Notes under the pieces: generated by a model
Told to the model about the DNA's origin: nothing
Databases searched by the model: none
The model's input: the letters and a program-made list of their open reading frames with translations, nothing else
Part shown: positions 1 through 64,000 of the stretch, in pieces
How the letters are laid out: each line of letters starts with the position of its first letter
Position numbering within the stretch: position 1 is the stretch's first letter
NCBI GenBank assembly: GCA_003194525.1
Contig: NBIV01000065.1
Location: forward strand, 186,001 to 250,000
From: Gracilariopsis chorda
Lineage: Eukaryota; Rhodophyta; Florideophyceae; Gracilariales; Gracilariaceae
Length of the DNA stretch: 64,000 nt
Direction of reading: 5' to 3'
Translations under genes and position numbers: made by a program

Positions 1-690
1 TCGAAATCATATGTTTTTTATAAGCCACGTAGTGGTTATGTGTTTTGCTATGTTCCTCCCAGGAATGGACACATTTGGTGTGTTTACAATAGAAGCATTT
101 TAAATCTGCTTTGTCTATTGGCGTTTCTCGTATCTAGCTTCCATTGCGTTAAGTCCTATATCCTCTTCAGAATCAATAAAGTCGTACATATTGGTGCTTC
201 TTTATTTCGTTTATATTTATGTCGACGGTATTGCCTTCTTTTGCTTCTATATCGAGGACTGAGCCTCTTGCCGCAAGGGGTTTTTTGTGCTGTATTGGTC
301 GATTTTGGGACAATTTGTGTTTATGGGCTACGCTCAGAGCTTGGAGTGACAGGATGGAAATTATTGACTTTTTAGAGCTGGTTCTACATCAAGGGACTGG
401 CAATAGATTTGATACGTTGATTGATTTAGTTGATGATTTATTCTGTTATTTAACAATGTGCCAGTCCAGATTGCGTGCCCTTTTCTTGTAGAACTGTACA
501 TACGAAGAACGCGTAGTGTCAGGGTGCAAATGCCGTCATCGTTTGCTGCAAAGACGGTGAAGTGTGTGCAATAGGGTTTTTGCTGCTTGTGATTCCCTGC
601 TCCCGAGAAAATTGGTCGATGAGGGCTGACAACTTTCCTTGTTTTTCTTTCTTGTTTGTTCTTCCTCTCTTCTATTCTTGCTTCTTTATT
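1..690 (+). repeat. 5' LTR of copia A2 (start probably outside window)
   Basis: The stretch aligns patchily with the reverse complement of the A1 LTR (14296-15005). Shared landmarks are an 'attattga...agagctggttct' block near 360-385, 'gttgattgatttagttga' near 417-435 and the pyrimidine-rich 3' end near 640-690. The outer end is not clear and may lie before base 1. Confidence 0.5.
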
Positions 691-2937
691 CCTAACCTCT
701 GTGCGTCGCTTCAGTTTGTGCCCAGAACGTCTTTTCTTGCAGACTTCGTGGTCTACTACTATCTCTTTTGGATTCTACGACAACTTTGTTATATTTTGCG
801 GAGGTATACAGTGAGCTACGAGCGAGCGAATCTTGTGGAAGCTGATTGGCAGCGGTAAAAGTAGGCAAAGCGTTCATGGACTCGTCCCTGATAAAACGAC
901 CTGTGCCTGTTCCGATCCCTGCTTCTTTGCTTCAGTGCAAAAGGAAGTCCTCGCTGTTTTTGGGCAAGCGACTTGAAGGGGTTAAATGGTCAAAGCTTAT
1001 CGCGTTTGCTACTAGCCTCCTTTGGACATCTCGTACGGACTGTTAAGCCCCTCGCTCTGAAGTGCATAGTGTACTACAGGTTGCAAAAACCGCATATCAC
1101 CTGGAAAAAGTTACCAGGGACCAAAGGTTTCGGACTTCTGGGGTGGCAGGGATGGTATCCGTTGCCAGTGCGCCCGTTTCAAGAAGTTTTATTTGTTTCC
1201 AGGCTGGTATCACTGCAGCCTGTGAGTATACTTCGGGCATTGAGTACCGGAACTCCGCCTTTGATCGCGTACGATACGCGTCTCGATGAGTGTTATAGAC
1301 TTGGCTACACGGTCTGAGCTGGCGTCATGGCTGCTGAGTGTTTTATACTATTCTCCGATCCATTTCTTTGATTAATAGTGTAACTGAACCCTTGAAACCT
1401 TTCCGTTGTGTTCAATAAATTGTAAGGATATGGCAATATGTTTTATCTATGTATTTACTTTTGTTGTATTTCTTTGGTCCTAGTCCCGTACAAACCATGT
1501 CGGACTCCGAGATTGAAACAGAATCCACCATTGGAGTGAAAATTCCTCGTTTCCATGGTACGCGTGACGACAGTTGTATGCTGTGGCGTCACTGTCTTCG
1601 TGCCCTGCGCCATGTTTATGGTAGGTAGAATGTTGCGAATGTCTCTGTGGTTCAATCTACTACAGGTAGTTCCACTCAAGACACAACTACAGCAGGTACT
1701 GGCCCTGAAGTAGTAACTGCTAGTATCATTGTGAAACGATAAAAGGCTTGTAGTACCATCATCTATGCTCTTGGCGATGCCCCACTACGCGTAATCATGG
1801 GTGTTGATGATGGTCCTGCACGTATGTTGCAACTCTTGGATGGACGTTATGCCTTCAATAGGACTGCATCTAGAATTGCAGTGCAGACCCGATTGTTCCG
1901 AATGTCGTACAGCGTTGAGAACATGTCCAGCTATGTGGATCAGTACACAGAATTGTTCGCCCACTTAGATCGTATGGGCAAGGATGCTGCTATACCGGAG
2001 TCTCACAAGGCACCTATGCTAATTATTTCAATTGTTCCGAGCAGTTAATTGGAGTCCACAGCTGCTGCCCAACGTACCAAGGACAGATCGGAACTCAGCT
2101 GGGACTATGTGGCAATCACTTTCATCGATGAGAACAATGCTCGTCTGGTCAGTTCTTCTAGTTCTGAACGTACGCAAAGAGAGAGGAAGAACAGAAAGCA
2201 AAGGCTCTGGTGGTTCGCGTGTATCCCAAAACTCTAAACATACGCACATCAGGAAGGGCAATGACTCTGATGATGGGCCAAGTACAGCTGTTAGAGTATA
2301 TGTGGTGTCCAGTAACAGGACTTATCACTGGGATTTCTGTTATCGTAATGGTCACACAAATGACAGATGCCATGTGAATTCCGATAAACCGGATAGTCAC
2401 TTACCCAGACGCATCCTGGACAAGCTTAACATCAAGTCAGAGAGCAAATCTGGGGCGTCCAAGTATGTCAATGGAGCAGCTAGTAGTTCATCAAAGATTG
2501 AAGTATGTGGAATGGCACTGTAAAAGTCTTTCATCGTACCTCCCGACAGTCGCGATATGGACACCTATACGGATAGTGGTGCTATACCACACTTCTTCCA
2601 CTCGGTGTCTGCATTTATACCTGAGTCCCTGCACCACGTATAAACTCGAACTATCATGCTTGCAGACAACACTGAAGTGTGTGCACCGCAGCCAGGTGAC
2701 TTATTATTGTCACTTCAGTACACAAACCTACGATGGACTGAAGTCCTGCTCGCTCTAGAACTGGTATACAATTTGGTGTCCATAGGATGCATGGCAGACA
2801 AGGGCATTGAATCCTTTTTTCACTCAAGTGAAGTTCGTTTCACCTTGGACAACGTTTTTGTCGTCAGCAGTCGCAATCGCAATCGACGTTCAGTGTTGTA
2901 CACCTTGCCGGATTTGATACTGCAAGGTACCAACACA
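1..2937 (+). mobile_element. Ty1/copia element A2, 5' half (old, broken)
   Basis: This is the 5' part of a copia element: LTR (about 1-690), an untranslated leader of about 800 bp, then gag and the protease region. The leader aligns by eye with the reverse complement of the 13480-14295 leader of A1, for example around 1180-1310 against 13660-13790. The predicted gag start is near 1498 (peptide beginning MSDSEIETES, against MSDSEFQTES in A1). Protease-region residues (DTYTDSGA) follow near 2560. At about 2937 the sequence switches to a B-type element, so integrase, RT and RNase H of A2 are absent. The copy is broken in many places and looks old. Confidence 0.75.
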
Positions 2938-4340
2938 ACCTGACAATCCAGACAATCACCTGCTTAAAGCTATCTTGGAAAAACTCAAAACTATTTCTAG
3001 TGCCAAACCCAGGCACTTCAGAAGGTCAGTACGAAAGAAATCTAAGATTGATATCGATGCAATGTGTGCTCAAAAGTCTGCAGTGGTGCCCCCGGCGTCT
3101 AATTTCATAGAAACCTACGCACACAGTGGTGCTACATTCCACTTCTTCAGTTGTGCTTCCGCCCTCGTCCCAAGCACATTGGTTGACATACAGCAAAGGA
3201 CGATTAAGGTTGCTGACAACACTACAGTCTCCGAGATGTAATGCTCCCTTTTTCGTAGGCAAAACTAAGGATGTCGGGGTACTTCTAGTCCCGGATCTTG
3301 GATACAACTTGGTGTCTGTAGGTGCTATGGCCGATAAAAGCATTCAGTCCGTTTCCTCTGCGAATGAGGTTCGCGTGTTACACTAAGATGGCTTAGAGAT
3401 TGGATGTGGTCATCGTGACATTTCCTCTCGTTTGTGCACTCTGCCAAGTTCAATCTAGCATAAGGACTTCGTTACGAATAGTATTATTGCAATTCTTCTT
3501 GGTGTTGGGCAAAAGCTCCCATGGATTGGAAGAGGGCATGTGCTTCATCAGAATGTTGGAGGAGCGCATATGTATGTTCAGAATTTGCACGCAGAGAATA
3601 CCAAAGAGTACATTGCTTTCCAAGACCAACATCGAATTGCCCGCAGGGAAGGTTATTATCACCTCCCTACATCCCAGAAAATAAGGCCAATGCCGAGCGC
3701 ATCAATCGCACAATAGAAGAAGCTGCTCGAGCTTTGCCAATTCAAGCGCACTGGCCAGAATACCACTGCCGTATGCCTTGAAATCCGATATTTATATAAT
3801 CGATAGATCTCCCCACTCTACATCAGGCCTGAATATATACCTCTTTGTGGGTGGTGGTAAGCCGTCATTGAAGTATTCTAAAGTTTCTGGATGCGCAGCA
3901 TATATATTGAAAATAAACCTGGCCCCAAGTTCTATTCTCATGCACTTGAGGGAGTGTACTTCCAGAATCTCGAGCATGGTGTTTCCCAGATTCTGATCAC
4001 TGATGGCTATGAGATTCCTCGAATTTGGGGGTCTGGGCTTGTCACTGGTCATGAATACACATTCAATAGTGCACCATATCTTAAAAACTATATGGGCGAC
4101 GAAAGTGCATCACACATTGACTATGGTTGGTCTTGATACCATAACTGTGGCTGGAATTCCGACGAGCTTTCAATTCATATTCTCTGCCAAGATAGGGGTG
4201 CTACAAGCGTTCATACACCAGACGAACCACTCCGCCCCGAGGGAGTTGCAAGGGAAGACAATGATACAGACATAAACCCCAAGCCATTCACCCATGGAGC
4301 TGAAGCAGTAAAGATGAAAAAATAAGGACTTACCCAGGAC
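2938..4340 (+). mobile_element. Ty1/copia element B0, internal fragment (old, broken)
   Basis: The fragment starts abruptly in the gag C-terminus (NPDNHLLKAI near 2945, matching a B1 peptide near 5955), runs through a protease region (TYAHSGATFHFF near 3113-3148) and into integrase-like sequence (HSTSGLNIYLFVGGGKPSLKY, about 3815-3875). It ends in the hinge before RT. No LTR is visible at either end. It joins A2 without a gap, which looks like a recombination or deletion junction rather than a clean insertion. Many breaks; old. Confidence 0.65.
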
Positions 4341-4859
4341 CATGACGAGAAACATTGATGTTTGCACATGCTCGAGTGTCGGTTAGCCCTAGGAAATCAT
4401 GGTAGACTACTTGGAAACAAAGTTGCATATAACGATGGGCACTTTTCAGCACGTCTTTTGCCAAAACGCAAAGGCGTGTGTGCTCGAACCCAACATAAAA
4501 TGGGCTTATGATTGGCTAATTCATTTGCCCTTATTCATTACGTGGTTTACAAGTGGTACACATTGTATGGGTCGTGGGCACAGCATGAACCACCTGGCAG
4601 AAAGTGAGCGGACAACGTACATGGGATTCTGTGTGGTTACATCTGGTTTCCGAGTACATGAAGTTGTTGCAGACGTGTGATTGTGTGTGCTAGCTGGTGT
4701 ACGGTATGCAAAGGACTTAAGCTATTCATATGGACACACTGTTATTAGAACTTGTGCATTTTCATGGTCATGATGACACAAATAAGTAGTTATACACTGC
4801 TTTGATATGCTGGCACATTGTTGTCATGGTTTTTTCACTTATAGTGCTTCGTTGGCATG
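4341..4859. other. Unassigned stretch between copia fragments
   Basis: AT-rich DNA with no supported gene. A 93-residue open frame at 4399-4680 has no recognisable motif and is probably chance. The region may be the decayed end of B0 or of its LTR; I could not align it with any other part of the window. Confidence 0.4.
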
Positions 4860-5105
4860 TGTTGGAATAATGTTATGCATGGTTGTATTGAACTGTCACC
4901 ATTTTGTGCAACCCTTAATGCTTTATGTTTGAATCTGATTGGGAGTATTGGGTGTCCGAAGTTAGTGCTTAGGGTTTGCCATGTAGTTGTAGTGCACTCC
5001 AGTCGTGCTATATAAGTTGCAGATGTTGCAGCTCCAAGGAAACCACCCCAAGACTGGCAACTTTAACTCTTGTCTTTACTTCTTCCTTTCTTTTTCATTT
5101 CTGTC
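4860..5105 (+). repeat. Putative 5' LTR of copia B1
   Basis: The stretch begins TGTTGGAATAATG, a start typical of copia LTRs. It contains a TATA-like GCTATATAAG near 5008 and ends in a pyrimidine-rich tract just before the gag-like frame near 5130. No second B LTR is available for comparison, so both ends are estimates. A normal primer-binding site is not evident after it. Confidence 0.35.
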
Positions 5106-8100
5106 GAAGCCCAACTTCATCTATCATCATCACATGGTAAGCATGGTGGAGACTATACGCTATGGCAGCTTCATCTTCGTGGAGTGTGTCACACTAATGG
5201 TGTCTGGAATGTAGTGGCATTAACTCTGAATGAGACATCGAGTGCTACATTGACTCAAGACTCAACCTCCAGTGCTGCTCCGAGTACTTACAAACTCATG
5301 GCAAAACGCAAATCGTCATGTGCAATCATCATCTGTGTCTTTGGAGAGGACCCCCGACGCGTATTCATGGATGTGGATGATGATCCGGCCCATATGCTTA
5401 GACTATTAGATGCACGTTATTCCTGTAATCAAACGGTATCTCGTATCGCTGTACAGATCCGAATTTTCACATAATGGCAAAAGTATGTCGGAAGATGTCG
5501 ATTAGTCTGCCACGTTATTCTTGCAGTTGGGCCGAGTGGGGAAGGACGGTGCCATTCTGGAGTCACATAAGGCTCCAATGCTGTTGGTCTCTATTCACCC
5601 CAACTGCTCACTGGAGCCAATTGCTTCGGCACGTAGGAAAAAAGAAATCTCGGAACTAACCTGGGACTATGTCGCAACTACTTTGATTTAACGAGTATCC
5701 CGCTCGTCAACTTGATTCTGCCAGTTCAAGTCGTGGCCATGTGGTCGTAACCGCAAAAAACCGAGTTAAGGCCATCGGCTGTCATTTTGGACGCAACAGA
5801 ATGTCAAATGGGGTCAAAAGTGATGGTAGCACATCACATTGCAACTCCAAGGTGGAGTCCAATGGGCGTTTTTATGCTGTTTCCAGCAAAAAAGGTTATC
5901 ATTGCATCTTCTGTGACCACCACTGTCATACGCAAGTCCGATGCCATATGAACCCCGATAATCTGAACATCCACTTACTGAAAGCCATCTCGGACCAACT
6001 CTAAGCCAGTTCTGGTGACTGGTCCAAACCCTTTCGAAAAGTTCCAAAAAGAAGATCCAAGATTGACATCGCCAGAATGGGTGTCAAGAAGTCTACGGTG
6101 CTCCCATCTGCGTCTAATAGATTAAACACCTATGCGAAAAACGGATTCACGTCCCATTTCTTTTGTTCTCCATCCGCCTTTGTACCCAACACATTGTTTG
6201 ATGTATCTCCGAGGTCTATTGAGCTTGCTGACAACACACGGTCACAGCCACTAAACAAGAAGGTGTTTTACTGCCCTTCGCCAAGGCTAACCTGCGGGTG
6301 AAAGATATATGGCTCTTCGTACCAGATATTAGATACGACTTGGTGTCTGTTGGTCCGATGGCCGATAAAGGCATTCAATCGATGTTCTTTTGCAACTGAT
6401 GTTCGCCTCACACACGAAGAAAGGTTTGAAACTTGATGTTGTCAGCAAAACATGCGCTCTGGGTTCCACACGTTGCCTCTTCTAATCGTCCATACCGCTC
6501 ACAGAACGCTCTTATTGGCAAAAGACGTAGACATCACAAAGCTGTGGCACCGCTGACTTGCATATATGAACCCATAAGACCTTCAGAAGGTACAATAGCA
6601 AGTTGATCGAGTGCCAAAGCTAAAGCAGATGGTGGAGAGATGTGGGACGTGTCGATTGGGCAAGGCACATAAACAAATGGTTTTGGGAAAGTTTAGGCAA
6701 GCAAAAGAGATTGGACACATTTTGCACTCGGACATTCTTGGTCATTTGCTCCCATCGTTTCGTGATCATTTTCACTATGTGTCTTCGTTCATCGATGACC
6801 ACTCTCAGCATTCTCTGATGGGCTTCATGTTGCATAGATATGAGATTGGTGATGTATTTGTGGGGATTAGGCAGAAGCGTCAGGAGCTTGGAGGAGAGCT
6901 TTTGCTTGTTCAGAGTTTGCATTCGAACAATGCAAAAGATTACATTGCACTCCAAAAAAACCCTGCCAATGGTCTAAAAAGAACTTCTTTCTGACCTCTT
7001 TATACCCCGGAAGATAACGCTATTGCCGAGCACATCAATCAATCTATGAAAGAAGCGACTCGAGCTTTGCTGATTCAGACCAATTTGCCAGAATTGTTAC
7101 GGGCTTATGCACTAAAATATGTTATATATGTTCGTAATAGAGCTCCCCACTCTACCACCGGCTTGACTTCATTCCTGTTAGTGACTGCTAAGAAGCCGTC
7201 TTTGAAGTACGGTAGAGTGTTTGGATGCGCAGCATATGTCTTGAAAATAAACCCCGACCGTAAATTTGAGTCTCGTTCACTTGAGAGAGTGTACTTGCAG
7301 ACTCACGAGCATGGTTTTTACGAGGTTCTGATCACTGATGACTTTGAGATTCTTCGAATTGTGAGGTCCCGGTGTGTTACTTTTGATGAGTCCACATTTC
7401 CTGGGATCACCATTTCTTAAAAATTACAGCGATGACGTGCATCAGACGTTGACTTTAGTAGCGCTGGGTACGACAGCTGTAGTGAATTCTCAGGTGAGTT
7501 CTCACTTGATGGTGTCGAAGAGCTTAGGTCGTCCCCAAAACCGGTACCACAGATGCCGAAGACCATCCCGCAGAAACCGTGAGTGATGTTGACATTCCAG
7601 TTTCAGACCGTGCTGTTAGTGACGCAGGTGATGGCAAGGACAGTGATAATGATTCTAGTGATCTTGGTGAGTCGAAAGTTAAGCCTAGACTATGATCCAG
7701 GTATCCTCGTCGCAATCGGGGTGCAACAAAACTTTGGTTCCATATGGTTGGTGCTTCTACTTCTCCAGTCAAAGTGACCAAAAATGACGACCATCACTTA
7801 AGGAGGCATTGTCTTCAACACCCTCAGAAAAAGCGCAACGGGAGAGCGCCATTGATGAAGAGCTCGCATCACTAAGTATCAAAGGTACTTGGGTTGCAGA
7901 TGACTCACTGCAGTCACAGCCATTATCTACAAATACCATTCTTAATGTGAAACGTGATGCAAATGCTGCATTTGAGCGATTCCGAGCTCATTTCGTAGCA
8001 GGAGGAAAACACCAGACATATGGTCAGGATTACACGGACAACTATGCACCAGTTATGTCATTCAACGTGGTTTGCATGTTCCTGTACATTATGCTCTACA

Positions 8101-8591
8101 TGCAAATGTACATTTCAAAGGTTGATCTTAGAACTGAGTTCCGGAATTGTGGCAAGAAGGAACAAGTTTCGATAGTATCTCCCCTCATATCCCTGGATTG
8201 AAATCAAGACGCTAAAAACTGCTGAAGACCCTATATGGACTTAAGCAGGCTCACATTGCGTGGCAGACCAAGTTCAGCATTGACATTAAAGGCTTAGGCT
8301 TTGAAGAACTGCCTAGTGCGCAATGTGTGTTCCGACGCATGTTGACCGATAACATCTATGCGTAAATCCTGGTCTACGTGAACGACCTGCTCATCTGTAC
8401 GCCAAGTGCTGAAGAACGGTCCCGAGTTTTGGAGGGGTTCAAGATATTCTGTGACCTGAGGGTTAGGGATCGTGTCAGACTCTACTTCGGTGTTGAGTTT
8501 TTCTGGAATATGGACTCCAATGGGCAGCTGCTGGGTGTAAAACTCGCAAAAACCAAAACGCTACGTGCGCGTGTCATGAAAACAAAAAGAA
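4860..8591 (+). mobile_element. Ty1/copia element B1 (old, broken, 3' truncated)
   Basis: Domains appear in copia order on the plus strand: gag (GDYTLWQLHLRGVCHTNGVW near 5150-5210, MDVDDDPAHMLRLLDARY near 5368-5421), protease region (about 6080-6230), GAG-pre-integrase and integrase (6611-7420, with LHSDILGHLLPSF), an acidic hinge (about 7580-7700), and RT (about 7810-8560, with LVYVNDLLICTPS near 8370). It stops within RT, where A1 begins. The gag resembles that of family A, so A and B are sister subfamilies. More than ten breaks by eye; old. Confidence 0.75.
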
Positions 8592-8596
8592 AGAAA

Positions 8597-9286
8597 GGGG
8601 AGGGAGAAGAAACGAAAAACTAAAACAAGGAAGGTTGTCAGCCTCAGTCGACCAGTTTACTCGAGAGCAGTCAAAGGCAACCTACATATACCCTACCAAA
8701 CACACTTCACCGTCGCCGCAGCAAGCGACACTGGCGGTTGCACCATTACATTACAGGTTCTTTGTGTGTGCAGGTGTACACGAAAAGCGCTCTCAATCTT
8801 GAGTGTCACAATTTCAAATAACTAAATCAATCGATGCAGCAAATACATTTCCAGTCCCTTGATCTGGAACAAGCTCTGAAAACCCTACATATTCCGTCCT
8901 AACACTCAAACCCCTCAGTGCAGCCCAAAAACGCACATTGTCCCAGATTGCCCAATACAGCTCCCATTCGCATCGTTGGCATTGCACTACAAGAGTCTAC
9001 TGCGCGCACACTTGGACCAAACATATTGTTCCACTTGTGCATATCCGCAATCCGGTACCATGCACTCCATAAAACTTGTACGGTATACAATGCATATAGC
9101 TTTTTGCATTATCCAATCATATTGCCGTCTCAAGTTGGGTCTGAGCAGAAGCGCATATGCACTTTTAGAGCAAGGGGGACCAAAAGTGCCCATCTTTCCT
9201 TGAAGGTCTGGTTTTGAACCATGTTTAGGCCTTCTGGAGGGGGGGGATGGCCAGTTGGCCAGTCACTCGATCCTTTCCAGACTTCA
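8597..9286 (-). repeat. 3' LTR of copia A1
   Basis: It aligns along its length with 14296-15005 in the same orientation, for example 8630-8790 with 14320-14480 (shared 'acaggttctttgtgtgtgcaggt') and 9215-9286 with 14935-15005. On the minus strand it begins TGAAGTCTGG. The adjacent internal sequence (9287-9330) is purine-rich on the minus strand, as expected of a polypurine tract. Confidence 0.75.
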
Positions 9287-12200
9287 ACACTCCGTCTCGC
9301 GTTTCTTTCCAAGACCCTCCGTTTTGGAATTGCATTAGAACTCACACGTTCTAATGGCTTGGTGAGTATATCGGCATCGTTCAGCTCACTTAGGACATAA
9401 TGAAACCTAATCACATTGTCTCTTTTGAGATTTCGGATAGAGTGAACCTTTATATTATTTTCTTACGACGACTAGGACACGTTTCTCCGCCAGCCCACTC
9501 CACTGCGCACTGGTTGTCAGATTGTAGAGGAACCAGAGCTTTCCCGTCGAAACCGCATTCCCGTAGCATACGAGCAACCTATACCCTTTCCTGTGCAACC
9601 AACTTCAGAGCATATTGCTCCGCCTGGCCAGTTCATAGCACAACTGACGCTTGTTATCTACCACCATACTATCAAGTTGCTTACCCAGGTTTAACGATAT
9701 ACCCAGACATCGACTTCCGAGTAGTAGTTTCTCCAGCGTAGTCAGAGTCCACAAAACCAGGCAGATGTAGCGATTCAGTGCTGTAGCATAGCCCATGCTG
9801 TTGGGTTCCACACAGGTACCTGAGCATACGCTTCACACCAAGCAGTAGGAGCACTCTGAAGACGAGCCAAAATGAGAACCGCAGCTTGTATATCCACCGT
9901 AGTCTGTAGTTCCAAGTACAGCAGAGACCCGATCATCTGCTGGTACAGCTGCACATCCATTGATGATTTGTCCTCTTCCGTTGCTAGAGATGTAATTAGG
10001 CACTACACCATAGGGATAGGTACTTGGCTGAGCATTCCGAAAACCAAGTCGTCTAAACATACTTTCAATATACACCGATTTTCCCAGCTTGACACCAAGA
10101 AGTTGTCTGGCTGTACCTATCTTCCATGACAACTCCACGCCAAGGTACAGACTGATTCGGTTTTCAATGCAAAGCTCATAGAAATTTCCTAAAAACCCAA
10201 CCCCTTCATGTCTGCTTTGAAATTGGTGTGCCATGCTAGATGAGCCTGTTTCAAACCGTTCATAGCCTTGAGTAACTTATAGCACTTTGCTGTCCAACTA
10301 GGAACATCACGCAGCGACATCACCAACACTTCTTCTTTAAGCTCACCGTCGAGTAATGTAGTTTTAACATCTACTTGAGCCACATACATCTGAAGACAAA
10401 TTGCCACGTACAGGAACATGTGGAGCAAACTGAATGGCACCATTGGCGCATTTGTCTCCATTTAGTTCTGCCCGTATGTTTGGTGGTTGCCAGAAATCAC
10501 AATTCTAGCCTTCAATCTATCAACCGATCCTTTGGAATCGCACTTAACGTTCAAGATGATATGATTAGGAAGAGGCTGAGATGCAGGTGACTGATCCTCC
10601 TCCTAAGTATTCTTCTCCTTTAAAGATGTCTGTTATTCATCAATGGTATTTTTCCAAAGGCTCTGCTCAAGTGGTATGGCAGACATTGCTTTACCCAGAG
10701 TAGGTTCATCACTGGTAGTATTATCCATTTTTGATGTTGCACTACCGGCCATGTACCACCACTTAGATGGTGCACGTCATGCACGGCGAGGATAGGGTGG
10801 TTCTGCTTCAGATTCCGGTAAGACATCAGTGTCCACAGTAGGTTGAATAATACTTGGGACATGCTCACCACCATTTTACGGGTCCGAATCTTCATGAAAA
10901 GTGTGCTCGCTATCATCTGGGTGCTTGGTACTGCTTTCAGTACTCTGTGCCCTTGGGATAAGAGTGGATTCAGTAGGTTCTGTATCACTCTCCATGTCGC
11001 ATGGATTGGCTACAGAAACCATACTAGCACTCTCAGTATCACTATAGAAGTGTTCGGTTCATTCCTAAGTATCATCTGATGGACCTTCAACACTCATGAC
11101 ATGTTCAAGAAATGGTGCACCAGGGTAGTTGGACTCGTCAAATGCATGCTGAGACTATAAAATGCATGTATTTCCATCACTATTATTGACTTGAACACCA
11201 TACACACCATGCGCAAGACTCGGCAAGTGCACTCCCTCAAATGCACGAGATTCGACCTTGGTATCCAGTTGCATCTTGGGCACGAATGCAGCACACCCAA
11301 ACACTTCGAGATGCTTCAGTGATGGTTTTGAAACAGACATCAAGAGGAAAGGGCTGCTTCCAGTTGCAGGTGACAAATATTGCGAACATGTATGACGTGG
11401 TTTAATGCATATGGCCACAAGCACTCTGGAAAAATTGCCTGTATGAGAAAAGCTCGAGCAGCTTCCTCCATAGTGTGACTGATGCGCTCGGCTATTGCAT
11501 TGTGTTCCGGAGTATACGGAGGAGAGAAAGAACTGCCTTGAAGTTCGTTGGCAGGGTTCATCTGCAACGCAATATAATCTTCAGCATTATCCAAGTGCAC
11601 TTTCGCAATACACACTCCTCCAAGCTGCTAGATCTTGTGCCGAACTGCATCGAATACAACATCAATTTCACTTTTACGCGTTATGAAGCCTAAGAGTGCA
11701 TACCGTGAATTCTCGTCAAGGTAGATAGAGGCATATTGAAACCCCTGTGGGAATGACGGTAGAAGTGGTCCTAGTATGTCAGAGTGTACCACCTCACCAA
11801 CGGCTGATGCTCGGTCATACCTGCCAGGAAAGGGAAGTTTATGCGCCTTACAAACCCTACAAGAGCAGCGTATCTCCTCCATTTCCGACATCATCGGCAC
11901 CCCTTCAGCATGTTTGTACACTGACTGGAGGTTGCGCGCATTGATGTGGCCAAGTCGCAAATGCCATTGATTGCCATATATTAACAATACTCGACTCGGA
12001 TTTCTTCTTGCAATGATCTCCAACAGTTGGAGAGAAGAGAGAGGTTGGGTTGGTACCTTGCAATATCGGATCAGGTAAGTTCTATAACCCTGGATGTCAA
12101 TTTCAATTGCCACTAGGAACCAATATTTCAAGATGACAAGAACTTCACATGAGCAAAACAAGGATTTAATGCCCTTGTCTTCCATGCATCCTACGAACAC

Positions 12201-13480
12201 CAAATTGTATTCCAGTTCTGGAACGAACAGGACATCAGTCAATCGTAGGTTTGCGTACTCGAATGGCAGTACTACGGTACCCCACTGCATTGCACATACT
12301 TCAATTTTTTCTGCAAGCATGACCTTTCGAGCTTTTACGTGGTGCAGGGACTCGGGAATAAACGCCGACATGGAATGCAAGAAGTGTGATGTAGCACCAC
12401 TATCGGCATAGGTGTCCATATCGCGACTGTCGGGAGGCAGGATAGAAGACTTTTCCAGTGCCATGCCATATATTCTATTCTTTCATGAACTACCAGCCGG
12501 CTTATTGGAAGACTTGGAAGCCCCAAAGTTGCTCTTTGACTTGATGTTATGCTTTCCCAGGAGGCTTTTGGGTAAGTGATTATCTGGGCTATCGGGATTC
12601 ACATGGAATCCGTCCTTCTTTTTACCATCACAATCTCAGAATCCACAGTGATACGTCCGCTTACTGGACACCGCATATGCTCTACCAGCTGTACTTGGCC
12701 AATCATCAGAGTCACTGCCGTCCCTGAATTGCGTGTGACCAGAATTTTTGGACCCACGCGAACCACCATAACATTTGCTTCTGTTCTTCTCCGGACTTCG
12801 CGTACGTCCAGATGCAGAGGACCTGACCTGAAAAGCATTGTAATAATCGATCAAATTGGTTACCACCTAGTCCCAGGTGAGTTTCGATATTTCCTTGGTA
12901 CGTACTGCAGCAGACGTGGACGCAAATGAACTGCTCGGAGCAATTGAATCAAATTGCATAGGTGCCTTTTGGGACTTCAGTATAGCATCCTCTTTGCCCA
13001 TGTGGTATACCTGCGCGAACGATGCCGTGTATTGATCCACATAGCTGGATATGTTCTCACTGCTGTACAAAATTTGGAACAGTCGGGACTGAACCGCAAT
13101 CTTGGATACAGTCCTATTGGAGGCGTAGCGTCCATCCAAGAGTTGCCACATACGTGCAGGGTCATCATCAACATCCATGATTAAGCGTATTGGGCATCAG
13201 AAAGAGCACAGATGATGGTACCACAAGCCTTTTCTTGTTTCGCAATGATACAGGGGGTTACTACTTCAGTGCCAGTACCAGCTGTATTTTTGTCTTTAGT
13301 GCAGCTTTCTGTAGTAGATTGAACACCAGAGGAATTTTTGAAATTCCACACACCATTAATAAGGCATGCAGAACGAAGAGAGTGACGCCACAGCATATAA
13401 TCATCACCACTTTTACCATTGAAACGATGAATTTTCATTCCAGAGGTGGATTCTGTTTGAAATTCGGAGTCCGACATTGT
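9287..13480 (-). pseudogene. gag-pol region of copia A1 (fossil)
   Basis: Reading the minus strand from 13480: gag (about 13480-12580; LWRHSLRSACLINGVWNF, MDVDDDPARMWQLLDGRYAS), protease region (DTYADSGATSHF near 12420-12385), GAG-pre-integrase (WHLRLGHINARNLQ near 11950), integrase with VVHSDILGPLLPSFP near 11790, RT (about 10460-9850), and an RNase H end close to the 3' LTR with the copia signature ADILTKPL near 9360. The domain order places it in Ty1/copia. The coding region is interrupted in many places and cannot be functional as it stands. Confidence 0.75.
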
Positions 13481-14295
13481 TCTTACGGGACTAGAACCAA
13501 AAAGAAAAACCAACCAAAGCAACTATTCAGAAACCAAATGTAGTGATCTGTACACAATGTAGTGAAGGCGAAAGAGAGATTTCAAGGCTTGTATTACACG
13601 AGGAACTAAAAGAACTGGAGCAGAGAAGAATCTCAAACACACTACGGCGAGGATGTTAGCGGAGTGCGTGTAACCAAGTCTACTACGCTCGTCGAGACGC
13701 GTCTCGTACGCGATCAAAGGCGAGTTTTGGGTACTCAATGACCGTAGTATACTCACAAGACGTACTGATACGAGCCTGGAGACAAAAAACACTTCTTAAG
13801 ACGGGTGAACTGGCAGGATATACAATCCCCACTACCCTTAAGGTCCTAATCCTCTGCTTACTCTCTCCAGGTGAGGTGCCATTTCTGCAAATAGTTTTCC
13901 TCTGCGCAATTCAGAGCGCGGGGCTTTAAAATCCGTACGAGAGGTCCAAAGGGGGGTAGTAGCCGACGCGATAAGCTCTTTCCAGTTAACCTATTCTAGT
14001 CGCTTGCTGGGAAACAGCGCGGTTTTCCTTGTGCGCTAGAGCAAATAAGCAGGGATCGGAACAGGCGCAAGTCTGTTTACCAGACACGGGCCCTTGAACG
14101 CTTTGCCTACTTTCACCACTGCCAGTTGGCTTCCACAAGATTCGGTCGCTCGCAACTCAGCCCGTACCTGAGAAAAACCAAGTCTTCGTAGAACCGAAAG
14201 AGATATTAGTAGAGCGTGACGTCTGTGAAAAGTCGACGCTCTGGGTCCATAACCTATTGCAAGGAACGCAGGTTAGATAAACAAGAGAAAGTAAA

Positions 14296-15005
14296 TGGAG
14301 GAAGTAGAAACAAGAAAATAAAACAAGGAAGGCTATCAGCCTTGATCGAGCAGTTTGATCGAGAGCGTGCAGTCCCAACCTACAAATACCCTGCAGCAGA
14401 CACGTTGCAGTCGTCGTGGCAAGTGAAAGTGGCGATTGCACCATTACAACACAGGTTCTTTGTGTGTGCAGGTTTACACGCAAAGCGCGAGCAAACTAGA
14501 GTCACACAATTTCAAATACCTGAATCAATCAACAACTAAACCAATCAACAATTTAATCAAGCAATGCTACAAATCCATTTCCAGGCTCTTGATCCAGAAC
14601 CAGCTCTAAGTAATCAATAATTTCCATTCTGGCACTTAATTCCCTCAGTGCAGCCCACAAACGCACATTGTCCCCAAATCGCCCAATACAGCACACACTC
14701 GCACATTCGGCATTGCACTACAACTTCCTACTGCGCGCAAACTTGGAGCAACCACATTGCTCTATTTGTACATATCAGCAATCTAGTACGATTCCATCCA
14801 TAACAAATTTACGCTATACAATGTATATAGCATTTTGCAGTAGCCAGTCACATTGTCATCTCACGTGGGGTTTGAGGAGAAGGGCATAAGCGCTTTTGGA
14901 AAGGGGAGGTCCAAAAGTTCCCATCGTTCCCTGAACTTTTGGTGTTGAACCAAGTTGAGGCCTTCTGGGGGGGTTGGCCAGTCACTCGAGCACTTCCAGA
15001 CTTCA
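14296..15005 (-). repeat. 5' LTR of copia A1
   Basis: A 710-bp partner of the 690-bp repeat at 8597-9286. On the minus strand it starts TGAAGTCTGG and ends CCTCCA. The leader that follows (14295 down to 13481) has a counterpart in A2. Confidence 0.75.
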
Positions 15006-17899
15006 AGAAAGAAGGGTTGAAAAAATTTGGATCTGTTCCACGAGACATGCCCTCTAGTTTTTACACCCTGCCACGTCCAATCGAGCATACCGATCACAGA
15101 ACGCTCCTATCTCTTAAAGACGTAGACATCACAAAGCTCGCGCACCGCCGTCTTGCACATATGAACCCACCAGATCTTCAAAAGGTACACGAGCAAGTGG
15201 ATGGAGTGCAAAAGCTGAAGCAGATGAAGGATGTATGGCGGCCGTATCGACTGCGCAAGGCGCATAAGCCTCCGGTTTTGAGAGAGTTCAAACGAGCAAA
15301 AGAATTTGGATATATTGTGCACTCGGACATTTTTGGTTCTTTGCTCCCATCGTTTCCTGATCGTTTTCAATATGCGTCCTCATTCCTCGATGACCGGTCT
15401 CGGTATGCTCTGATAAGCTTAATGTTGTATAGATCTGAGGTGATGTATTTGTGGTTTCTGGTTAAAGGAAATGAGTGCAGTGCATTACAATAAAACACTG
15501 CCAATGATCTCCAGGGAACGGCGTTCTGACCTATTTATGCCTCGGAACATAACGCCATTGCCGAGTGCATCAATCGCACTGTAGAAGACTTGACTCGAAC
15601 TTTGCTGATTCAGGCCAATTTTGCAGAATCCTTATGCCAGTATCCAATAGAATATGTTATATATGTTGGTAATGTTCCCCACTCTACCACCGGCTTGAAT
15701 AAATACCTTTTAGTGACTGGTGATAAGCCGTTGTTGAAATACGCTAGAGTGTTTGGATGCGCAGCATATGTCTCGGACATAAAAAAGGACAACAAATTCG
15801 AGTCTCGTGCATTTGACGGATTGTACTTGCAGACTTTAGACCATGGTGTTTACGAGGTTCTAATTACTGATGAATATGATATTACTCTAATTGTGAGGTC
15901 CCAGCATGTAACGCTTGATGAATCCACATTCCCTGCGGCACCATATCTCACATATTATATGGATGACGAACGTGCATCAGACGTTGAATATAGTAGCGCT
16001 GGTACGAAAACTGTAGTGAAAGCTCGGATGAGGTCTCACTTGATGGTGTTGAAGAACTTCGGTCTTTCCCAGATACTGGTACAAAAGACACACCAGATCA
16101 TCCCACAGAAACATTGAATGACGTTGAAATTCCTGTTTTAAACCCTGCTGCTAGTGACGCGGGTGATGGCGAGGACAGTGATAATGATCCTCGTGATCTT
16201 GGTGAGTCGAAAGTTAAGCCTGGACTAGGAACCAGGTGTACTCGTCCCAATCGGCGTGCACAACGACGTTTGTGGTATATGGCCGGTGCTGCTACTGCTC
16301 CAGTAGAGGAGACCACCAGTGAAGACCAAACATTTCAGGAGGCATTGTCCTCAACTCCGTCAGCAAGAGCGCGATGGGAGAGCGCTATTGATGGAAAGCT
16401 CGCATCACTTAATGACAAAGGTACTTGTGTTGCGGATGACTCACCGCAGTCACAGCCATTATCTAAAAATGTCATTCTTAAGGTGAAACGAGATGCAAAT
16501 GCTGCAGTTGACCGATTTTGAGCTCATTTCGTAGCAGGAGGAAAGCACAAGATATATGGTCAGGATTACATGGAGAACTATGCACCAGTTGTGTCTTTCA
16601 ACTTGGTTCGCATGTTCCTGTACATTATGCTCTGCATGCAAATGTACATTTCACAGGTTGATATTAAAATCGCTTTCCGGAAATCTGACCTGAAGGAAGA
16701 CGTTTCGATAATATCTTGACGTGATATCACTGGGTTGAAATCACGATGTTAAAAACTGGCGAAGACCCTATATGGACTCAAGCGGGCTCGCTTTGCGTGG
16801 TACACTAAGTTTAGTACGGGAAGTAACGGCTTAGGATTTGAAGAACTGCGTAGTGCGCCATGCGCGTTTCGATGCAAGTTGACCAGTAAAACCTATGCGA
16901 ACATCCTGGTATACGTGGACGACCTGCTCATCTTTACGCCAAGTGCTGAACAACGGTCCTGAATCTTGGAGGAGCTCAATGCATTGTATGACCCGAGGGT
17001 TGAGGAGCGTGCCAGAATCTACCTCGGTGTTGAGTTTACCTGGAAGAAGGACTCCAACGGGCAGCTTCTGAGTGCAAAAATCGCACAACCCATATATATG
17101 GAAGGCATACTGCGCAGTTTTGAACTGCATAATTGGGACCCAGCACCGAGCCCAGTGGTGGAATCGTTTTTTACTTCCCTGGATGTGTAGGAGGACAAGT
17201 CAGGTCATGATGCTTAATTGTACCAGCAGATGATCAAATGTCTGCTGTACTTGGCATTACGCGTTTGGAAATACTGGCTGCTGTTCTTATACTGACGCGC
17301 TTCCAGAACTCTCCTACTGCATACTGCCACCGAACAGCCAAACGTGTGATACGGTACCTCGGTGGTACTGGTGATCATGGTTTATTGTACCGGCGTGGAT
17401 GTGTACATAGAAATTCTTCTTTAGACTTAGATTTCACGAGTGATACAACAGATCGCAAGTTCTTGTCTGATTATTTGAATAAACATGGCTTCAGCTCATG
17501 TTTTTTTGGTGCTCACAAGCAATAATCAGTTGCATTGTCGCCTGGTGAGGCCAAGTTATATGCATTGGTAATGACGGCTCAGGAGATAATTTTGATATCA
17601 CGTGTGTCAGAGAGTGTGGAAGAGCAGCTGATAGCAGTGTTGCAATCCTCTCAGATAACCAATGTGCTATTGAGTGGCCTGTTGGTGAACGTTTTCCTTC
17701 TGGCCGTACGAAGCATATAGATATCAAGGTGCACTTCATTAGGCAACTGGTTAAGGACACAGTCATATCTGTGAAGTATGTTGCCAGTGAAGACCATGAT
17801 GCAGACATCCTCACCAAGCCACATAGCCCTTTGGCTGCACGATTGATATTAGAAAGAGTGGGCCCTCACCGGGAAATTGAGAAGTAGTGTTGATTTTGG
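15006..17899 (+). mobile_element. Ty1/copia element B2, 3' half (old, broken)
   Basis: It begins in the GAG-pre-integrase domain (DITKLAHRRLAHMNPPDLQK near 15128-15187) and continues through integrase (VHSDIFGSLLPSFPDRFQYA near 15318-15377; HSTTGLNKYLLVTGDKPLLKY near 15680-15740), an acidic hinge, RT (about 16330-17190, with ILVYVDDLLIFTPS near 16900) and RNase H (17238-17888, with the copia SPGEAKLYAL motif near 17540). The part from 15030 to 17090 parallels 6440-8560 of B1, so these are two copies rather than one split element. C1 begins 11 bp after the pol stop. Several breaks; old. Confidence 0.75.
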
Positions 17900-18698
17900 T
17901 GTAGTGCAATGCCCCGAAGCGAAAGCTCACCCAAAAATGTTCGGTACATTTCCTCGTTAGAGGAGAGCCCAGTCTGGTAGAACCCTCCCAGGAGTGGCAC
18001 GATTTTGTCGTGTTGTAAGGGTGAGGCCACCCGTCACGACTTGGGCAGGGAGGTTGAAGTAAGAATCGGGTATCCTCTGGACCAGGTTATGGGGGTGGTG
18101 GTCGTCTGGAGAAGTGATGTTTCCATGTTAGTGGCACGCACGAACACGAGCCGTGGGTAGCGGCAAAGCCACCCTGTAAAGGGAAAAAGAAAGGGGGAGC
18201 TGAGTCACGAGTGTCGTGAAGAATAATAACGACCGTGCCAGTAAATAAACCTTATACAAGGCGAACACCAATACAGTTGGAATAACAATCCGAATACTCG
18301 TGTCCTTTAGATAGGAAAGTGGGTTAGACTTTCCGTATACTACGGTGCTTCCCTCCAAGGAGGAGTAGAGGACACAAAGGCGGTGAGGTCTAGAGTGAAT
18401 TCTCTAAGTTGGGTTTCCCTGTTGGGGATGGTTTACTGGTGTGATGGCAACACGCCGGCGCACTAAATATTAACCATCCAAGAAATAGGTGTAAAAATTA
18501 TAAATAGACCTAACTAAATTACTTCACTTTGGTGTTTCATGCCCATTACTCTGGCCAACCGCCAATTGACTCTTTCGTGTCCCACTTCTCAAATAAACTA
18601 TTAGTGGTCATAGTTCATTCATACAATGACTATATTACCGAAACATTTGGGAAATGAACCAAGTACCAAGAATCCCTCCCTGAGAGCATTGCACTTCA
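17900..18698 (-). repeat. 3' LTR of chromovirus C1
   Basis: 799 bp, aligning end to end with 28674-29470 and, more distantly, with the C2 LTRs (51324-52150, 60262-61088). The shared end block is 'caagtaccaagaatccctcc' near 18660. The internal side carries a pyrimidine-rich tract (TATCCCCCTCC), which is the polypurine tract on the coding strand. Confidence 0.9.
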
Positions 18699-18774
18699 TA
18701 TCCCCCTCCTTAGTCCGGAAAGCCACCGCGAACGGGAGCGAATTCCAGCGGAAAATGGGTGATATAATTCCAAT

Positions 18775-20605
18775 CCTCTCTGGGTCACCGGGTCAAACCT
18801 CTGACTGGGAGAAACAACCTCATGCAAAAGCAGCAACCCAGCCTTCCACAAGTGTAAAATCTTCTCCTTCTTACTCAACTCAGTCATATCACACGCTTAC
18901 AGGCTTTTGAAGCGGAAAATGAACAACAACAACAACCAGCCTCCAAGACCGTCTCTAGTCAGAAACTTCACAACCGGTTTCCGGTCGATACTCCTGCCAC
19001 AAGGGAGGCGAACTCCGGCACAGCGTGCCAACATTGGCACAGCTTTCCGGCATTGGTTCCAACTTCCAACAGCGGTAGCTCCTTCCAGACTGATCCCAGC
19101 GGCCACTTGGCCGTCTTATAATGCCCTCGTACGATTTGGTCCGATGAATTGGAGTTAGGCCTCTCGGCTCGGGCTTGTGCCGTGGTTCCATCCCATCGCT
19201 GTCCTTGACAAACATCTGGTGTCAGAATACGCGGATGGTTCCAGTACCCTGCCCGTGCCCGAAGATTTCCCCAGCCTCGTCACCTCCTCGTAAGACTGGC
19301 GGCATCTAATCGCCATCCTGATGCACAGTATTAGAAGAAGCTTGGGAGAAGCTGCGACTGTGGCTCGTGCAGTGCTGGTGTGGATCGCATACCAACGGCA
19401 GAGCCGGGTGCCTTTCGAATTCCCAGTGCCTACCGGCTTTTGCTTTGGTGTCAGTCTATTACGAACGGGCAGTAAAATCAGTTACGGAGAGCGCCTGGCC
19501 AGCCTCGAATCCCTCGCGTGGAAGTAGTTTCCCGCTGCGCCGCAAGAAGCCCTGTGTTGGGAACGAACGATACTTTGGGCTGAATTCTGGTACTTTCCCC
19601 GGCAGTCCCGGTCCAACTTCCTCCAATACGTAATTCGTTTTGACCGGCGCTGGCGATCCCGATTAGTGTACTTTGTCCCGTATCATAACGTGGAGATTGA
19701 GCGGACTGCTCCGCTTCAACGACAGGGTCGGTACGTTGCACTCCTTGAATGAGAGAGGTTTCACGAGGCTTGCCCAGATTGCTACGTTGAGCTCCCGAAC
19801 GCACTCACGTACCTCGGTTTCTTCCTAATTGATCCCAAGTCGGTACTTTGGTCGGTAATTGTAACCGAGTGGGCTGCCTGCCCTGTGGTGTATACCTTCG
19901 CTGGGTTTTACGACCTGTATGGAGTGTGGTTCATCCAACTGCGTGTGCGGGGCGCTATGCGCAACCTGGACCTCATTGTCCTCTTTGGGGGTATTGCCAA
20001 CAATGAAAAAGTACTCCAATTATTTTGATTGATCGAAATTATTGACTGGAGTTGGGTCCCGCTGGAACAGAGCGGTCGGCTTGACGGCGGCGGTGGCGGT
20101 ACAGGTGGTCCACGTCTTGGTTGAAACACCGCTCTGGCGGCCTATTTCATCTACCTCGATCCCTGGGAGTTCCGGGAGATATTCTCCGAGGAGGCGAGGG
20201 AACTCCGCGACGGACCGCGGCACTTGCTAGACGACCACCCAATGGGAAACGTCGACTCAGATAATTACTATCGGGTGTATAGTAGTAATGAACCGATGGT
20301 CGATAACAAATCCGAAGAGCCAGAGAACATGGAAATAGATGTTGCCGATATGATCGTGGACGAATCTCTCGAGGGAATGTCTCCGGTTTTTAGTCCTCCA
20401 ACGGCGAGTGCTAGGCCTTCACTCCCCAGCTGGGGTGCAGTCAATGAAAGCGATGGCATTGCCAGCTTCCTCTACAGAGCAGTTTTAAGCGCTGCCAGGG
20501 TATGGGGTGACGTCACCGCAATGGCAGATGCCTTGGCTTACCGCCTTGCAAGTGGTCACGCCCAGGACGATGGGGAGGGGTCGAACCTCTAATTTAGTAT
20601 TCTGG
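18775..20605. other. Extra segment of about 1.8 kb inside C1, absent from C2
   Basis: C1 and C2 align from the 3' LTR to 'aaaatgggtgat' (C1 near 18770, C2 near 52220). They align again from about 20606 (C1) and 52240 (C2), so about 1.8 kb lies only in C1. On the plus strand, antisense to C1, the segment holds a tryptophan- and arginine-rich open stretch around 19560-19770 and a complete 122-codon open frame at 20224-20592. I recognise no domain. It may be a captured gene, an accessory antisense gene lost from C2, or a decayed insertion. I could not define terminal repeats or a target duplication. Confidence 0.55.
20224..20592 (+). CDS. 122-residue acidic open frame, antisense within C1
   Basis: The frame starts MLDDHPMGNVDSDNYYRVYS, is rich in D, E and S in its first 70 residues (EEPENMEIDVADMIVDES), and has a C-terminal part with ARVWGDVTAMADALAYRLAS that could form a helix. 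It has no recognisable domain, signal peptide or membrane segment. It lies in the C1-specific segment, on the strand opposite to gag and pol, and may be the 3' part of a longer gene. Function unknown; it may no longer be expressed. Confidence 0.35.
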   Translation: MLDDHPMGNVDSDNYYRVYSSNEPMVDNKSEEPENMEIDVADMIVDESLEGMSPVFSPPTASARPSLPSWGAVNESDGIASFLYRAVLSAARVWGDVTAMADALAYRLASGHAQDDGEGSNL

Positions 20606-22070
20606 TCTCTTTCTCAGGCCTAGCCAGTAATGTAGATTAGCATCACACAGAAGCACGGGGCGCCTGAGTGAACTTTCCCGTGCAGAACGGAGTTTTCTTC
20701 TTCCCTAACGCCCTTGACGCAGTCTATACAAAAGAGATTGAACTTCTCCTTTCCGACCTTCCACGACTTGCAGGCGTTTTTAATCCTCCTGGGCGTTGCA
20801 CAGCATAGCTTGGTTTGTGGTACCAGCACTGCCGTGATATTGGACCACCTTTGAACGAGGGAGAAGTTCGATGTTTTCCACAGTGTCCCAGCTTGGGTCA
20901 TATGCGTACCAACCAACTCGGTATCTTGGAATATATTCCTGATTTCAGTTGAGTCCAACGATTCGTTCAATAAACAAACCCTTCTTTGTATACGTGACTG
21001 CGTTGCCATTTTATAATGACTTCGCTTGTCAGTGGTTGCCCGTGGGATGAGATATTTTCGCTCAGAGGTGCGTCAGGATGCAACCTTGCTTCTCGCTGAG
21101 GACACGGCCCAGAGTGCAGAATAATATCCGCCAAGAGGTTTTCTTCGTGGAACGGTTGCCGCATAACGCGGTAAATATATCGTACCGCTAGTTTTCGGGG
21201 GTCCTCTGTCCCAGATTGACGGTATTCCAGTCGAACCGTGAGCTTGCGGGCATCTTGCTGCTTTGGCGGAGTTGTGGAGGTCATTCTCTAGTGGGGCTTT
21301 CCACGTTGCGTGGTGACTGGTGTGGGGTGCGCAATCTCCATGCGTTCATGTGACTCCCACGGCATGTGGTTCTGAAACGCCTACCTGCGCTTTGCCTCCC
21401 TTGGCATTTACCTTGCACTGTCAGGCTGCACCGTGCACTGCTGTGTTGGCACACAGTATCCGGCGGGTACTTCCGGGGCCCCGGTGTGTTGCATCAAACT
21501 CCCTGATGGGAGTGTACAGCTGGCGCCGTGGCCACCCTGCTGTCCGTAGACTTTGACTTTATTTGAGGTTTCATGTCTTCCTCAAGGGGTGCATCATCCT
21601 GTACGACCAGTTTAATTCTGGCGACAACACCTGCTTTTTCCGAGACGCTCGGTATATTACCCCTACTGCGCGGAGACTTCAGCACTTCGACCTCCGAATT
21701 TGAAATACAATTCCCGTTATGAACGGTTCTCAATTCCGGGGCTGTAGAGCCAGGGTCTTGAGTTGCAAGAGGTGCATTCCTTCTTTTCTCCCTCAAGAGG
21801 GTCTTTTCACTTTCCAGAGTTACTGGTTTTCCAACGTGTGCGTTGCCCACTACCAGCGGTATGGATGGTGCTGAGGAATCCGTTTTGGTGGGAAATTCCG
21901 TCGACGACGGTTGTCCGACTACACCCCGGGGAGGGGTCTGTGAAATGATATCGCGATCCTGATTCAGGGAATTGCCCTGGCTCAGGGATATAGACTGTGG
22001 GTTCGGTCCACTCTCCCGTATCATACGGTGTAACTGCGTCGTTCCCAAACCCTGTGTGGGGGATTGCACG
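20606..22070 (-). pseudogene. Linker and chromodomain region of C1 (fossil)
   Basis: It corresponds to 52250-54067 of C2. A 191-residue proline- and serine-rich frame sits at 21494-22069. A degraded match to the C2 chromodomain (TELVGTHMTQAGTLWK..., against DRLVGHTWDQDGILQYR in C2) sits near 20920-20860. Assignment rests on position and similarity to C2. Confidence 0.6.
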
Positions 22071-22299
22071 GCTTCATCGACCTTTCATGTTCCACGGTGA
22101 GGTTCAATATTACTTTTTCGTATTTCACGGCTCAAATCTCGTGGCGACGGTATTATCTTTCCACACTAGCGATAGGTGTTCTCTCCCTCCTTAGACGGAG
22201 CAAGGGGAGTAGCAGTAGAGTATCCCACATGGCGGGTGTGTATGTGTGTGCCGAAGTGGCCTTATTATTAGGAGTAGAGAAAGGTCCGTTTGGACATGA

Positions 22300-25200
22300 G
22301 TGATTTGGTCGAGCCGGGGTCTCCGACAATGTCAGTAAATCTTAGAGGCCCCAAGTAGGGTATGATAAAGTAGTCGGTTCATTTCGTCCGGGGATTTCGG
22401 GCACGACTGAGTCCATAGAGACGGGTTTCCCTGTATCTAGGAAGACCTCAGACGTGGAAGAACGGACAGTTTTGACACTATTGCGAGAAATAGGATCGTG
22501 TGACTTGCGCATTTCAACTACCAGAGCGTCGGACTTAACGTACACCTCTCTACATGGTCCATTCGCCACAGGCGAAAGCATGTGACGCTTCTCCCTTTCC
22601 GGGTTATAATATTCCTTGCGTACAAAGACGTTGGTACTTGCCCGTATGCAGGGAGCATTTAATCGTAAAAGAGCGTCAAAATCCCGCATGTACACGGCTT
22701 GTGCGCGTTGCATAGACTTTAGCGCTGTGTGGACCAGTTCAGTAAGCCATTGCTTTCATTAACGGGTGTAGCGACCAACAGATGGGAAATTGTCCAAAGT
22801 GGCTTGGTATTCTAATAATACAGACGGCGGTGAACGAGATAGAACCAATTCGAACGGTGACACTCTGGTAGTCCAGTGAATTCGCGTATTTTTTGCAAAA
22901 TTTTGAGCATCTGCATACAAGTCCCAAGTTATGGAGTGATCAGCAACGTAGGAACGGAGAGAGGCGAACAAAGTCCGGTTGAATCGTTAGAATTGCCCAT
23001 TACAACGTGGATGGTAGGTAGTCTTGAACACGTTCTTTACGTCCAGGATGCGACAAAAATCCTGGAAGAACTTGGACGCAAGCTGCCGTCCGTTATCGGA
23101 GAGCACCTCCACAGGAGGACCGTAGAAAAATATCTAGTGTGTGTCACCAGAATCTGGGCCACCGTAAAAGCGGTTATGCTCCGAAGAAAGACAGTCCGAA
23201 CAAGCTTTGAAAAGCGATCGGTGATCACCAGTAAGAACTTGTTGCCTCTCTTTTTAGTGAGGAGAGGTCCGAGGATATCGATTATGATAAACTAGAGTGG
23301 CGCCCTAGTACGGAACAAATTCATTTTCTTCGCGTTCCTGCGGAGCTTCACGCAGTTCTTCGAACATTCGATACAAAACTGCACAGTTTTGTAGCACTCA
23401 ATCGCCATGGCGAGCCACTAAAAAGCCCTTCGCAGGGTGAGGTAGAGCTTCCTCCCACCTACGTGGCCACCGAGCTCCACATAGTGCGAGAGATGTAACA
23501 CCCGCGACTGCAGGGTGTAAGGTACCACAATCTTTGGGGGAGCTTCGACCAAACGAACGAGGTAGTTTTTATCGCTCACCTCGAAAAAGAGGTCTTCACC
23601 ACCGTTGAAACGTGCACAAATCCTCATACAGAAGGGATCACCGAAATTTTCTCTGATCAATTCCTCCAGTAAAACCGGTACAAAACGTCCCAGTAAGGGG
23701 TTCTCAGGGGTTTTGCGGGATGCGAATAAGCTGTCAAATTCAGCATCTTCATTCCAGCCTTCCGGCCATTCCTCGAACTTCCACTCCGGGTCATCCGGTT
23801 CTTCAGCCATAAAAAATGAAATGTCGTCATCCTCCGTTGGGATTGCTTCCCAATGTGTTGGTAAACCCGACAAAGCGTCGGCCTGGGTGTTTAGCGCACA
23901 GTTTTTATGTATGAATTGGAAGTCATATTTCGCAAGGCGGATTCTCCAGCGCATGAGGCAGCCCTAGGGATCGGATACGTTCATTAACCAGGTCAACGAG
24001 GGATGCTCGGTGTATACGGTTAAATGAACTACCATAAGATAAGGGCGTAGGGTGTAAGGCGCTCACATGACGGCGAGACACTTTTTCTCCGACACAGAGG
24101 AATTCCGCTCGTGGAAATTGAGCAAGCGTGACCAATAACCAATTGGCCTTCGGTCCCCCTCTGGGGTGGTTTGGAAAAGATCAAAACCAACTTCGAAATC
24201 ATTGGAGTCCGTGTCCACGGAGTACGGGAGTGCCACTTTGGGTACAGATAAGATAGATGCTGACGTGACAGCCTCCTTTAAGTAGTTAAACGCTTCCAAT
24301 GGCTCGGGCGTAAATGGCCCCAAGTTTGTGGGATTTCCTTTGCGTAACAACGTGTTAAAAGGTGCCGCAATATCCGAATACTTCAGGATAAACAGTCAGT
24401 AGACATTCACAAGGTCCAAGAAGGAGTGGAGTTCCGTTTGAGTTTGGGATTCCTTGGCCTCAACGAGGGACTTGAATCGAGCCTTCTTGATAATTAACCG
24501 TTCCGGACGTATGATATGCCCCAGATACTTGACTTGATCGGTTTAAAACTCGCACTTCGTCAACTTGGGGGTAGTTTCCGCATCACGAAGCACGGTCATA
24601 ACGTCCCTGAGATAGGTGAGATGGTCGCCCAAACTATTGGAGAGGATGATAATATTATCCAGGTAGACCAGACAGCTCCACCACTTGAAGCGGTTCAATA
24701 CAATATCTATAGCACGCTGGAAGGCAGCGGGAGCGTTTCTCAAACCTAAGTGCATCTGCTTGAAGTGGTACGACCATCCGTGGCAGGTGAACGCAGTTTT
24801 ATCACGATCCTTCTGTCTAACAGGAACCTGGCAATAACGCCATTTGGCGTCTAAAGCCGTGAACCCAATAGCGTCTCCAAGAAAGTCGATGTCCTCGCCC
24901 ATACAAAGGATGCCATATGTCTCCCTAACGGTCACAGCATTGAGCAGGCGATATTCTACACAGAACCTCCCAGTTCCGTTGGCCTTCAAAACCAGTATAA
25001 CTGGCGATGCCCAGGGTTATTGAGCAGGCTCTATCACACCTGCGTGGAGTATTTTGTTTACTTGGTACTGCTCCTGTTCCCGAGCTTTCGATCGTGCCCT
25101 GTAAGGGGGTTGTGCCATCTGACGTGTACCCGAAAACAACTCTATCCGGTGTTCTGTTGCATTAATCTGGGCGAAAGTGCAGTCCCACATCGTGGTAAGT

Positions 25201-26380
25201 TCAAATTGCATTGCACGGAGTTTGTCGCAGTGTGACTCCGTAACATGGCCGAGGTCTATATATTCGAATTCCTTTATGGGGTTCAATAGGTTAGAACGCG
25301 CTGTAGCATTGTACTGTGGTACAACTGTGGCCGTTGATTCCGAGCTATTCGGGGTATTCGACCCTATAACAACGATTTCCGCTCCCTCCTTTGACGATAC
25401 AACGTCAGTGACGGGCATGGCTTTCTCAGACGAAGTGGCGATTTCGAGAACGTCGGCGGTCGTCACCTTTGTTGGGAGCATTCCAAGGAATTGTGGAGTG
25501 ACGCTTCCTATTACTTGCTTCTTTACCTGATACTGGGGTCGTTGGCCTAGATTTGCAACTAGTATCCCGAAAGGAGCATACGGAGTAGCGTGAACAATTT
25601 CGTTCGCCAGCGTGAGCTGTTATTTCTCGTATAACGAGGACAGAGGTTAAATAACCCGAAAAACTTGTTGATGGCAGTTGGTTTGCATTCAGCCTTAGAA
25701 CTCACGTGGTATAGAAACCAAGGCTGCGACTCGAAGTTTGATAGACTCACAAGACGTGGGCATTGGTTCCTGCCTAGTAGGTAATGGGACTTGCTTCTGT
25801 GAAGCACGCGTCAGCGTGCGACGGACGATCGGGACTGACGATCAGTCGTCGAGGTCCACACGCCTAAGGCAGGGCCTGATTGCGTCGAAAATCTGTAGCA
25901 GTAGTCACATCCCAGTATGACTGGAGCGGCCAAAGACCGACAAACAACAAAGTTGAGCTTCACCACGGATGTGCCAAACCGCACGACTAAGTAGACGGTA
26001 CCTACCGTTTATAACGGAGTATTGCTCGCATCTGGGACGTCTGACCCCGTTTCAGAACGTATACGAGACTGCACCTGTGGGGATAGCAATGAGTCCAGGA
26101 TGATGTTGGTGCCTGAAACTGTGTCGAGGACTGTCAGAAATCTCACCATAAAATGGGTATCAAGGTCAATGTCGGCATAAAATTTGTAGTTGCGCTTGGC
26201 TTTGGCCAAGACTCTATCCGGGATCCGGCGGTTTTTAATCCGTATCCACGGGCGGCGCAGCACAGAAAGGTGTGCAGAGTCCGCGGCTGCGGTGTCTTTC
26301 CTTGAAAGGATTTTCACCGAGAAGCGAGGTGGCAACGCCTTGGGCGTCAACAGCCTTATCTCTGAGGAGGCCTCTCCCAA
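22300..26380 (-). pseudogene. pol region of C1 (fossil)
   Basis: It begins with MGEASSEIRLLTPKALPPRF (26380), matching the C2 pol start MGEASSRTRLLAPEASSPRY. Protease, RT (FCVEYRLLNAVTVRETYGI near 24960; SCLVYLDNIIILS near 24690), RNase H (VDTDSNDFEVGFDLF near 24220) and integrase parts (about 23500-22340) follow in Ty3/gypsy order. Broken many times. Confidence 0.8.
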
Positions 26381-26399
26381 AGCGGAGACTCCTTCACTT

Positions 26400-28440
26400 A
26401 GTTTTAATGGGAGGTTCCCACCGTAGGCAGTAGTCCAGGATCCTTGAAATTGAGAGCTTTGTTCTGGGAGCCATAGTTTTTATCCGCATAAGCAGTGGTT
26501 GCGTCAGATGTTTGCGCGACTTCCCGATTTAAGGTAGTTGAAGCTAGCCATGCATGCAGAACATTTGGCAAGGGATGAAAGAAGTCCGTTTTAGCACGGA
26601 GGGAGGACGCCGTCGGACTGGAAGGTTTCTCCTCTGGAGTGAGGGCCTCGTAATTTGCAACCACCTTGGCCTTATCCGTCAGTGAGCAAAGACACTAAGG
26701 AGATGTATGTCCATGGGTGTACCAAAGGTGGCAAATCAGAGCCAACACGGTGATGCGCTGGTTAATATTCCGAGCATTGGAGAAGCATACCACAGGGCAA
26801 GTATCATTCCAACCACGCTGTTGATAACGGGATTGACCGTTCATGAACGGTAGTCGTGGTGGAAGAACGCAAATGTTCCCCACGTACAATACGGGATTGT
26901 CTCGCGCCGTTTCGAACACTTCCTCCGTCGTTGACGGTACGTCCGTGGTTGGTATTGACAAACCATCTGCTTATCATAAATGAACGGTGTCGTATCCCTG
27001 TTGGAGGGTTTTATCCGCTAAAGGCAAGGGCGATGATGAATTGCTCTCCAGCAACAACGTTTTGGCGGGCTTAGACCGATGATTCGGGGTTCTTGCATGA
27101 AGTGCTTCCCCTTCCGCTCGATTGTGTTGAACAAGGTTGAGGTAGGTGATCTTTCTGTTGTCCTTGTAGTAACGAGTGACAAGAATCCGAATTGCCGGGT
27201 CAAGGCCATCGAGGAACCTGATACATCGATCCCCTGTGGGCTATACATTCTCACAACTTTGGAAGGCCTTGTTAAAGCGCAGCGAGTAATCAGTTAAAGT
27301 CTCGCCTGAGCGCTGACGAGTATATCACAACACGAGGATGGCGGCTCCCTGAATGAGGGTATTGGTGGCATAGGAGCGCAATAAATATTGCGCAGCCTCC
27401 GGCCACCATGTTACTCCTCCCTATGAGGCACGGGATGATCCCCTGACAAAAGTTTACTGATCCTTTGCCACTCCCCGTAAGAAATACGGTAATGACAAAT
27501 AGGCTTGTCTCTCATTCATTCCGAGAATATCAGCTTCCACTACAAAGCTCAAAAAAAAGTCCAACACCATAATTGGGTCTTCTTCAGTAAAATAATGGTT
27601 ACGCATTTAGACTTGCATAGCTTTTATAAACTCTTTCACGTTTTCACTGCCACGGGGTGTACGTCCTAAGCAGGAATCTTCGAGCCGGTAGTACTGCTAT
27701 GACAATAATTTCTGATACAATGGGTTCGTTGGTTTTAATTCCCTGAGGCCAGGGTGTCTTCTCGCCTTGCTGCGGGTACAAATCGCACCTTAGGTGGCGG
27801 ATGGTCGCTAAGAGTGAGAAGAACGGCCTCGGTTCTCGCCCTCTGATTCGGATTACGAGGAACTAGAACCATCTGAACGGTTTTGGGATAAATGCAATGA
27901 TGTCGTAGAATCAGAATCCGAGTGATCTCGTTTGTGTTTCCGCTTTTAGCGGCGCTTCTTTCTTCCACCGTGCTGGTCGTGTTGTGACGCACCTGGTGCC
28001 GGATCATCCGAGGACGGTTCATGCATGACCATAAACTGCTCTAACGTCTTCAGAGGGGCACGAAATCGATCGAATCGAGAGTCAACTCTTTCTATAAGGG
28101 TGGCCGGTTGCCTCAAACTCTCTAACATAGAGTTGAAATCAGACCGTAAGATAGGGAGATCCTCTGTGACCACCATTGTAGAAGTGTCCACCACCACCTC
28201 ACGGAGGGTTTGTAATTCCCCCAAAAGGGTGTCATGGGCCGTCCATGAAGCGTGAACCTGAAATTCCAGGGAATTCCTTTGGAGGGTGTTATATGTCCGT
28301 CAGACGGGGTTGAGGTGCGGTGGCGGCCACGGCGGGAGCCAGATGAGCACCATCCAAGGCATTCGATAACGCGGTCGACGTGTGATTCCAGGGTTCCTGG
28401 GGTGCGTTTGAAGTCATAGATGAAATCCTCACAGCATGGC
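26400..28440 (-). pseudogene. gag region of C1 (fossil)
   Basis: It corresponds to C2 gag (57980-60157). Recognisable pieces are MGELQTLREVVVDTSTM near 28224 (C2: VGELKSLQEVVSATPV) and LICHLWYTHGHTSP near 26700, the remains of the zinc-knuckle region. Broken many times. Confidence 0.75.
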
Positions 28441-28673
28441 TGGATTTAACTTGAGTCAAAGAAACAAACCGAACTTCGGGATTATCTCCATCATTGTGGG
28501 AGCGGCTGCACATGATTGCAGGCTGTGCAGAGGAGGTCCTCCTCAACAACAGGGCCAAACTATACAATGGGAAAACAAGGGAACTGTCAAAAAACCAAAC
28601 CAAACAAACAAAACCACGAAAGAAAGAACCAAACACAAACCAATTCTGGGTCTTATAGGTCTAGAAACAACTT

Positions 28674-29470
28674 TGTAGTGCAATGACCGGAAACGGGAGG
28701 GCACCGAATGTTTTTCGAGGTTTTTCCTCGTTAGACTTGAGCCCAGCTGGGTAGAGCCCTCCCAGGGGTGGCACTACTATGTCGTGTTGTAGGGCAGAGG
28801 CCACCCGTCGCGAATTGCGCAGGGAGGTTGAGACAAGAATCAGGTATCTGCAGGAGTGGTGTGTGGCGGTCATCATACTTTACAGAGGTGAGGTTTCTAC
28901 GTTAGTGGCACGCGCGAACACGAGCTGTGGGTAGCGGCAAAGCCACCCTGTAAAGAGAAAAGGAAAGGGGGAGCTGAGTCACGAGTGTCGTGAAGGATAC
29001 TAACGGCCGTGCCGGTAAATAAACCTTATACAAGGCGAACAGCAAGACAGTTGGAATAAGAATCCGAACACTCAGGTCCTTTATATAGGCAAGGGGGTTA
29101 GACTTTCCGTATGCTACGTTGCTTCCATCCGAAAAGGAATACAGAACACACGAAGGCGGTGAGGTCTACAGCCAATTCTCTAGATTGTGGTCCCCTGTTG
29201 GGGAATGTTTACTGGTGCGACGGCAATTCACTGGCACACTAAATACTAAACATCCCAGACATCGGTGTGAAAATAATAAATAGAATTAACTTATCTACTC
29301 TACTTTGGTGTTTTATGCCCACTATTGTGCCCAATTGCCAATTCACTCTTCCGTTTTCCACGTTTCAAATCCACTATTAGTGGTCTTAGTTCATGCAATG
29401 ACTACAATACCGAAACATTCCGGAAATCCACCAAGTACCAAGAATCCCTCCCTGAGGGCATTGCACTTCA
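28674..29470 (-). repeat. 5' LTR of chromovirus C1
   Basis: 797-bp partner of 17900-18698. The internal flank ('ccaattctgggtc' near 28640) corresponds to the primer-binding-site side of C2 but is eroded. Confidence 0.9.
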
Positions 29471-30109
29471 TTCTGATTGTCATGTACGACCTGCACTGTT
29501 GCAGGCGCGGTAGCCAGGGTAGTTTTCTACTTATTTCTAATTTTATTAGGAATAGTGGGCGGCCCACAGTACTTACGGCGACGCCGACACTGTCCCGGGA
29601 AAGGAAAAAGCAAGAACCACCTTGGAAGTGGCCGCCCATCCTCACTTGGGGAGTCCCATCAACTTGACGTCGTGGAGCCCTGCTTTTTGGGACCCTTACC
29701 AGATCTGCAGACTGCAGTTCGCTCGGGGATAACTCCTCTCTCTCGCTGGCAGTAGCGTCTCTTTCGCGTCCCTATAGGAGTGAACCCCCGTCTCGTGTGG
29801 ACAACCACCTCTTCTGTCCGGCAACTGTGCTCTCGCCCACTTATCCGTCCATCCGGCGATACGACATTGTGTCCTCACGCATCTGCTGGGCCTCACGCTC
29901 TTGTCGATCCCTCAATCTCTAGGACCGTGGCCTGCAAGGTCACGCACGGTCTCTGCGGTGTTTGTTTTGTGATCATCCCTCCCGAAAGGTTGCTACAGTC
30001 CTTAGTGGGATACCACAGCCATTTCCTGACCTGTAAACGTACAACCTATGAACCGTCGTCCACTGCTTGAATCCCAGCCGAACTACTGCTGTGTGTAAAA
30101 GGGACCCCC
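29471..30109. other. Unassigned stretch between C1 and copia E
   Basis: No supported gene, RNA or repeat. Open frames on both strands (for example 29780-30070) have no motif and overlap each other. It may be DNA that followed B2 before C1 arrived. Confidence 0.4.
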
Positions 30110-33100
30110 AAATTTATTCTGCTTGCTTTGCGGCATATATCGATTTGAACAGCAAAAATTTTTTACCAGGAACATATGAAGAGCCAGAAGCATTCTGAGG
30201 TTGCTCCATTATCAACGGGTCTTCTAGATCATCATAAAAGTCAGCAATACTTACATCCATGGTTCCCAGGATCTGTTGCTGTGCTGCTGCCTTGACCAGC
30301 GCTAAGCGAAGGGTCTCTAGCCTAGCCAATGTTAAAGGTTCTCGGGATCGCAGTCTAGATAGGGTCTTCGCATGTACCCTGGTACGACAAACCGAGCCTT
30401 GGGTACTATTTCGGGAGGATTCATGCTTAGATATTTCCGGTTGATTGTCCACAGGAATGGAAGAGATCTTATTCTTGGCTTTCTGTGGATGAGTCTCCAA
30501 GTTTTTCTTTCAATGGGAGCGTTATACTCTCTGTTGATTGCCACTGCCCACTCGAGGGTATCTCCTGCTTCCTCGAAGCTGTTTGGTATCTTAATCAATT
30601 CGCTATGATCACTTGAGCGCCAGTGTGCAACCAAAAGATTTGCAAAGGCAGCGTCAAATTGTTCTTCTTCTTCTCCATCAAGTCATTACTTTGCTTCGGT
30701 CTGGCCCAAACACTAGAAGTCGAGTTGCGTGTTGATGGATGGTAGGTTATTCTTCGATACCTTGAAATCCCTTTTGCCTGACCATGATCAACTTTTCAGT
30801 TGAAGGGATGTAAATCCTGTATAAGATTTGGGTACTTTGCATGCCTAAGAAGTGTCCCTTCACAGAATAGGGTAGTAGTTTCTTGCTTGGTGCAGTATTG
30901 GATCGATAGATATACGCACCACCTTCTTATCTAAACTTGAGTAGAGTACAGGACTCGGGCTCTTCACCAAACCATGTCTTGTACGGTACCTTCATGCCAA
31001 TTTTGGAGTTTCATAAGCGGTTCCATATCCAGTTTGCATGGAATAAGGCTTCTTCCAAAAGCTTTACTGGCAGTTCGGATGGATAGAAGAACGTCAGAGC
31101 CGTCTTCCACAAATCTTGGATGATTTTCTCAGCAGCGCCAATCAACTAGTGTGCGTATGGTGACTTGTACTGAAGAATTATTCCGTTGTTCAAAGCGTAA
31201 GTGATGAACTCGTTCGCTTTATTCTCACCCGCTCTTTCAAAGAGAAAGCGATATAGACGTTTCCTTGGTTGATCGTTTCCCGCGAGAGCCTTGTACAACT
31301 TTATTGAGACGAAGAACTGTGATTTGTTTGATAAGAAGTAAATCGAACATGCTGTTGTGTGGTCATCAATGACTACCTAGATGTACCTAGATCCTTGTAA
31401 TGAAGGTGATGTGATGGGACCAATAAGATCAGTATGAGTGAGATCCAGTGCCGAAGTCGGTTGGGATAAAGAGCGCTATAGTGGAGCTTGTCTCGATCCT
31501 GCTTCGAGATATGGTGTGCAATGGATGTTATAGTCATCCGACTGCGAGAGATTGAGTACACCATTGGACTGGTCGAGCTTAGAGAGTAGAATCTTTTCTG
31601 GGATGGCCTAGCTTTTCATGCCAGTCGTTTGCAGTATCTCTTGGTACTGGAAGTGTGGCTTGCGCACAAGGTGTAGAAACAGGGTTAGATAGAGGAAAGA
31701 GGTCGTTCTTTGCTGTGGACTGATGAAGCAGTGCGTGGAGTCCAGCATCTTTAATGGTTAATCTGGTAGAGCTCTTGTGACTACTGAATTTCACAGTAGC
31801 AGGCCCTCATAATACTGGTAGGGAAAAGAGATTGGAGTCAAATGAAGGTGTGAATTTTGCAGGTAAACAAATTCCATCTCGCAAGGTTAACATGATCGCT
31901 CCTGTCCCTTTTATCTCAGATTCTCTGTGGTATGGTCCCAATAATTGACTCCCCACCGCGTTATATTCCCAGAAGAGGGTTCTATCGTTAACGAAAACAT
32001 GACGGGCGACACACTCCATCCATGTCACAGCGTCATGTTGTCAAAGAGATAGTATTCCCTGTGTTATTGCAACAAACCCTTGAGGTTCAATTTTTTTTGT
32101 TATTGAGGGTTTGCTATCTGCTCTTCCTTCCGTTAGGTTCCAGTCATTCAATCAAAAGTTTTTGTTACGGATTCGGTTTGAATATCGTTTGCGGTAGTCC
32201 TCCTTTGGTTTGGATTGCCTTCTTTAACGGCATTCTGAGCGAATATGGCCTGATCTTCCACAGTGCCAGCAGCTAATGGTTGTGGATCTACTACATGGCT
32301 CTGAGATTTACGCCTTGGACAGGAGAGTGCTCAGCTGCATGAAGGTCTGTTCCAAGTTCCTCATTGAAAAGAGGAGCTTATCCAAGAGGTGAGAAAGAGG
32401 TAGATGAGAATCCACTGCATGTGCCTGGCCCTCTATTTTGATCTTCTGAATTGTGCTTTCTCCATCGCTGGGAGTGACTTGTGGTATCACCAGTATTCCC
32501 TTTTCAGAAGTTGGTAGCTCGCTATGATCTGCAAAAGTAACCCTTTGAATAGAGCTGCAGCTTGGGGCCGGTAAGTCCTAAAGGCGTCTTCGAATCCGCA
32601 GACGGAGGTTAGTAGGTGCGAACACTGGGCGAACGAGTAGAGTGAGTTGGTTGGATGGGAGCAGTAGACCACATGTCATGTACTAGATTCGGAGATCCCA
32701 GTAAGGATCCAGTACTAGGGACTTGGGTTATATCTCGTTTGTTCGTTCAGTTTAGTTAGGAGTCCCGAGTGGTGCCGAGTAAGACTTGGTTAAGATGTCG
32801 GGTGGGACCTGTTCAATGACTTTAGCCAGAATGCTCTGCAGTATCATTGCCTTGAATTTGTACACTTTCTTTGGGTGAACAGCCATTGGTGCAGGGTCGT
32901 GAGGAATGGGAATGTTGTCTTGCAGTAGTGATCATGTTTCAAGAAGAGCGGCATTGATTGTTAAAGCTTGTACCATAACGTAAGGTTGGTGCAAGATAGT
33001 TTGGGTTTGGAGAGAGCTTCCATCGTCGATGAAGATGGTGAGTGTGAGAAGGCAGCATCTGAGAGAATTTGTGTAGATGCTTCTTGGTTAAGAAGTTTGC

Positions 33101-33200
33101 AGTAGTGCAAGAGAGATTTTAGATGATATGTTTCTTCGGATCTGTTTTGTCGTTTTGGAAATCGTGAGAGCGTTGAAGAGATGAGAGTGTGTTCTAGGCC
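30110..33200 (-). mobile_element. Ty1/copia element E (old, heavily broken, no LTRs seen)
   Basis: Minus-strand order is: a gag-like start near 33080-32960 (KPKLSCTNLTLWYKL), a zinc knuckle SCWHCGRSGHIRSECR (about 32276-32230, the CX2CX4HX4C pattern), GAG-pre-integrase (DWHEKLGHPRKDSTL near 31620), an integrase zone near 31560-30700, the pre-RT hinge (INREYNAPIERKTWRLIHRKP near 30530) and the first part of RT (KARFVVPGYMRR near 30385; TLARLETLRLALVKAAAQQQ near 30340). It stops at the point where RT would read LYGLKQ. E is clearly different from families A and B. Old. Confidence 0.75.
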
Positions 33201-33208
33201 CATGACCT

Positions 33209-33463
33209 GTGACCCCGACAGATGCTCAAGAACAGCTACGGCAGGTGCCAATCGTTCACAGGGTGCTTTATGGAGGAGCTATGGACTACGTATGCGATCT
33301 GGATGAGTATGCACGTCGCAAAAGAAGTCCACATGAGTACAGAGTAAAAGCTGTTGGCCTTCAGAACCATATGAATAAAGCCAGAGGTAATAATAATCAT
33401 GACGAGATTTTGAATCTTTTACCTCAGATGCGTTTATACTATATACAGAACAATAGATGTTAG
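33209..33463 (+). CDS. Hypothetical 84-residue frame cut short by an F LTR
   Basis: The open frame reads EQLRQVPIVHRVLYGGAMDY, then YARRKRSPHEYRVKAVGLQ, and ends at a TAG that is part of the target site (GTTAG) of the solo LTR F2. It is hydrophilic and basic, with no domain I recognise. The first codon is GTG and the true start is unknown; the frame may be the last exon of a host gene or of an element. Without F2 it would end at the same TAG, so F2 landed exactly at its stop. Confidence 0.3.
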   Translation: MTPTDAQEQLRQVPIVHRVLYGGAMDYVCDLDEYARRKRSPHEYRVKAVGLQNHMNKARGNNNHDEILNLLPQMRLYYIQNNRC

Positions 33464-35290
33464 TGTTGCGCGCGAAATCTATGTAATGTTACACTAGTGC
33501 CGGAAGCATTCTAAAGTTCGTTGGCCCAGCAGAACTACAGTAATTCTGTGACGCTGGCGCCACGTAGCAGAATTTGATTGGTTAATGTGCAGCTCCAGAG
33601 TCTGCTGAAAGGCAATGGAGTAACGTAGAAGTGCAACGCGCTATGAAGGGGATTCTGGACACTTGGTATTTATCCCCAAAGGTTCGGTGATGCACACGGA
33701 GTGTAGTGGGTGTATGAAACTTGAATTACTGAGTTGGGTGTTCGACGCGTGAGACACGGTACGACTCAATTGATGGTTGTCTATAGCACTGGACGTGAAC
33801 CCAAAAATGTGGGACAATTCTAGCTTTTTCTATCATTAATATTGCACCCATTTCTGAGATGGTTAAGACTTAGTGCGCCTGCGCAATCGCCGCTGCACCA
33901 ATAGAACTGTACCGAACAGGGACTTTGTTGCCTTCGGCAGTCATAAACTTCTCCACGGAGGAATACTCCGTTGCACACGGTTGTCTAACCCACCTGCGCC
34001 ACGTGAAGAGACCCAGTGCTTGGAATGCTTTACCATGTATTGTAGTTCTTGCCATTTTGTAAGGTCCACCCCGGGCCCCCTGTCTTTATCAGTCACAGTC
34101 GTGACTCTTTTTTTGTTCTGTTCTTTTTCCAACTTTCGGGTACCATTTCGGTATCCACTACTTTTTGTCAGTTACTTTTGCACGTGCAAATTACGTGGAT
34201 TCGGCAGCTACTAGAGAACGTACACACAACGCTCAGTTCAATCACCGTGTCTTGTCTCATCTTCGAACAGAAGTCGTGATGGGCTGAAACTAATGTTACA
34301 AACGGTTTAGTCCTGTACTCTATTAAAAGGGCTCTCCAATTGGATTAAACTCGCTGGAGAAAGATATGAAAAACTTTGTTGTTCTTCTCCCAGCCCACGC
34401 CATTGAACTACAAATTTAGACTTATAAATGAATAAATTGAGAGCAGTAATGCATTTCTGTCTCATTTTGGGTCCTTGTAGAATACATAAAACGGCTAATT
34501 GAGTTTGACATTTTGCTTTGCACTCAGAACAACAACCAGCTAACCTAAACGTCTCACTCAAGTCTTGTAAATTGAAGTTTTCATATGTTCGGCCATCAAC
34601 CGCATTTACCTACTAAGCCGTGTACCACCAGATACATATTCAGGGTCGGGCATCATCGTCGCTAAAAGTAGTTGAAGCGCTTTTGGTGGGAGAGAGAGAC
34701 TGATGGTTTTTAACGAAGGCGCTTCTGTGGTATGTGAGTTTCACTGGAGCTTTGTGCGGATAACGGTGTTGGTTGTGAGACCTAGTGGTTTCCCAACGGA
34801 AATAATTGAGAGGAAGCTGTCCGCAGGTGAGTAGCAGCTCATCCTATATTGGAAAGAGCATGGTTGGGTATAGACTAAAATCATGTGGCGCTCTTAGTAG
34901 CCTTTCTTTTGAAGTTGTGTAAGAATTGTAAGCCTTTGCTTTTGTTTAGACCAGAAGTGAGTATGCCGCAAAAATCATTTCATATTTTGAATGTCGAACT
35001 GGGAGCCGAGAATCTAACTTCTTGTGACCATTGACATACATTTTTGGTCGCACCGTTTCAAAACATTTTGAAAGAATGAGCATTTTGCTTCTTTTTCATT
35101 TTCAGGTGTTTTATTAGCCGGTTGAGTTCCCTTGATCCCTCCGTATGTCATACATTTATGCTTTTTCTGCCCTTTTCCTCATCTGTACGGGGTTGTCAGC
35201 TACGAGAAAGAACATTATTTAAACCTACTCTATCGCTAGGTTTGGCTCCCCCCCCCCCCCCGACATCACCGTCTCGTGATGGCGCCCACA
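33464..35290 (+). mobile_element. Solo LTR F2 of gypsy family F (old), with internal insertion
   Basis: It starts TGTTGCGCGCGAAATC and ends CTCGTGATGGCGCCCACA, like the F1 LTRs. A perfect 5-bp target duplication GTTAG flanks it (33459-33463 and 35291-35295). Matches to F1 occur at 33500-33630 (ATTGGTTAATGTGCAGCTCCAGAG), 34435-34500 and 34560-35290. About 800 bp (roughly 33640-34430) has no counterpart in F1. The LTR is old and diverged. No internal retrotransposon sequence remains, as expected after LTR-LTR recombination. Confidence 0.85.
33640..34430. other. Insertion of about 800 bp within solo LTR F2
   Basis: The sequence interrupts the alignment of F2 with the 1066-bp F1 LTR. It has no recognisable coding region. 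A frame at 33873-34214 has a hydrophobic C-terminal part but no motif. I could not identify terminal inverted repeats, so its class is unknown. Confidence 0.45.
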
Positions 35291-35317
35291 GTTAGATATA
35301 AAAACATGTACATGTTG

Positions 35318-36380
35318 TGTCGGTCGCAAAGTTGGTAGAATGTTCCGGCACTGCTGGAACACACGTGTAGAGTGCTTCAGCAGTGTCCGGAGCATTCTAT
35401 GCTTCGCTGGCCCAGCATTACCATTGTATTTCGGTGATGCAGGCGCCAGTTGCTAAATTACTATTGGTTAGTGTGCAGCTCCAGAGGCTTTTGGAAGCTA
35501 ATGAAGTACCCTAGACGCACTAATGAGTAATTAGAAAGTAGTAATGCGTTTCTGTGTTGTTTTGCATGCCTTTTGACTCTATAGAAGGGCGAGGTGAGTC
35601 CCGGACTTCGGTTTAGACTCATCTCAAGAACCACATCTAGAAGTCCTCACCTCCACAACTGTTTCAACGTTAAAAATCAACCATCAACTCTCAACTGCAC
35701 TCAGTGAAGCGCTTGCCCCTTTGTGCATACACAGGGTGGGGCATTACCGTCGCTGAAACCGGTTAAACCGCCTTGGCGTCGACGTGAGACGGGTAGTGTG
35801 TACAAAAAGCGCTTCTGTCGTCTGTGAGCCCCTACCGGAGCTTTGCTCGGATAATGGTGACGGTCGACAGACCTGATGGTTTTTGGACGGAAGTGCTTGA
35901 TGGGAAGCTGTCCTCAGGCGACGTGCCGTGCAACCTCTCCTGCAAAGGGCCAGATTGGGTATAGAGTGAAAGCATATCCCGCTGTTAGTAGCTATCCTTC
36001 GAAAGCCCTGTAAGCATTGTACGCAACTGTCTCTGGTTATTGCAGAAGTGTATGGTCTGCAGAATTCACTTTACATCCGGAGTGTCTTACCGGAAGCCGT
36101 GAGTTTGACTCCTAGTGACCCTTGAATTAATTCTTGGGTTGTGCGTCGTTTCAGGAAGTATCAAGACGTTTGTATTCGGATTGAGCCTTGTGCTCTCCTT
36201 TTGTATTTGTTGTCATCGTTGCAGGTTGAGTCCTTCTGGTCCCTGCAAAGGTTGTTCGTTTGATCTTTTGTTCGTTTCATTTCATTTTGTTGGGGCTTTG
36301 AGCTACGAGGAACACCCTTTTTAGGGTAATTTGTCATTTATTTTGGCCCCCTGCGTCACCATCTCGTGAAAGTGCCCACA
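35318..36380 (+). mobile_element. Solo LTR F3 of gypsy family F
   Basis: 1063 bp, close in length to the 1066-bp F1 LTRs and aligning end to end: start TGTCGGTCGCAAAG, TATA-less counterpart of the promoter block near 35583 (ctatagaagggcgag), and end AGTGCCCACA. It lies only 22 bp after the F2 target duplication. The flanking 5-mers TGTTG and CAAAC do not match. It is younger than F2 and older than F1 by divergence. Confidence 0.85.
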
Positions 36381-36503
36381 CAAACATCATTTGTGTCATG
36401 CTTGCAGATGCAGAACACTTCTTTTGTCAGTTGGGTGCGTGTGTTTAAAGGAGTTGCGCGCACTGTACGACGGCAAACCGTGCGTGCTGTTAACCACCCT
36501 ACG

Positions 36504-37240
36504 TCACACAAAGCGTGCCATGCTCACGCTGTAGCGTCCGCGTTTGGTGCGGCTCACGTCCTCCACGCACACTTTTCCCACTCCCCTCGCCGAGATGGTG
36601 TTCGCCACGCCCACGCTCTTACTGCCGCTGCGCGCCACTCGCTGGTTGTGCGAGATAAGCCCCTTCGCCAGCGGCTTTGCGAACTTGCGGCGACTCATAC
36701 TCAGCCCGCTACTGCCCACCGCGTCCAGGCGCAGTGATGACTCCACGCTGTGCACCGCCTTCATCGCGCGCCCCGTCTCCTCCAGTTGCGTCATGTCGTG
36801 TGTGTGTGTGCTCACCATCGTGTGACGAACGATTTGCATGCTGCTTTCCAGCATGTACGCCACGTCGTGCGTCATGATCACCTGCGCACCACGCCCGTCG
36901 TGCAACACCCTGATGATCCCGATGTGCGCCAGATCCAGCCCCTTCGATAGTACGGCACCCATAAAGTTGCGATGACTCACCTTGTCATCAAAGTTGTCCT
37001 CCAGCTTTTAGCTGCGTGTACCAACTCATCTTCGTTTCCACTTCGTTAGCGCCGCCCACCACCAACAGCCGCTGCGCCGCGTCGTCGTATTCACCCCAGC
37101 ACGTCGTGCGCGCATCACGCATGGCCTCCGCCCTGTCGAGTATGCAGCAGCTCTCTGGCGCCGTGAGGAATTGAAACATGAAGATGGCGCCTTCTCTCAC
37201 CGCGCGCTCGCTCAATGCGATCATGTTCGGCGCCAACGAT
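36504..37240 (-). pseudogene. Possible host-gene remnant, product unknown
   Basis: Two adjoining minus-strand frames look like parts of one GC-rich coding region. The upstream part (37236-36988) reads MIALSERAVREGAIFMFQFL and then LLVVGGANEVETKMSWYTQL. The downstream part (36980-36504) reads NFMGAVLSKGLDLAHIGIIR, then VIMTHDVAYMLESSMQIVRH, then LEETGRAMKAVHSVESSLRL. The second frame is already open upstream as KLEDNFDDKVSHRNF, so the shift between them near 37000 is either a frameshift or a small intron. The open frame may extend upstream to about 37265, where a candidate splice acceptor (CAACAGACGTAG) precedes KLLNHGEANKVEK. I recognise no family. Composition differs from the retroelements around it. 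Confidence 0.4.
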
Positions 37241-37570
37241 TTTTCAACCTTGTTTGCCTCGCCATGGTTAAGCAGCTTCTACGTCTGTTGCCCCGTTAGC
37301 GAGAGAGTTGGTGTGGAGATACGGCGCCAGGTGGGCGTGGTGCGCGGAGTGTGCAGCGTGCCCGTCGAAACAGCGCCGCCGCCGGGCGGACGGAGACAGC
37401 GATGGCGACGACACCAATACTGAATAGCACGCTTAACAGCGGAGATCAACCGAATGCTGTGATCGGTAGATACTATTTGCTAGATAGCCCACGAATCAAA
37501 CAGGTCCAATTTGGAACGATCCGCATCTATCTCCGTCAAATGGTCTCCCGGAGGTACGCCGACAACGGTA

Positions 37571-37596
37571 CAGGTGAACACTGTGATTAGTGTGGG
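37571..37596 (+). repeat. Left terminal inverted repeat of pogo-like element
   Basis: It pairs with 40591-40616 at 24 of 26 positions. The TA target duplication is immediately outside. Confidence 0.9.
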
Positions 37597-37919
37597 CCAC
37601 ACTAATTTTGAATTGTGTTTTCCTGAGCACTTCAAACAAAATAGTGTGGCAAACACTATTATGCAATCCACAATAATTATGGTACGGAAAAATTGGTGTG
37701 GGATACACTAATTTCATGTGACCTCATTATTAGTGTGGGTTTTCTATGCGCCCTCAAGCTCATTGGCACACGCCCATTGGCGCACGCAAATCGCGACCCA
37801 CTGCTGAAGAGTCTGGCGTCACGGTCGTGTGGCGAACAAGCTGCATTGCTTCTTTGCTTCCTTCTCCGTGCCCACGCACTCCAAAACACTCCCACATATG
37901 GCTACCGACGCCGTACTAG

Positions 37920-38500
37920 TCCAAACCAATCCAACCCCAACCTTTTTCGCGCCACACCCCGCGCCACTTCTCACCCCTCCCCCCTTCTCACGGCCCCATC
38001 TTCTCGCTGCCTTGCTTTGCCGCCTTGAGGCAGCGACCTTGGTACGGGCTCACCGCATTGCTTCTGCCCCGCCGCCTTGCCCCCATCTCGCTGCGTTACC
38101 GCCGCCTTTCCGCCTCACCGCGTTGCCGCTACCTCTCCCCGACGTGCCGTCTTGCCGCCGCCTTGCCATTTTTCCACCTCACCGCCTTGCCGCCACCTCG
38201 CTCTGACGCGCCTTCTTGCAGCCACCTTGCCTCCTTTCTGCCTTACTGCCTTGAAGTGGCCTTACAGCCATGCCGCAGCCTCGCGTCGCCACTTTGCAGC
38301 TTTGCCGCCTTGCTGCCGCCCCACCTCGCCGATTTTTCGCCGCCTTGCCGCCTCCTCAACAGCCTTTGCATTGTTTATCGCCTTGCAACCGCCCCTCCGC
38401 CTTGCAGCTGCCTCTCCGCCTTGCAGCTGCCTCTCCGCCTTGCAGCCGCCTCTGCATTGCATTGCCGCCTCGCGGTGTTGCCGCCTTCCTCAGCGGATAA
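37920..38500. repeat. C-rich degenerate repeats (CCGCCTTGC type) inside the transposon
   Basis: Dozens of imperfect copies of CCGCCTTGC and similar words fill this stretch. The clearest tandem array is four 19-bp units at 38378-38453 (38378-38396, 38397-38415, 38416-38434, 38435-38453); the second and third are identical. Long open frames here (for example 38025-38576) are by-products of the repeat and are not called as genes. Confidence 0.85.
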
Positions 38501-38735
38501 CCGCGGCAAGAGTCAATGTTTGCCCATGAAGGACAGTTGCCGTTGCCACTGTTGTTGCCTTCGTCGCCCCTATTGACGACATCCGTGCGGCTTATGCCGC
38601 ATATTGTCGGCACTCTCTCTTCCGTTCTTCAGTTGAGCAACGGTAATCATGATTTATTACTTGGTCATTACCGTAATATTAATGTCGTGCCATTCCGCAA
38701 ACATGTATACGAGACACACCGGTTCGCAAGGGAGA

Positions 38736-40193
38736 TCAAGCAATCTCCCCGACAACTTGACCCTCAAAATGGGATCGATAGTAGCGTATAACTGCCTGCA
38801 GTTGAGGGACTAACTGCCTTTCCTTCCACTTACCGTTCAGGTTCAAGGCCATCCCGCACCGTATCATCGCTTTTCGAACATAGCCCACACCTTCGCTATC
38901 GCTTTGGGCGCTTACTGCGCGAACAGACTTCGTCGTTAGCTTGAGGAAAGGACGCTTTCCTGGGTTGGTAAGTTTCCCTGACGACCTCGTGCCATCCGAC
39001 CACAGCCCATCATCTAACGCCTCCATCTTGTAATAATCCCAATAATTTTTCCAGAACGTTTTCAGCTTCTGCATAATAAAGCTTTCCGCAGGTTGTATTA
39101 AGTGCGTAGCATTGAATGGAAAGAATCTTATTTCAGTATTGCTCTCTTGTAGTGTCCTCTTCACCCCCTCTGTTACGTCATGCGTGTTGACATTGTCCAT
39201 GTAGAGAACACGTTTGCGCCCGTTTGGTAGGGGTTGAAACACACGTTTTTCCTGCACCCACTGCAGAAAATCCCGTTTTTCCATCCATTCTTTAGGTCCC
39301 GTACGGTAGAACACCCCGGGAACATTACCAGGGAGACCATGGATTGGATAGTTCTTGTCCACGTTTTTAAATATCAGCATTGGTGTTTCGAGACGCGCAG
39401 TAGGGCACCCAGAGATTAATATCATCATTGTCATTCCGTCGTCACCAGATACAACATCTGCATATCTGACACTCTTCTCACCAACTAAAGCCAAGGTCTT
39501 GTGATTGTCCATCTTTATGCAGAAATGAGTCTCTTCGGCGTTGAATACATCTTCTTCCTTAAGTAGATTTTAACGAAACTCTCTGGCCAATTGACCAAGA
39601 TGGAACGCAACCTCTCGTTCAATCTGTTCTTGCTTCGTTAGCGAGACCATTAGCTTCCCGCACTGTGCTCGAGTGACCATATTACCTTTTTCCATGAAGG
39701 ACTAAATCCATCGCGGAGTTATAAAATCTTTGATCGGTTTACCGCTCTTAAGGTCCGTCATGTTTTGATGATATTCGCCGTCTTTTTTTCCCGAAATGAG
39801 GGGCATACTCAGCTTTCGAAGGATGCGAGCATTAAATTTGATTCCTGTCTTCTTCATGCGATTGAATTTTTCTAGCAAATGTTTGTGGAGAACAGCTACC
39901 CACGGCGTCATTTTACGGCCACGTCCTTTCCCAGCTTTTGGATAATGTCACTGCAATCCATTCTTCGTGTTTCTGACAAACGAACGGTTACTTCTTTTTG
40001 AAACCAGATCGTCAGCAGTAGTGAGAACGTTTCGGAGCTTCCAATACCGACTGGCTTTCTGTAAGTTGGCTTTTGGAGTTCCTCTGAAAAGCTGGGTAAA
40101 CTGTTTGACGGTGAGGGAGATGATGTGATTTTTCCCTTTCGCTTCGGCTGTTTGAATCATCCACTTAGCTACACGCGCCTTGTTAGTGTTCAT
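38736..40193 (-). pseudogene. DDE_1 (pogo/CENP-B-type) transposase, inactivated
   Basis: About 485 codons in one frame. The N-terminal DNA-binding part (40193-39700: VKQFTQLFRGTPKANLQKAS, ILRKLSMPLISGKKDGE) is followed by the catalytic domain: FNAEETHF (near 39540), VRYADVVSGDDGMTMMILIS, RVLYMDNVNTHD, FFPFNATHLIQPAESFIMQK, then RSSGKLTNPGKRPFLKL and AMIRCGMALNLNGKW. The last blocks resemble DDE_1 transposases I know from oomycetes. Three in-frame stops lie at 39948-39950, 39702-39704 and 39570-39572. At the positions where DDE_1 proteins usually have the first and third acidic residues (DET and QP-D) this copy has E (AEET and QPAESF), so the triad would read E-D-E. Inactive. Confidence 0.9.
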
Positions 40194-40590
40194 GAAAACA
40201 TTTTGGACTTTTCGTTAAGTCTGGCCAATGTGAAGGGCACTTGATGCTGGCCCTGAGGGGCTGTTGTCTTTTGAAGCGATAGAGATATTTGGTGCAGTGG
40301 CGGCGTCACTGAGGTCTGGATTGGCCTGCAGAGCTGAACGAAAAAAGGCGGTAAGCAGCGGAGAGCCGTAGGGGGACGTGGTTATGCTCTTGTGATTGTT
40401 TCATGAAATAAAAGCTCTCAGGTGGAGTGGAGTGACGTTCTCCTACCTTTAGTGACCTGTTTTTACGCGCGCTTTTCGTTTGAATTACAAAGAGGTGTCC
40501 CGAACTCACACTATTTTGGTGAGGATACTGGCTCCCGCCACATGAATTAGTGTGGGCCACACTATATAGCGCTTCTACACTATCTTTGAA

Positions 40591-40616
40591 CCCACACTAG
40601 TCACATTGTTCACCTG
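40591..40616 (-). repeat. Right terminal inverted repeat of pogo-like element
   Basis: Inverted copy of 37571-37596. Between each terminal repeat and the interior are several copies of TAGTGTGG in both orientations (37588, 37642, 37731 and near 40548), likely transposase-binding sites by analogy with other Tc1/mariner elements. Confidence 0.85.
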
Positions 40617-40618
40617 TA

Positions 40619-41801
40619 CCTTTTTGTACCGTTGATACATACACGCGTCGCTAACCACCACCAGCGGCCCGTCCTGGGTCAACGATAACTTTTGGTGACT
40701 CGTCGCACATTGGTGTGCCGGATCTTCGAAGTTGAACCTACTCGAAGATGAATCACTCTCTTTCTCTCTCTTTCTCTTCTTTGTTGTGGTCTACAGCCCT
40801 CTATTTCGCAGCTGTAGAGATCTGCTAAATGAACCAATTCGCTTTCCTCGAAAAGCCCAAAAACCTTCTGGGCCATTGTAGAACTAAATATTTGACGAAT
40901 TGATGGCATCTTGCTTGTGGTGTGAGAAGCTCTCGGCGTTGCAAAGCAAAAATGTCGGACAACGCCCACCAAAAAAACCCAGGGATTGGGTTTCGCTCTA
41001 ATTCCAAGAACTGGTTTGATTTACTATCTTTACACGCCATTCAGATGGCAAGATGGCAATGAACGACGTGGTGGTGACAAGAAAAAAAAAAGTTTACCCT
41101 GCTTGGTAGCCAATAGATGAGCACTAACCACCAAAAAGACCAAAGTGGGTCTTCAAACCACCAAAAAAAACATAGACAATCTAAATACACAATACAATGA
41201 CCGATATTTCAACCTTTCCCAGTACTGAAAAAACAAGGAAAGCGTTAAGGGTCCTTAGGCGATATCAATAACCTTCTTGAGTGAACACAGCGAAGAAAGA
41301 ACGAAAGAAAGAGATAATCCGAGCCACCTCTGAGGCCAGGAAAATACACAAGTAAAGACTAACTGCCACCAGAACAAAAGGCTGATATCCTAGGCAATAA
41401 GATCGGAAAACCAAGAGAAACTTGACGAGCAGTCCAAAATCAAGCCGAGATAAAGGACAAAATTTGAACCAGAGAACCAAGTAGACGGTGTTTGATATAA
41501 GTGTTGGTGCCGGCACCACGGGCTGGCTAGGGTTGCAAGACGTAAAAGACTCCAGCCAGGAAGGAGCTGCTGAACTCTACGGAAGAGTTTGTTGAGACAG
41601 AACTGGGCTGAGGCTGGGGTTGAGTTGTGGGGTGTGGTAGCCGGAGTTGGGGCAGAAGCCAACATCCGGCCTCGTTTATAGACAAATAAACTATTACATA
41701 CGCTCTTGTTTTGCATAGTGCCATGACCTCGCAGCTTGACAGGACGCACATTGTACGTAACTACTTACCGTGACGCGATATAATGCGCGAACAGCCACTA
41801 T
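40619..41801. other. Unassigned DNA between pogo element and F1
   Basis: A minus-strand 97-residue frame at 40679-40972 (SIRQIFSSTMAQKVFGLFEE) has no recognised domain. Another minus-strand frame, LTQDGPLVVVSDACMYQRYK (near 40685-40625), reads up to the transposon boundary and might be part of a disrupted host gene. The stretch 41240-41760 is purine-rich on the plus strand, and its minus strand has a TATA-like CTATAAAC near 41680; it could be a decayed LTR or promoter but I found no partner. A-runs lie near 41080-41170. Confidence 0.35.
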
Positions 41802-41806
41802 GTAAC

Positions 41807-42872
41807 TGTCGGTCGTGAAATTGGTAGAATATTCCAGCACTGCTGGAACACACTTGTAGAGTGCTCCAGCAGTGTCTGTAGCATTGTAAGCGTCGCTGGC
41901 CCAGCATTACCACTGTATTTCGGTGATGCAGTCACCAGTTGCTAAATTACTATTGGTTAGTGTGCAGCTCCAGAGGCTTCTGGAAGCCAATGGAGTAACC
42001 TAGACGCACACATGAGTAAGTAGAAAGTAGTAATGCGTTTCTGTGTTGTTTTGCATGCTTTTTGACTCTATAAAAGGGCGAGTTGAGTCCCGAACTTCGG
42101 TCCGGACTCATCTCAAGGAGAACTGCATCTCAATTTCTCACCCCTACAACTGTGTCCACTATTACTATCAACCATCAACTCTCAACCGTACATAGTGAGG
42201 CGCTTGCCGCTTTGTGCATACTTGAGGTGGGGCATAACCGTCGCTGAGACCGGTTGAAGCGCCCTTGGCGTGGACGAAAGACGGGTAATGTGTACCAAAG
42301 GCGCTTCTGTCGTCTGTGAGCCCCCACCGGAGCTTTGCTCGGATAACGGTGACGGTCGAAAGACCTGGTGGTCTCCGGACGAAGGTGCTTGATGGAAAGC
42401 TGTCCGCAGGCCACGTGCCGTGCAACCTCTTCTGCAAAGGGCCAGATTGGGTATAGAGTGAAACCATATCCTGCTGTTAGTAGTTCTCCTTTGGAAGCCC
42501 TGTAAGGATTGTACGCACCTGCTTTTGGTTGGTGCAGAAGTGGATAGGCTGCAGAAATCACTTCATATCTGGAGTGTCTTACCGGAAGGCGGGGGTCTGA
42601 CTCCTAGTGACCCTTGAAATAATTCTTGGGTTGTGTGCCGTTTCAAGAAGTATCAAGAAGATCGTATTTTGATTGAGCCTTGTGCTCTCCTTTTGTATTT
42701 GTTGTTATCGTTGCAGGTTGAGTCCTTTTGGTCCCTGCATTGGTTGTTCATTTGATCTTTTGATCGTGTTGTTTCATCTTTTTGGGGCTTCGGTCTACGA
42801 GGATTACCTTTTTTAGGCTAATTTGTCATTTATTTTGGCCCCCTGCGTCACCGTCTCGTGATGGCGCCCACA
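41807..42872 (+). repeat. 5' LTR of gypsy F1
   Basis: It starts TGTCGGTCG and ends GGCGCCCACA, pairing with 47487-48552. It contains TATAAAA at 42069-42075, which predicts a transcript start near 42100 and therefore a long structured R-U5 leader of about 750 nt. A GAAA-capped stem (GGTC-GAAA-GACC) sits at 42354-42365. An inverted repeat of TTCCAGCA flanks a single C near 41832-41848. The gag start codon (42861) lies inside its last 12 bases. Confidence 0.95.
42069..42075 (+). promoter_or_regulatory. TATA box of F1 5' LTR
   Basis: TATAAAA in the context CTCTATAAAAGGGCG, repeated at 47749-47755 in the 3' LTR. It is the only strong TATA motif in the LTR. Confidence 0.7.
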
Positions 42873-44090
42873 TGGTACTCTCGAGGAGGGCATTCTTCTG
42901 ATTCTAGCCCTACATTTCTTTCTTTCGATGGACTGTCTGTAGACGTTGTGATGTTTTTCTTCTACTTTGAGAATGCTGCTATGAGAGGAAAGACCGAAGA
43001 CGATATGGCGCTCGAGCTTCTTGGCTTTCTAGAGAAGAAAGCCTTCGAGTTTTATTATGATACTTAGGCCATTAATGGTTCCCTCTCTGAAGAAGCAAAA
43101 GATTATCAATCCGTGAAACAAGCTTTTATCAATCGCTTTGGAAAAGTCGAAGAACCTGAAGAGGATATTCACCTGGCAATATCGGCTAAACTGGATTATG
43201 GAGATTTGGTTGGTTCCTTTAGTCATATGGACAACCTCTTCCAGAAAGCTGGATTCAATTGTAAGGCAAACGTCGGCCTGTTAGGAAAAGCGGTGATGGA
43301 ATACGCTGATTTAGCCCAGTTCATCGTCTTTCGTGGTGCAGAAGATTATGAAGAGTTGAAGGTTCAAGTGAAAGCCTTCGATGCTCCCAAGAAAGCGATG
43401 GGTTCGCATGTTTCATTCAGGGGTCCACCGAAGCGTATTGTCCAAAACCACAGACCATTGGATCATTCTTCCCACCACGGTTTGGAGTCCAAGGTTGATA
43501 GATTATCCGAACATTTTGCAGAGCCTACTCTCATGGTTAAGAAGTCACAGGCGGAGCGCAGAGATTACGAGAAAACATGCGCATACTATAGGAAGCCCGG
43601 TCACTACGCGTCTCAATTTGATGCCAAACCACACCGTGATACCAGATGTGCTAACTGTGGAAAGCTTGGGCACTCTGAGATTGCTTGTTGGAGACTTATC
43701 AGGCCCAACGAGACTGGAAAGGGGTCGGAAAACAGAGAGGAACAGAAAGATTCTTCGTCCGGCGCACAGAAGAGGTCTGATACCGTTTCTATCGTGACTG
43801 AGAACCCTCGGAGTGCCGAAGTCGTCGCTACGACCAAGAGAAGTGCCGATGGTTAAGCGCTCCCGAAGCAGCGCCATTCAGATGGCAGAGCGCCTATCCC
43901 TTCCTTGTTGAATCCACCTGGCTATGAAGAGAGAATCCTCAGCGCAAAGGGTCATGAGCAGAGGGAAAAGAAACAAAAACAGAGAAAGTCCACGAAAGAG
44001 AGCATAAAGGATCATGCAAGCAAGTATAATGTTCTAACGGAGCTGGCTAATGCCTCATCTGGGCTCACGTTTGGGTAATTAATCCGTGGA
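42861..44090 (+). pseudogene. gag region of F1
   Basis: It opens MAPTWYSRGGHSSDSSPTFL, with the first codons inside the LTR and the next ones across the primer-binding site. The body carries a retrotransposon-gag-like helical region (LELLGFLEKKAFEFYYD, VKQAFINRFGKVEEPEEDIH) and a nucleocapsid zone near 43580-43690 with a zinc knuckle CANCGKLGHSEIAC (CX2CX4HX4C), preceded by a related, less regular CAYYRKPGHYASQF. A basic tail follows. Capsid and RNA-packaging roles follow from the family. Confidence 0.8.
42873..42890 (+). other. Primer-binding site of F1
   Basis: TGGTACTCTCGAGGAGGG follows the LTR with no spacer. It begins TGG, the complement of a tRNA CCA end. The tRNA species was not identified. 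Confidence 0.65.
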
Positions 44091-44234
44091 GACGCCGATG
44101 ACGCTAAGAAAGAGATTCGAAAGTTCATTAGCCGAAAAAGCAATGTCCGACGCTCTTTTTTTGCTCCAGTTGGCGGACAGCCTAGAAGTCTGGAAGCAGT
44201 TCCTGTAAGGATATATAGAACTAAAACCGAAGCT

Positions 44235-47200
44235 TTGCTTGATTCTGGTGCTGTCCCTAACCTCATGTATACTAAGCTGTGCATGAAACTATCGTTGGAG
44301 CCCGAACCTACCTCAAAGAAGATCACGGTTGCTAATGGAACAAGCGCTGTATGTAAGGGTATACTTCATGATTTGCCCATTTCGTTCGGAGGCATTTCAA
44401 TTCCATTGGAGTTCCTTGTAATCGGAGCGCCTCCATTCGATATTATTGTTGGGTGTCCCACACTTGAGACGCTTCAGGCCTGCCTAGATCTTGGTAATCA
44501 ACAAGTTAAGATGAAGATAGCTGGCAAGAAAGTGACACTTGGGTTTGACTATGCTCACGTTGAAGTATCAGAAGGGGATGAAGGTGACACGGATAGCGAC
44601 GATTTTACGTCTGACTCCGACGCTGCTTGTGATGAGAGCGGTTCCGAGGAGAATGATGAACAGGTCATCGCTCTGACAGGCAAGACTAAAGACGAAAGTA
44701 ATGGCATGATAACAGAGTTGGACATCACTACTAAGGATCAGCATGATGAGTTGTTGTTCTCAAAGCTCTCTCATGTACCAGAGAAAGAACAAAAGGAGAT
44801 GAGCTCATGCCTGAAAGAAGCTGATGTAATCGCGTGGTCACTAACAGATCTGCGCCCTGCCGATGTCCCCGTCTCACATTCCTTCGAGCTCACCGTTGAT
44901 AAGCCAATATATTTCCGGGCAAGAAGAATGTCCCCGAAGCACAATGAGGTCATTCGAAAGGAAATAGATCTCCTACTTGAAGCCGGTATTATTACCCCTT
45001 CTTCGTCAGCCTGGTCGTTCCCAGTGGTCATAGCCTCTAAGAAGGATGGATCTCCAAGGTTCTGTGTGGACTACCGAGAACTCAATAGGTTCATGAAGGC
45101 CGATCGCTGGCCGCTGCCTCAAATGGAGGAAATCTTTGACGAACTTCGCGGGTGTTGCGTGTTCACTACACTCGATCTGTTTTCTGGATACTGGCAAGTG
45201 AGAATGTCTGAAGAATCCAAAGAGATGACCACTTTTGTTTGCAGGTATGGAAATTTCATGTTCGAAGTCATGCCTTTTGGTCTAATGAATGCTCCCTCTA
45301 CCTTTCAGCGGATGATGGACCATGTTCTTAGAGATCTGCCGTTTGTGAGAGTCTATATTGATGACGTTGTTATATTCTCTAATAACCTGGAAGAGCATAC
45401 TGTTCATCTGAAGTTAGTGCTGGAACGCATTAGTAAGCACGGCCTTAAGGTTAAGTTGTCAAATTGTTTCTTTGCACTCCCAGGAATATCTCTTTTTGGA
45501 CATGTAATTGATTCCAGTGAGGTATCTGTGGACTACTCAAAGATTGAGAAGATACAGGGCGCCCCAATCCCCAGAACTACGACAGAGCTAAGGTCATTTC
45601 TTGGATGGGCAGGGTACTATCGCCGATTCATCAGAGGCTTTGCAGAGACATATTCAGCTCTTCACAGTGCTATATCTGGGACCAGGAATCTGACATGGAC
45701 GGATGACATGCTTGATGCCTTTCACAGTTTGAAGAAGAAGCTGACAGAGCCCCCATTGTTATCGTTTCCAGACTTCGTGGAGCCTTTCATTATGGAGACC
45801 GACGCTTCCAGTGTTTCCCTTGGCGCAGTGTTATCTCAGAAGAAAGAAGATGGAAAGAATCACCCGCTTTAATTTGCCAGCCGTACCATGACTGCAGCAG
45901 AAAAAAATTAATCTGCATGCGCAAGAGAAGCTTTGGCGGTCATATTTGCTCTTAAGAAGTTCAGGGTGTATCTTCTTTCGTCCGTTCCATTCAAGGTCAT
46001 CACTGATCACATGGCTCTGCGTTATGCATTCCAGAAGCGAGATATACATGGACGCTTAGCACGCTGGCTCGATTTCCTGGCTGAATATGACTTCGAGATT
46101 GAGTACCGCGCAGGCAAGGATAATGGTGCTGCCGATTATCTCTCTAGGGTCGTTCATGGAAATGAAGTTGAAGTGCACGAAGACGAAGGGGATTTGGGTT
46201 GTCTGGTCTCTGACGCCGTACAGTTTTCTGGACTGGAACCGTACTATGCTAATATTGCTCGCTACCTTTCTGGGTCGCCTTCTGATGAGGAAGATGCCTA
46301 CATCCGTCAGGCGATCCGACGAAACGCTAAGCGGTTCCCTGTCTGGGAAGGGAAGCTCTTCAGAAGAATGGTGAATCACCTACGAGTTGTCCCAGACATC
46401 AAACTGAGACAAAACATTATCAAGTCGTTTCATGATGAGATCGGACATTGGGACGTAAAGGCTACGAGGAAGATGATCACTGAGAGGTTCTGGTGGCTCA
46501 ATATTTACCAAGAAATTGGAGAATATGTCAAGAGTTGCGACGAATGTCAGAGAATGGCCCCACTTCCCAAGTACTACAGCAACATGCATACTCCCATGTC
46601 CTCTCTTTTTGATGTATACTCGATTGACTTCGCAGGCCCATTCCCGAAAAGCAAGTCCGGGCACAGGTTTCTTCTGGTTTGTGTGGAGCACTTGACCGGC
46701 TGGCCTATTTCTATTCCCACCAAAACATCTACGTCACAAATGGTTATTGAGTTTGTGAAGAAGATGATCATTTCTCCTTTCGGGCTGCCTAGGATCATTG
46801 TGTCAGACAAAGCGACTTGCTTCACTTCTAACTCACTTTCAGCTTTCATGGAAGAAAATGGTATCAAGTGGAAGACAGTCCTGGCTTACGCTCCCATGTC
46901 GAATGGTAGAGGTGAAAGAATGGTTGCTGACCTTAAGCAGTCTCTTGGAAAGATGTTGCTTGCAAACTGTTGTAGTTGGGACGATGAGCTTTCTTCTGTA
47001 CTGTATGGATACCGTCGCAGACACCTAGCCAGTGGAATCTCGCCTTTCGAGCTACTTTATGGCGTGAAGCCGTGCATGGACCGAGAGGAGTATGGCATGG
47101 TAACCAGAAGGACGAATTCTACGGACAAATTCAGAGCAGTCAAAGCTTTAGCAGCATCTAACCCCAGGGCGGAGCGTTCTGTGCTCAGACGCAGGCAAAA

Positions 47201-47465
47201 TTTTGACGAGAAGAAGATACAGAAGTTTCAAGTTGGCGATCTGGTTTTGGTGGCAAAGGGAAAGGCCTTGAATACAACAATTAAGTGGCCTGCATTCTCT
47301 TCGAAGTTCTTTGGCCCATGTCGTGTTGTGAGAGCCATGCACCCCCGCTACACATTGGTTTCCCCACACAATCGCTACACCAGACATGGCATTCACGCTC
47401 GTCGCTTGAAGATGTTCTTTCAGCGTCCGAATGGAGTTTACATTTTCAAGGTTGCCATGGCGTAG
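44235..47465 (+). pseudogene. pol region of F1 (protease, RT, RNase H, integrase)
   Basis: Protease has LDSGAVPNLMYTKL near 44240. RT has FCVDYRELNRFMKADRWPLP near 45060-45120 and VYIDDVVIFS near 45353-45380. RNase H has METDASSVSLGAVLSQ near 45795. Integrase has an H2C2 zinc domain (FHDEIGHWDVKATRKMITERF, then CDECQRM, 46430-46555), the catalytic core (VYSIDFAGPFPKSKSGHRFL; IVSDKATCFTSNSL; the E in SNGRGERMVADLKQ) and a C-terminal end with YTRHGIHARRLKMF. Nearly whole. No chromodomain is seen. Confidence 0.9.
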
Positions 47466-47486
47466 CAACCTTTGAAGTTGGGATTG

Positions 47487-48552
47487 TGTCGGTCGCGAAA
47501 TTGGTAGAATATTCCAGCACTGCTGAAACACACGTGTAGAGTGCTCCAGCAGTGTCTGGAGCATTGTAAGCGTCGCTGGCCCAGCATTACCACTGTATTT
47601 CGGTGATGCAGTCACCAGTTGCTAAATTACTATTGGTTAGTGTGCAGCTCCAGAGGCTTTTGGAAGCCAATGGAGTAACCTAGACGCACACATGAGTAGG
47701 TAGAAAGTAGTAATGCGTTTCTGTGTTGTTTTGCATGCTTTTTGACTCTATAAAAGGGCGAGTTGAGTCCCGAACTTCGGTCTGGACTCATCTCAAGGAG
47801 AACCGCATCTCAAGTCCTCACCCCTACAACTGTTTCCACTATTACTATCAACCATCAACTCTCAACCGTACATAGTGAGGCGCTTGCCGCTTTGTGCATA
47901 CTTGAGGTGGGGCATAACCGTCGCTGAGACCGGTTGAAGCGCCCTTGGCGTGGACAAGAGACGGGTAGTGTGTACCAAAGGCGCTTCTGTCGTCTGTGAG
48001 CCCCCACCGGAGCTTTGCTCGGATAACGGTGACGGTCGAAAGACCTGGTGGTCTCCGGACGAAGGTGCTTGACGGAAAGCTGTCCGCAGGCCACGTGCCG
48101 TGCAACCTCTTCTGCAAAGGGCCAGATTGGGTATAGAGTGAAAGCATATCCCGCTGTTAGTAGCTCTCCTTTGGAAGCCCTGTAAGGATTGTACGCACCT
48201 GCTTTTGGTTGGTGCAGAAGTGGATAGGCTGCAGAAATCACTTCATATCTGAAGTGTCTTACCGGAAGGCGGGAGTCTGACTCCTAGTGACCCTTGAAAT
48301 AATTCTTGGGTTGTGTGCCGTTTCAAGAAGTATCAAGAAGAGCGTATTTTGATTGAGCTTTGTGCTCTCCTTTTGTATTTGTTGTTATCGCTGCAGGTTG
48401 AGTCCTTTTGGTCCCTGCATTGGTTGTTCATTTTATCTTTTGATCGTGTTGTTTCATCTTTTTGGGGCTTCGGTCTACGAGGATTACCTTTTTTAGGCTA
48501 ATTTGTCATTTATTTTGGCCCTCTGCGTCACCGTCTCGTGATGGCGCCCACA
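47487..48552 (+). repeat. 3' LTR of gypsy F1
   Basis: 1066 bp, the same length as the 5' LTR. A short purine-rich tract (GAAGTTGGGATTG) precedes it. Roughly 20 differences from 41807-42872 by eye suggest recent insertion. Confidence 0.95.
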
Positions 48553-48694
48553 GTAACCACCTAAACTTAGAATACACTGCACGCGTATGACCGTTGCCAA
48601 CATAAATAAATTGTATGGCCAACATGGCTCATTTGCCTGCCGCTTCGTGGTTGCTACTCAACACGTGGATCACACGTGCACTCGGTACGTTCAC
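48553..48694. other. Short spacer between F1 and D
   Basis: 142 bp that includes the right GTAAC duplication of F1. No gene seen; probably older host or element DNA into which F1 and D inserted. Confidence 0.5.
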
Positions 48695-49050
48695 TGTAGC
48701 AATTCTGGACAGTAAGCACTTACTTTTGAAGCAAAACACAGAAAATAAAAATGTCTTTTATTTAAACTTTGGTGGGGAGGTACTTCTAGACACTCGAACC
48801 ACTCTAATTTGGTTGAGCAAGAAAGAGAGAGAGACGCGGTCGGCCGCGGCAACTTTCTTCCTCTTATATAAAGTTTAGAATAGTGCATAGACCTCAATAA
48901 AGCCATAATTTCATGTTCATACTATCTATCTGTTATTACTTTCATACATTAAAGCAATGCAGTTTAGGAATTTGGGATTGAATTCAGGTTTTATCCCAAA
49001 TTCCTATAATTTGCATGCTTATCTTGCCATCAAGGCGAGAATTCATAACA
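48695..49050 (-). repeat. 3' LTR of chromovirus D (probable limits)
   Basis: On the minus strand it begins TGTTATGAATTC directly after a polypurine tract (TTTTAGGGGGGAGTAAT, 49051-49067). It contains a TATA-like TTTATATAAGAG near 48870 and AATAAAAG near 48755, and may end CTACA at 48695. The outer limit is an estimate because the other LTR is outside the window. Confidence 0.6.
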
Positions 49051-49084
49051 ATTACTCCCCCCTAAAATTATTATTCGTCCTCGA

Positions 49085-49597
49085 TTAATCCACTCTTTCC
49101 GTTCCCATGGTGTACGAATATTTGTATGGATACGGAACGATAAAGCGATCTATATTCGGAATGAAATCAATGACGAGTGGTTGATTGTTTTCCAATTTTG
49201 TCAATGCAGTTGCAACTTCTGATTTGAATGTATTCTTCTCTTCTGAATGTCCGAATTTCCCAACGGTGAAGCAGTAGTAAAATACTAGGAATTCTAGGAA
49301 TTCATCTTTAAATGTAACTGATAATGCTGGTTGAATTCGTTTGACAATCTTCACCAGTATTTCGAACTGTTCCGTAGTTTCAATAAATGATCCGACGATG
49401 TAATAATATCCCAAACAAACGTGCATCAAGTTCCACATATAACCTGGATGATCGTGGGATTGAACTAATTTTACTCCCCAACTTTCAATAGATTTCCCGG
49501 CGATAACCAATGAAAGGAATTCATTATTTGGATTTGGAGTGAAGAAATCAATGTCAAGAATCATGAATGATAAAGTGTTTCGATGTGTAGTTGTCAA
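49085..49597 (-). CDS. 170-residue extra 3' open frame of D
   Basis: The frame lies between the chromodomain frame and the 3' LTR and overlaps the former by 44 bp. It starts MTTTHRNTLSFMILDIDFFT, includes a region rich in aromatic residues (WNLMHVCLGYYYIVGSFIET; FLVFYYCFTVGKFG) and ends in SYTMGTERVD. The aromatic stretches are too broken by polar residues for a confident membrane helix, and I see no signal peptide. The family is unknown to me. Most chromoviruses have no such frame after the chromodomain. Confidence 0.45.
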   Translation of the reverse strand: MTTTHRNTLSFMILDIDFFTPNPNNEFLSLVIAGKSIESWGVKLVQSHDHPGYMWNLMHVCLGYYYIVGSFIETTEQFEILVKIVKRIQPALSVTFKDEFLEFLVFYYCFTVGKFGHSEEKNTFKSEVATALTKLENNQPLVIDFIPNIDRFIVPYPYKYSYTMGTERVD

Positions 49598-49769
49598 TAA
49601 TCTCCGGCCTGACGGTGGTGATGATGGTGTGACTATCCACCCAACGATTCTCGGTATCGTCCCGGTTTTTATAGTGCACGAGGTATTCGAGCTTGCTCTT
49701 TTGAATGCGATGGTTTAGTATCTGATCAATACTGAGGTCCTTCTTCTGGATGATTCGTTCTCTTTGCAC
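49554..49769 (-). pseudogene. Chromodomain at the end of D pol
   Basis: ILNHRIQKSKLEYLVHYKNR followed by ENRWVDSHTI has the chromodomain spacing of hydrophobic and aromatic residues (YLVxYK...W). In chromoviruses such domains direct integration toward marked chromatin. Confidence 0.75.
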
Positions 49770-50012
49770 TTGCTTCCTACTGTCTTCTCAATTGACGTTC
49801 TCATGATATGGTTTCAACAAGGATACATGAAAGTTAGGATGAATTTGTTCCAACTCCTTTGGTAATTCTACTTCATAGACTCTGGATTCTGCGAATACTT
49901 TTTTAACTAAGTAAGGTCCTAAAAACTTGGGAGATAGCTTTTTTACCTGACCAGACTTTAAGTTTAAATTTGGCGTAACCAGGAGTACTTCATCTCCTTC
50001 TTTGAAGACTTG

Positions 50013-51318
50013 TTATTTTCGTTTTTTGTCTGCGTCTTCTATCATTCTTAGATTACTTTCTCTTATAGCTGACTTTGCAACTTCAGTGGCGTACTTGATT
50101 CTTTCTAAGAAATTGTCCGTAGCTTCGACTGTTGTTGGAACTTCCTCATGGTGTAAGATGTCTGTAATATGCACAGGATGTTGCCCATATTCCAGGAAGA
50201 ATGGGTTCATCTTTGTTGCTTCATTTGTGTGATTATTGTATGCAAATTCAAGACCAGGGAGATATGTATCCCAATCTCTTTGAGTGTAACTAATGAAACA
50301 TCGAAGCATTTCTTCTAACGTTCTGAAAGATCGTTCTGATTGACCATCAGTTTGCGGATGAAATGCTGTTGATAAGTTCAGTTTCACTTTCAAGGTTCGC
50401 ATTAGTTCTTTCCAGAAACTTCCTGTAAATCTTGAATCTCGGTCTGATATTATTTTTCGCGGTAGTCCATGGTGTTTATACACCTCTTTATAAAATACTT
50501 CTGCTGTATCTTTCGCATTTACATTGGATTTCTTTGGTATAAAATGCGTTCTATTTTATAGTTTGTCCACAACTACTAATATGGAACACATTTCGTTTTT
50601 GGTTTTTGGTAAATCGAATATGAAATCCATTGATATGACTTCCCACTTTTCGCTGGGAGGTGGAAATGGTCGTAATAAACCTTGTGATCGTTGATTACTA
50701 TTTTTAGAAGTTTGACATTCATAGCAGTGTTTAACGTATTCCTTAATATCGTTATTCATCTTTGGCCAGAAATAAGATCTTCTGATCAAAGCTATAGTTT
50801 TTTGAGAACCTCTATGAGCGCCCAGTATAAATGTATGACAATCATATAACATTTGGTCTCTTAATTCCCCTTTTGGAATACATAGACGATTCTCAAGGTA
50901 TAGTCTATTATTTTTTCTCTCAAATGGTTCTTTAGGGTCATTCATTACATTTCTAAAGAACTCATCTTGCATATAATCTGATATTAGTCTTTTCAATATT
51001 TTTTCTTGTACTTGAACTGTTGTTATATTCATCAATTTCTTTATAAAATCAACTGATACTTCGTGTATTTCTTTGTGTTTTCTTGATAATGCATCGGCAA
51101 CCTTGTTTAGTTTGCCTTTGATATACTTGATCTCGTAATCAAATTCTTGCATAAACTCAACCCATCTTGCTTGTTTTCTTGACAAACTCTTCTGCTTTTC
51201 TAAGTATTTTAAGGGATGATGATCAGTATATACTATGAATTTGGCTCCATGTAAATACGATCTCCATGTTTCTAATGCATACACAATAGCGAGTAACTCT
51301 CTCTCATGCGTAGAGTAG
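50013..51318 (-). pseudogene. RNase H end and integrase of D
   Basis: RNase H continues at the C2 left edge with GYSTHERELLAIVYALETWR. An integrase H2C2 domain follows (HTFILGAHRGSQKTIALIRR, then HCYECQTSK, near 50850-50700), then the core (ISMDFIFDLPKTKNEM near 50625; IISDRDSRFTGSFWKEL near 50440; HPQTDGQSERSFRTLEEM near 50360). The D-D-E positions are visible. Confidence 0.85.
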
Positions 51319-51323
51319 CCTTG

Positions 51324-52150
51324 TGTGGTGCAATGCCCCAAAGGGGAAAAACACCGAAAGACGTTCGGGATCTTCCTCTCACGAGGTGAACCCAGTTGGG
51401 TAGAGCCCTCCCAGAGGTGTCACGGCGAAGCCGGTTTGTAAGACCAGGGACACCTGTCGTGACTCGCGCAGGGAGGTGAAGGCGAAGAATCGGTATCCGC
51501 GTGAGCGGGGTGTGATCCTCAGTAGAGGTATGTTTCCACGTAAGTGGGGAAGTGTGAGCGGATGCGCACACGAGGGCCGCGGATAGCGGGAGGCGCTACC
51601 CTAAAAAGGGGGGAAAGGAAGGGCGAAGAGGAGGAAGAGAGGACGATGCGAGTCGCGAGAGCGACGAGCAGATACGGCAATGCCAGTGGACAGGACTCCC
51701 TATACAGGGCGAAACACCAATATGATTGGAACAATTATACTCCCAGTGATGGGTTTCTTTAGATGTGCAAGGGGGTTAGATGTCCCGTGGTTTACGGCGT
51801 TTCCCTCCAAGGAGGAGTAGAGTACGCGCGCAAGCGGCAACAACTAGAGCCAATTCCCCAGGTTGGGGTCCCTTGTTGGGGAAGGTTTACTGGTGCGACG
51901 GCAGTGCGCCGTCGCACTAAGTACTAGCTTCCCAGAAATGGGTGTGAAAATAATAAATAATATTAACTAAAATACTCCACATTTCGTGGCAACATCCACT
52001 ACTGTGGCCAACCGCCAATTGACCCAAAACTGTGTCCCACGTGTCCATACCCACCATAGTGGGGTGTAGTTCATATACACACTACACAACCGATAATATC
52101 GGGAAAACGATCAAGTACCAAGAATCCCTCCCTGAGGGCGTTGCACTACA
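51324..52150 (-). repeat. 3' LTR of chromovirus C2
   Basis: 827 bp, matching 60262-61088 at about 98%. The internal side is the polypurine tract, seen on the plus strand as TTATCCCCCCC (52151-52161). It contains a 10-bp-stem inverted repeat, GTGCGACGGC with GCCGTCGCAC, near 51894-51918. Confidence 0.97.
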
Positions 52151-52406
52151 TTATCCCCCCCGAAGACGGGAAAACGACCGCAGACGCGGAGGGTTTCCAG
52201 ACGAAAATGGGTGATAAAAGCGCGTACGCCGTCTCCGGTTCTTCTTTCCTGGCATAGCCGGCTATTGTAGTATAGTGTTGTGGGGAGCTAGCTGCTCCCT
52301 TGAATAAACTTTCCCGTTTTGAACGGTGATTCTCGTTTGAGTTCCCCGTCTTCGACGGACCTTGCCTTGTTATCCTTTCCTTTTGCTCTCCGCTCGCACG
52401 GCAACG

Positions 52407-53036
52407 TTACCCAACTTGGGCATTAACCAGCGTGGCTGGGGCTGCAGTCCCCGTTTGACGGTGGTATCGCAGGACCTGCGACCGTGAGAGGTGTTCAATT
52501 GGTTCCCACGTATCCCCACTGGGGTCGTACCCGTACCAGCGGACGCGGTATTGTAGAATACCATCCTGGTCCCAGGTGTGTCCGACAAGTCGGTCTACTA
52601 CGAATTCTCGTTCGTAGACCTGCCGGCCGTGCCGGGTGGTGGTTGTAATCCCTGGCGAGGGTTGCCCGCGGTGCGGTATAATGTCCTTTAGCAGGGTGTT
52701 CGGCGATAACTCCGTCGTTGCCATGCGCTGTGATAGCGGCCGCTGCTCATGCGGGAATATATCCCTCAAGAGGGTGTGTGGTGCCACGGTTTTCACCGGC
52801 AAGTCATTCCCCATTGGGGTAGGTTCACTTCCGCTTTCGCGGTAATGCGGGCGGACCGCCAGTCGGTGGGGGACTTGGACTCCGCCTTCGCGGTTGAGCT
52901 CACGAACCGCGAGTTTGCGGGAAGATGACCGCTCCTGCGGGATCGGCATTTCCACAATCCCCTGGGGGGTCCCGTGCGACACGGTGATTGGGTGGCAAAC
53001 AGCCTCCCTGCCAGGCGCACAAGCGCTCTGCACCAT
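52407..53036 (-). CDS. C2 chromodomain-bearing 3' frame (209 residues)
   Basis: The first 130 residues are basic and low in complexity. A chromodomain follows at about residues 140-195: EFVVDRLVGHTWDQDGILQY, then RVRWYGYDPSGDTWEPIEHL, with the aromatic-cage-type W and Y positions. A chromodomain at the pol C-terminus defines chromoviruses. Here it lies about 1 kb beyond the integrase end, farther than usual. Confidence 0.8.
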   Translation of the reverse strand: MVQSACAPGREAVCHPITVSHGTPQGIVEMPIPQERSSSRKLAVRELNREGGVQVPHRLAVRPHYRESGSEPTPMGNDLPVKTVAPHTLLRDIFPHEQRPLSQRMATTELSPNTLLKDIIPHRGQPSPGITTTTRHGRQVYEREFVVDRLVGHTWDQDGILQYRVRWYGYDPSGDTWEPIEHLSRSQVLRYHRQTGTAAPATLVNAQVG

Positions 53037-53086
53037 ACGTTCCGGCGATGCCGTGGTGTCCCCGGCTACTGACGGGTTGCCTGGGG

Positions 53087-54067
53087 CTAACTCCGGTACA
53101 CCGGTATTTTGGTCAAAATTCCCCTTTGGGGGTGCCGGGCAGGTGCCGATAACACCCTTTTCAGGGGAATTGCCGCTAAGCGTGGTGCACCATCTCCATG
53201 AGGAGGAGCAGCGTCCGGGATGACCGGTTTCGAGCGTGCGATGGCGCGCGTTTTTCCCGAATTCCTCGGTTCTTCGCCGCAGCGATGCGAGAGTTGGCGC
53301 AAATTATTTCCCGTAGCGGGGGCTTTGATTCCGTCAACGACGGGAGGCGTTTCTGGTGCTTGCGAGCCAGGGCTTAAAGCTTCGACTGCGGCTTGGCTGC
53401 CTTTCTCCCCAAGAGGGGTGTGGGTATTTCCCTGTGAGGCCGGCGTATCTGGGCGCCTCTTCTCCGCAAGGCACGGGTCTGATTGACCTGATTGAACTGC
53501 TTCCGCGGGGACTTCCGCCAACGGCGGCTTCGAGGCATCGGGCGATTGCCTTTCCGCTGCTGCGGTATTGGAGTGAGGCTTCTCGTTTTCCCGTGACAAA
53601 CGGTGTATTTGCCGCTTTTTCGGGGCCTGCGCGTCTGGTTCCTGTTTCACAGCACTGCCCGGGAACAGGGAATTAGTGTCGCGTGACATACTCCGTGCTC
53701 CACGGTCAGTGTTCCGTATGTTACGGTGTGTTTCCCGTTGCGACGGCGATATCGTTCCTCGAAAACGAGCGTTCTCCTCGCCCTCCTTAGACGGAGCGGT
53801 GGGATAAGGGATAACATTCCCCGCCTGGCGGGTATAGATGTGCGCCAGTGGGGCGGACGTGGTAGGGGCGGGCGCTGAGGGGCCCGAATTACCCGGCTGA
53901 GCCAGTGAGTCCGACAGAGTCGGCAGGTCTGAGAGTCCCCGGCTGGGGTTTGGTAGTACCGTAAGTCTAGTACTCTTGGATGGTTCCGGTGTTCCAGAGT
54001 CCGTAGAAACGGGGTTGCCAGGATCCAGGACTACCTCTGACGAGGGAGGAGGGCAAGGACAACACAA
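53087..54067 (-). CDS. C2 disordered linker frame (326 residues)
   Basis: A P/S/A/R-rich frame between pol and the chromodomain frame, overlapping the pol end by 37 bp. It has no predicted fold by eye and no recognised domain. A corresponding low-complexity frame exists in C1 (21494-22069), so this region belongs to the family rather than being unique to C2. It may be translated as part of a longer Pol by read-through, or be a separate protein; the sequence alone does not decide. Confidence 0.55.
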   Translation of the reverse strand: MCCPCPPPSSEVVLDPGNPVSTDSGTPEPSKSTRLTVLPNPSRGLSDLPTLSDSLAQPGNSGPSAPAPTTSAPLAHIYTRQAGNVIPYPTAPSKEGEENARFRGTISPSQRETHRNIRNTDRGARSMSRDTNSLFPGSAVKQEPDAQAPKKRQIHRLSRENEKPHSNTAAAERQSPDASKPPLAEVPAEAVQSGQSDPCLAEKRRPDTPASQGNTHTPLGEKGSQAAVEALSPGSQAPETPPVVDGIKAPATGNNLRQLSHRCGEEPRNSGKTRAIARSKPVIPDAAPPHGDGAPRLAAIPLKRVLSAPARHPQRGILTKIPVYRS

Positions 54068-57000
54068 TCACGGGAAATCCGTTCGTGCGTGTCCCCCATC
54101 TCTACCACGACAGTGTCGGTGTTAACAGAGATGACCTTGAAGGGTCCATCCGCCACAGGCGAGAGTTTGTGACGCTTCTCCCGTTCCGAGTTGTAGTATT
54201 CCTTCCTGATGAAGACGTAGTTATTTGCCCGAATTGGGGATGGTTTCCCTCGCAAGCGAGCGTCAAAATCCCGCTTGTAAGCGGCTTGGGCCCGTGCCAT
54301 AGACTTCCGCGCAGCGGGGACCAGCTTGGAAAGCCATTGCTTCCATTTCTGCCGGTAGATACCCACAGATGGGAAATTGTCCAAGGTAGCTTGGGGTTCC
54401 AGCGCCACAGGCGGGGGTGTTCTAGATAGAACCAACCCGAATGGCGAAACTCCGGTAGTCTGGTGTACCTGCGTATTGTACGCGTAGGTTACCGCATCAG
54501 CGTACATGTCCCAGTTCGTTGGGTGGTCAGCGACGTAGGAACGTAACGCCGCGAGTAACGTCCGGTTAAACCGTTCAACTTGCCCATTACACTGGGGGTT
54601 ATAGGTAGTCGTGAACAAGTTCTTGACATCCAGGATGCGACAAACATCCTGGAAGAACTTGCTCACGAACTGTTTCCCGTTGTCAGAGAGCACCTCCACA
54701 GGGGGACCGTAGACAAAAATCCAGTGCGTCACCAGAGCCTGGGCCACCGTGAGAGCGGTTATCCTCCGAAGAGGGACAGTACGTACCAGCTTAGAAAAGC
54801 AATCATTGATGACAAGTAGGAACTTGTTTCCACGTTTCGTGGTGAGTAGTGGTCCGAGAAGATCAATTGCGATAAACTCGAGTGGCGCCCTTGCGGGGAA
54901 TAGTTTCATCTTCTTTGCATTTTTGCGGAGTTTGACGCGATTCTTCGCGCATTCGCTACAAAACCGCACGGTTGTGTAGCAATCCACCGCCATTGCGGGC
55001 CAATAGAAATCCCTTTGCAGGGTTAGGTAGAGTTTCCTCCCACCTGGGTGACCTCCAATGGGGTCGTAGTGTGATAGATGTAACACCCGCGATTGCATGG
55101 AATGTGGTACCACAATCTGTGGGCGGGCTTCGACCTTTCTTACGAGGTAGCCTTTGTCGTTCACCCCGAAAGGGAGATCTTCACCACTGTTGATACGGGC
55201 ACGAATTCTCGTACAGAATGGGTCGCCGAATTGTTCTCGGATCATTTCTTCCGGTGATACCGGTACAAAGTTTCCCGGTAACGGGTTCTCAGATTTATCT
55301 CGCGATGCGAGTAGTTCGTCAAAATCAGCATCCTCGTCCCAGTTTTCTGGCCTAGCCTCGACGGCATATTCCGGATCATCCGGGTCTATAGCCATGAAAC
55401 ATGGGGCTTCATCATCCTCCGTTGGGAGTGCTTCCCCACTTGTGGGTAACCGCGACAAAGCATCGGCCTGGGTGTTCTGCGCGCCCTTTTTATAAATGAC
55501 TTGAAAGTCATATTCCGGGAGGCGGAGTCTCCAGCGCATGAGGCGTCCCGACGGGTCGGAGATATTCATCAACCACCTCAATGAGGAATGATCCGTATAC
55601 ACGGTGAAATGAATTCCCATAAGGTAGGGGCGCAGAGTGGTCATCGCCCATACGACGGCGAGGCACTCTTTCTCCGATACGGAGTAGTTCCGCTCATGAA
55701 CATTGAGCGAGCACGACCAATAACCAATTGGATGTCGTTCCCCCTCGGGGGTGGTTTGAAAAAGAGCACACCGGACTTGGTAGTCGGTCGAGTCCGTATC
55801 TACGGAGTATGGCAACTCAAGTTTTGGGAGATGTAGGATTGGTGCTGATGTGAAAGCCTCCTTCAAGGAGTTGAAGGCTTCCGATTGCTCGGGCGTAAAT
55901 GTTCGCAGTTTTGGGGGGTTCCCCTTTCGCAACAACGCGTTCAGGGCCGCTGCAGTATCCGAAAAGTTCGGGATAAACCGTCGATAGACGTTGAACAGCC
56001 CGAGGAAGGAGCGCAGTTCCGTTTGAGTACGGGGTTCTTTCGCCTCAACGAGGGATTTGACTCGAGCTTTCTCGATCGCTAACCGTCCAGGACGGATAAT
56101 GTGACCCAAATACTTCACAGTATCTATGAACAACTTGCATTTTCTCAACTTGAGAGTAATTCCCGCATCGCGGAGTACGGTCAGCACGTCTCGGACGTGA
56201 GTGAGATGTTCGTCCAACGAGTTGGAGAAGATGTTAATATCATCAAGGTAGACCAAACAACTCCGCCACTTAAAGCGGTTGAGTAGAATATCTACTGCAC
56301 GCTGAAAGGTGGCGGGGACGTTGGTTAACCCAAATGGCATCCGCTTGAAGCGGTAGGTTCCTGCATGGCAGGTGAATGCGGTTTTGTCGCAATCTTCCTG
56401 TCTGACAGGTAATTGCCAATATCCCCAATTGGCATCAAGGTCCGTGAACACGGTGGCGTCTCCAAGGGAGTCAATGCACTCGTCCATACGAGGGATGGGG
56501 TACGTGTCCCTAACAGTCACGGCATTGAGCCGGCGGTAGTCGACACAGAACCTCCAGGTTCCGTCAGCCTTTGAAGCCAGTACAACTGGGAATGCCCAGG
56601 GTGATTGAGCAGGCTCAATCACACCTGCGCGGATCATCTTTTCCACTTGGGACTGCTCCTCTTCCCGAGCTTCCGGACCTGCCCTGTAAGGGGGTTGTGC
56701 AACCGGTCGCGCACCGGGGATTAAATCGATCCGGTGTTTCGTTGCATTAATCTCGCCAAGCAAGCCATCCCACATTGTGGTGAATTCCCGTAACATAGTA
56801 CGGAGTTTGTCACGGTGCGACTCTGGAACGTGGCTGAAGTCCAGCGCTTCAAGTGCTTTTTCCGGATCAATCCGGTCGTTGCTCGATAGAGCATTGTCCT
56901 GTGGAACAGTTGTGGTTCGCAATTTCGAGTTACTCGGTATGTTCGACGCTAAAGTAGCGGTTTCCTCCGCCTCCTCAGACTTGACGTCTTCGGACGGCGG

Positions 57001-57966
57001 GGAGAACTCCTCAGAAGAGGTGGTAACTCCGAGTAGATCGGAGGCTGTCATCTTTGTGGGCAGCATTCCCATAGGATGGGGGGTTACACTCCCAAATACT
57101 TGGTGTTTGACCAGATACTGGGGGTGTTTGCCAAGGTTGGCAACCAATATCCGAAAAGGGACATCCGGGGAAATGGAGACAATTCCATTAGCCAGCACTA
57201 GCTGGGATTTCTCGTACGACGAGACGAGGGTTTGTATAACCTGAAGACCGTGTTGACGGGAATTTACCTGCACCCAGACCTGGGACTCAGGCAGTATAGA
57301 AACCGAGGCAGCAACGCGGAGCTTGGTGGATTCGCGGGACGCGAGCGGTGGTTCCTGCGCAGCAGGGAGCGGAACTTGTTTCCGAGAGGACCGCTTTAGT
57401 GGGCGGCGAACAATCGGAACCGACGATCCATCGTCAAGTTCTACACGCCTGAGGCGGGGTCTGATTGCGTCGACAAATCTGTCGCAGTAATCACATTGCA
57501 GTATGAATGGTGCTGCCAATGAACGGCAAACGATGAAGTCAAACTTCACCACAGAGGTACCAAGTCTCACGACGAGGTCCACTGTGCCCACCGTTTGTAA
57601 CGGATTGTTGTTCGCATCCGAAATGTCGGGGACCACGTCAGAGTGGATACGAGACCGCACAAGCGTGTGTAATAATGATTCCACAACAAAGTTGGGGCCT
57701 GCACCTGTATCCAGGACGGTGAGAAACCTCACCATAAACTGGGGATCAAGGCCAAGGTCGGCATAGACCTTATAATTGCGTTTGGCCAAGACCAAGACTC
57801 TACCGGGAATCCGGGGATTTTTACTCCGTATCCACTGGCGACGCAACACACCGAGGTGCGCAGAGTCCGCGTCAGCGGTGTCTTTCCTCGAGAGGACTTT
57901 CACCGGGTAGCGAGGCGAGGATGCCTCGGGCGCCAAAAGCCTGGTTCTTGAGGAAGCCTCTCCCAA
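54031..57966 (-). CDS. pol: C2 pol: protease, RT, RNase H, integrase (1311 residues)
   Basis: Protease shows LTVLDTGAGPNFV at about residue 84. RT shows RFCVDYRRLNAVTVRDTYPI, FTDLDANWGYWQL and CLVYLDDINIFS. RNase H shows VDTDSTDYQVRCALF and YSVSEKECLAVVWAM. Integrase has the H2C2 zinc domain (HLSHYDPIGGHPGGRKLYLT, then CSECAKNR) and a core with D in FIAIDLLGPLL, D in EVLSDNGKQFVSKFF and E in PQCNGQVERFNRTLL. The product would be the enzymes of reverse transcription and integration. It starts 13 bp after the gag stop in a different frame and is uninterrupted along its length. Confidence 0.92.
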   Translation of the reverse strand: MGEASSRTRLLAPEASSPRYPVKVLSRKDTADADSAHLGVLRRQWIRSKNPRIPGRVLVLAKRNYKVYADLGLDPQFMVRFLTVLDTGAGPNFVVESLLHTLVRSRIHSDVVPDISDANNNPLQTVGTVDLVVRLGTSVVKFDFIVCRSLAAPFILQCDYCDRFVDAIRPRLRRVELDDGSSVPIVRRPLKRSSRKQVPLPAAQEPPLASRESTKLRVAASVSILPESQVWVQVNSRQHGLQVIQTLVSSYEKSQLVLANGIVSISPDVPFRILVANLGKHPQYLVKHQVFGSVTPHPMGMLPTKMTASDLLGVTTSSEEFSPPSEDVKSEEAEETATLASNIPSNSKLRTTTVPQDNALSSNDRIDPEKALEALDFSHVPESHRDKLRTMLREFTTMWDGLLGEINATKHRIDLIPGARPVAQPPYRAGPEAREEEQSQVEKMIRAGVIEPAQSPWAFPVVLASKADGTWRFCVDYRRLNAVTVRDTYPIPRMDECIDSLGDATVFTDLDANWGYWQLPVRQEDCDKTAFTCHAGTYRFKRMPFGLTNVPATFQRAVDILLNRFKWRSCLVYLDDINIFSNSLDEHLTHVRDVLTVLRDAGITLKLRKCKLFIDTVKYLGHIIRPGRLAIEKARVKSLVEAKEPRTQTELRSFLGLFNVYRRFIPNFSDTAAALNALLRKGNPPKLRTFTPEQSEAFNSLKEAFTSAPILHLPKLELPYSVDTDSTDYQVRCALFQTTPEGERHPIGYWSCSLNVHERNYSVSEKECLAVVWAMTTLRPYLMGIHFTVYTDHSSLRWLMNISDPSGRLMRWRLRLPEYDFQVIYKKGAQNTQADALSRLPTSGEALPTEDDEAPCFMAIDPDDPEYAVEARPENWDEDADFDELLASRDKSENPLPGNFVPVSPEEMIREQFGDPFCTRIRARINSGEDLPFGVNDKGYLVRKVEARPQIVVPHSMQSRVLHLSHYDPIGGHPGGRKLYLTLQRDFYWPAMAVDCYTTVRFCSECAKNRVKLRKNAKKMKLFPARAPLEFIAIDLLGPLLTTKRGNKFLLVINDCFSKLVRTVPLRRITALTVAQALVTHWIFVYGPPVEVLSDNGKQFVSKFFQDVCRILDVKNLFTTTYNPQCNGQVERFNRTLLAALRSYVADHPTNWDMYADAVTYAYNTQVHQTTGVSPFGLVLSRTPPPVALEPQATLDNFPSVGIYRQKWKQWLSKLVPAARKSMARAQAAYKRDFDARLRGKPSPIRANNYVFIRKEYYNSEREKRHKLSPVADGPFKVISVNTDTVVVEMGDTHERISRDCVVLALLPRQR

Positions 57967-57979
57967 AGGGGAGACTCCC

Positions 57980-60157
57980 TCAGTTAGTTTTCTGCCTTCG
58001 GTGGTGGGTTGGTTTCCTCGACAACGAGTGCTTCATCCCGTTGACGGGGGCTTCTATCCGCATAAGCGGGGTTGCGACGGATGGTTGCGTGATCTCCCGA
58101 ATCGGGGTGTATGAATCTTGCCGCGCACGCGGGGTCTGTGGTAGGGCGTGAGAAAAGTCCGTTTTAGCACGGAGGTAGGAAGCCGTCGGGACGGGACGTT
58201 TCTCCTCTGGAGTGAGGGCCTCATAATTTACCACTACCTTGGCCATATCCTTCAGTGAACAAATACACTGAGGTGAGGTATGGCCATGGGTATAGCACAG
58301 GTGGCATATGAGAGCCAACACCGCGACACGCGGATTATTATTCCGAGTATCGGAGAAGCGAACCGCAGGGCGGGTGTCAGTCCATCCAGGCCGTTGATAA
58401 CGGGATTGACCGTTTGAAAACGGGAGTCGTTGGGGTTGAACCCGACTGTTACCACCGTATAGAACGGGATCTTCTGTTCCCGTATCATGGGTCATCTCCG
58501 TCGTTGACGGCAAATCACTGGTGGTTATCGACACACCATTCCCCTGCACTAAATGCATGGTATCAAATCCCTGTCCAGGGTTCCCATCCGTGGTGAGCGG
58601 GAGAGAGGAAGATTCGCTTTCCAGCAACAACGCCTTGGCGGAGTTAGACCGATTGTTCGGAGTTCTTGCACGAAGTGCATCCCCTTCCGCTCGGGCGTGT
58701 TGGACCAGCTCGAGGTAGGTGATCCTCCGCTTGTCCTCCCGATACCGGGTAACTAAACTCCGGATTGCCGGGTCAAGACCATCAATGAACATGGTACTGC
58801 GCTCCCCAGCGGGGTATACGTTACCACATCTGTGGAAAGCCTTGTTAAGGCGCACCGAGTAATCGGTCTCGGTCTCTCCAGCACGCTGGCGTGTATCTCG
58901 CAAAGCGAGGATAGCCTGCTGAATAGCGGTGTTGGTGGCGTAGGAGCGCAGAAGATACTGCACAGCCTCCGGCCAGCAAGTAACTCCTCCCTCGGAGGCG
59001 CAAGAAGATCCTCTGACAGAGGTGTATTGGTCCTCCGCCACTCCCCGTAAGAAATACGGTAAAGCCAAATAGGCTTGTCCCTCATTCATACCTAGGATAT
59101 CGGCCTCCGCTACAAAGCGGGATAGGAAATCCAGTAAGAGGACTGGGTCCTCTCCAGTAAAATACTGGTTGCGGAGCGAAAGCTGCATTCGCTTAATGCA
59201 TTCTCGCACCTTTCCCGTACCACGGGGCGTACGCCCAAGTGACGAGTCTTCGAGCCGGTAGTACCGGTATGATAAAAGCTTCCGGTAGTCCGGGTTCGTC
59301 GGTTTCAATTCCCGGAGACCGGGGTGTCTTCTCCCCTTCTGGCGGGTTCGCACCACACCTTCAGTGGCCGATGACCGCCTCGAGCGGGAGGAGTAGCCTC
59401 GCTTTTCGTCCTCCGAGTCGGAGTCCGAGGAGCTCGAGCTAAATGAATGGTTTCGGGATGAGTCCAGCGATGTCGAAGAACCGGAGTCCGAATATTTTCG
59501 GTGGTGTTTCCGTCGATGACGGCGTTTCTTCTTCCCAGCAAGCTGGTCGTTGTGCGATGCCTCGTTTACCGGATCACCCGGGGATGGTTTGTCCATGAGG
59601 ACGAACTGCTCCAGCGTCTCCAGTCGGGCACCAATCCGATCAAATCGGGCTTCAACTCCTTCGATGAAGGCGGCGGGTTGTCCCAAACTCTCCAACACGG
59701 AGTTGACGTCAGACCGTAAAATACGGAGTTCCTCGGCGACCTCCTTTACGGGGGTTGCCGAGACCACCTCTTGGAGGGATTTTAGTTCCCCTACAAGGGT
59801 GTCATGGGCGGTCCACAGAGCGCGGACCTGGGATTCCAGGGAAGTCCCCTGGGGGGTTTTATCGCCCGTTCCACGGGGGCTTGAAGCCGCGACAGCGGGA
59901 GCAGGCCGGGGTGCCTGGGGCACTGCGGCAACAGCCGGAGTCAATGCTGCATTCCCCTGCGGGGGTGATAACGAGGGCAAAAGGAGGTTCCGGGGTTCCC
60001 GGTCGGGGGTATCCTTCCGCGATGAAGCGGCACCAGCACGGCTGGAACTTGTCCGTATAGGGATGCGGGGTACGAACCGAACTTCGGAAGTGTCGGCGTT
60101 GTCGCGGGAGCGACTACGCGTCACAACTGGCTCCGCATCCGAGGGATTTCTCGACAT
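57980..60157 (-). CDS. gag: C2 gag (725 residues)
   Basis: The N-terminal third is disordered (S/R/P-rich), followed by a helical stretch (LRILRSDVNSVLESLGQPAA), a charged K/H/S-rich tract, and a retrotransposon-gag-type domain at about residues 320-480 (VLLLDFLSRFVAEADILGMN; LRDTRQRAGETETDYSVRLN). A zinc knuckle HLCYTHGHTSPQC (CX2CX4HX4C) lies near residue 630. It is expected to form the particle and bind RNA. It is longer than most Ty3/gypsy Gags, mainly because of the disordered N-terminus. Confidence 0.9.
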   Translation of the reverse strand: MSRNPSDAEPVVTRSRSRDNADTSEVRFVPRIPIRTSSSRAGAASSRKDTPDREPRNLLLPSLSPPQGNAALTPAVAAVPQAPRPAPAVAASSPRGTGDKTPQGTSLESQVRALWTAHDTLVGELKSLQEVVSATPVKEVAEELRILRSDVNSVLESLGQPAAFIEGVEARFDRIGARLETLEQFVLMDKPSPGDPVNEASHNDQLAGKKKRRHRRKHHRKYSDSGSSTSLDSSRNHSFSSSSSDSDSEDEKRGYSSRSRRSSATEGVVRTRQKGRRHPGLRELKPTNPDYRKLLSYRYYRLEDSSLGRTPRGTGKVRECIKRMQLSLRNQYFTGEDPVLLLDFLSRFVAEADILGMNEGQAYLALPYFLRGVAEDQYTSVRGSSCASEGGVTCWPEAVQYLLRSYATNTAIQQAILALRDTRQRAGETETDYSVRLNKAFHRCGNVYPAGERSTMFIDGLDPAIRSLVTRYREDKRRITYLELVQHARAEGDALRARTPNNRSNSAKALLLESESSSLPLTTDGNPGQGFDTMHLVQGNGVSITTSDLPSTTEMTHDTGTEDPVLYGGNSRVQPQRLPFSNGQSRYQRPGWTDTRPAVRFSDTRNNNPRVAVLALICHLCYTHGHTSPQCICSLKDMAKVVVNYEALTPEEKRPVPTASYLRAKTDFSHALPQTPRARQDSYTPIREITQPSVATPLMRIEAPVNGMKHSLSRKPTHHRRQKTN

Positions 60158-60242
60158 GAGAAAATAACGTAACGACGGGAACGATCACTGAACTTCCGGT
60201 AAATAAAAACAAACCTCGTAAGAGGGAAAACAAAAACCAATT

Positions 60243-60258
60243 CTAGGTCGGGAGACCA
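60243..60258 (-). other. Primer-binding site of C2
   Basis: On the minus strand, three bases after the 5' LTR, the sequence reads TGGTCTCCCGACCTAG. It begins TGG, complementary to a tRNA CCA end. The plus-strand reading is compatible with a tRNA 3' end (acceptor stem plus part of the T arm); the tRNA was not identified. Confidence 0.65.
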
Positions 60259-60261
60259 CTT

Positions 60262-61088
60262 TGTGGTGCAATGCTCCAAAGGGGAAAAACACCGAAAGAC
60301 GTTCGGGATCTTCCTCTCACGAGGTGAACCCAGTTGGGTAGAGCCCTCCCAGAGGTGTCACCGCGAAGCCCGTTTGTAAGACCAGGGACACCTGTCGCGA
60401 CTCGCGCAGGGAGGTGAAGGCGAAGAATTGGTATCCGCGTGAGCGGGGTGTGATCCTCAGTAGAGGTATGTTTCCACGTAAGTGGGGAAGTGTGAGCGGA
60501 TGCGCACACGAGGGCCGCGGATAGCGGGAGGCGCTACCCTAAAAAGGGGGGAAAGGAAGGGCGAAGAGGAGGAAGAGAGGACGATGCGAGTTGCGAGAGC
60601 GACGAGCAGATACGGCAATGCCAGTGGACAGGACTCCCTATACAGGGCGAAACACCAATATGATTGGAACAATTATACTCCCAGTGATGGGTTTCTTTAG
60701 ATGTGCAAGGGGGTTAGATGTCCCGTGGTTTACGGCGTTTCCCTCCAAGGAGGAGTAGAGTACGCGCGCAAGCGGCAACAAGTAGAGCCAATTCCCCAGG
60801 TTGGGGTCCCTTGTTGGGGAAGATTTACTGGTGCAACGGCAGTGCGCCGTCGCACTAAGTACTAGCTTCCCAGAAATGGGTGTGAAAATAATAAATAATA
60901 TTAACTAAAATACTCCACATTTCGTGGCAAAATCCGCTACTGTGGCCAACCGCCAATTGACCCAAAACCGTGTCCCACGTGTCCATATCCACCATAGTGG
61001 GGCGTAGTTCATATACACACTACACAACCGATAATATCGGGAAAACGATCAAGTACCAAGAATCCCTCCCTGAGGGCGTTGCACTACA
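60262..61088 (-). repeat. 5' LTR of chromovirus C2
   Basis: 827 bp partner of 51324-52150. The right flank CCTTG (61089-61093) repeats the left flank, completing the target duplication. Confidence 0.97.
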
Positions 61089-61093
61089 CCTTG

Positions 61094-62971
61094 CTCAGTT
61101 GCAGATAATTATCTTGAAGCAAAAGCAACGGGTCTACTTAGTTCATTTTCTGTTTGTGATAATACTGCACCAATTCCTGTTTGAGATGCGTCTGCAGTTA
61201 ACTCATACGGTAGTGAGGGATCTGCACATCTTAGAACTGGCGTATGACTTAATGCATGTTTCAGTTGTTCAAACGAATCATTTTCTTTTGAGTTCCATAT
61301 AAAAGGATTCGTTTTCTTAGTTAAGTCTGTGAGGGGTGAAGCAATTTTTGAAAAATCCTTCACAAACATTCTGTAATAATTACAAAATCCTAAGAAGCTT
61401 TGAAGCTCTGTTATACTCGTAGGAATTTCCCAATTCATTATGGCTTCTGTTTTTTGTGGATTGACTTTAATTCCTTCTGTTGTAATAATATGTCCTAAAT
61501 ATTCGATGGATTTGTCCATAAACTTACATTTTGATAATTTGACATATAATTTATGCTTTCTTAGAATCTCAAATACTTGTTTGAGATGTCTGAGATGCTC
61601 TTCTGTGGTTTTACTATATATTAGTATATCATCTAGATATACTAATACGAACTCGTCAAGATGTTTCCTGAATAGAATATTCATGTATGTTTCGAAGCAT
61701 CCGGGAGCTCCAGTAAGACCAAACGGTGTAATTAGATATTCAAACTGACCATATCTAGTTCGGAAGGCTGTTTTCTCTATATCACCTTCTCTCATTCTTA
61801 TTTGATTATATCCAGATCTGAGATCAAGGGCTGAGAATACTTTTGCTCCTCCCACTTGGTCCCAAATTTCATCAATTCTTGGTAATGGTACTTGATTTTT
61901 TTTCGTCTGCTTATTGAGAGCACGATAATCAATACACATTCTTAGTCCTCCATCTTTATTTTTAATAAAAAGAACGGGGCTTCCCCAAGGACTTATACTT
62001 GGTCTTATGAAACCACAAGCTAATAGCTCTGCAAGCTGCTTTTTCATTTCTTGTAGTTCCACCTTTGACAACTTATAAATTGTTCCCATTTTAGGTTTTG
62101 CTCCTTCTTCGAGATCTATCCTCATTTCAATTTCTCTATGAGGAGGTAATGCTCTTGATAGCTTCTCTGGGAAAATATCTTCATAATGTTTTAACAGCTG
62201 TTTTAACTCAATGTTGCTTGTACTCTTAATCAAATTTGATTCACTCTTTGACTTTAACATAAAACTTTGTCTAGACTCTAACTTCACTTTAGGCTCAGAC
62301 TTAAACTTGTCTGGACTTGCATTCACAACAACATGATATATCATGGATTTACTTTTCCTTACAAGCCTCGCGAATTGCTTACTGGTAAGTAGGAATGTCG
62401 GTCGGGATATGGCCTCATACCTACCAGATTCTGCGTCCAGAATAGCTTGCTTACCTTCTAAGTTAATGAGCATGCGATTTGACTTCCAATTTATAAGTGA
62501 ATTTATCTCTGATAACCATGACTTGCCTAGCATTATGTCATACAGTATCAAATCTAGCACATACGGTTTAATGTCAAAGCAAACTTCATTAATTTTTAGA
62601 TTTAGCACAGTTGAACTCCTGTTCATAGAAACTAGAGTTTCATCCCACAATTCTGCTTGTAAGTTTGACTTATAAACTTGCAGATTTAACTTCTCTGCAA
62701 ACTCTTTTGAGATTATAATCTCCTCACAGCCACTGTCTACTAAGACTTTACACTTATGTGGCTTTAAACTTTTTACTTCTCCATTGAAGATTAGTAACTT
62801 ATTTTTTCTCGAGACTTTTCTTTCTTTAACTGGAGCAAATGCGCATATCTTTATATTTTTATTTTCTTTATGGTGGATAGAAATCCTATCCTTACTTCTC
62901 TTTTTGTTCTTTTGACGATTTAGGTAATCTTTATGAGTTGATTTATTGGGCTGCGCTAATATAGAAGGCAT
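61094..62971 (-). pseudogene. pol first part of D: protease, RT, start of RNase H
   Basis: Protease has KVLVDSGCEEIIISKEFA. RT has MCIDYRALNKQTKKNQVPLP, FSALDLRSGYNQIRM and FVLVYLDDILIYS. RNase H begins ELTADASQTGIGAVLSQ and is cut by C2 just after RPVAFASR. This part is a single open frame of about 620 codons up to the C2 junction. The K/N-rich, AT-rich coding contrasts with C2. Confidence 0.92.
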
Positions 62972-62982
62972 TAGCGCTTTCT

Positions 62983-63843
62983 TTAATTTTTTGGCTGGTT
63001 ACCTTCGTAATTTCTCTTATAATGATTTCTTGCTATGCAATCTTTTTTCTTGCATATGAAACAAAATTTATCTTCTAAACATCGTTTCTTTTCTTCTTTT
63101 GATACGAAGGGTATCCTTCTCATATTAAGATTTCCAATTTGCATTGGCGTTGGCCCATTGCTTCCAGAACTACTACTTCCCGAACGATTTCCTCCCCAGG
63201 TATCGTTACGGAATATGTGACCTATTTTATCTGCAATCTTCATTGCTTTTTGAATATCAGTAGGTTCAGACCTTACTACTTCAATTTTGGTTCTTGTGTA
63301 TAGTCCTTGACTCTAATGGAATAATTGTTCTGATATACTCATGGTTGGTATCTGTAATAACCATTTTGTGAATTCTTGGTTATAGGATCGTACAGTACTA
63401 AACTTTCCAATCTGTTTTAACTCACTTAGTTTTTTGCGAGCTGTTAGTTCTCTATTAACAGGCTCAAAGTATTCTAACAGTTTGGATTTAAATGTATCGT
63501 ATGATATTAATTCATCACCATCAATGGTGATTAGTTCCCACCATTGCAGTGCATCAGCGCTCATATAACTTACAGCGTATTTGATTTTTTGTTCATCACT
63601 TGGTGCTTGATGCATGCTAATAAAAATATTTTCTAAGCCCTTTATCCAACTACGTACACCTTTACAGGAAAACTTTTCAGGTTTACCTACTCTTAGTGTA
63701 GATGTAGATTGGTTAGAATTCATTAAACAAATAAAAGCTTGACTCGCATTATGCAATTGTTGTTGTAAATTATTTACTTGTTGTTGGAGTTCTTGTATAG
63801 CTTGTAGATTTTGATTATATGGTAAATTATTTTGATCGGTCAT
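62983..63843 (-). pseudogene. gag of D
   Basis: It starts MTDQNNLPYNQNLQAIQELQ with a Q-rich coiled-coil-like stretch (QQQVNNLQQQLHNASQ), then a Ty3/gypsy gag core (FSCKGVRSWIKGLENIFISM; DTFKSKLLEYFEPVNRELTA). A cysteine knuckle follows near 63070-63030 (CFICKKKDCIARNHY); its spacing CX2CX4CX4H differs from the usual CCHC. It is separated from pol by a short gap. Confidence 0.85.
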
Positions 63844-64000
63844 TTTAGTTCATAGCTATTTTAAGCAACATAATGCAGAAATTTATTCCAACTTAAAGAT
63901 TCTTAGATTAAAAATGCCTAATTACTTGGCTTATAGTATCAGCAGTTTCCTTGGGCGTTTTCGTTACACTTGTAATACGCGAGCCGTCTGGAAACGTTGC
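63844..64000 (-). other. Leader of D (5' LTR beyond window)
   Basis: Untranslated sequence upstream of D gag. No LTR end or primer-binding site could be identified before the window stops. Confidence 0.5.

Follow-up and report, generated by a model that had tools for sequence, protein, structure and literature searches.

Why should short perfect inverted repeats fill an entire retrotransposon, its long terminal repeats (LTRs), gag, pol and linker alike? The question is raised by C2, an element of the red alga Gracilariopsis chorda that lies within the 64,000-nucleotide stretch of DNA analysed here (the window; Table 1). The hairpin excess in C2 is real and strong. Perfect stems of at least 4 bp with loops of 3–5 nt number 420, against 121.3 ± 12.3 in 1000 dinucleotide shuffles (maximum 171), and are divided among loops of 3, 4 and 5 nt as 137, 145 and 138 (about 41 per loop length over 200 dinucleotide shuffles, z 14–16). 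Stems of at least 5 bp with a 3-nt loop number 70, compared with 10.4 ± 3.3 in dinucleotide shuffles. A sequence-only reading of the window had described C2 as filled with such hairpins in all of these regions, which reading frame would not explain; both claims are borne out, and its quoted example hairpins are exact in sequence and position (9/9). For gag and pol, the counts of 4-bp stems with loops of 3, 4 or 5 nt and of 5-bp stems with 3-nt loops are above all synonymous-codon shuffles (300 each). The 5-bp stems with 5-nt loops in gag and pol, and with 4-nt loops in gag, are within the range of such shuffles (300 each), and in the two short ORFs of C2 several stem classes merely equal or slightly top the synonymous-shuffle maximum. 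Because the array is also present in the LTRs and the antisense-ORF region, translation is not its reason.

Table 1. Coordinates of C2, its parts and its older relative in the window, with hairpin counts by region
Feature	Position	Strand	Hairpins observed	Hairpins shuffled	Remarks
C2, nested Ty3-type LTR retrotransposon of red alga	51324..61088	.			micro-hairpin array throughout, from hairpin count against shuffles
Target-site duplication CCTTG, left copy	51319..51323	.
Target-site duplication CCTTG, right copy	61089..61093	.
C2 3' LTR	51324..52150	-	37	9.2	TG...CA ends; 98.3% identity with 5' LTR
C2 3' linker and chromodomain			42	12.3
C2 chromodomain ORF, 209 aa	52407..53036	-			PF00385
C2 linker ORF (orf3), 326 aa	53087..54067	-	35	12.0	hairpins counted in 53087-54030
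C2 pol ORF, 1311 aa	54031..57966	-	159	47.9	RT, RNase H, integrase (Pfam)
C2 gag ORF, 725 aa	57980..60157	-	105	27.7	capsid-like fold, basic/serine-rich stretch, CCHC knuckle
C2 5' UTR			2	0.8	only 104 bp, too short to judge
C2 5' LTR	60262..61088	-	35	9.1	pair of 3' LTR
Example hairpin CCGTT-TTG-AACGG	52314..52326	.
Example hairpin CCGGT-GAT-ACCGG	55251..55263	.
Example hairpin CCCGT-TCC-ACGGG	59865..59877	.
C1, older C2 relative, decayed array	17900..29471	-			74% identity over 5.9 kb

Judged from its termini and predicted proteins, C2 is a Ty3/gypsy-type LTR retrotransposon with a chromodomain. Its LTRs, 827 bp in both copies, combine TG...CA ends with a target-site duplication, as in elements of this type, and the gene order, RT, RNase H and integrase with the chromodomain downstream on its own ORF, likewise fits Ty3/gypsy. 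The same holds for a Gag with a capsid-like fold (residues 306–499) and a zinc knuckle; the CCHC knuckle is found in six of the seven gag pieces scanned in the pooled set described below. The Pfam matches of C2 are RVT_1, RT_RNaseH, H2C2, rve and Chromo. No match was obtained for orf3 in Pfam or for positions 51000–61400 in Rfam at the gathering score, and the pol query has no relatives in viral_contigs.

The array is present in 18 of 18 related pieces sampled (1.6–4.4-fold), which were hand-picked and include same-family copies that are not independent; X1–X5 and F, used below, are family labels of this analysis. The array-bearing lineage has one kind of Gag in common. In C1, whose LTR copies are 81.5% alike, 251 hairpins are observed against 137.8 ± 12.4 in shuffles. 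The excess is absent from positions 1–17.9 kb and 29.5–51.3 kb of the window, unrelated retroelements there included, and the 17 host stretches pooled for comparison (170 kb) show none either. These 17 are what is kept of 20 drawn after exclusion of L028, which reads N, and of L011 and L022, in which C-lineage elements lie; L013, L014, L018 and L024 among them hold short C2 matches, and the single stretches L013, L014 and L026 reach 1.22–1.35. Since all related pieces have the array and the unrelated elements within this window do not, it tracks the element lineage, not the whole host.

The unit of the array is a hairpin of 11–13 nt in total, composed of CC on the outer 5′ arm, two to three more pairs, a loop of 3–5 nt and GG opposite. 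This CC/GG foot, a signature absent from the sequence-only reading, is found in families C, F, X1, X2 and X3, is weak in X4 (outermost C 0.31), and is seen neither in the host stretches nor in the RNA of phages MS2 and Qbeta. Stems CCGT, CCGC and CCGA occur 42, 42 and 37 times, against 2.5, 2.6 and 2.1 expected. In the pooled set of seven pieces (C, X1 twice, X2, X3, X4 and F), which was used for this signature analysis and for the mismatch, flank, tetraloop, long-range pairing, knuckle and ladder tests, outer-base identity explains stem enrichment with a log-likelihood gain of 241 (four terms), compared with 38–52 (one term each) for RNA or DNA stacking energy or G+C; on top of the outer bases, stacking energy gains only about 1. 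Selection for stability, attractive at first, was dropped, as outer-base identity accounts for the enrichment. Because the outer bases far outdo energy, a reader is indicated and not stability alone. In the ladder test, a closing pair is present in 81 of 111 cases where the loop inside it has 3 nt, and in 35 of 121, which is chance, where it has 2 nt (p = 2e-11 pooled, 1e-9 for C2 alone, 7e-4 without family C). Pairing therefore ends where the loop would drop below 3 nt, which points to folded single strands rather than to dimer sites. No clear preference for RNA tetraloops is seen, GNRA loops numbering 19 sense and 13 antisense of 258.

Midpoint distances of 18–21 nt are in excess (z 3.6 in C2, 4.3 in L011 and 3.3 in the other families), those of 22–25 nt more weakly so (z 2.1, 1.5 and 1.2), and those of 10–17 nt are in deficit. 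Mean hairpin spacing is about 34 nt and density about 30 per kb. The midpoint spacings of C2, L011 and the other families have no consistent peak at multiples of the preferred distance, and gaps of at least 45 nt are as common as in random placement, with only mild evenness in C and X3. Of the spacing near 19–24 bp that had been proposed, a neighbour preference of about 20 nt survives, whereas its multiples, and a regular unit every 20–24 bp through the element, do not.

Selection maintains the array, not individual sites. Between C and F, third-codon changes affect 22/164 and 15/136 positions in stems, compared with 89/271 and 100/303 in linkers (p = 5e-6 and 6e-7), and are thus about three times rarer in stems; C1 and L022 were left out of these and the following counts between C and F. 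Mutations private to single copies affect stems and linkers equally. The hairpins are constrained while the lineage replicates and decay freely in resident copies. C and F have 35 of 49 and 34 of 44 hairpins in common, and no hairpin column contains a gap in the coding-sequence alignment, from which L004 was left out. Overall, 178 of 767 hairpins are co-located, against 50.0 expected, nearer families sharing many; with the most distant family, X4, the figure is 12 of 195 against 11.9 expected, which is chance. Compensatory double changes between C and F are few (4 and 2), and in the pooled gag families they stand at 0.41, versus 0.35 in control pairs. These covariation results are based on states over several copies, which replaced a first test on C1 alone that was swamped by C1 decay. 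Two earlier suggestions for the origin of the hairpins, tiny insertions and replication slippage, are contradicted: the stems lie in alignable coding sequence without gaps, evolve more slowly than linkers between families, and are hit by private mutations neither more nor less than linkers.

Stem probability is 0.433 on the sense and 0.401 on the antisense strand (difference 0.032, 0.010–0.054), with a reversed, nonsignificant leaning in X3. Flanking A:T is 227:111 in family C, versus 1607:1388 in linkers, and 191:158 in the other families, so that the sense leaning comes mostly from family C. At equilibrium folding, the mean probability of a micro-hairpin is only 0.43, below that in MS2 and Qbeta (0.57). 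In the single-mismatch test for the acting strand, neither G.U nor A.C is in excess, and wobble is unfavoured on the sense strand; this test was dropped as evidence against RNA, as the MS2/Qbeta control is also without G.U excess (GU 1.15, AC 1.54). MFED is 4.2–17.1% sense and 4.4–13.5% antisense in six sequences and −2.1 to 0.7% in two host stretches, values from 120-nt windows with 12 shuffles that are not comparable with the 350-nt scale of the GORS paper. Long-range complementarity is not raised in the elements (C z −2.0) and is raised in host control L020 (z 5.8).

The architecture is reminiscent of several known systems. Coronavirus GORS, according to the available part of one account, comprises hundreds of consecutive local stem-loops across coding sequence with folding energy below shuffles, less diverse paired sites and positions poorly conserved among relatives (PMC7642675). 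Similarly, folding energy in the array elements is below dinucleotide shuffles throughout, and pairing is kept while positions are poorly conserved with respect to X4, if not to the nearer families. The coronavirus structures are described there as interrupted duplexes of varied length, that part naming no base signature (PMC7642675), whereas the C2 lineage has uniform stems of 4–5 bp, loops of 3–5 nt, a length of 11–13 nt and the CC/GG foot. GORS is a property of positive-strand RNA virus genomes, and C2, an LTR retrotransposon, is GORS-like in its working and not a member. In packaging-signal-mediated assembly, dispersed stem-loops with a common motif are thought to be read by capsid protein, as the available part of PMC6281560 describes. 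The CC/GG foot is such a common motif; however, the C2 array is far denser, its signature marks the foot of the stem instead of the loop, and capsid reading is putative here. MS2 and Qbeta RNAs are likewise rich in short local hairpins (4-bp stems 1.8–2.4-fold, loops 3–6) but strongly favour long stems (6 bp: 41 versus 8.4), have 5-bp loop-3 stems at only 2.6-fold versus 7.1 in array elements, and are without the foot. The yeast elements Ty3 and Ty1 are, like C2, LTR retrotransposons whose RNA has structured stretches; their genomic RNA is described as an adenosine-rich mosaic with stable regions of up to 30%, and the available part of the paper mentions no unit array (PMC11381356). A literature search, mostly of open-licence papers, found no comparable array in any retroelement.

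We tentatively favour, at a probability of about 0.4, the reading that the Gag of the element itself recognises its genomic RNA by these distributed hairpins, with both reader and strand putative. Many redundant, individually dispensable hairpins would be recognised by Gag, whose capsid domain, basic/serine-rich stretch and CCHC knuckle may read the CC/GG stem feet at intervals of about 20 nt. Such reading could serve to select and condense the right RNA and to prevent it from forming long duplexes while particles assemble and reverse transcription proceeds. An ordered genomic RNA for packaging or protection had been suggested from sequence; hairpin sterics, third-codon constraint and the single kind of Gag argue for it, and the 19–24 bp register narrows to a preference at short range. 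A dedicated reader would be unnecessary if GORS-like structure were selected generally, which we consider rather unlikely: the array is redundant and positionally free, folding energy is below shuffles on both strands, pairing is local without added long-range complementarity, and GORS transcripts evade cell sensors (PMC3950689, in its available part), but general selection predicts stability and leaves the CC/GG foot unexplained, energy contributes nothing past the outer bases, other retroelements of the window lack the array, and coverage is no more even than random. The lineage could instead have adapted to a protein of the host that binds RNA and serves its export, localisation or translation control. 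Such a reader would suit the base signature and structure equally well; it is unlikely, given host stretches without the array and a site density of about 30 per kb in all regions that would be unusual for such signals.

Single-stranded cDNA during reverse transcription is an improbable acting strand, on which hairpins would protect the cDNA or pace the enzyme. Strictly Watson-Crick pairs, little strand asymmetry outside family C and a slightly better fit of stem choice by DNA than by RNA energies alone (49 versus 38) are consistent with it, but energies add about 1 beyond the outer bases and so do not discriminate, and the weak leaning is toward the sense strand. That perfect hairpins are written by mutation, for example through template switching by reverse transcriptase or snap-back synthesis, is very improbable: fixed feet on perfectly paired stems could be traces of a switch and return point, but writing would speed stems, not slow them, and many hairpins are common to families. 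Dyads for a dimeric DNA-binding protein, for example everted CCG half-sites, are hardly credible; the CCG...CGG symmetry of the enriched stems resembles paired half-sites, but complementarity extends into positions without base preference and ends at the steric limit of the loop, and resident copies decay freely.

With Gag as the candidate reader, it is conceivable, if a little less probable than Gag recognition itself, that the lineage overwrote its genome with about 300 protein-readable micro-hairpins per 10 kb, using mostly synonymous codons where the sequence is coding, as a Gag-read structural code held as density and not as fixed sites. If so, no part of a retroelement, not even its protein genes, is beyond the reach of selection for a dense and uniform secondary-structure code. 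The several families, with their many copies in a single genome, are natural replicates for the study of RNA recognition, condensation and shielding, and strong constraint on the synonymous sites of hairpin-array elements biases comparisons between families.

The micro-hairpin array described in the sequence-only reading is borne out in C2, the chromodomain-containing Ty3-type LTR retrotransposon at 51324..61088. All nine hairpins quoted there are exact, and the claimed density stands well above that of shuffled sequence, with 420 stems (at least 4 bp, loops of 3-5) versus 121.3 +/- 12.3 and a maximum of 171 in 1000 shuffles. Counts are raised over shuffles in both LTRs, gag, pol, the linker ORF, and the chromodomain part, and the main hairpin classes in gag and pol also exceed 300 synonymous-codon shuffles. 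Pooled host stretches (17 pieces, 170 kb) give ratios of 1.01-1.09 for the same classes. C1, an older relative of C2 at 17900..29471, shows the excess, and the rest of the window does not, barring perhaps 61089-64000. C2 inserted into an AT-rich Ty3-type element, and this segment is the 5' side of that host element, with a mild excess (69 versus 44.8 +/- 7.3); the other side, 48601-51323, has none (41 versus 42.6 expected). A Ty3-type element at 43-47.5 kb likewise has no excess (54 versus 58.8).

The repeated unit is small. Stems are mostly 4-5 bp long, with loops of 3, 4, and 5 the commonest; in C2, just 7 of 70 five-bp loop-3 stems extend to 6 bp, and across families 5-bp loop-3 stems are up 7.1-fold and 6-bp stems 2.9-fold. 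The stem foot carries C at both outer 5' positions with G opposite in all families, weakly in the related family X4 (frequency of the outermost C, 0.31; next C, 0.51), a signature with no counterpart in MS2 and Qbeta (0.34) or host (0.25). When stem identity is fitted with a Poisson model, the gain in log units is 241 for outer bases, 52 for G+C, 49 for DNA energy, and 38 for RNA energy, with energies adding about 1 once outer bases are included. Among CC-N-GG frames, the fifth pair occurs in 81/111 cases if a loop of 3 remains versus 35/121 if a loop of 2 would (p 2e-11); the same holds for C2 alone (48/62 versus 20/77) and without its family, C (29/45 versus 13/46). Because the fifth pair follows this steric rule for loops, the sites are folded single strands, and a mere dyad is excluded.

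The proposed spacing of 19-24 bp holds in part. In C2, L011 (a further C-lineage copy in the same genome), and other families, midpoint distances of 18-25 nt are overrepresented and those below 18 nt underrepresented, with no consistent peak at multiples. In L011, gaps of at most 3 nt are half as frequent as under random placement (0.093 versus 0.179), and long gaps match the random frequency.

Genome searches using Gag relatives recovered many further copies, from which 18 pieces were taken (eight X1, one X2, three X3, two X4, one X5, and three C); all 18 are enriched in hairpins, 1.64 to 4.39-fold. In a gag codon alignment, 178 of 767 hairpin centers coincide, far above the shifted expectation of 50.0. 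The eight X4 comparisons are at chance (12/195 versus 11.9), so the X4 array sits at other sites. What is kept is the unit and its density, not the positions.

Selection on stems was assessed in a 1.5-kb alignment of the RT region covering family C (eight sequences) and family F, to which C1 belongs (14 copies). The commonest states of the two disagree at 13.9% of 1485 positions. Of the 49 hairpins defined in C, 35 are fully paired in F as well; in the reverse direction the count is 34 of 44. Third-codon differences number 22/164 and 15/136 in stems, 26/60 and 22/56 in loops, and 89/271 and 100/303 in linkers (stem versus linker, p 5e-6 and 6e-7 by Fisher test). Private substitutions, found in just one F copy each and expected to be mostly post-insertion, are alike in stems and linkers at G/C sites (135/3608 versus 251/6947) and at A/T sites (46/2126 versus 116/6075). 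Because stem third codons diverge more slowly and private substitutions fall evenly, stems are maintained during lineage replication and free to decay in resident copies. The hairpin ratios, over pol 3.5-3.8 in seven other C copies and 3.1 in the C2 piece, and 1.8-2.1 in C1, agree with this. Compensatory double changes between C and F are few (4 and 2); in pooled gag families, both-changed pairs are Watson-Crick in 282/694 (0.41) versus 0.35 in control pairs.

Both strands have folding energies lower than those of shuffles: the difference (MFED) is 4.2-17.1% on the sense strand and 4.4-13.5% on the antisense strand, and near 0 in two host stretches. The sense strand has a slight advantage in stem probability (pooled difference 0.032, 0.010-0.054; family C, 0.052; X3, -0.069, not significant), but its value of 0.43 lies below the 0.57 of MS2 and Qbeta. 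Sense-strand bases flanking family C stems are A in 227 cases versus T in 111 (linkers, 1607 versus 1388), and 191 versus 158 in other families. Wobble pairs show no sense-strand preference in the elements, and likewise none in MS2/Qbeta. Taken together, these results favor RNA only weakly over cDNA as the acting strand. The dispersed hairpins could serve as packaging or condensing sites with the element's Gag as putative reader, since the array tracks a single lineage sharing the same type of Gag, the stem foot has a base signature, and the array is redundant and positionally free, as distributed sites of this kind should be.

The nearest described phenomenon is genome-scale ordered RNA structure (GORS) of positive-strand RNA viruses. 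As outlined in PMC7642675, GORS comprises hundreds of stem-loops with MFED of 7-15% and more, lower diversity at paired sites, and pairings unconserved among relatives; a shielding role is proposed in PMC3950689. C2 resembles GORS in how it works, but it is a retroelement, and its array is built from a single small unit marked by a base signature. MS2 and Qbeta have 4-bp hairpins at 1.8-2.4-fold for loops 3-6 and 6-bp stems in 5-fold excess, without the base signature; phiX174 shows no clear hairpin excess. For yeast Ty3 and Ty1, PMC11381356 portrays the RNAs as mosaics with stable regions of up to 30%. The literature searched, mostly open-licence papers, yielded no comparable array in a retroelement.

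Features of C2, of the related copy L011, and of other repeats in the window
Feature	Position	Strand	Remark
Candidate tRNA primer-binding site, directly inside C2 5' LTR	60242-60261	sense	AAG then TGGTCTCCCGACC
C2 LTR end	51324-51333		TGTGGTGCAA; imperfect 10-bp inverted repeat with next
C2 LTR end	52141-52150		TTGCACTACA
C2 RNase H, integrase, linker, chromodomain	52407-54067		separate ORFs
L011 RNase H, integrase, linker, chromodomain	L011:2527-5772		single open frame
L011 extra region, two ORFs	L011:548-1615, 1688-2335	+	antisense to pol
1.07-kb repeats	41807-42872, 47487-48552		97.7% alike; on both sides of Ty3-type element (43-47.5 kb)
1.07-kb repeat, third copy	35315-36380		87% alike
Inverted pair, ~2.7 kb	286-2941, 12042-14695		76% identical

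C2 is not intact, because the frame that is continuous in L011 is split into ORFs in C2. L011 also has an extra region of ~1.8 kb between the chromodomain and the 3' LTR that C2 lacks; this region also bears the array (73 versus 25.8). Its antisense ORFs have no match in Pfam, and their relatives come from Gracilariopsis chorda and Gracilaria domingensis. Elsewhere in the window, the third copy of the 1.07-kb repeat may be a solo LTR.
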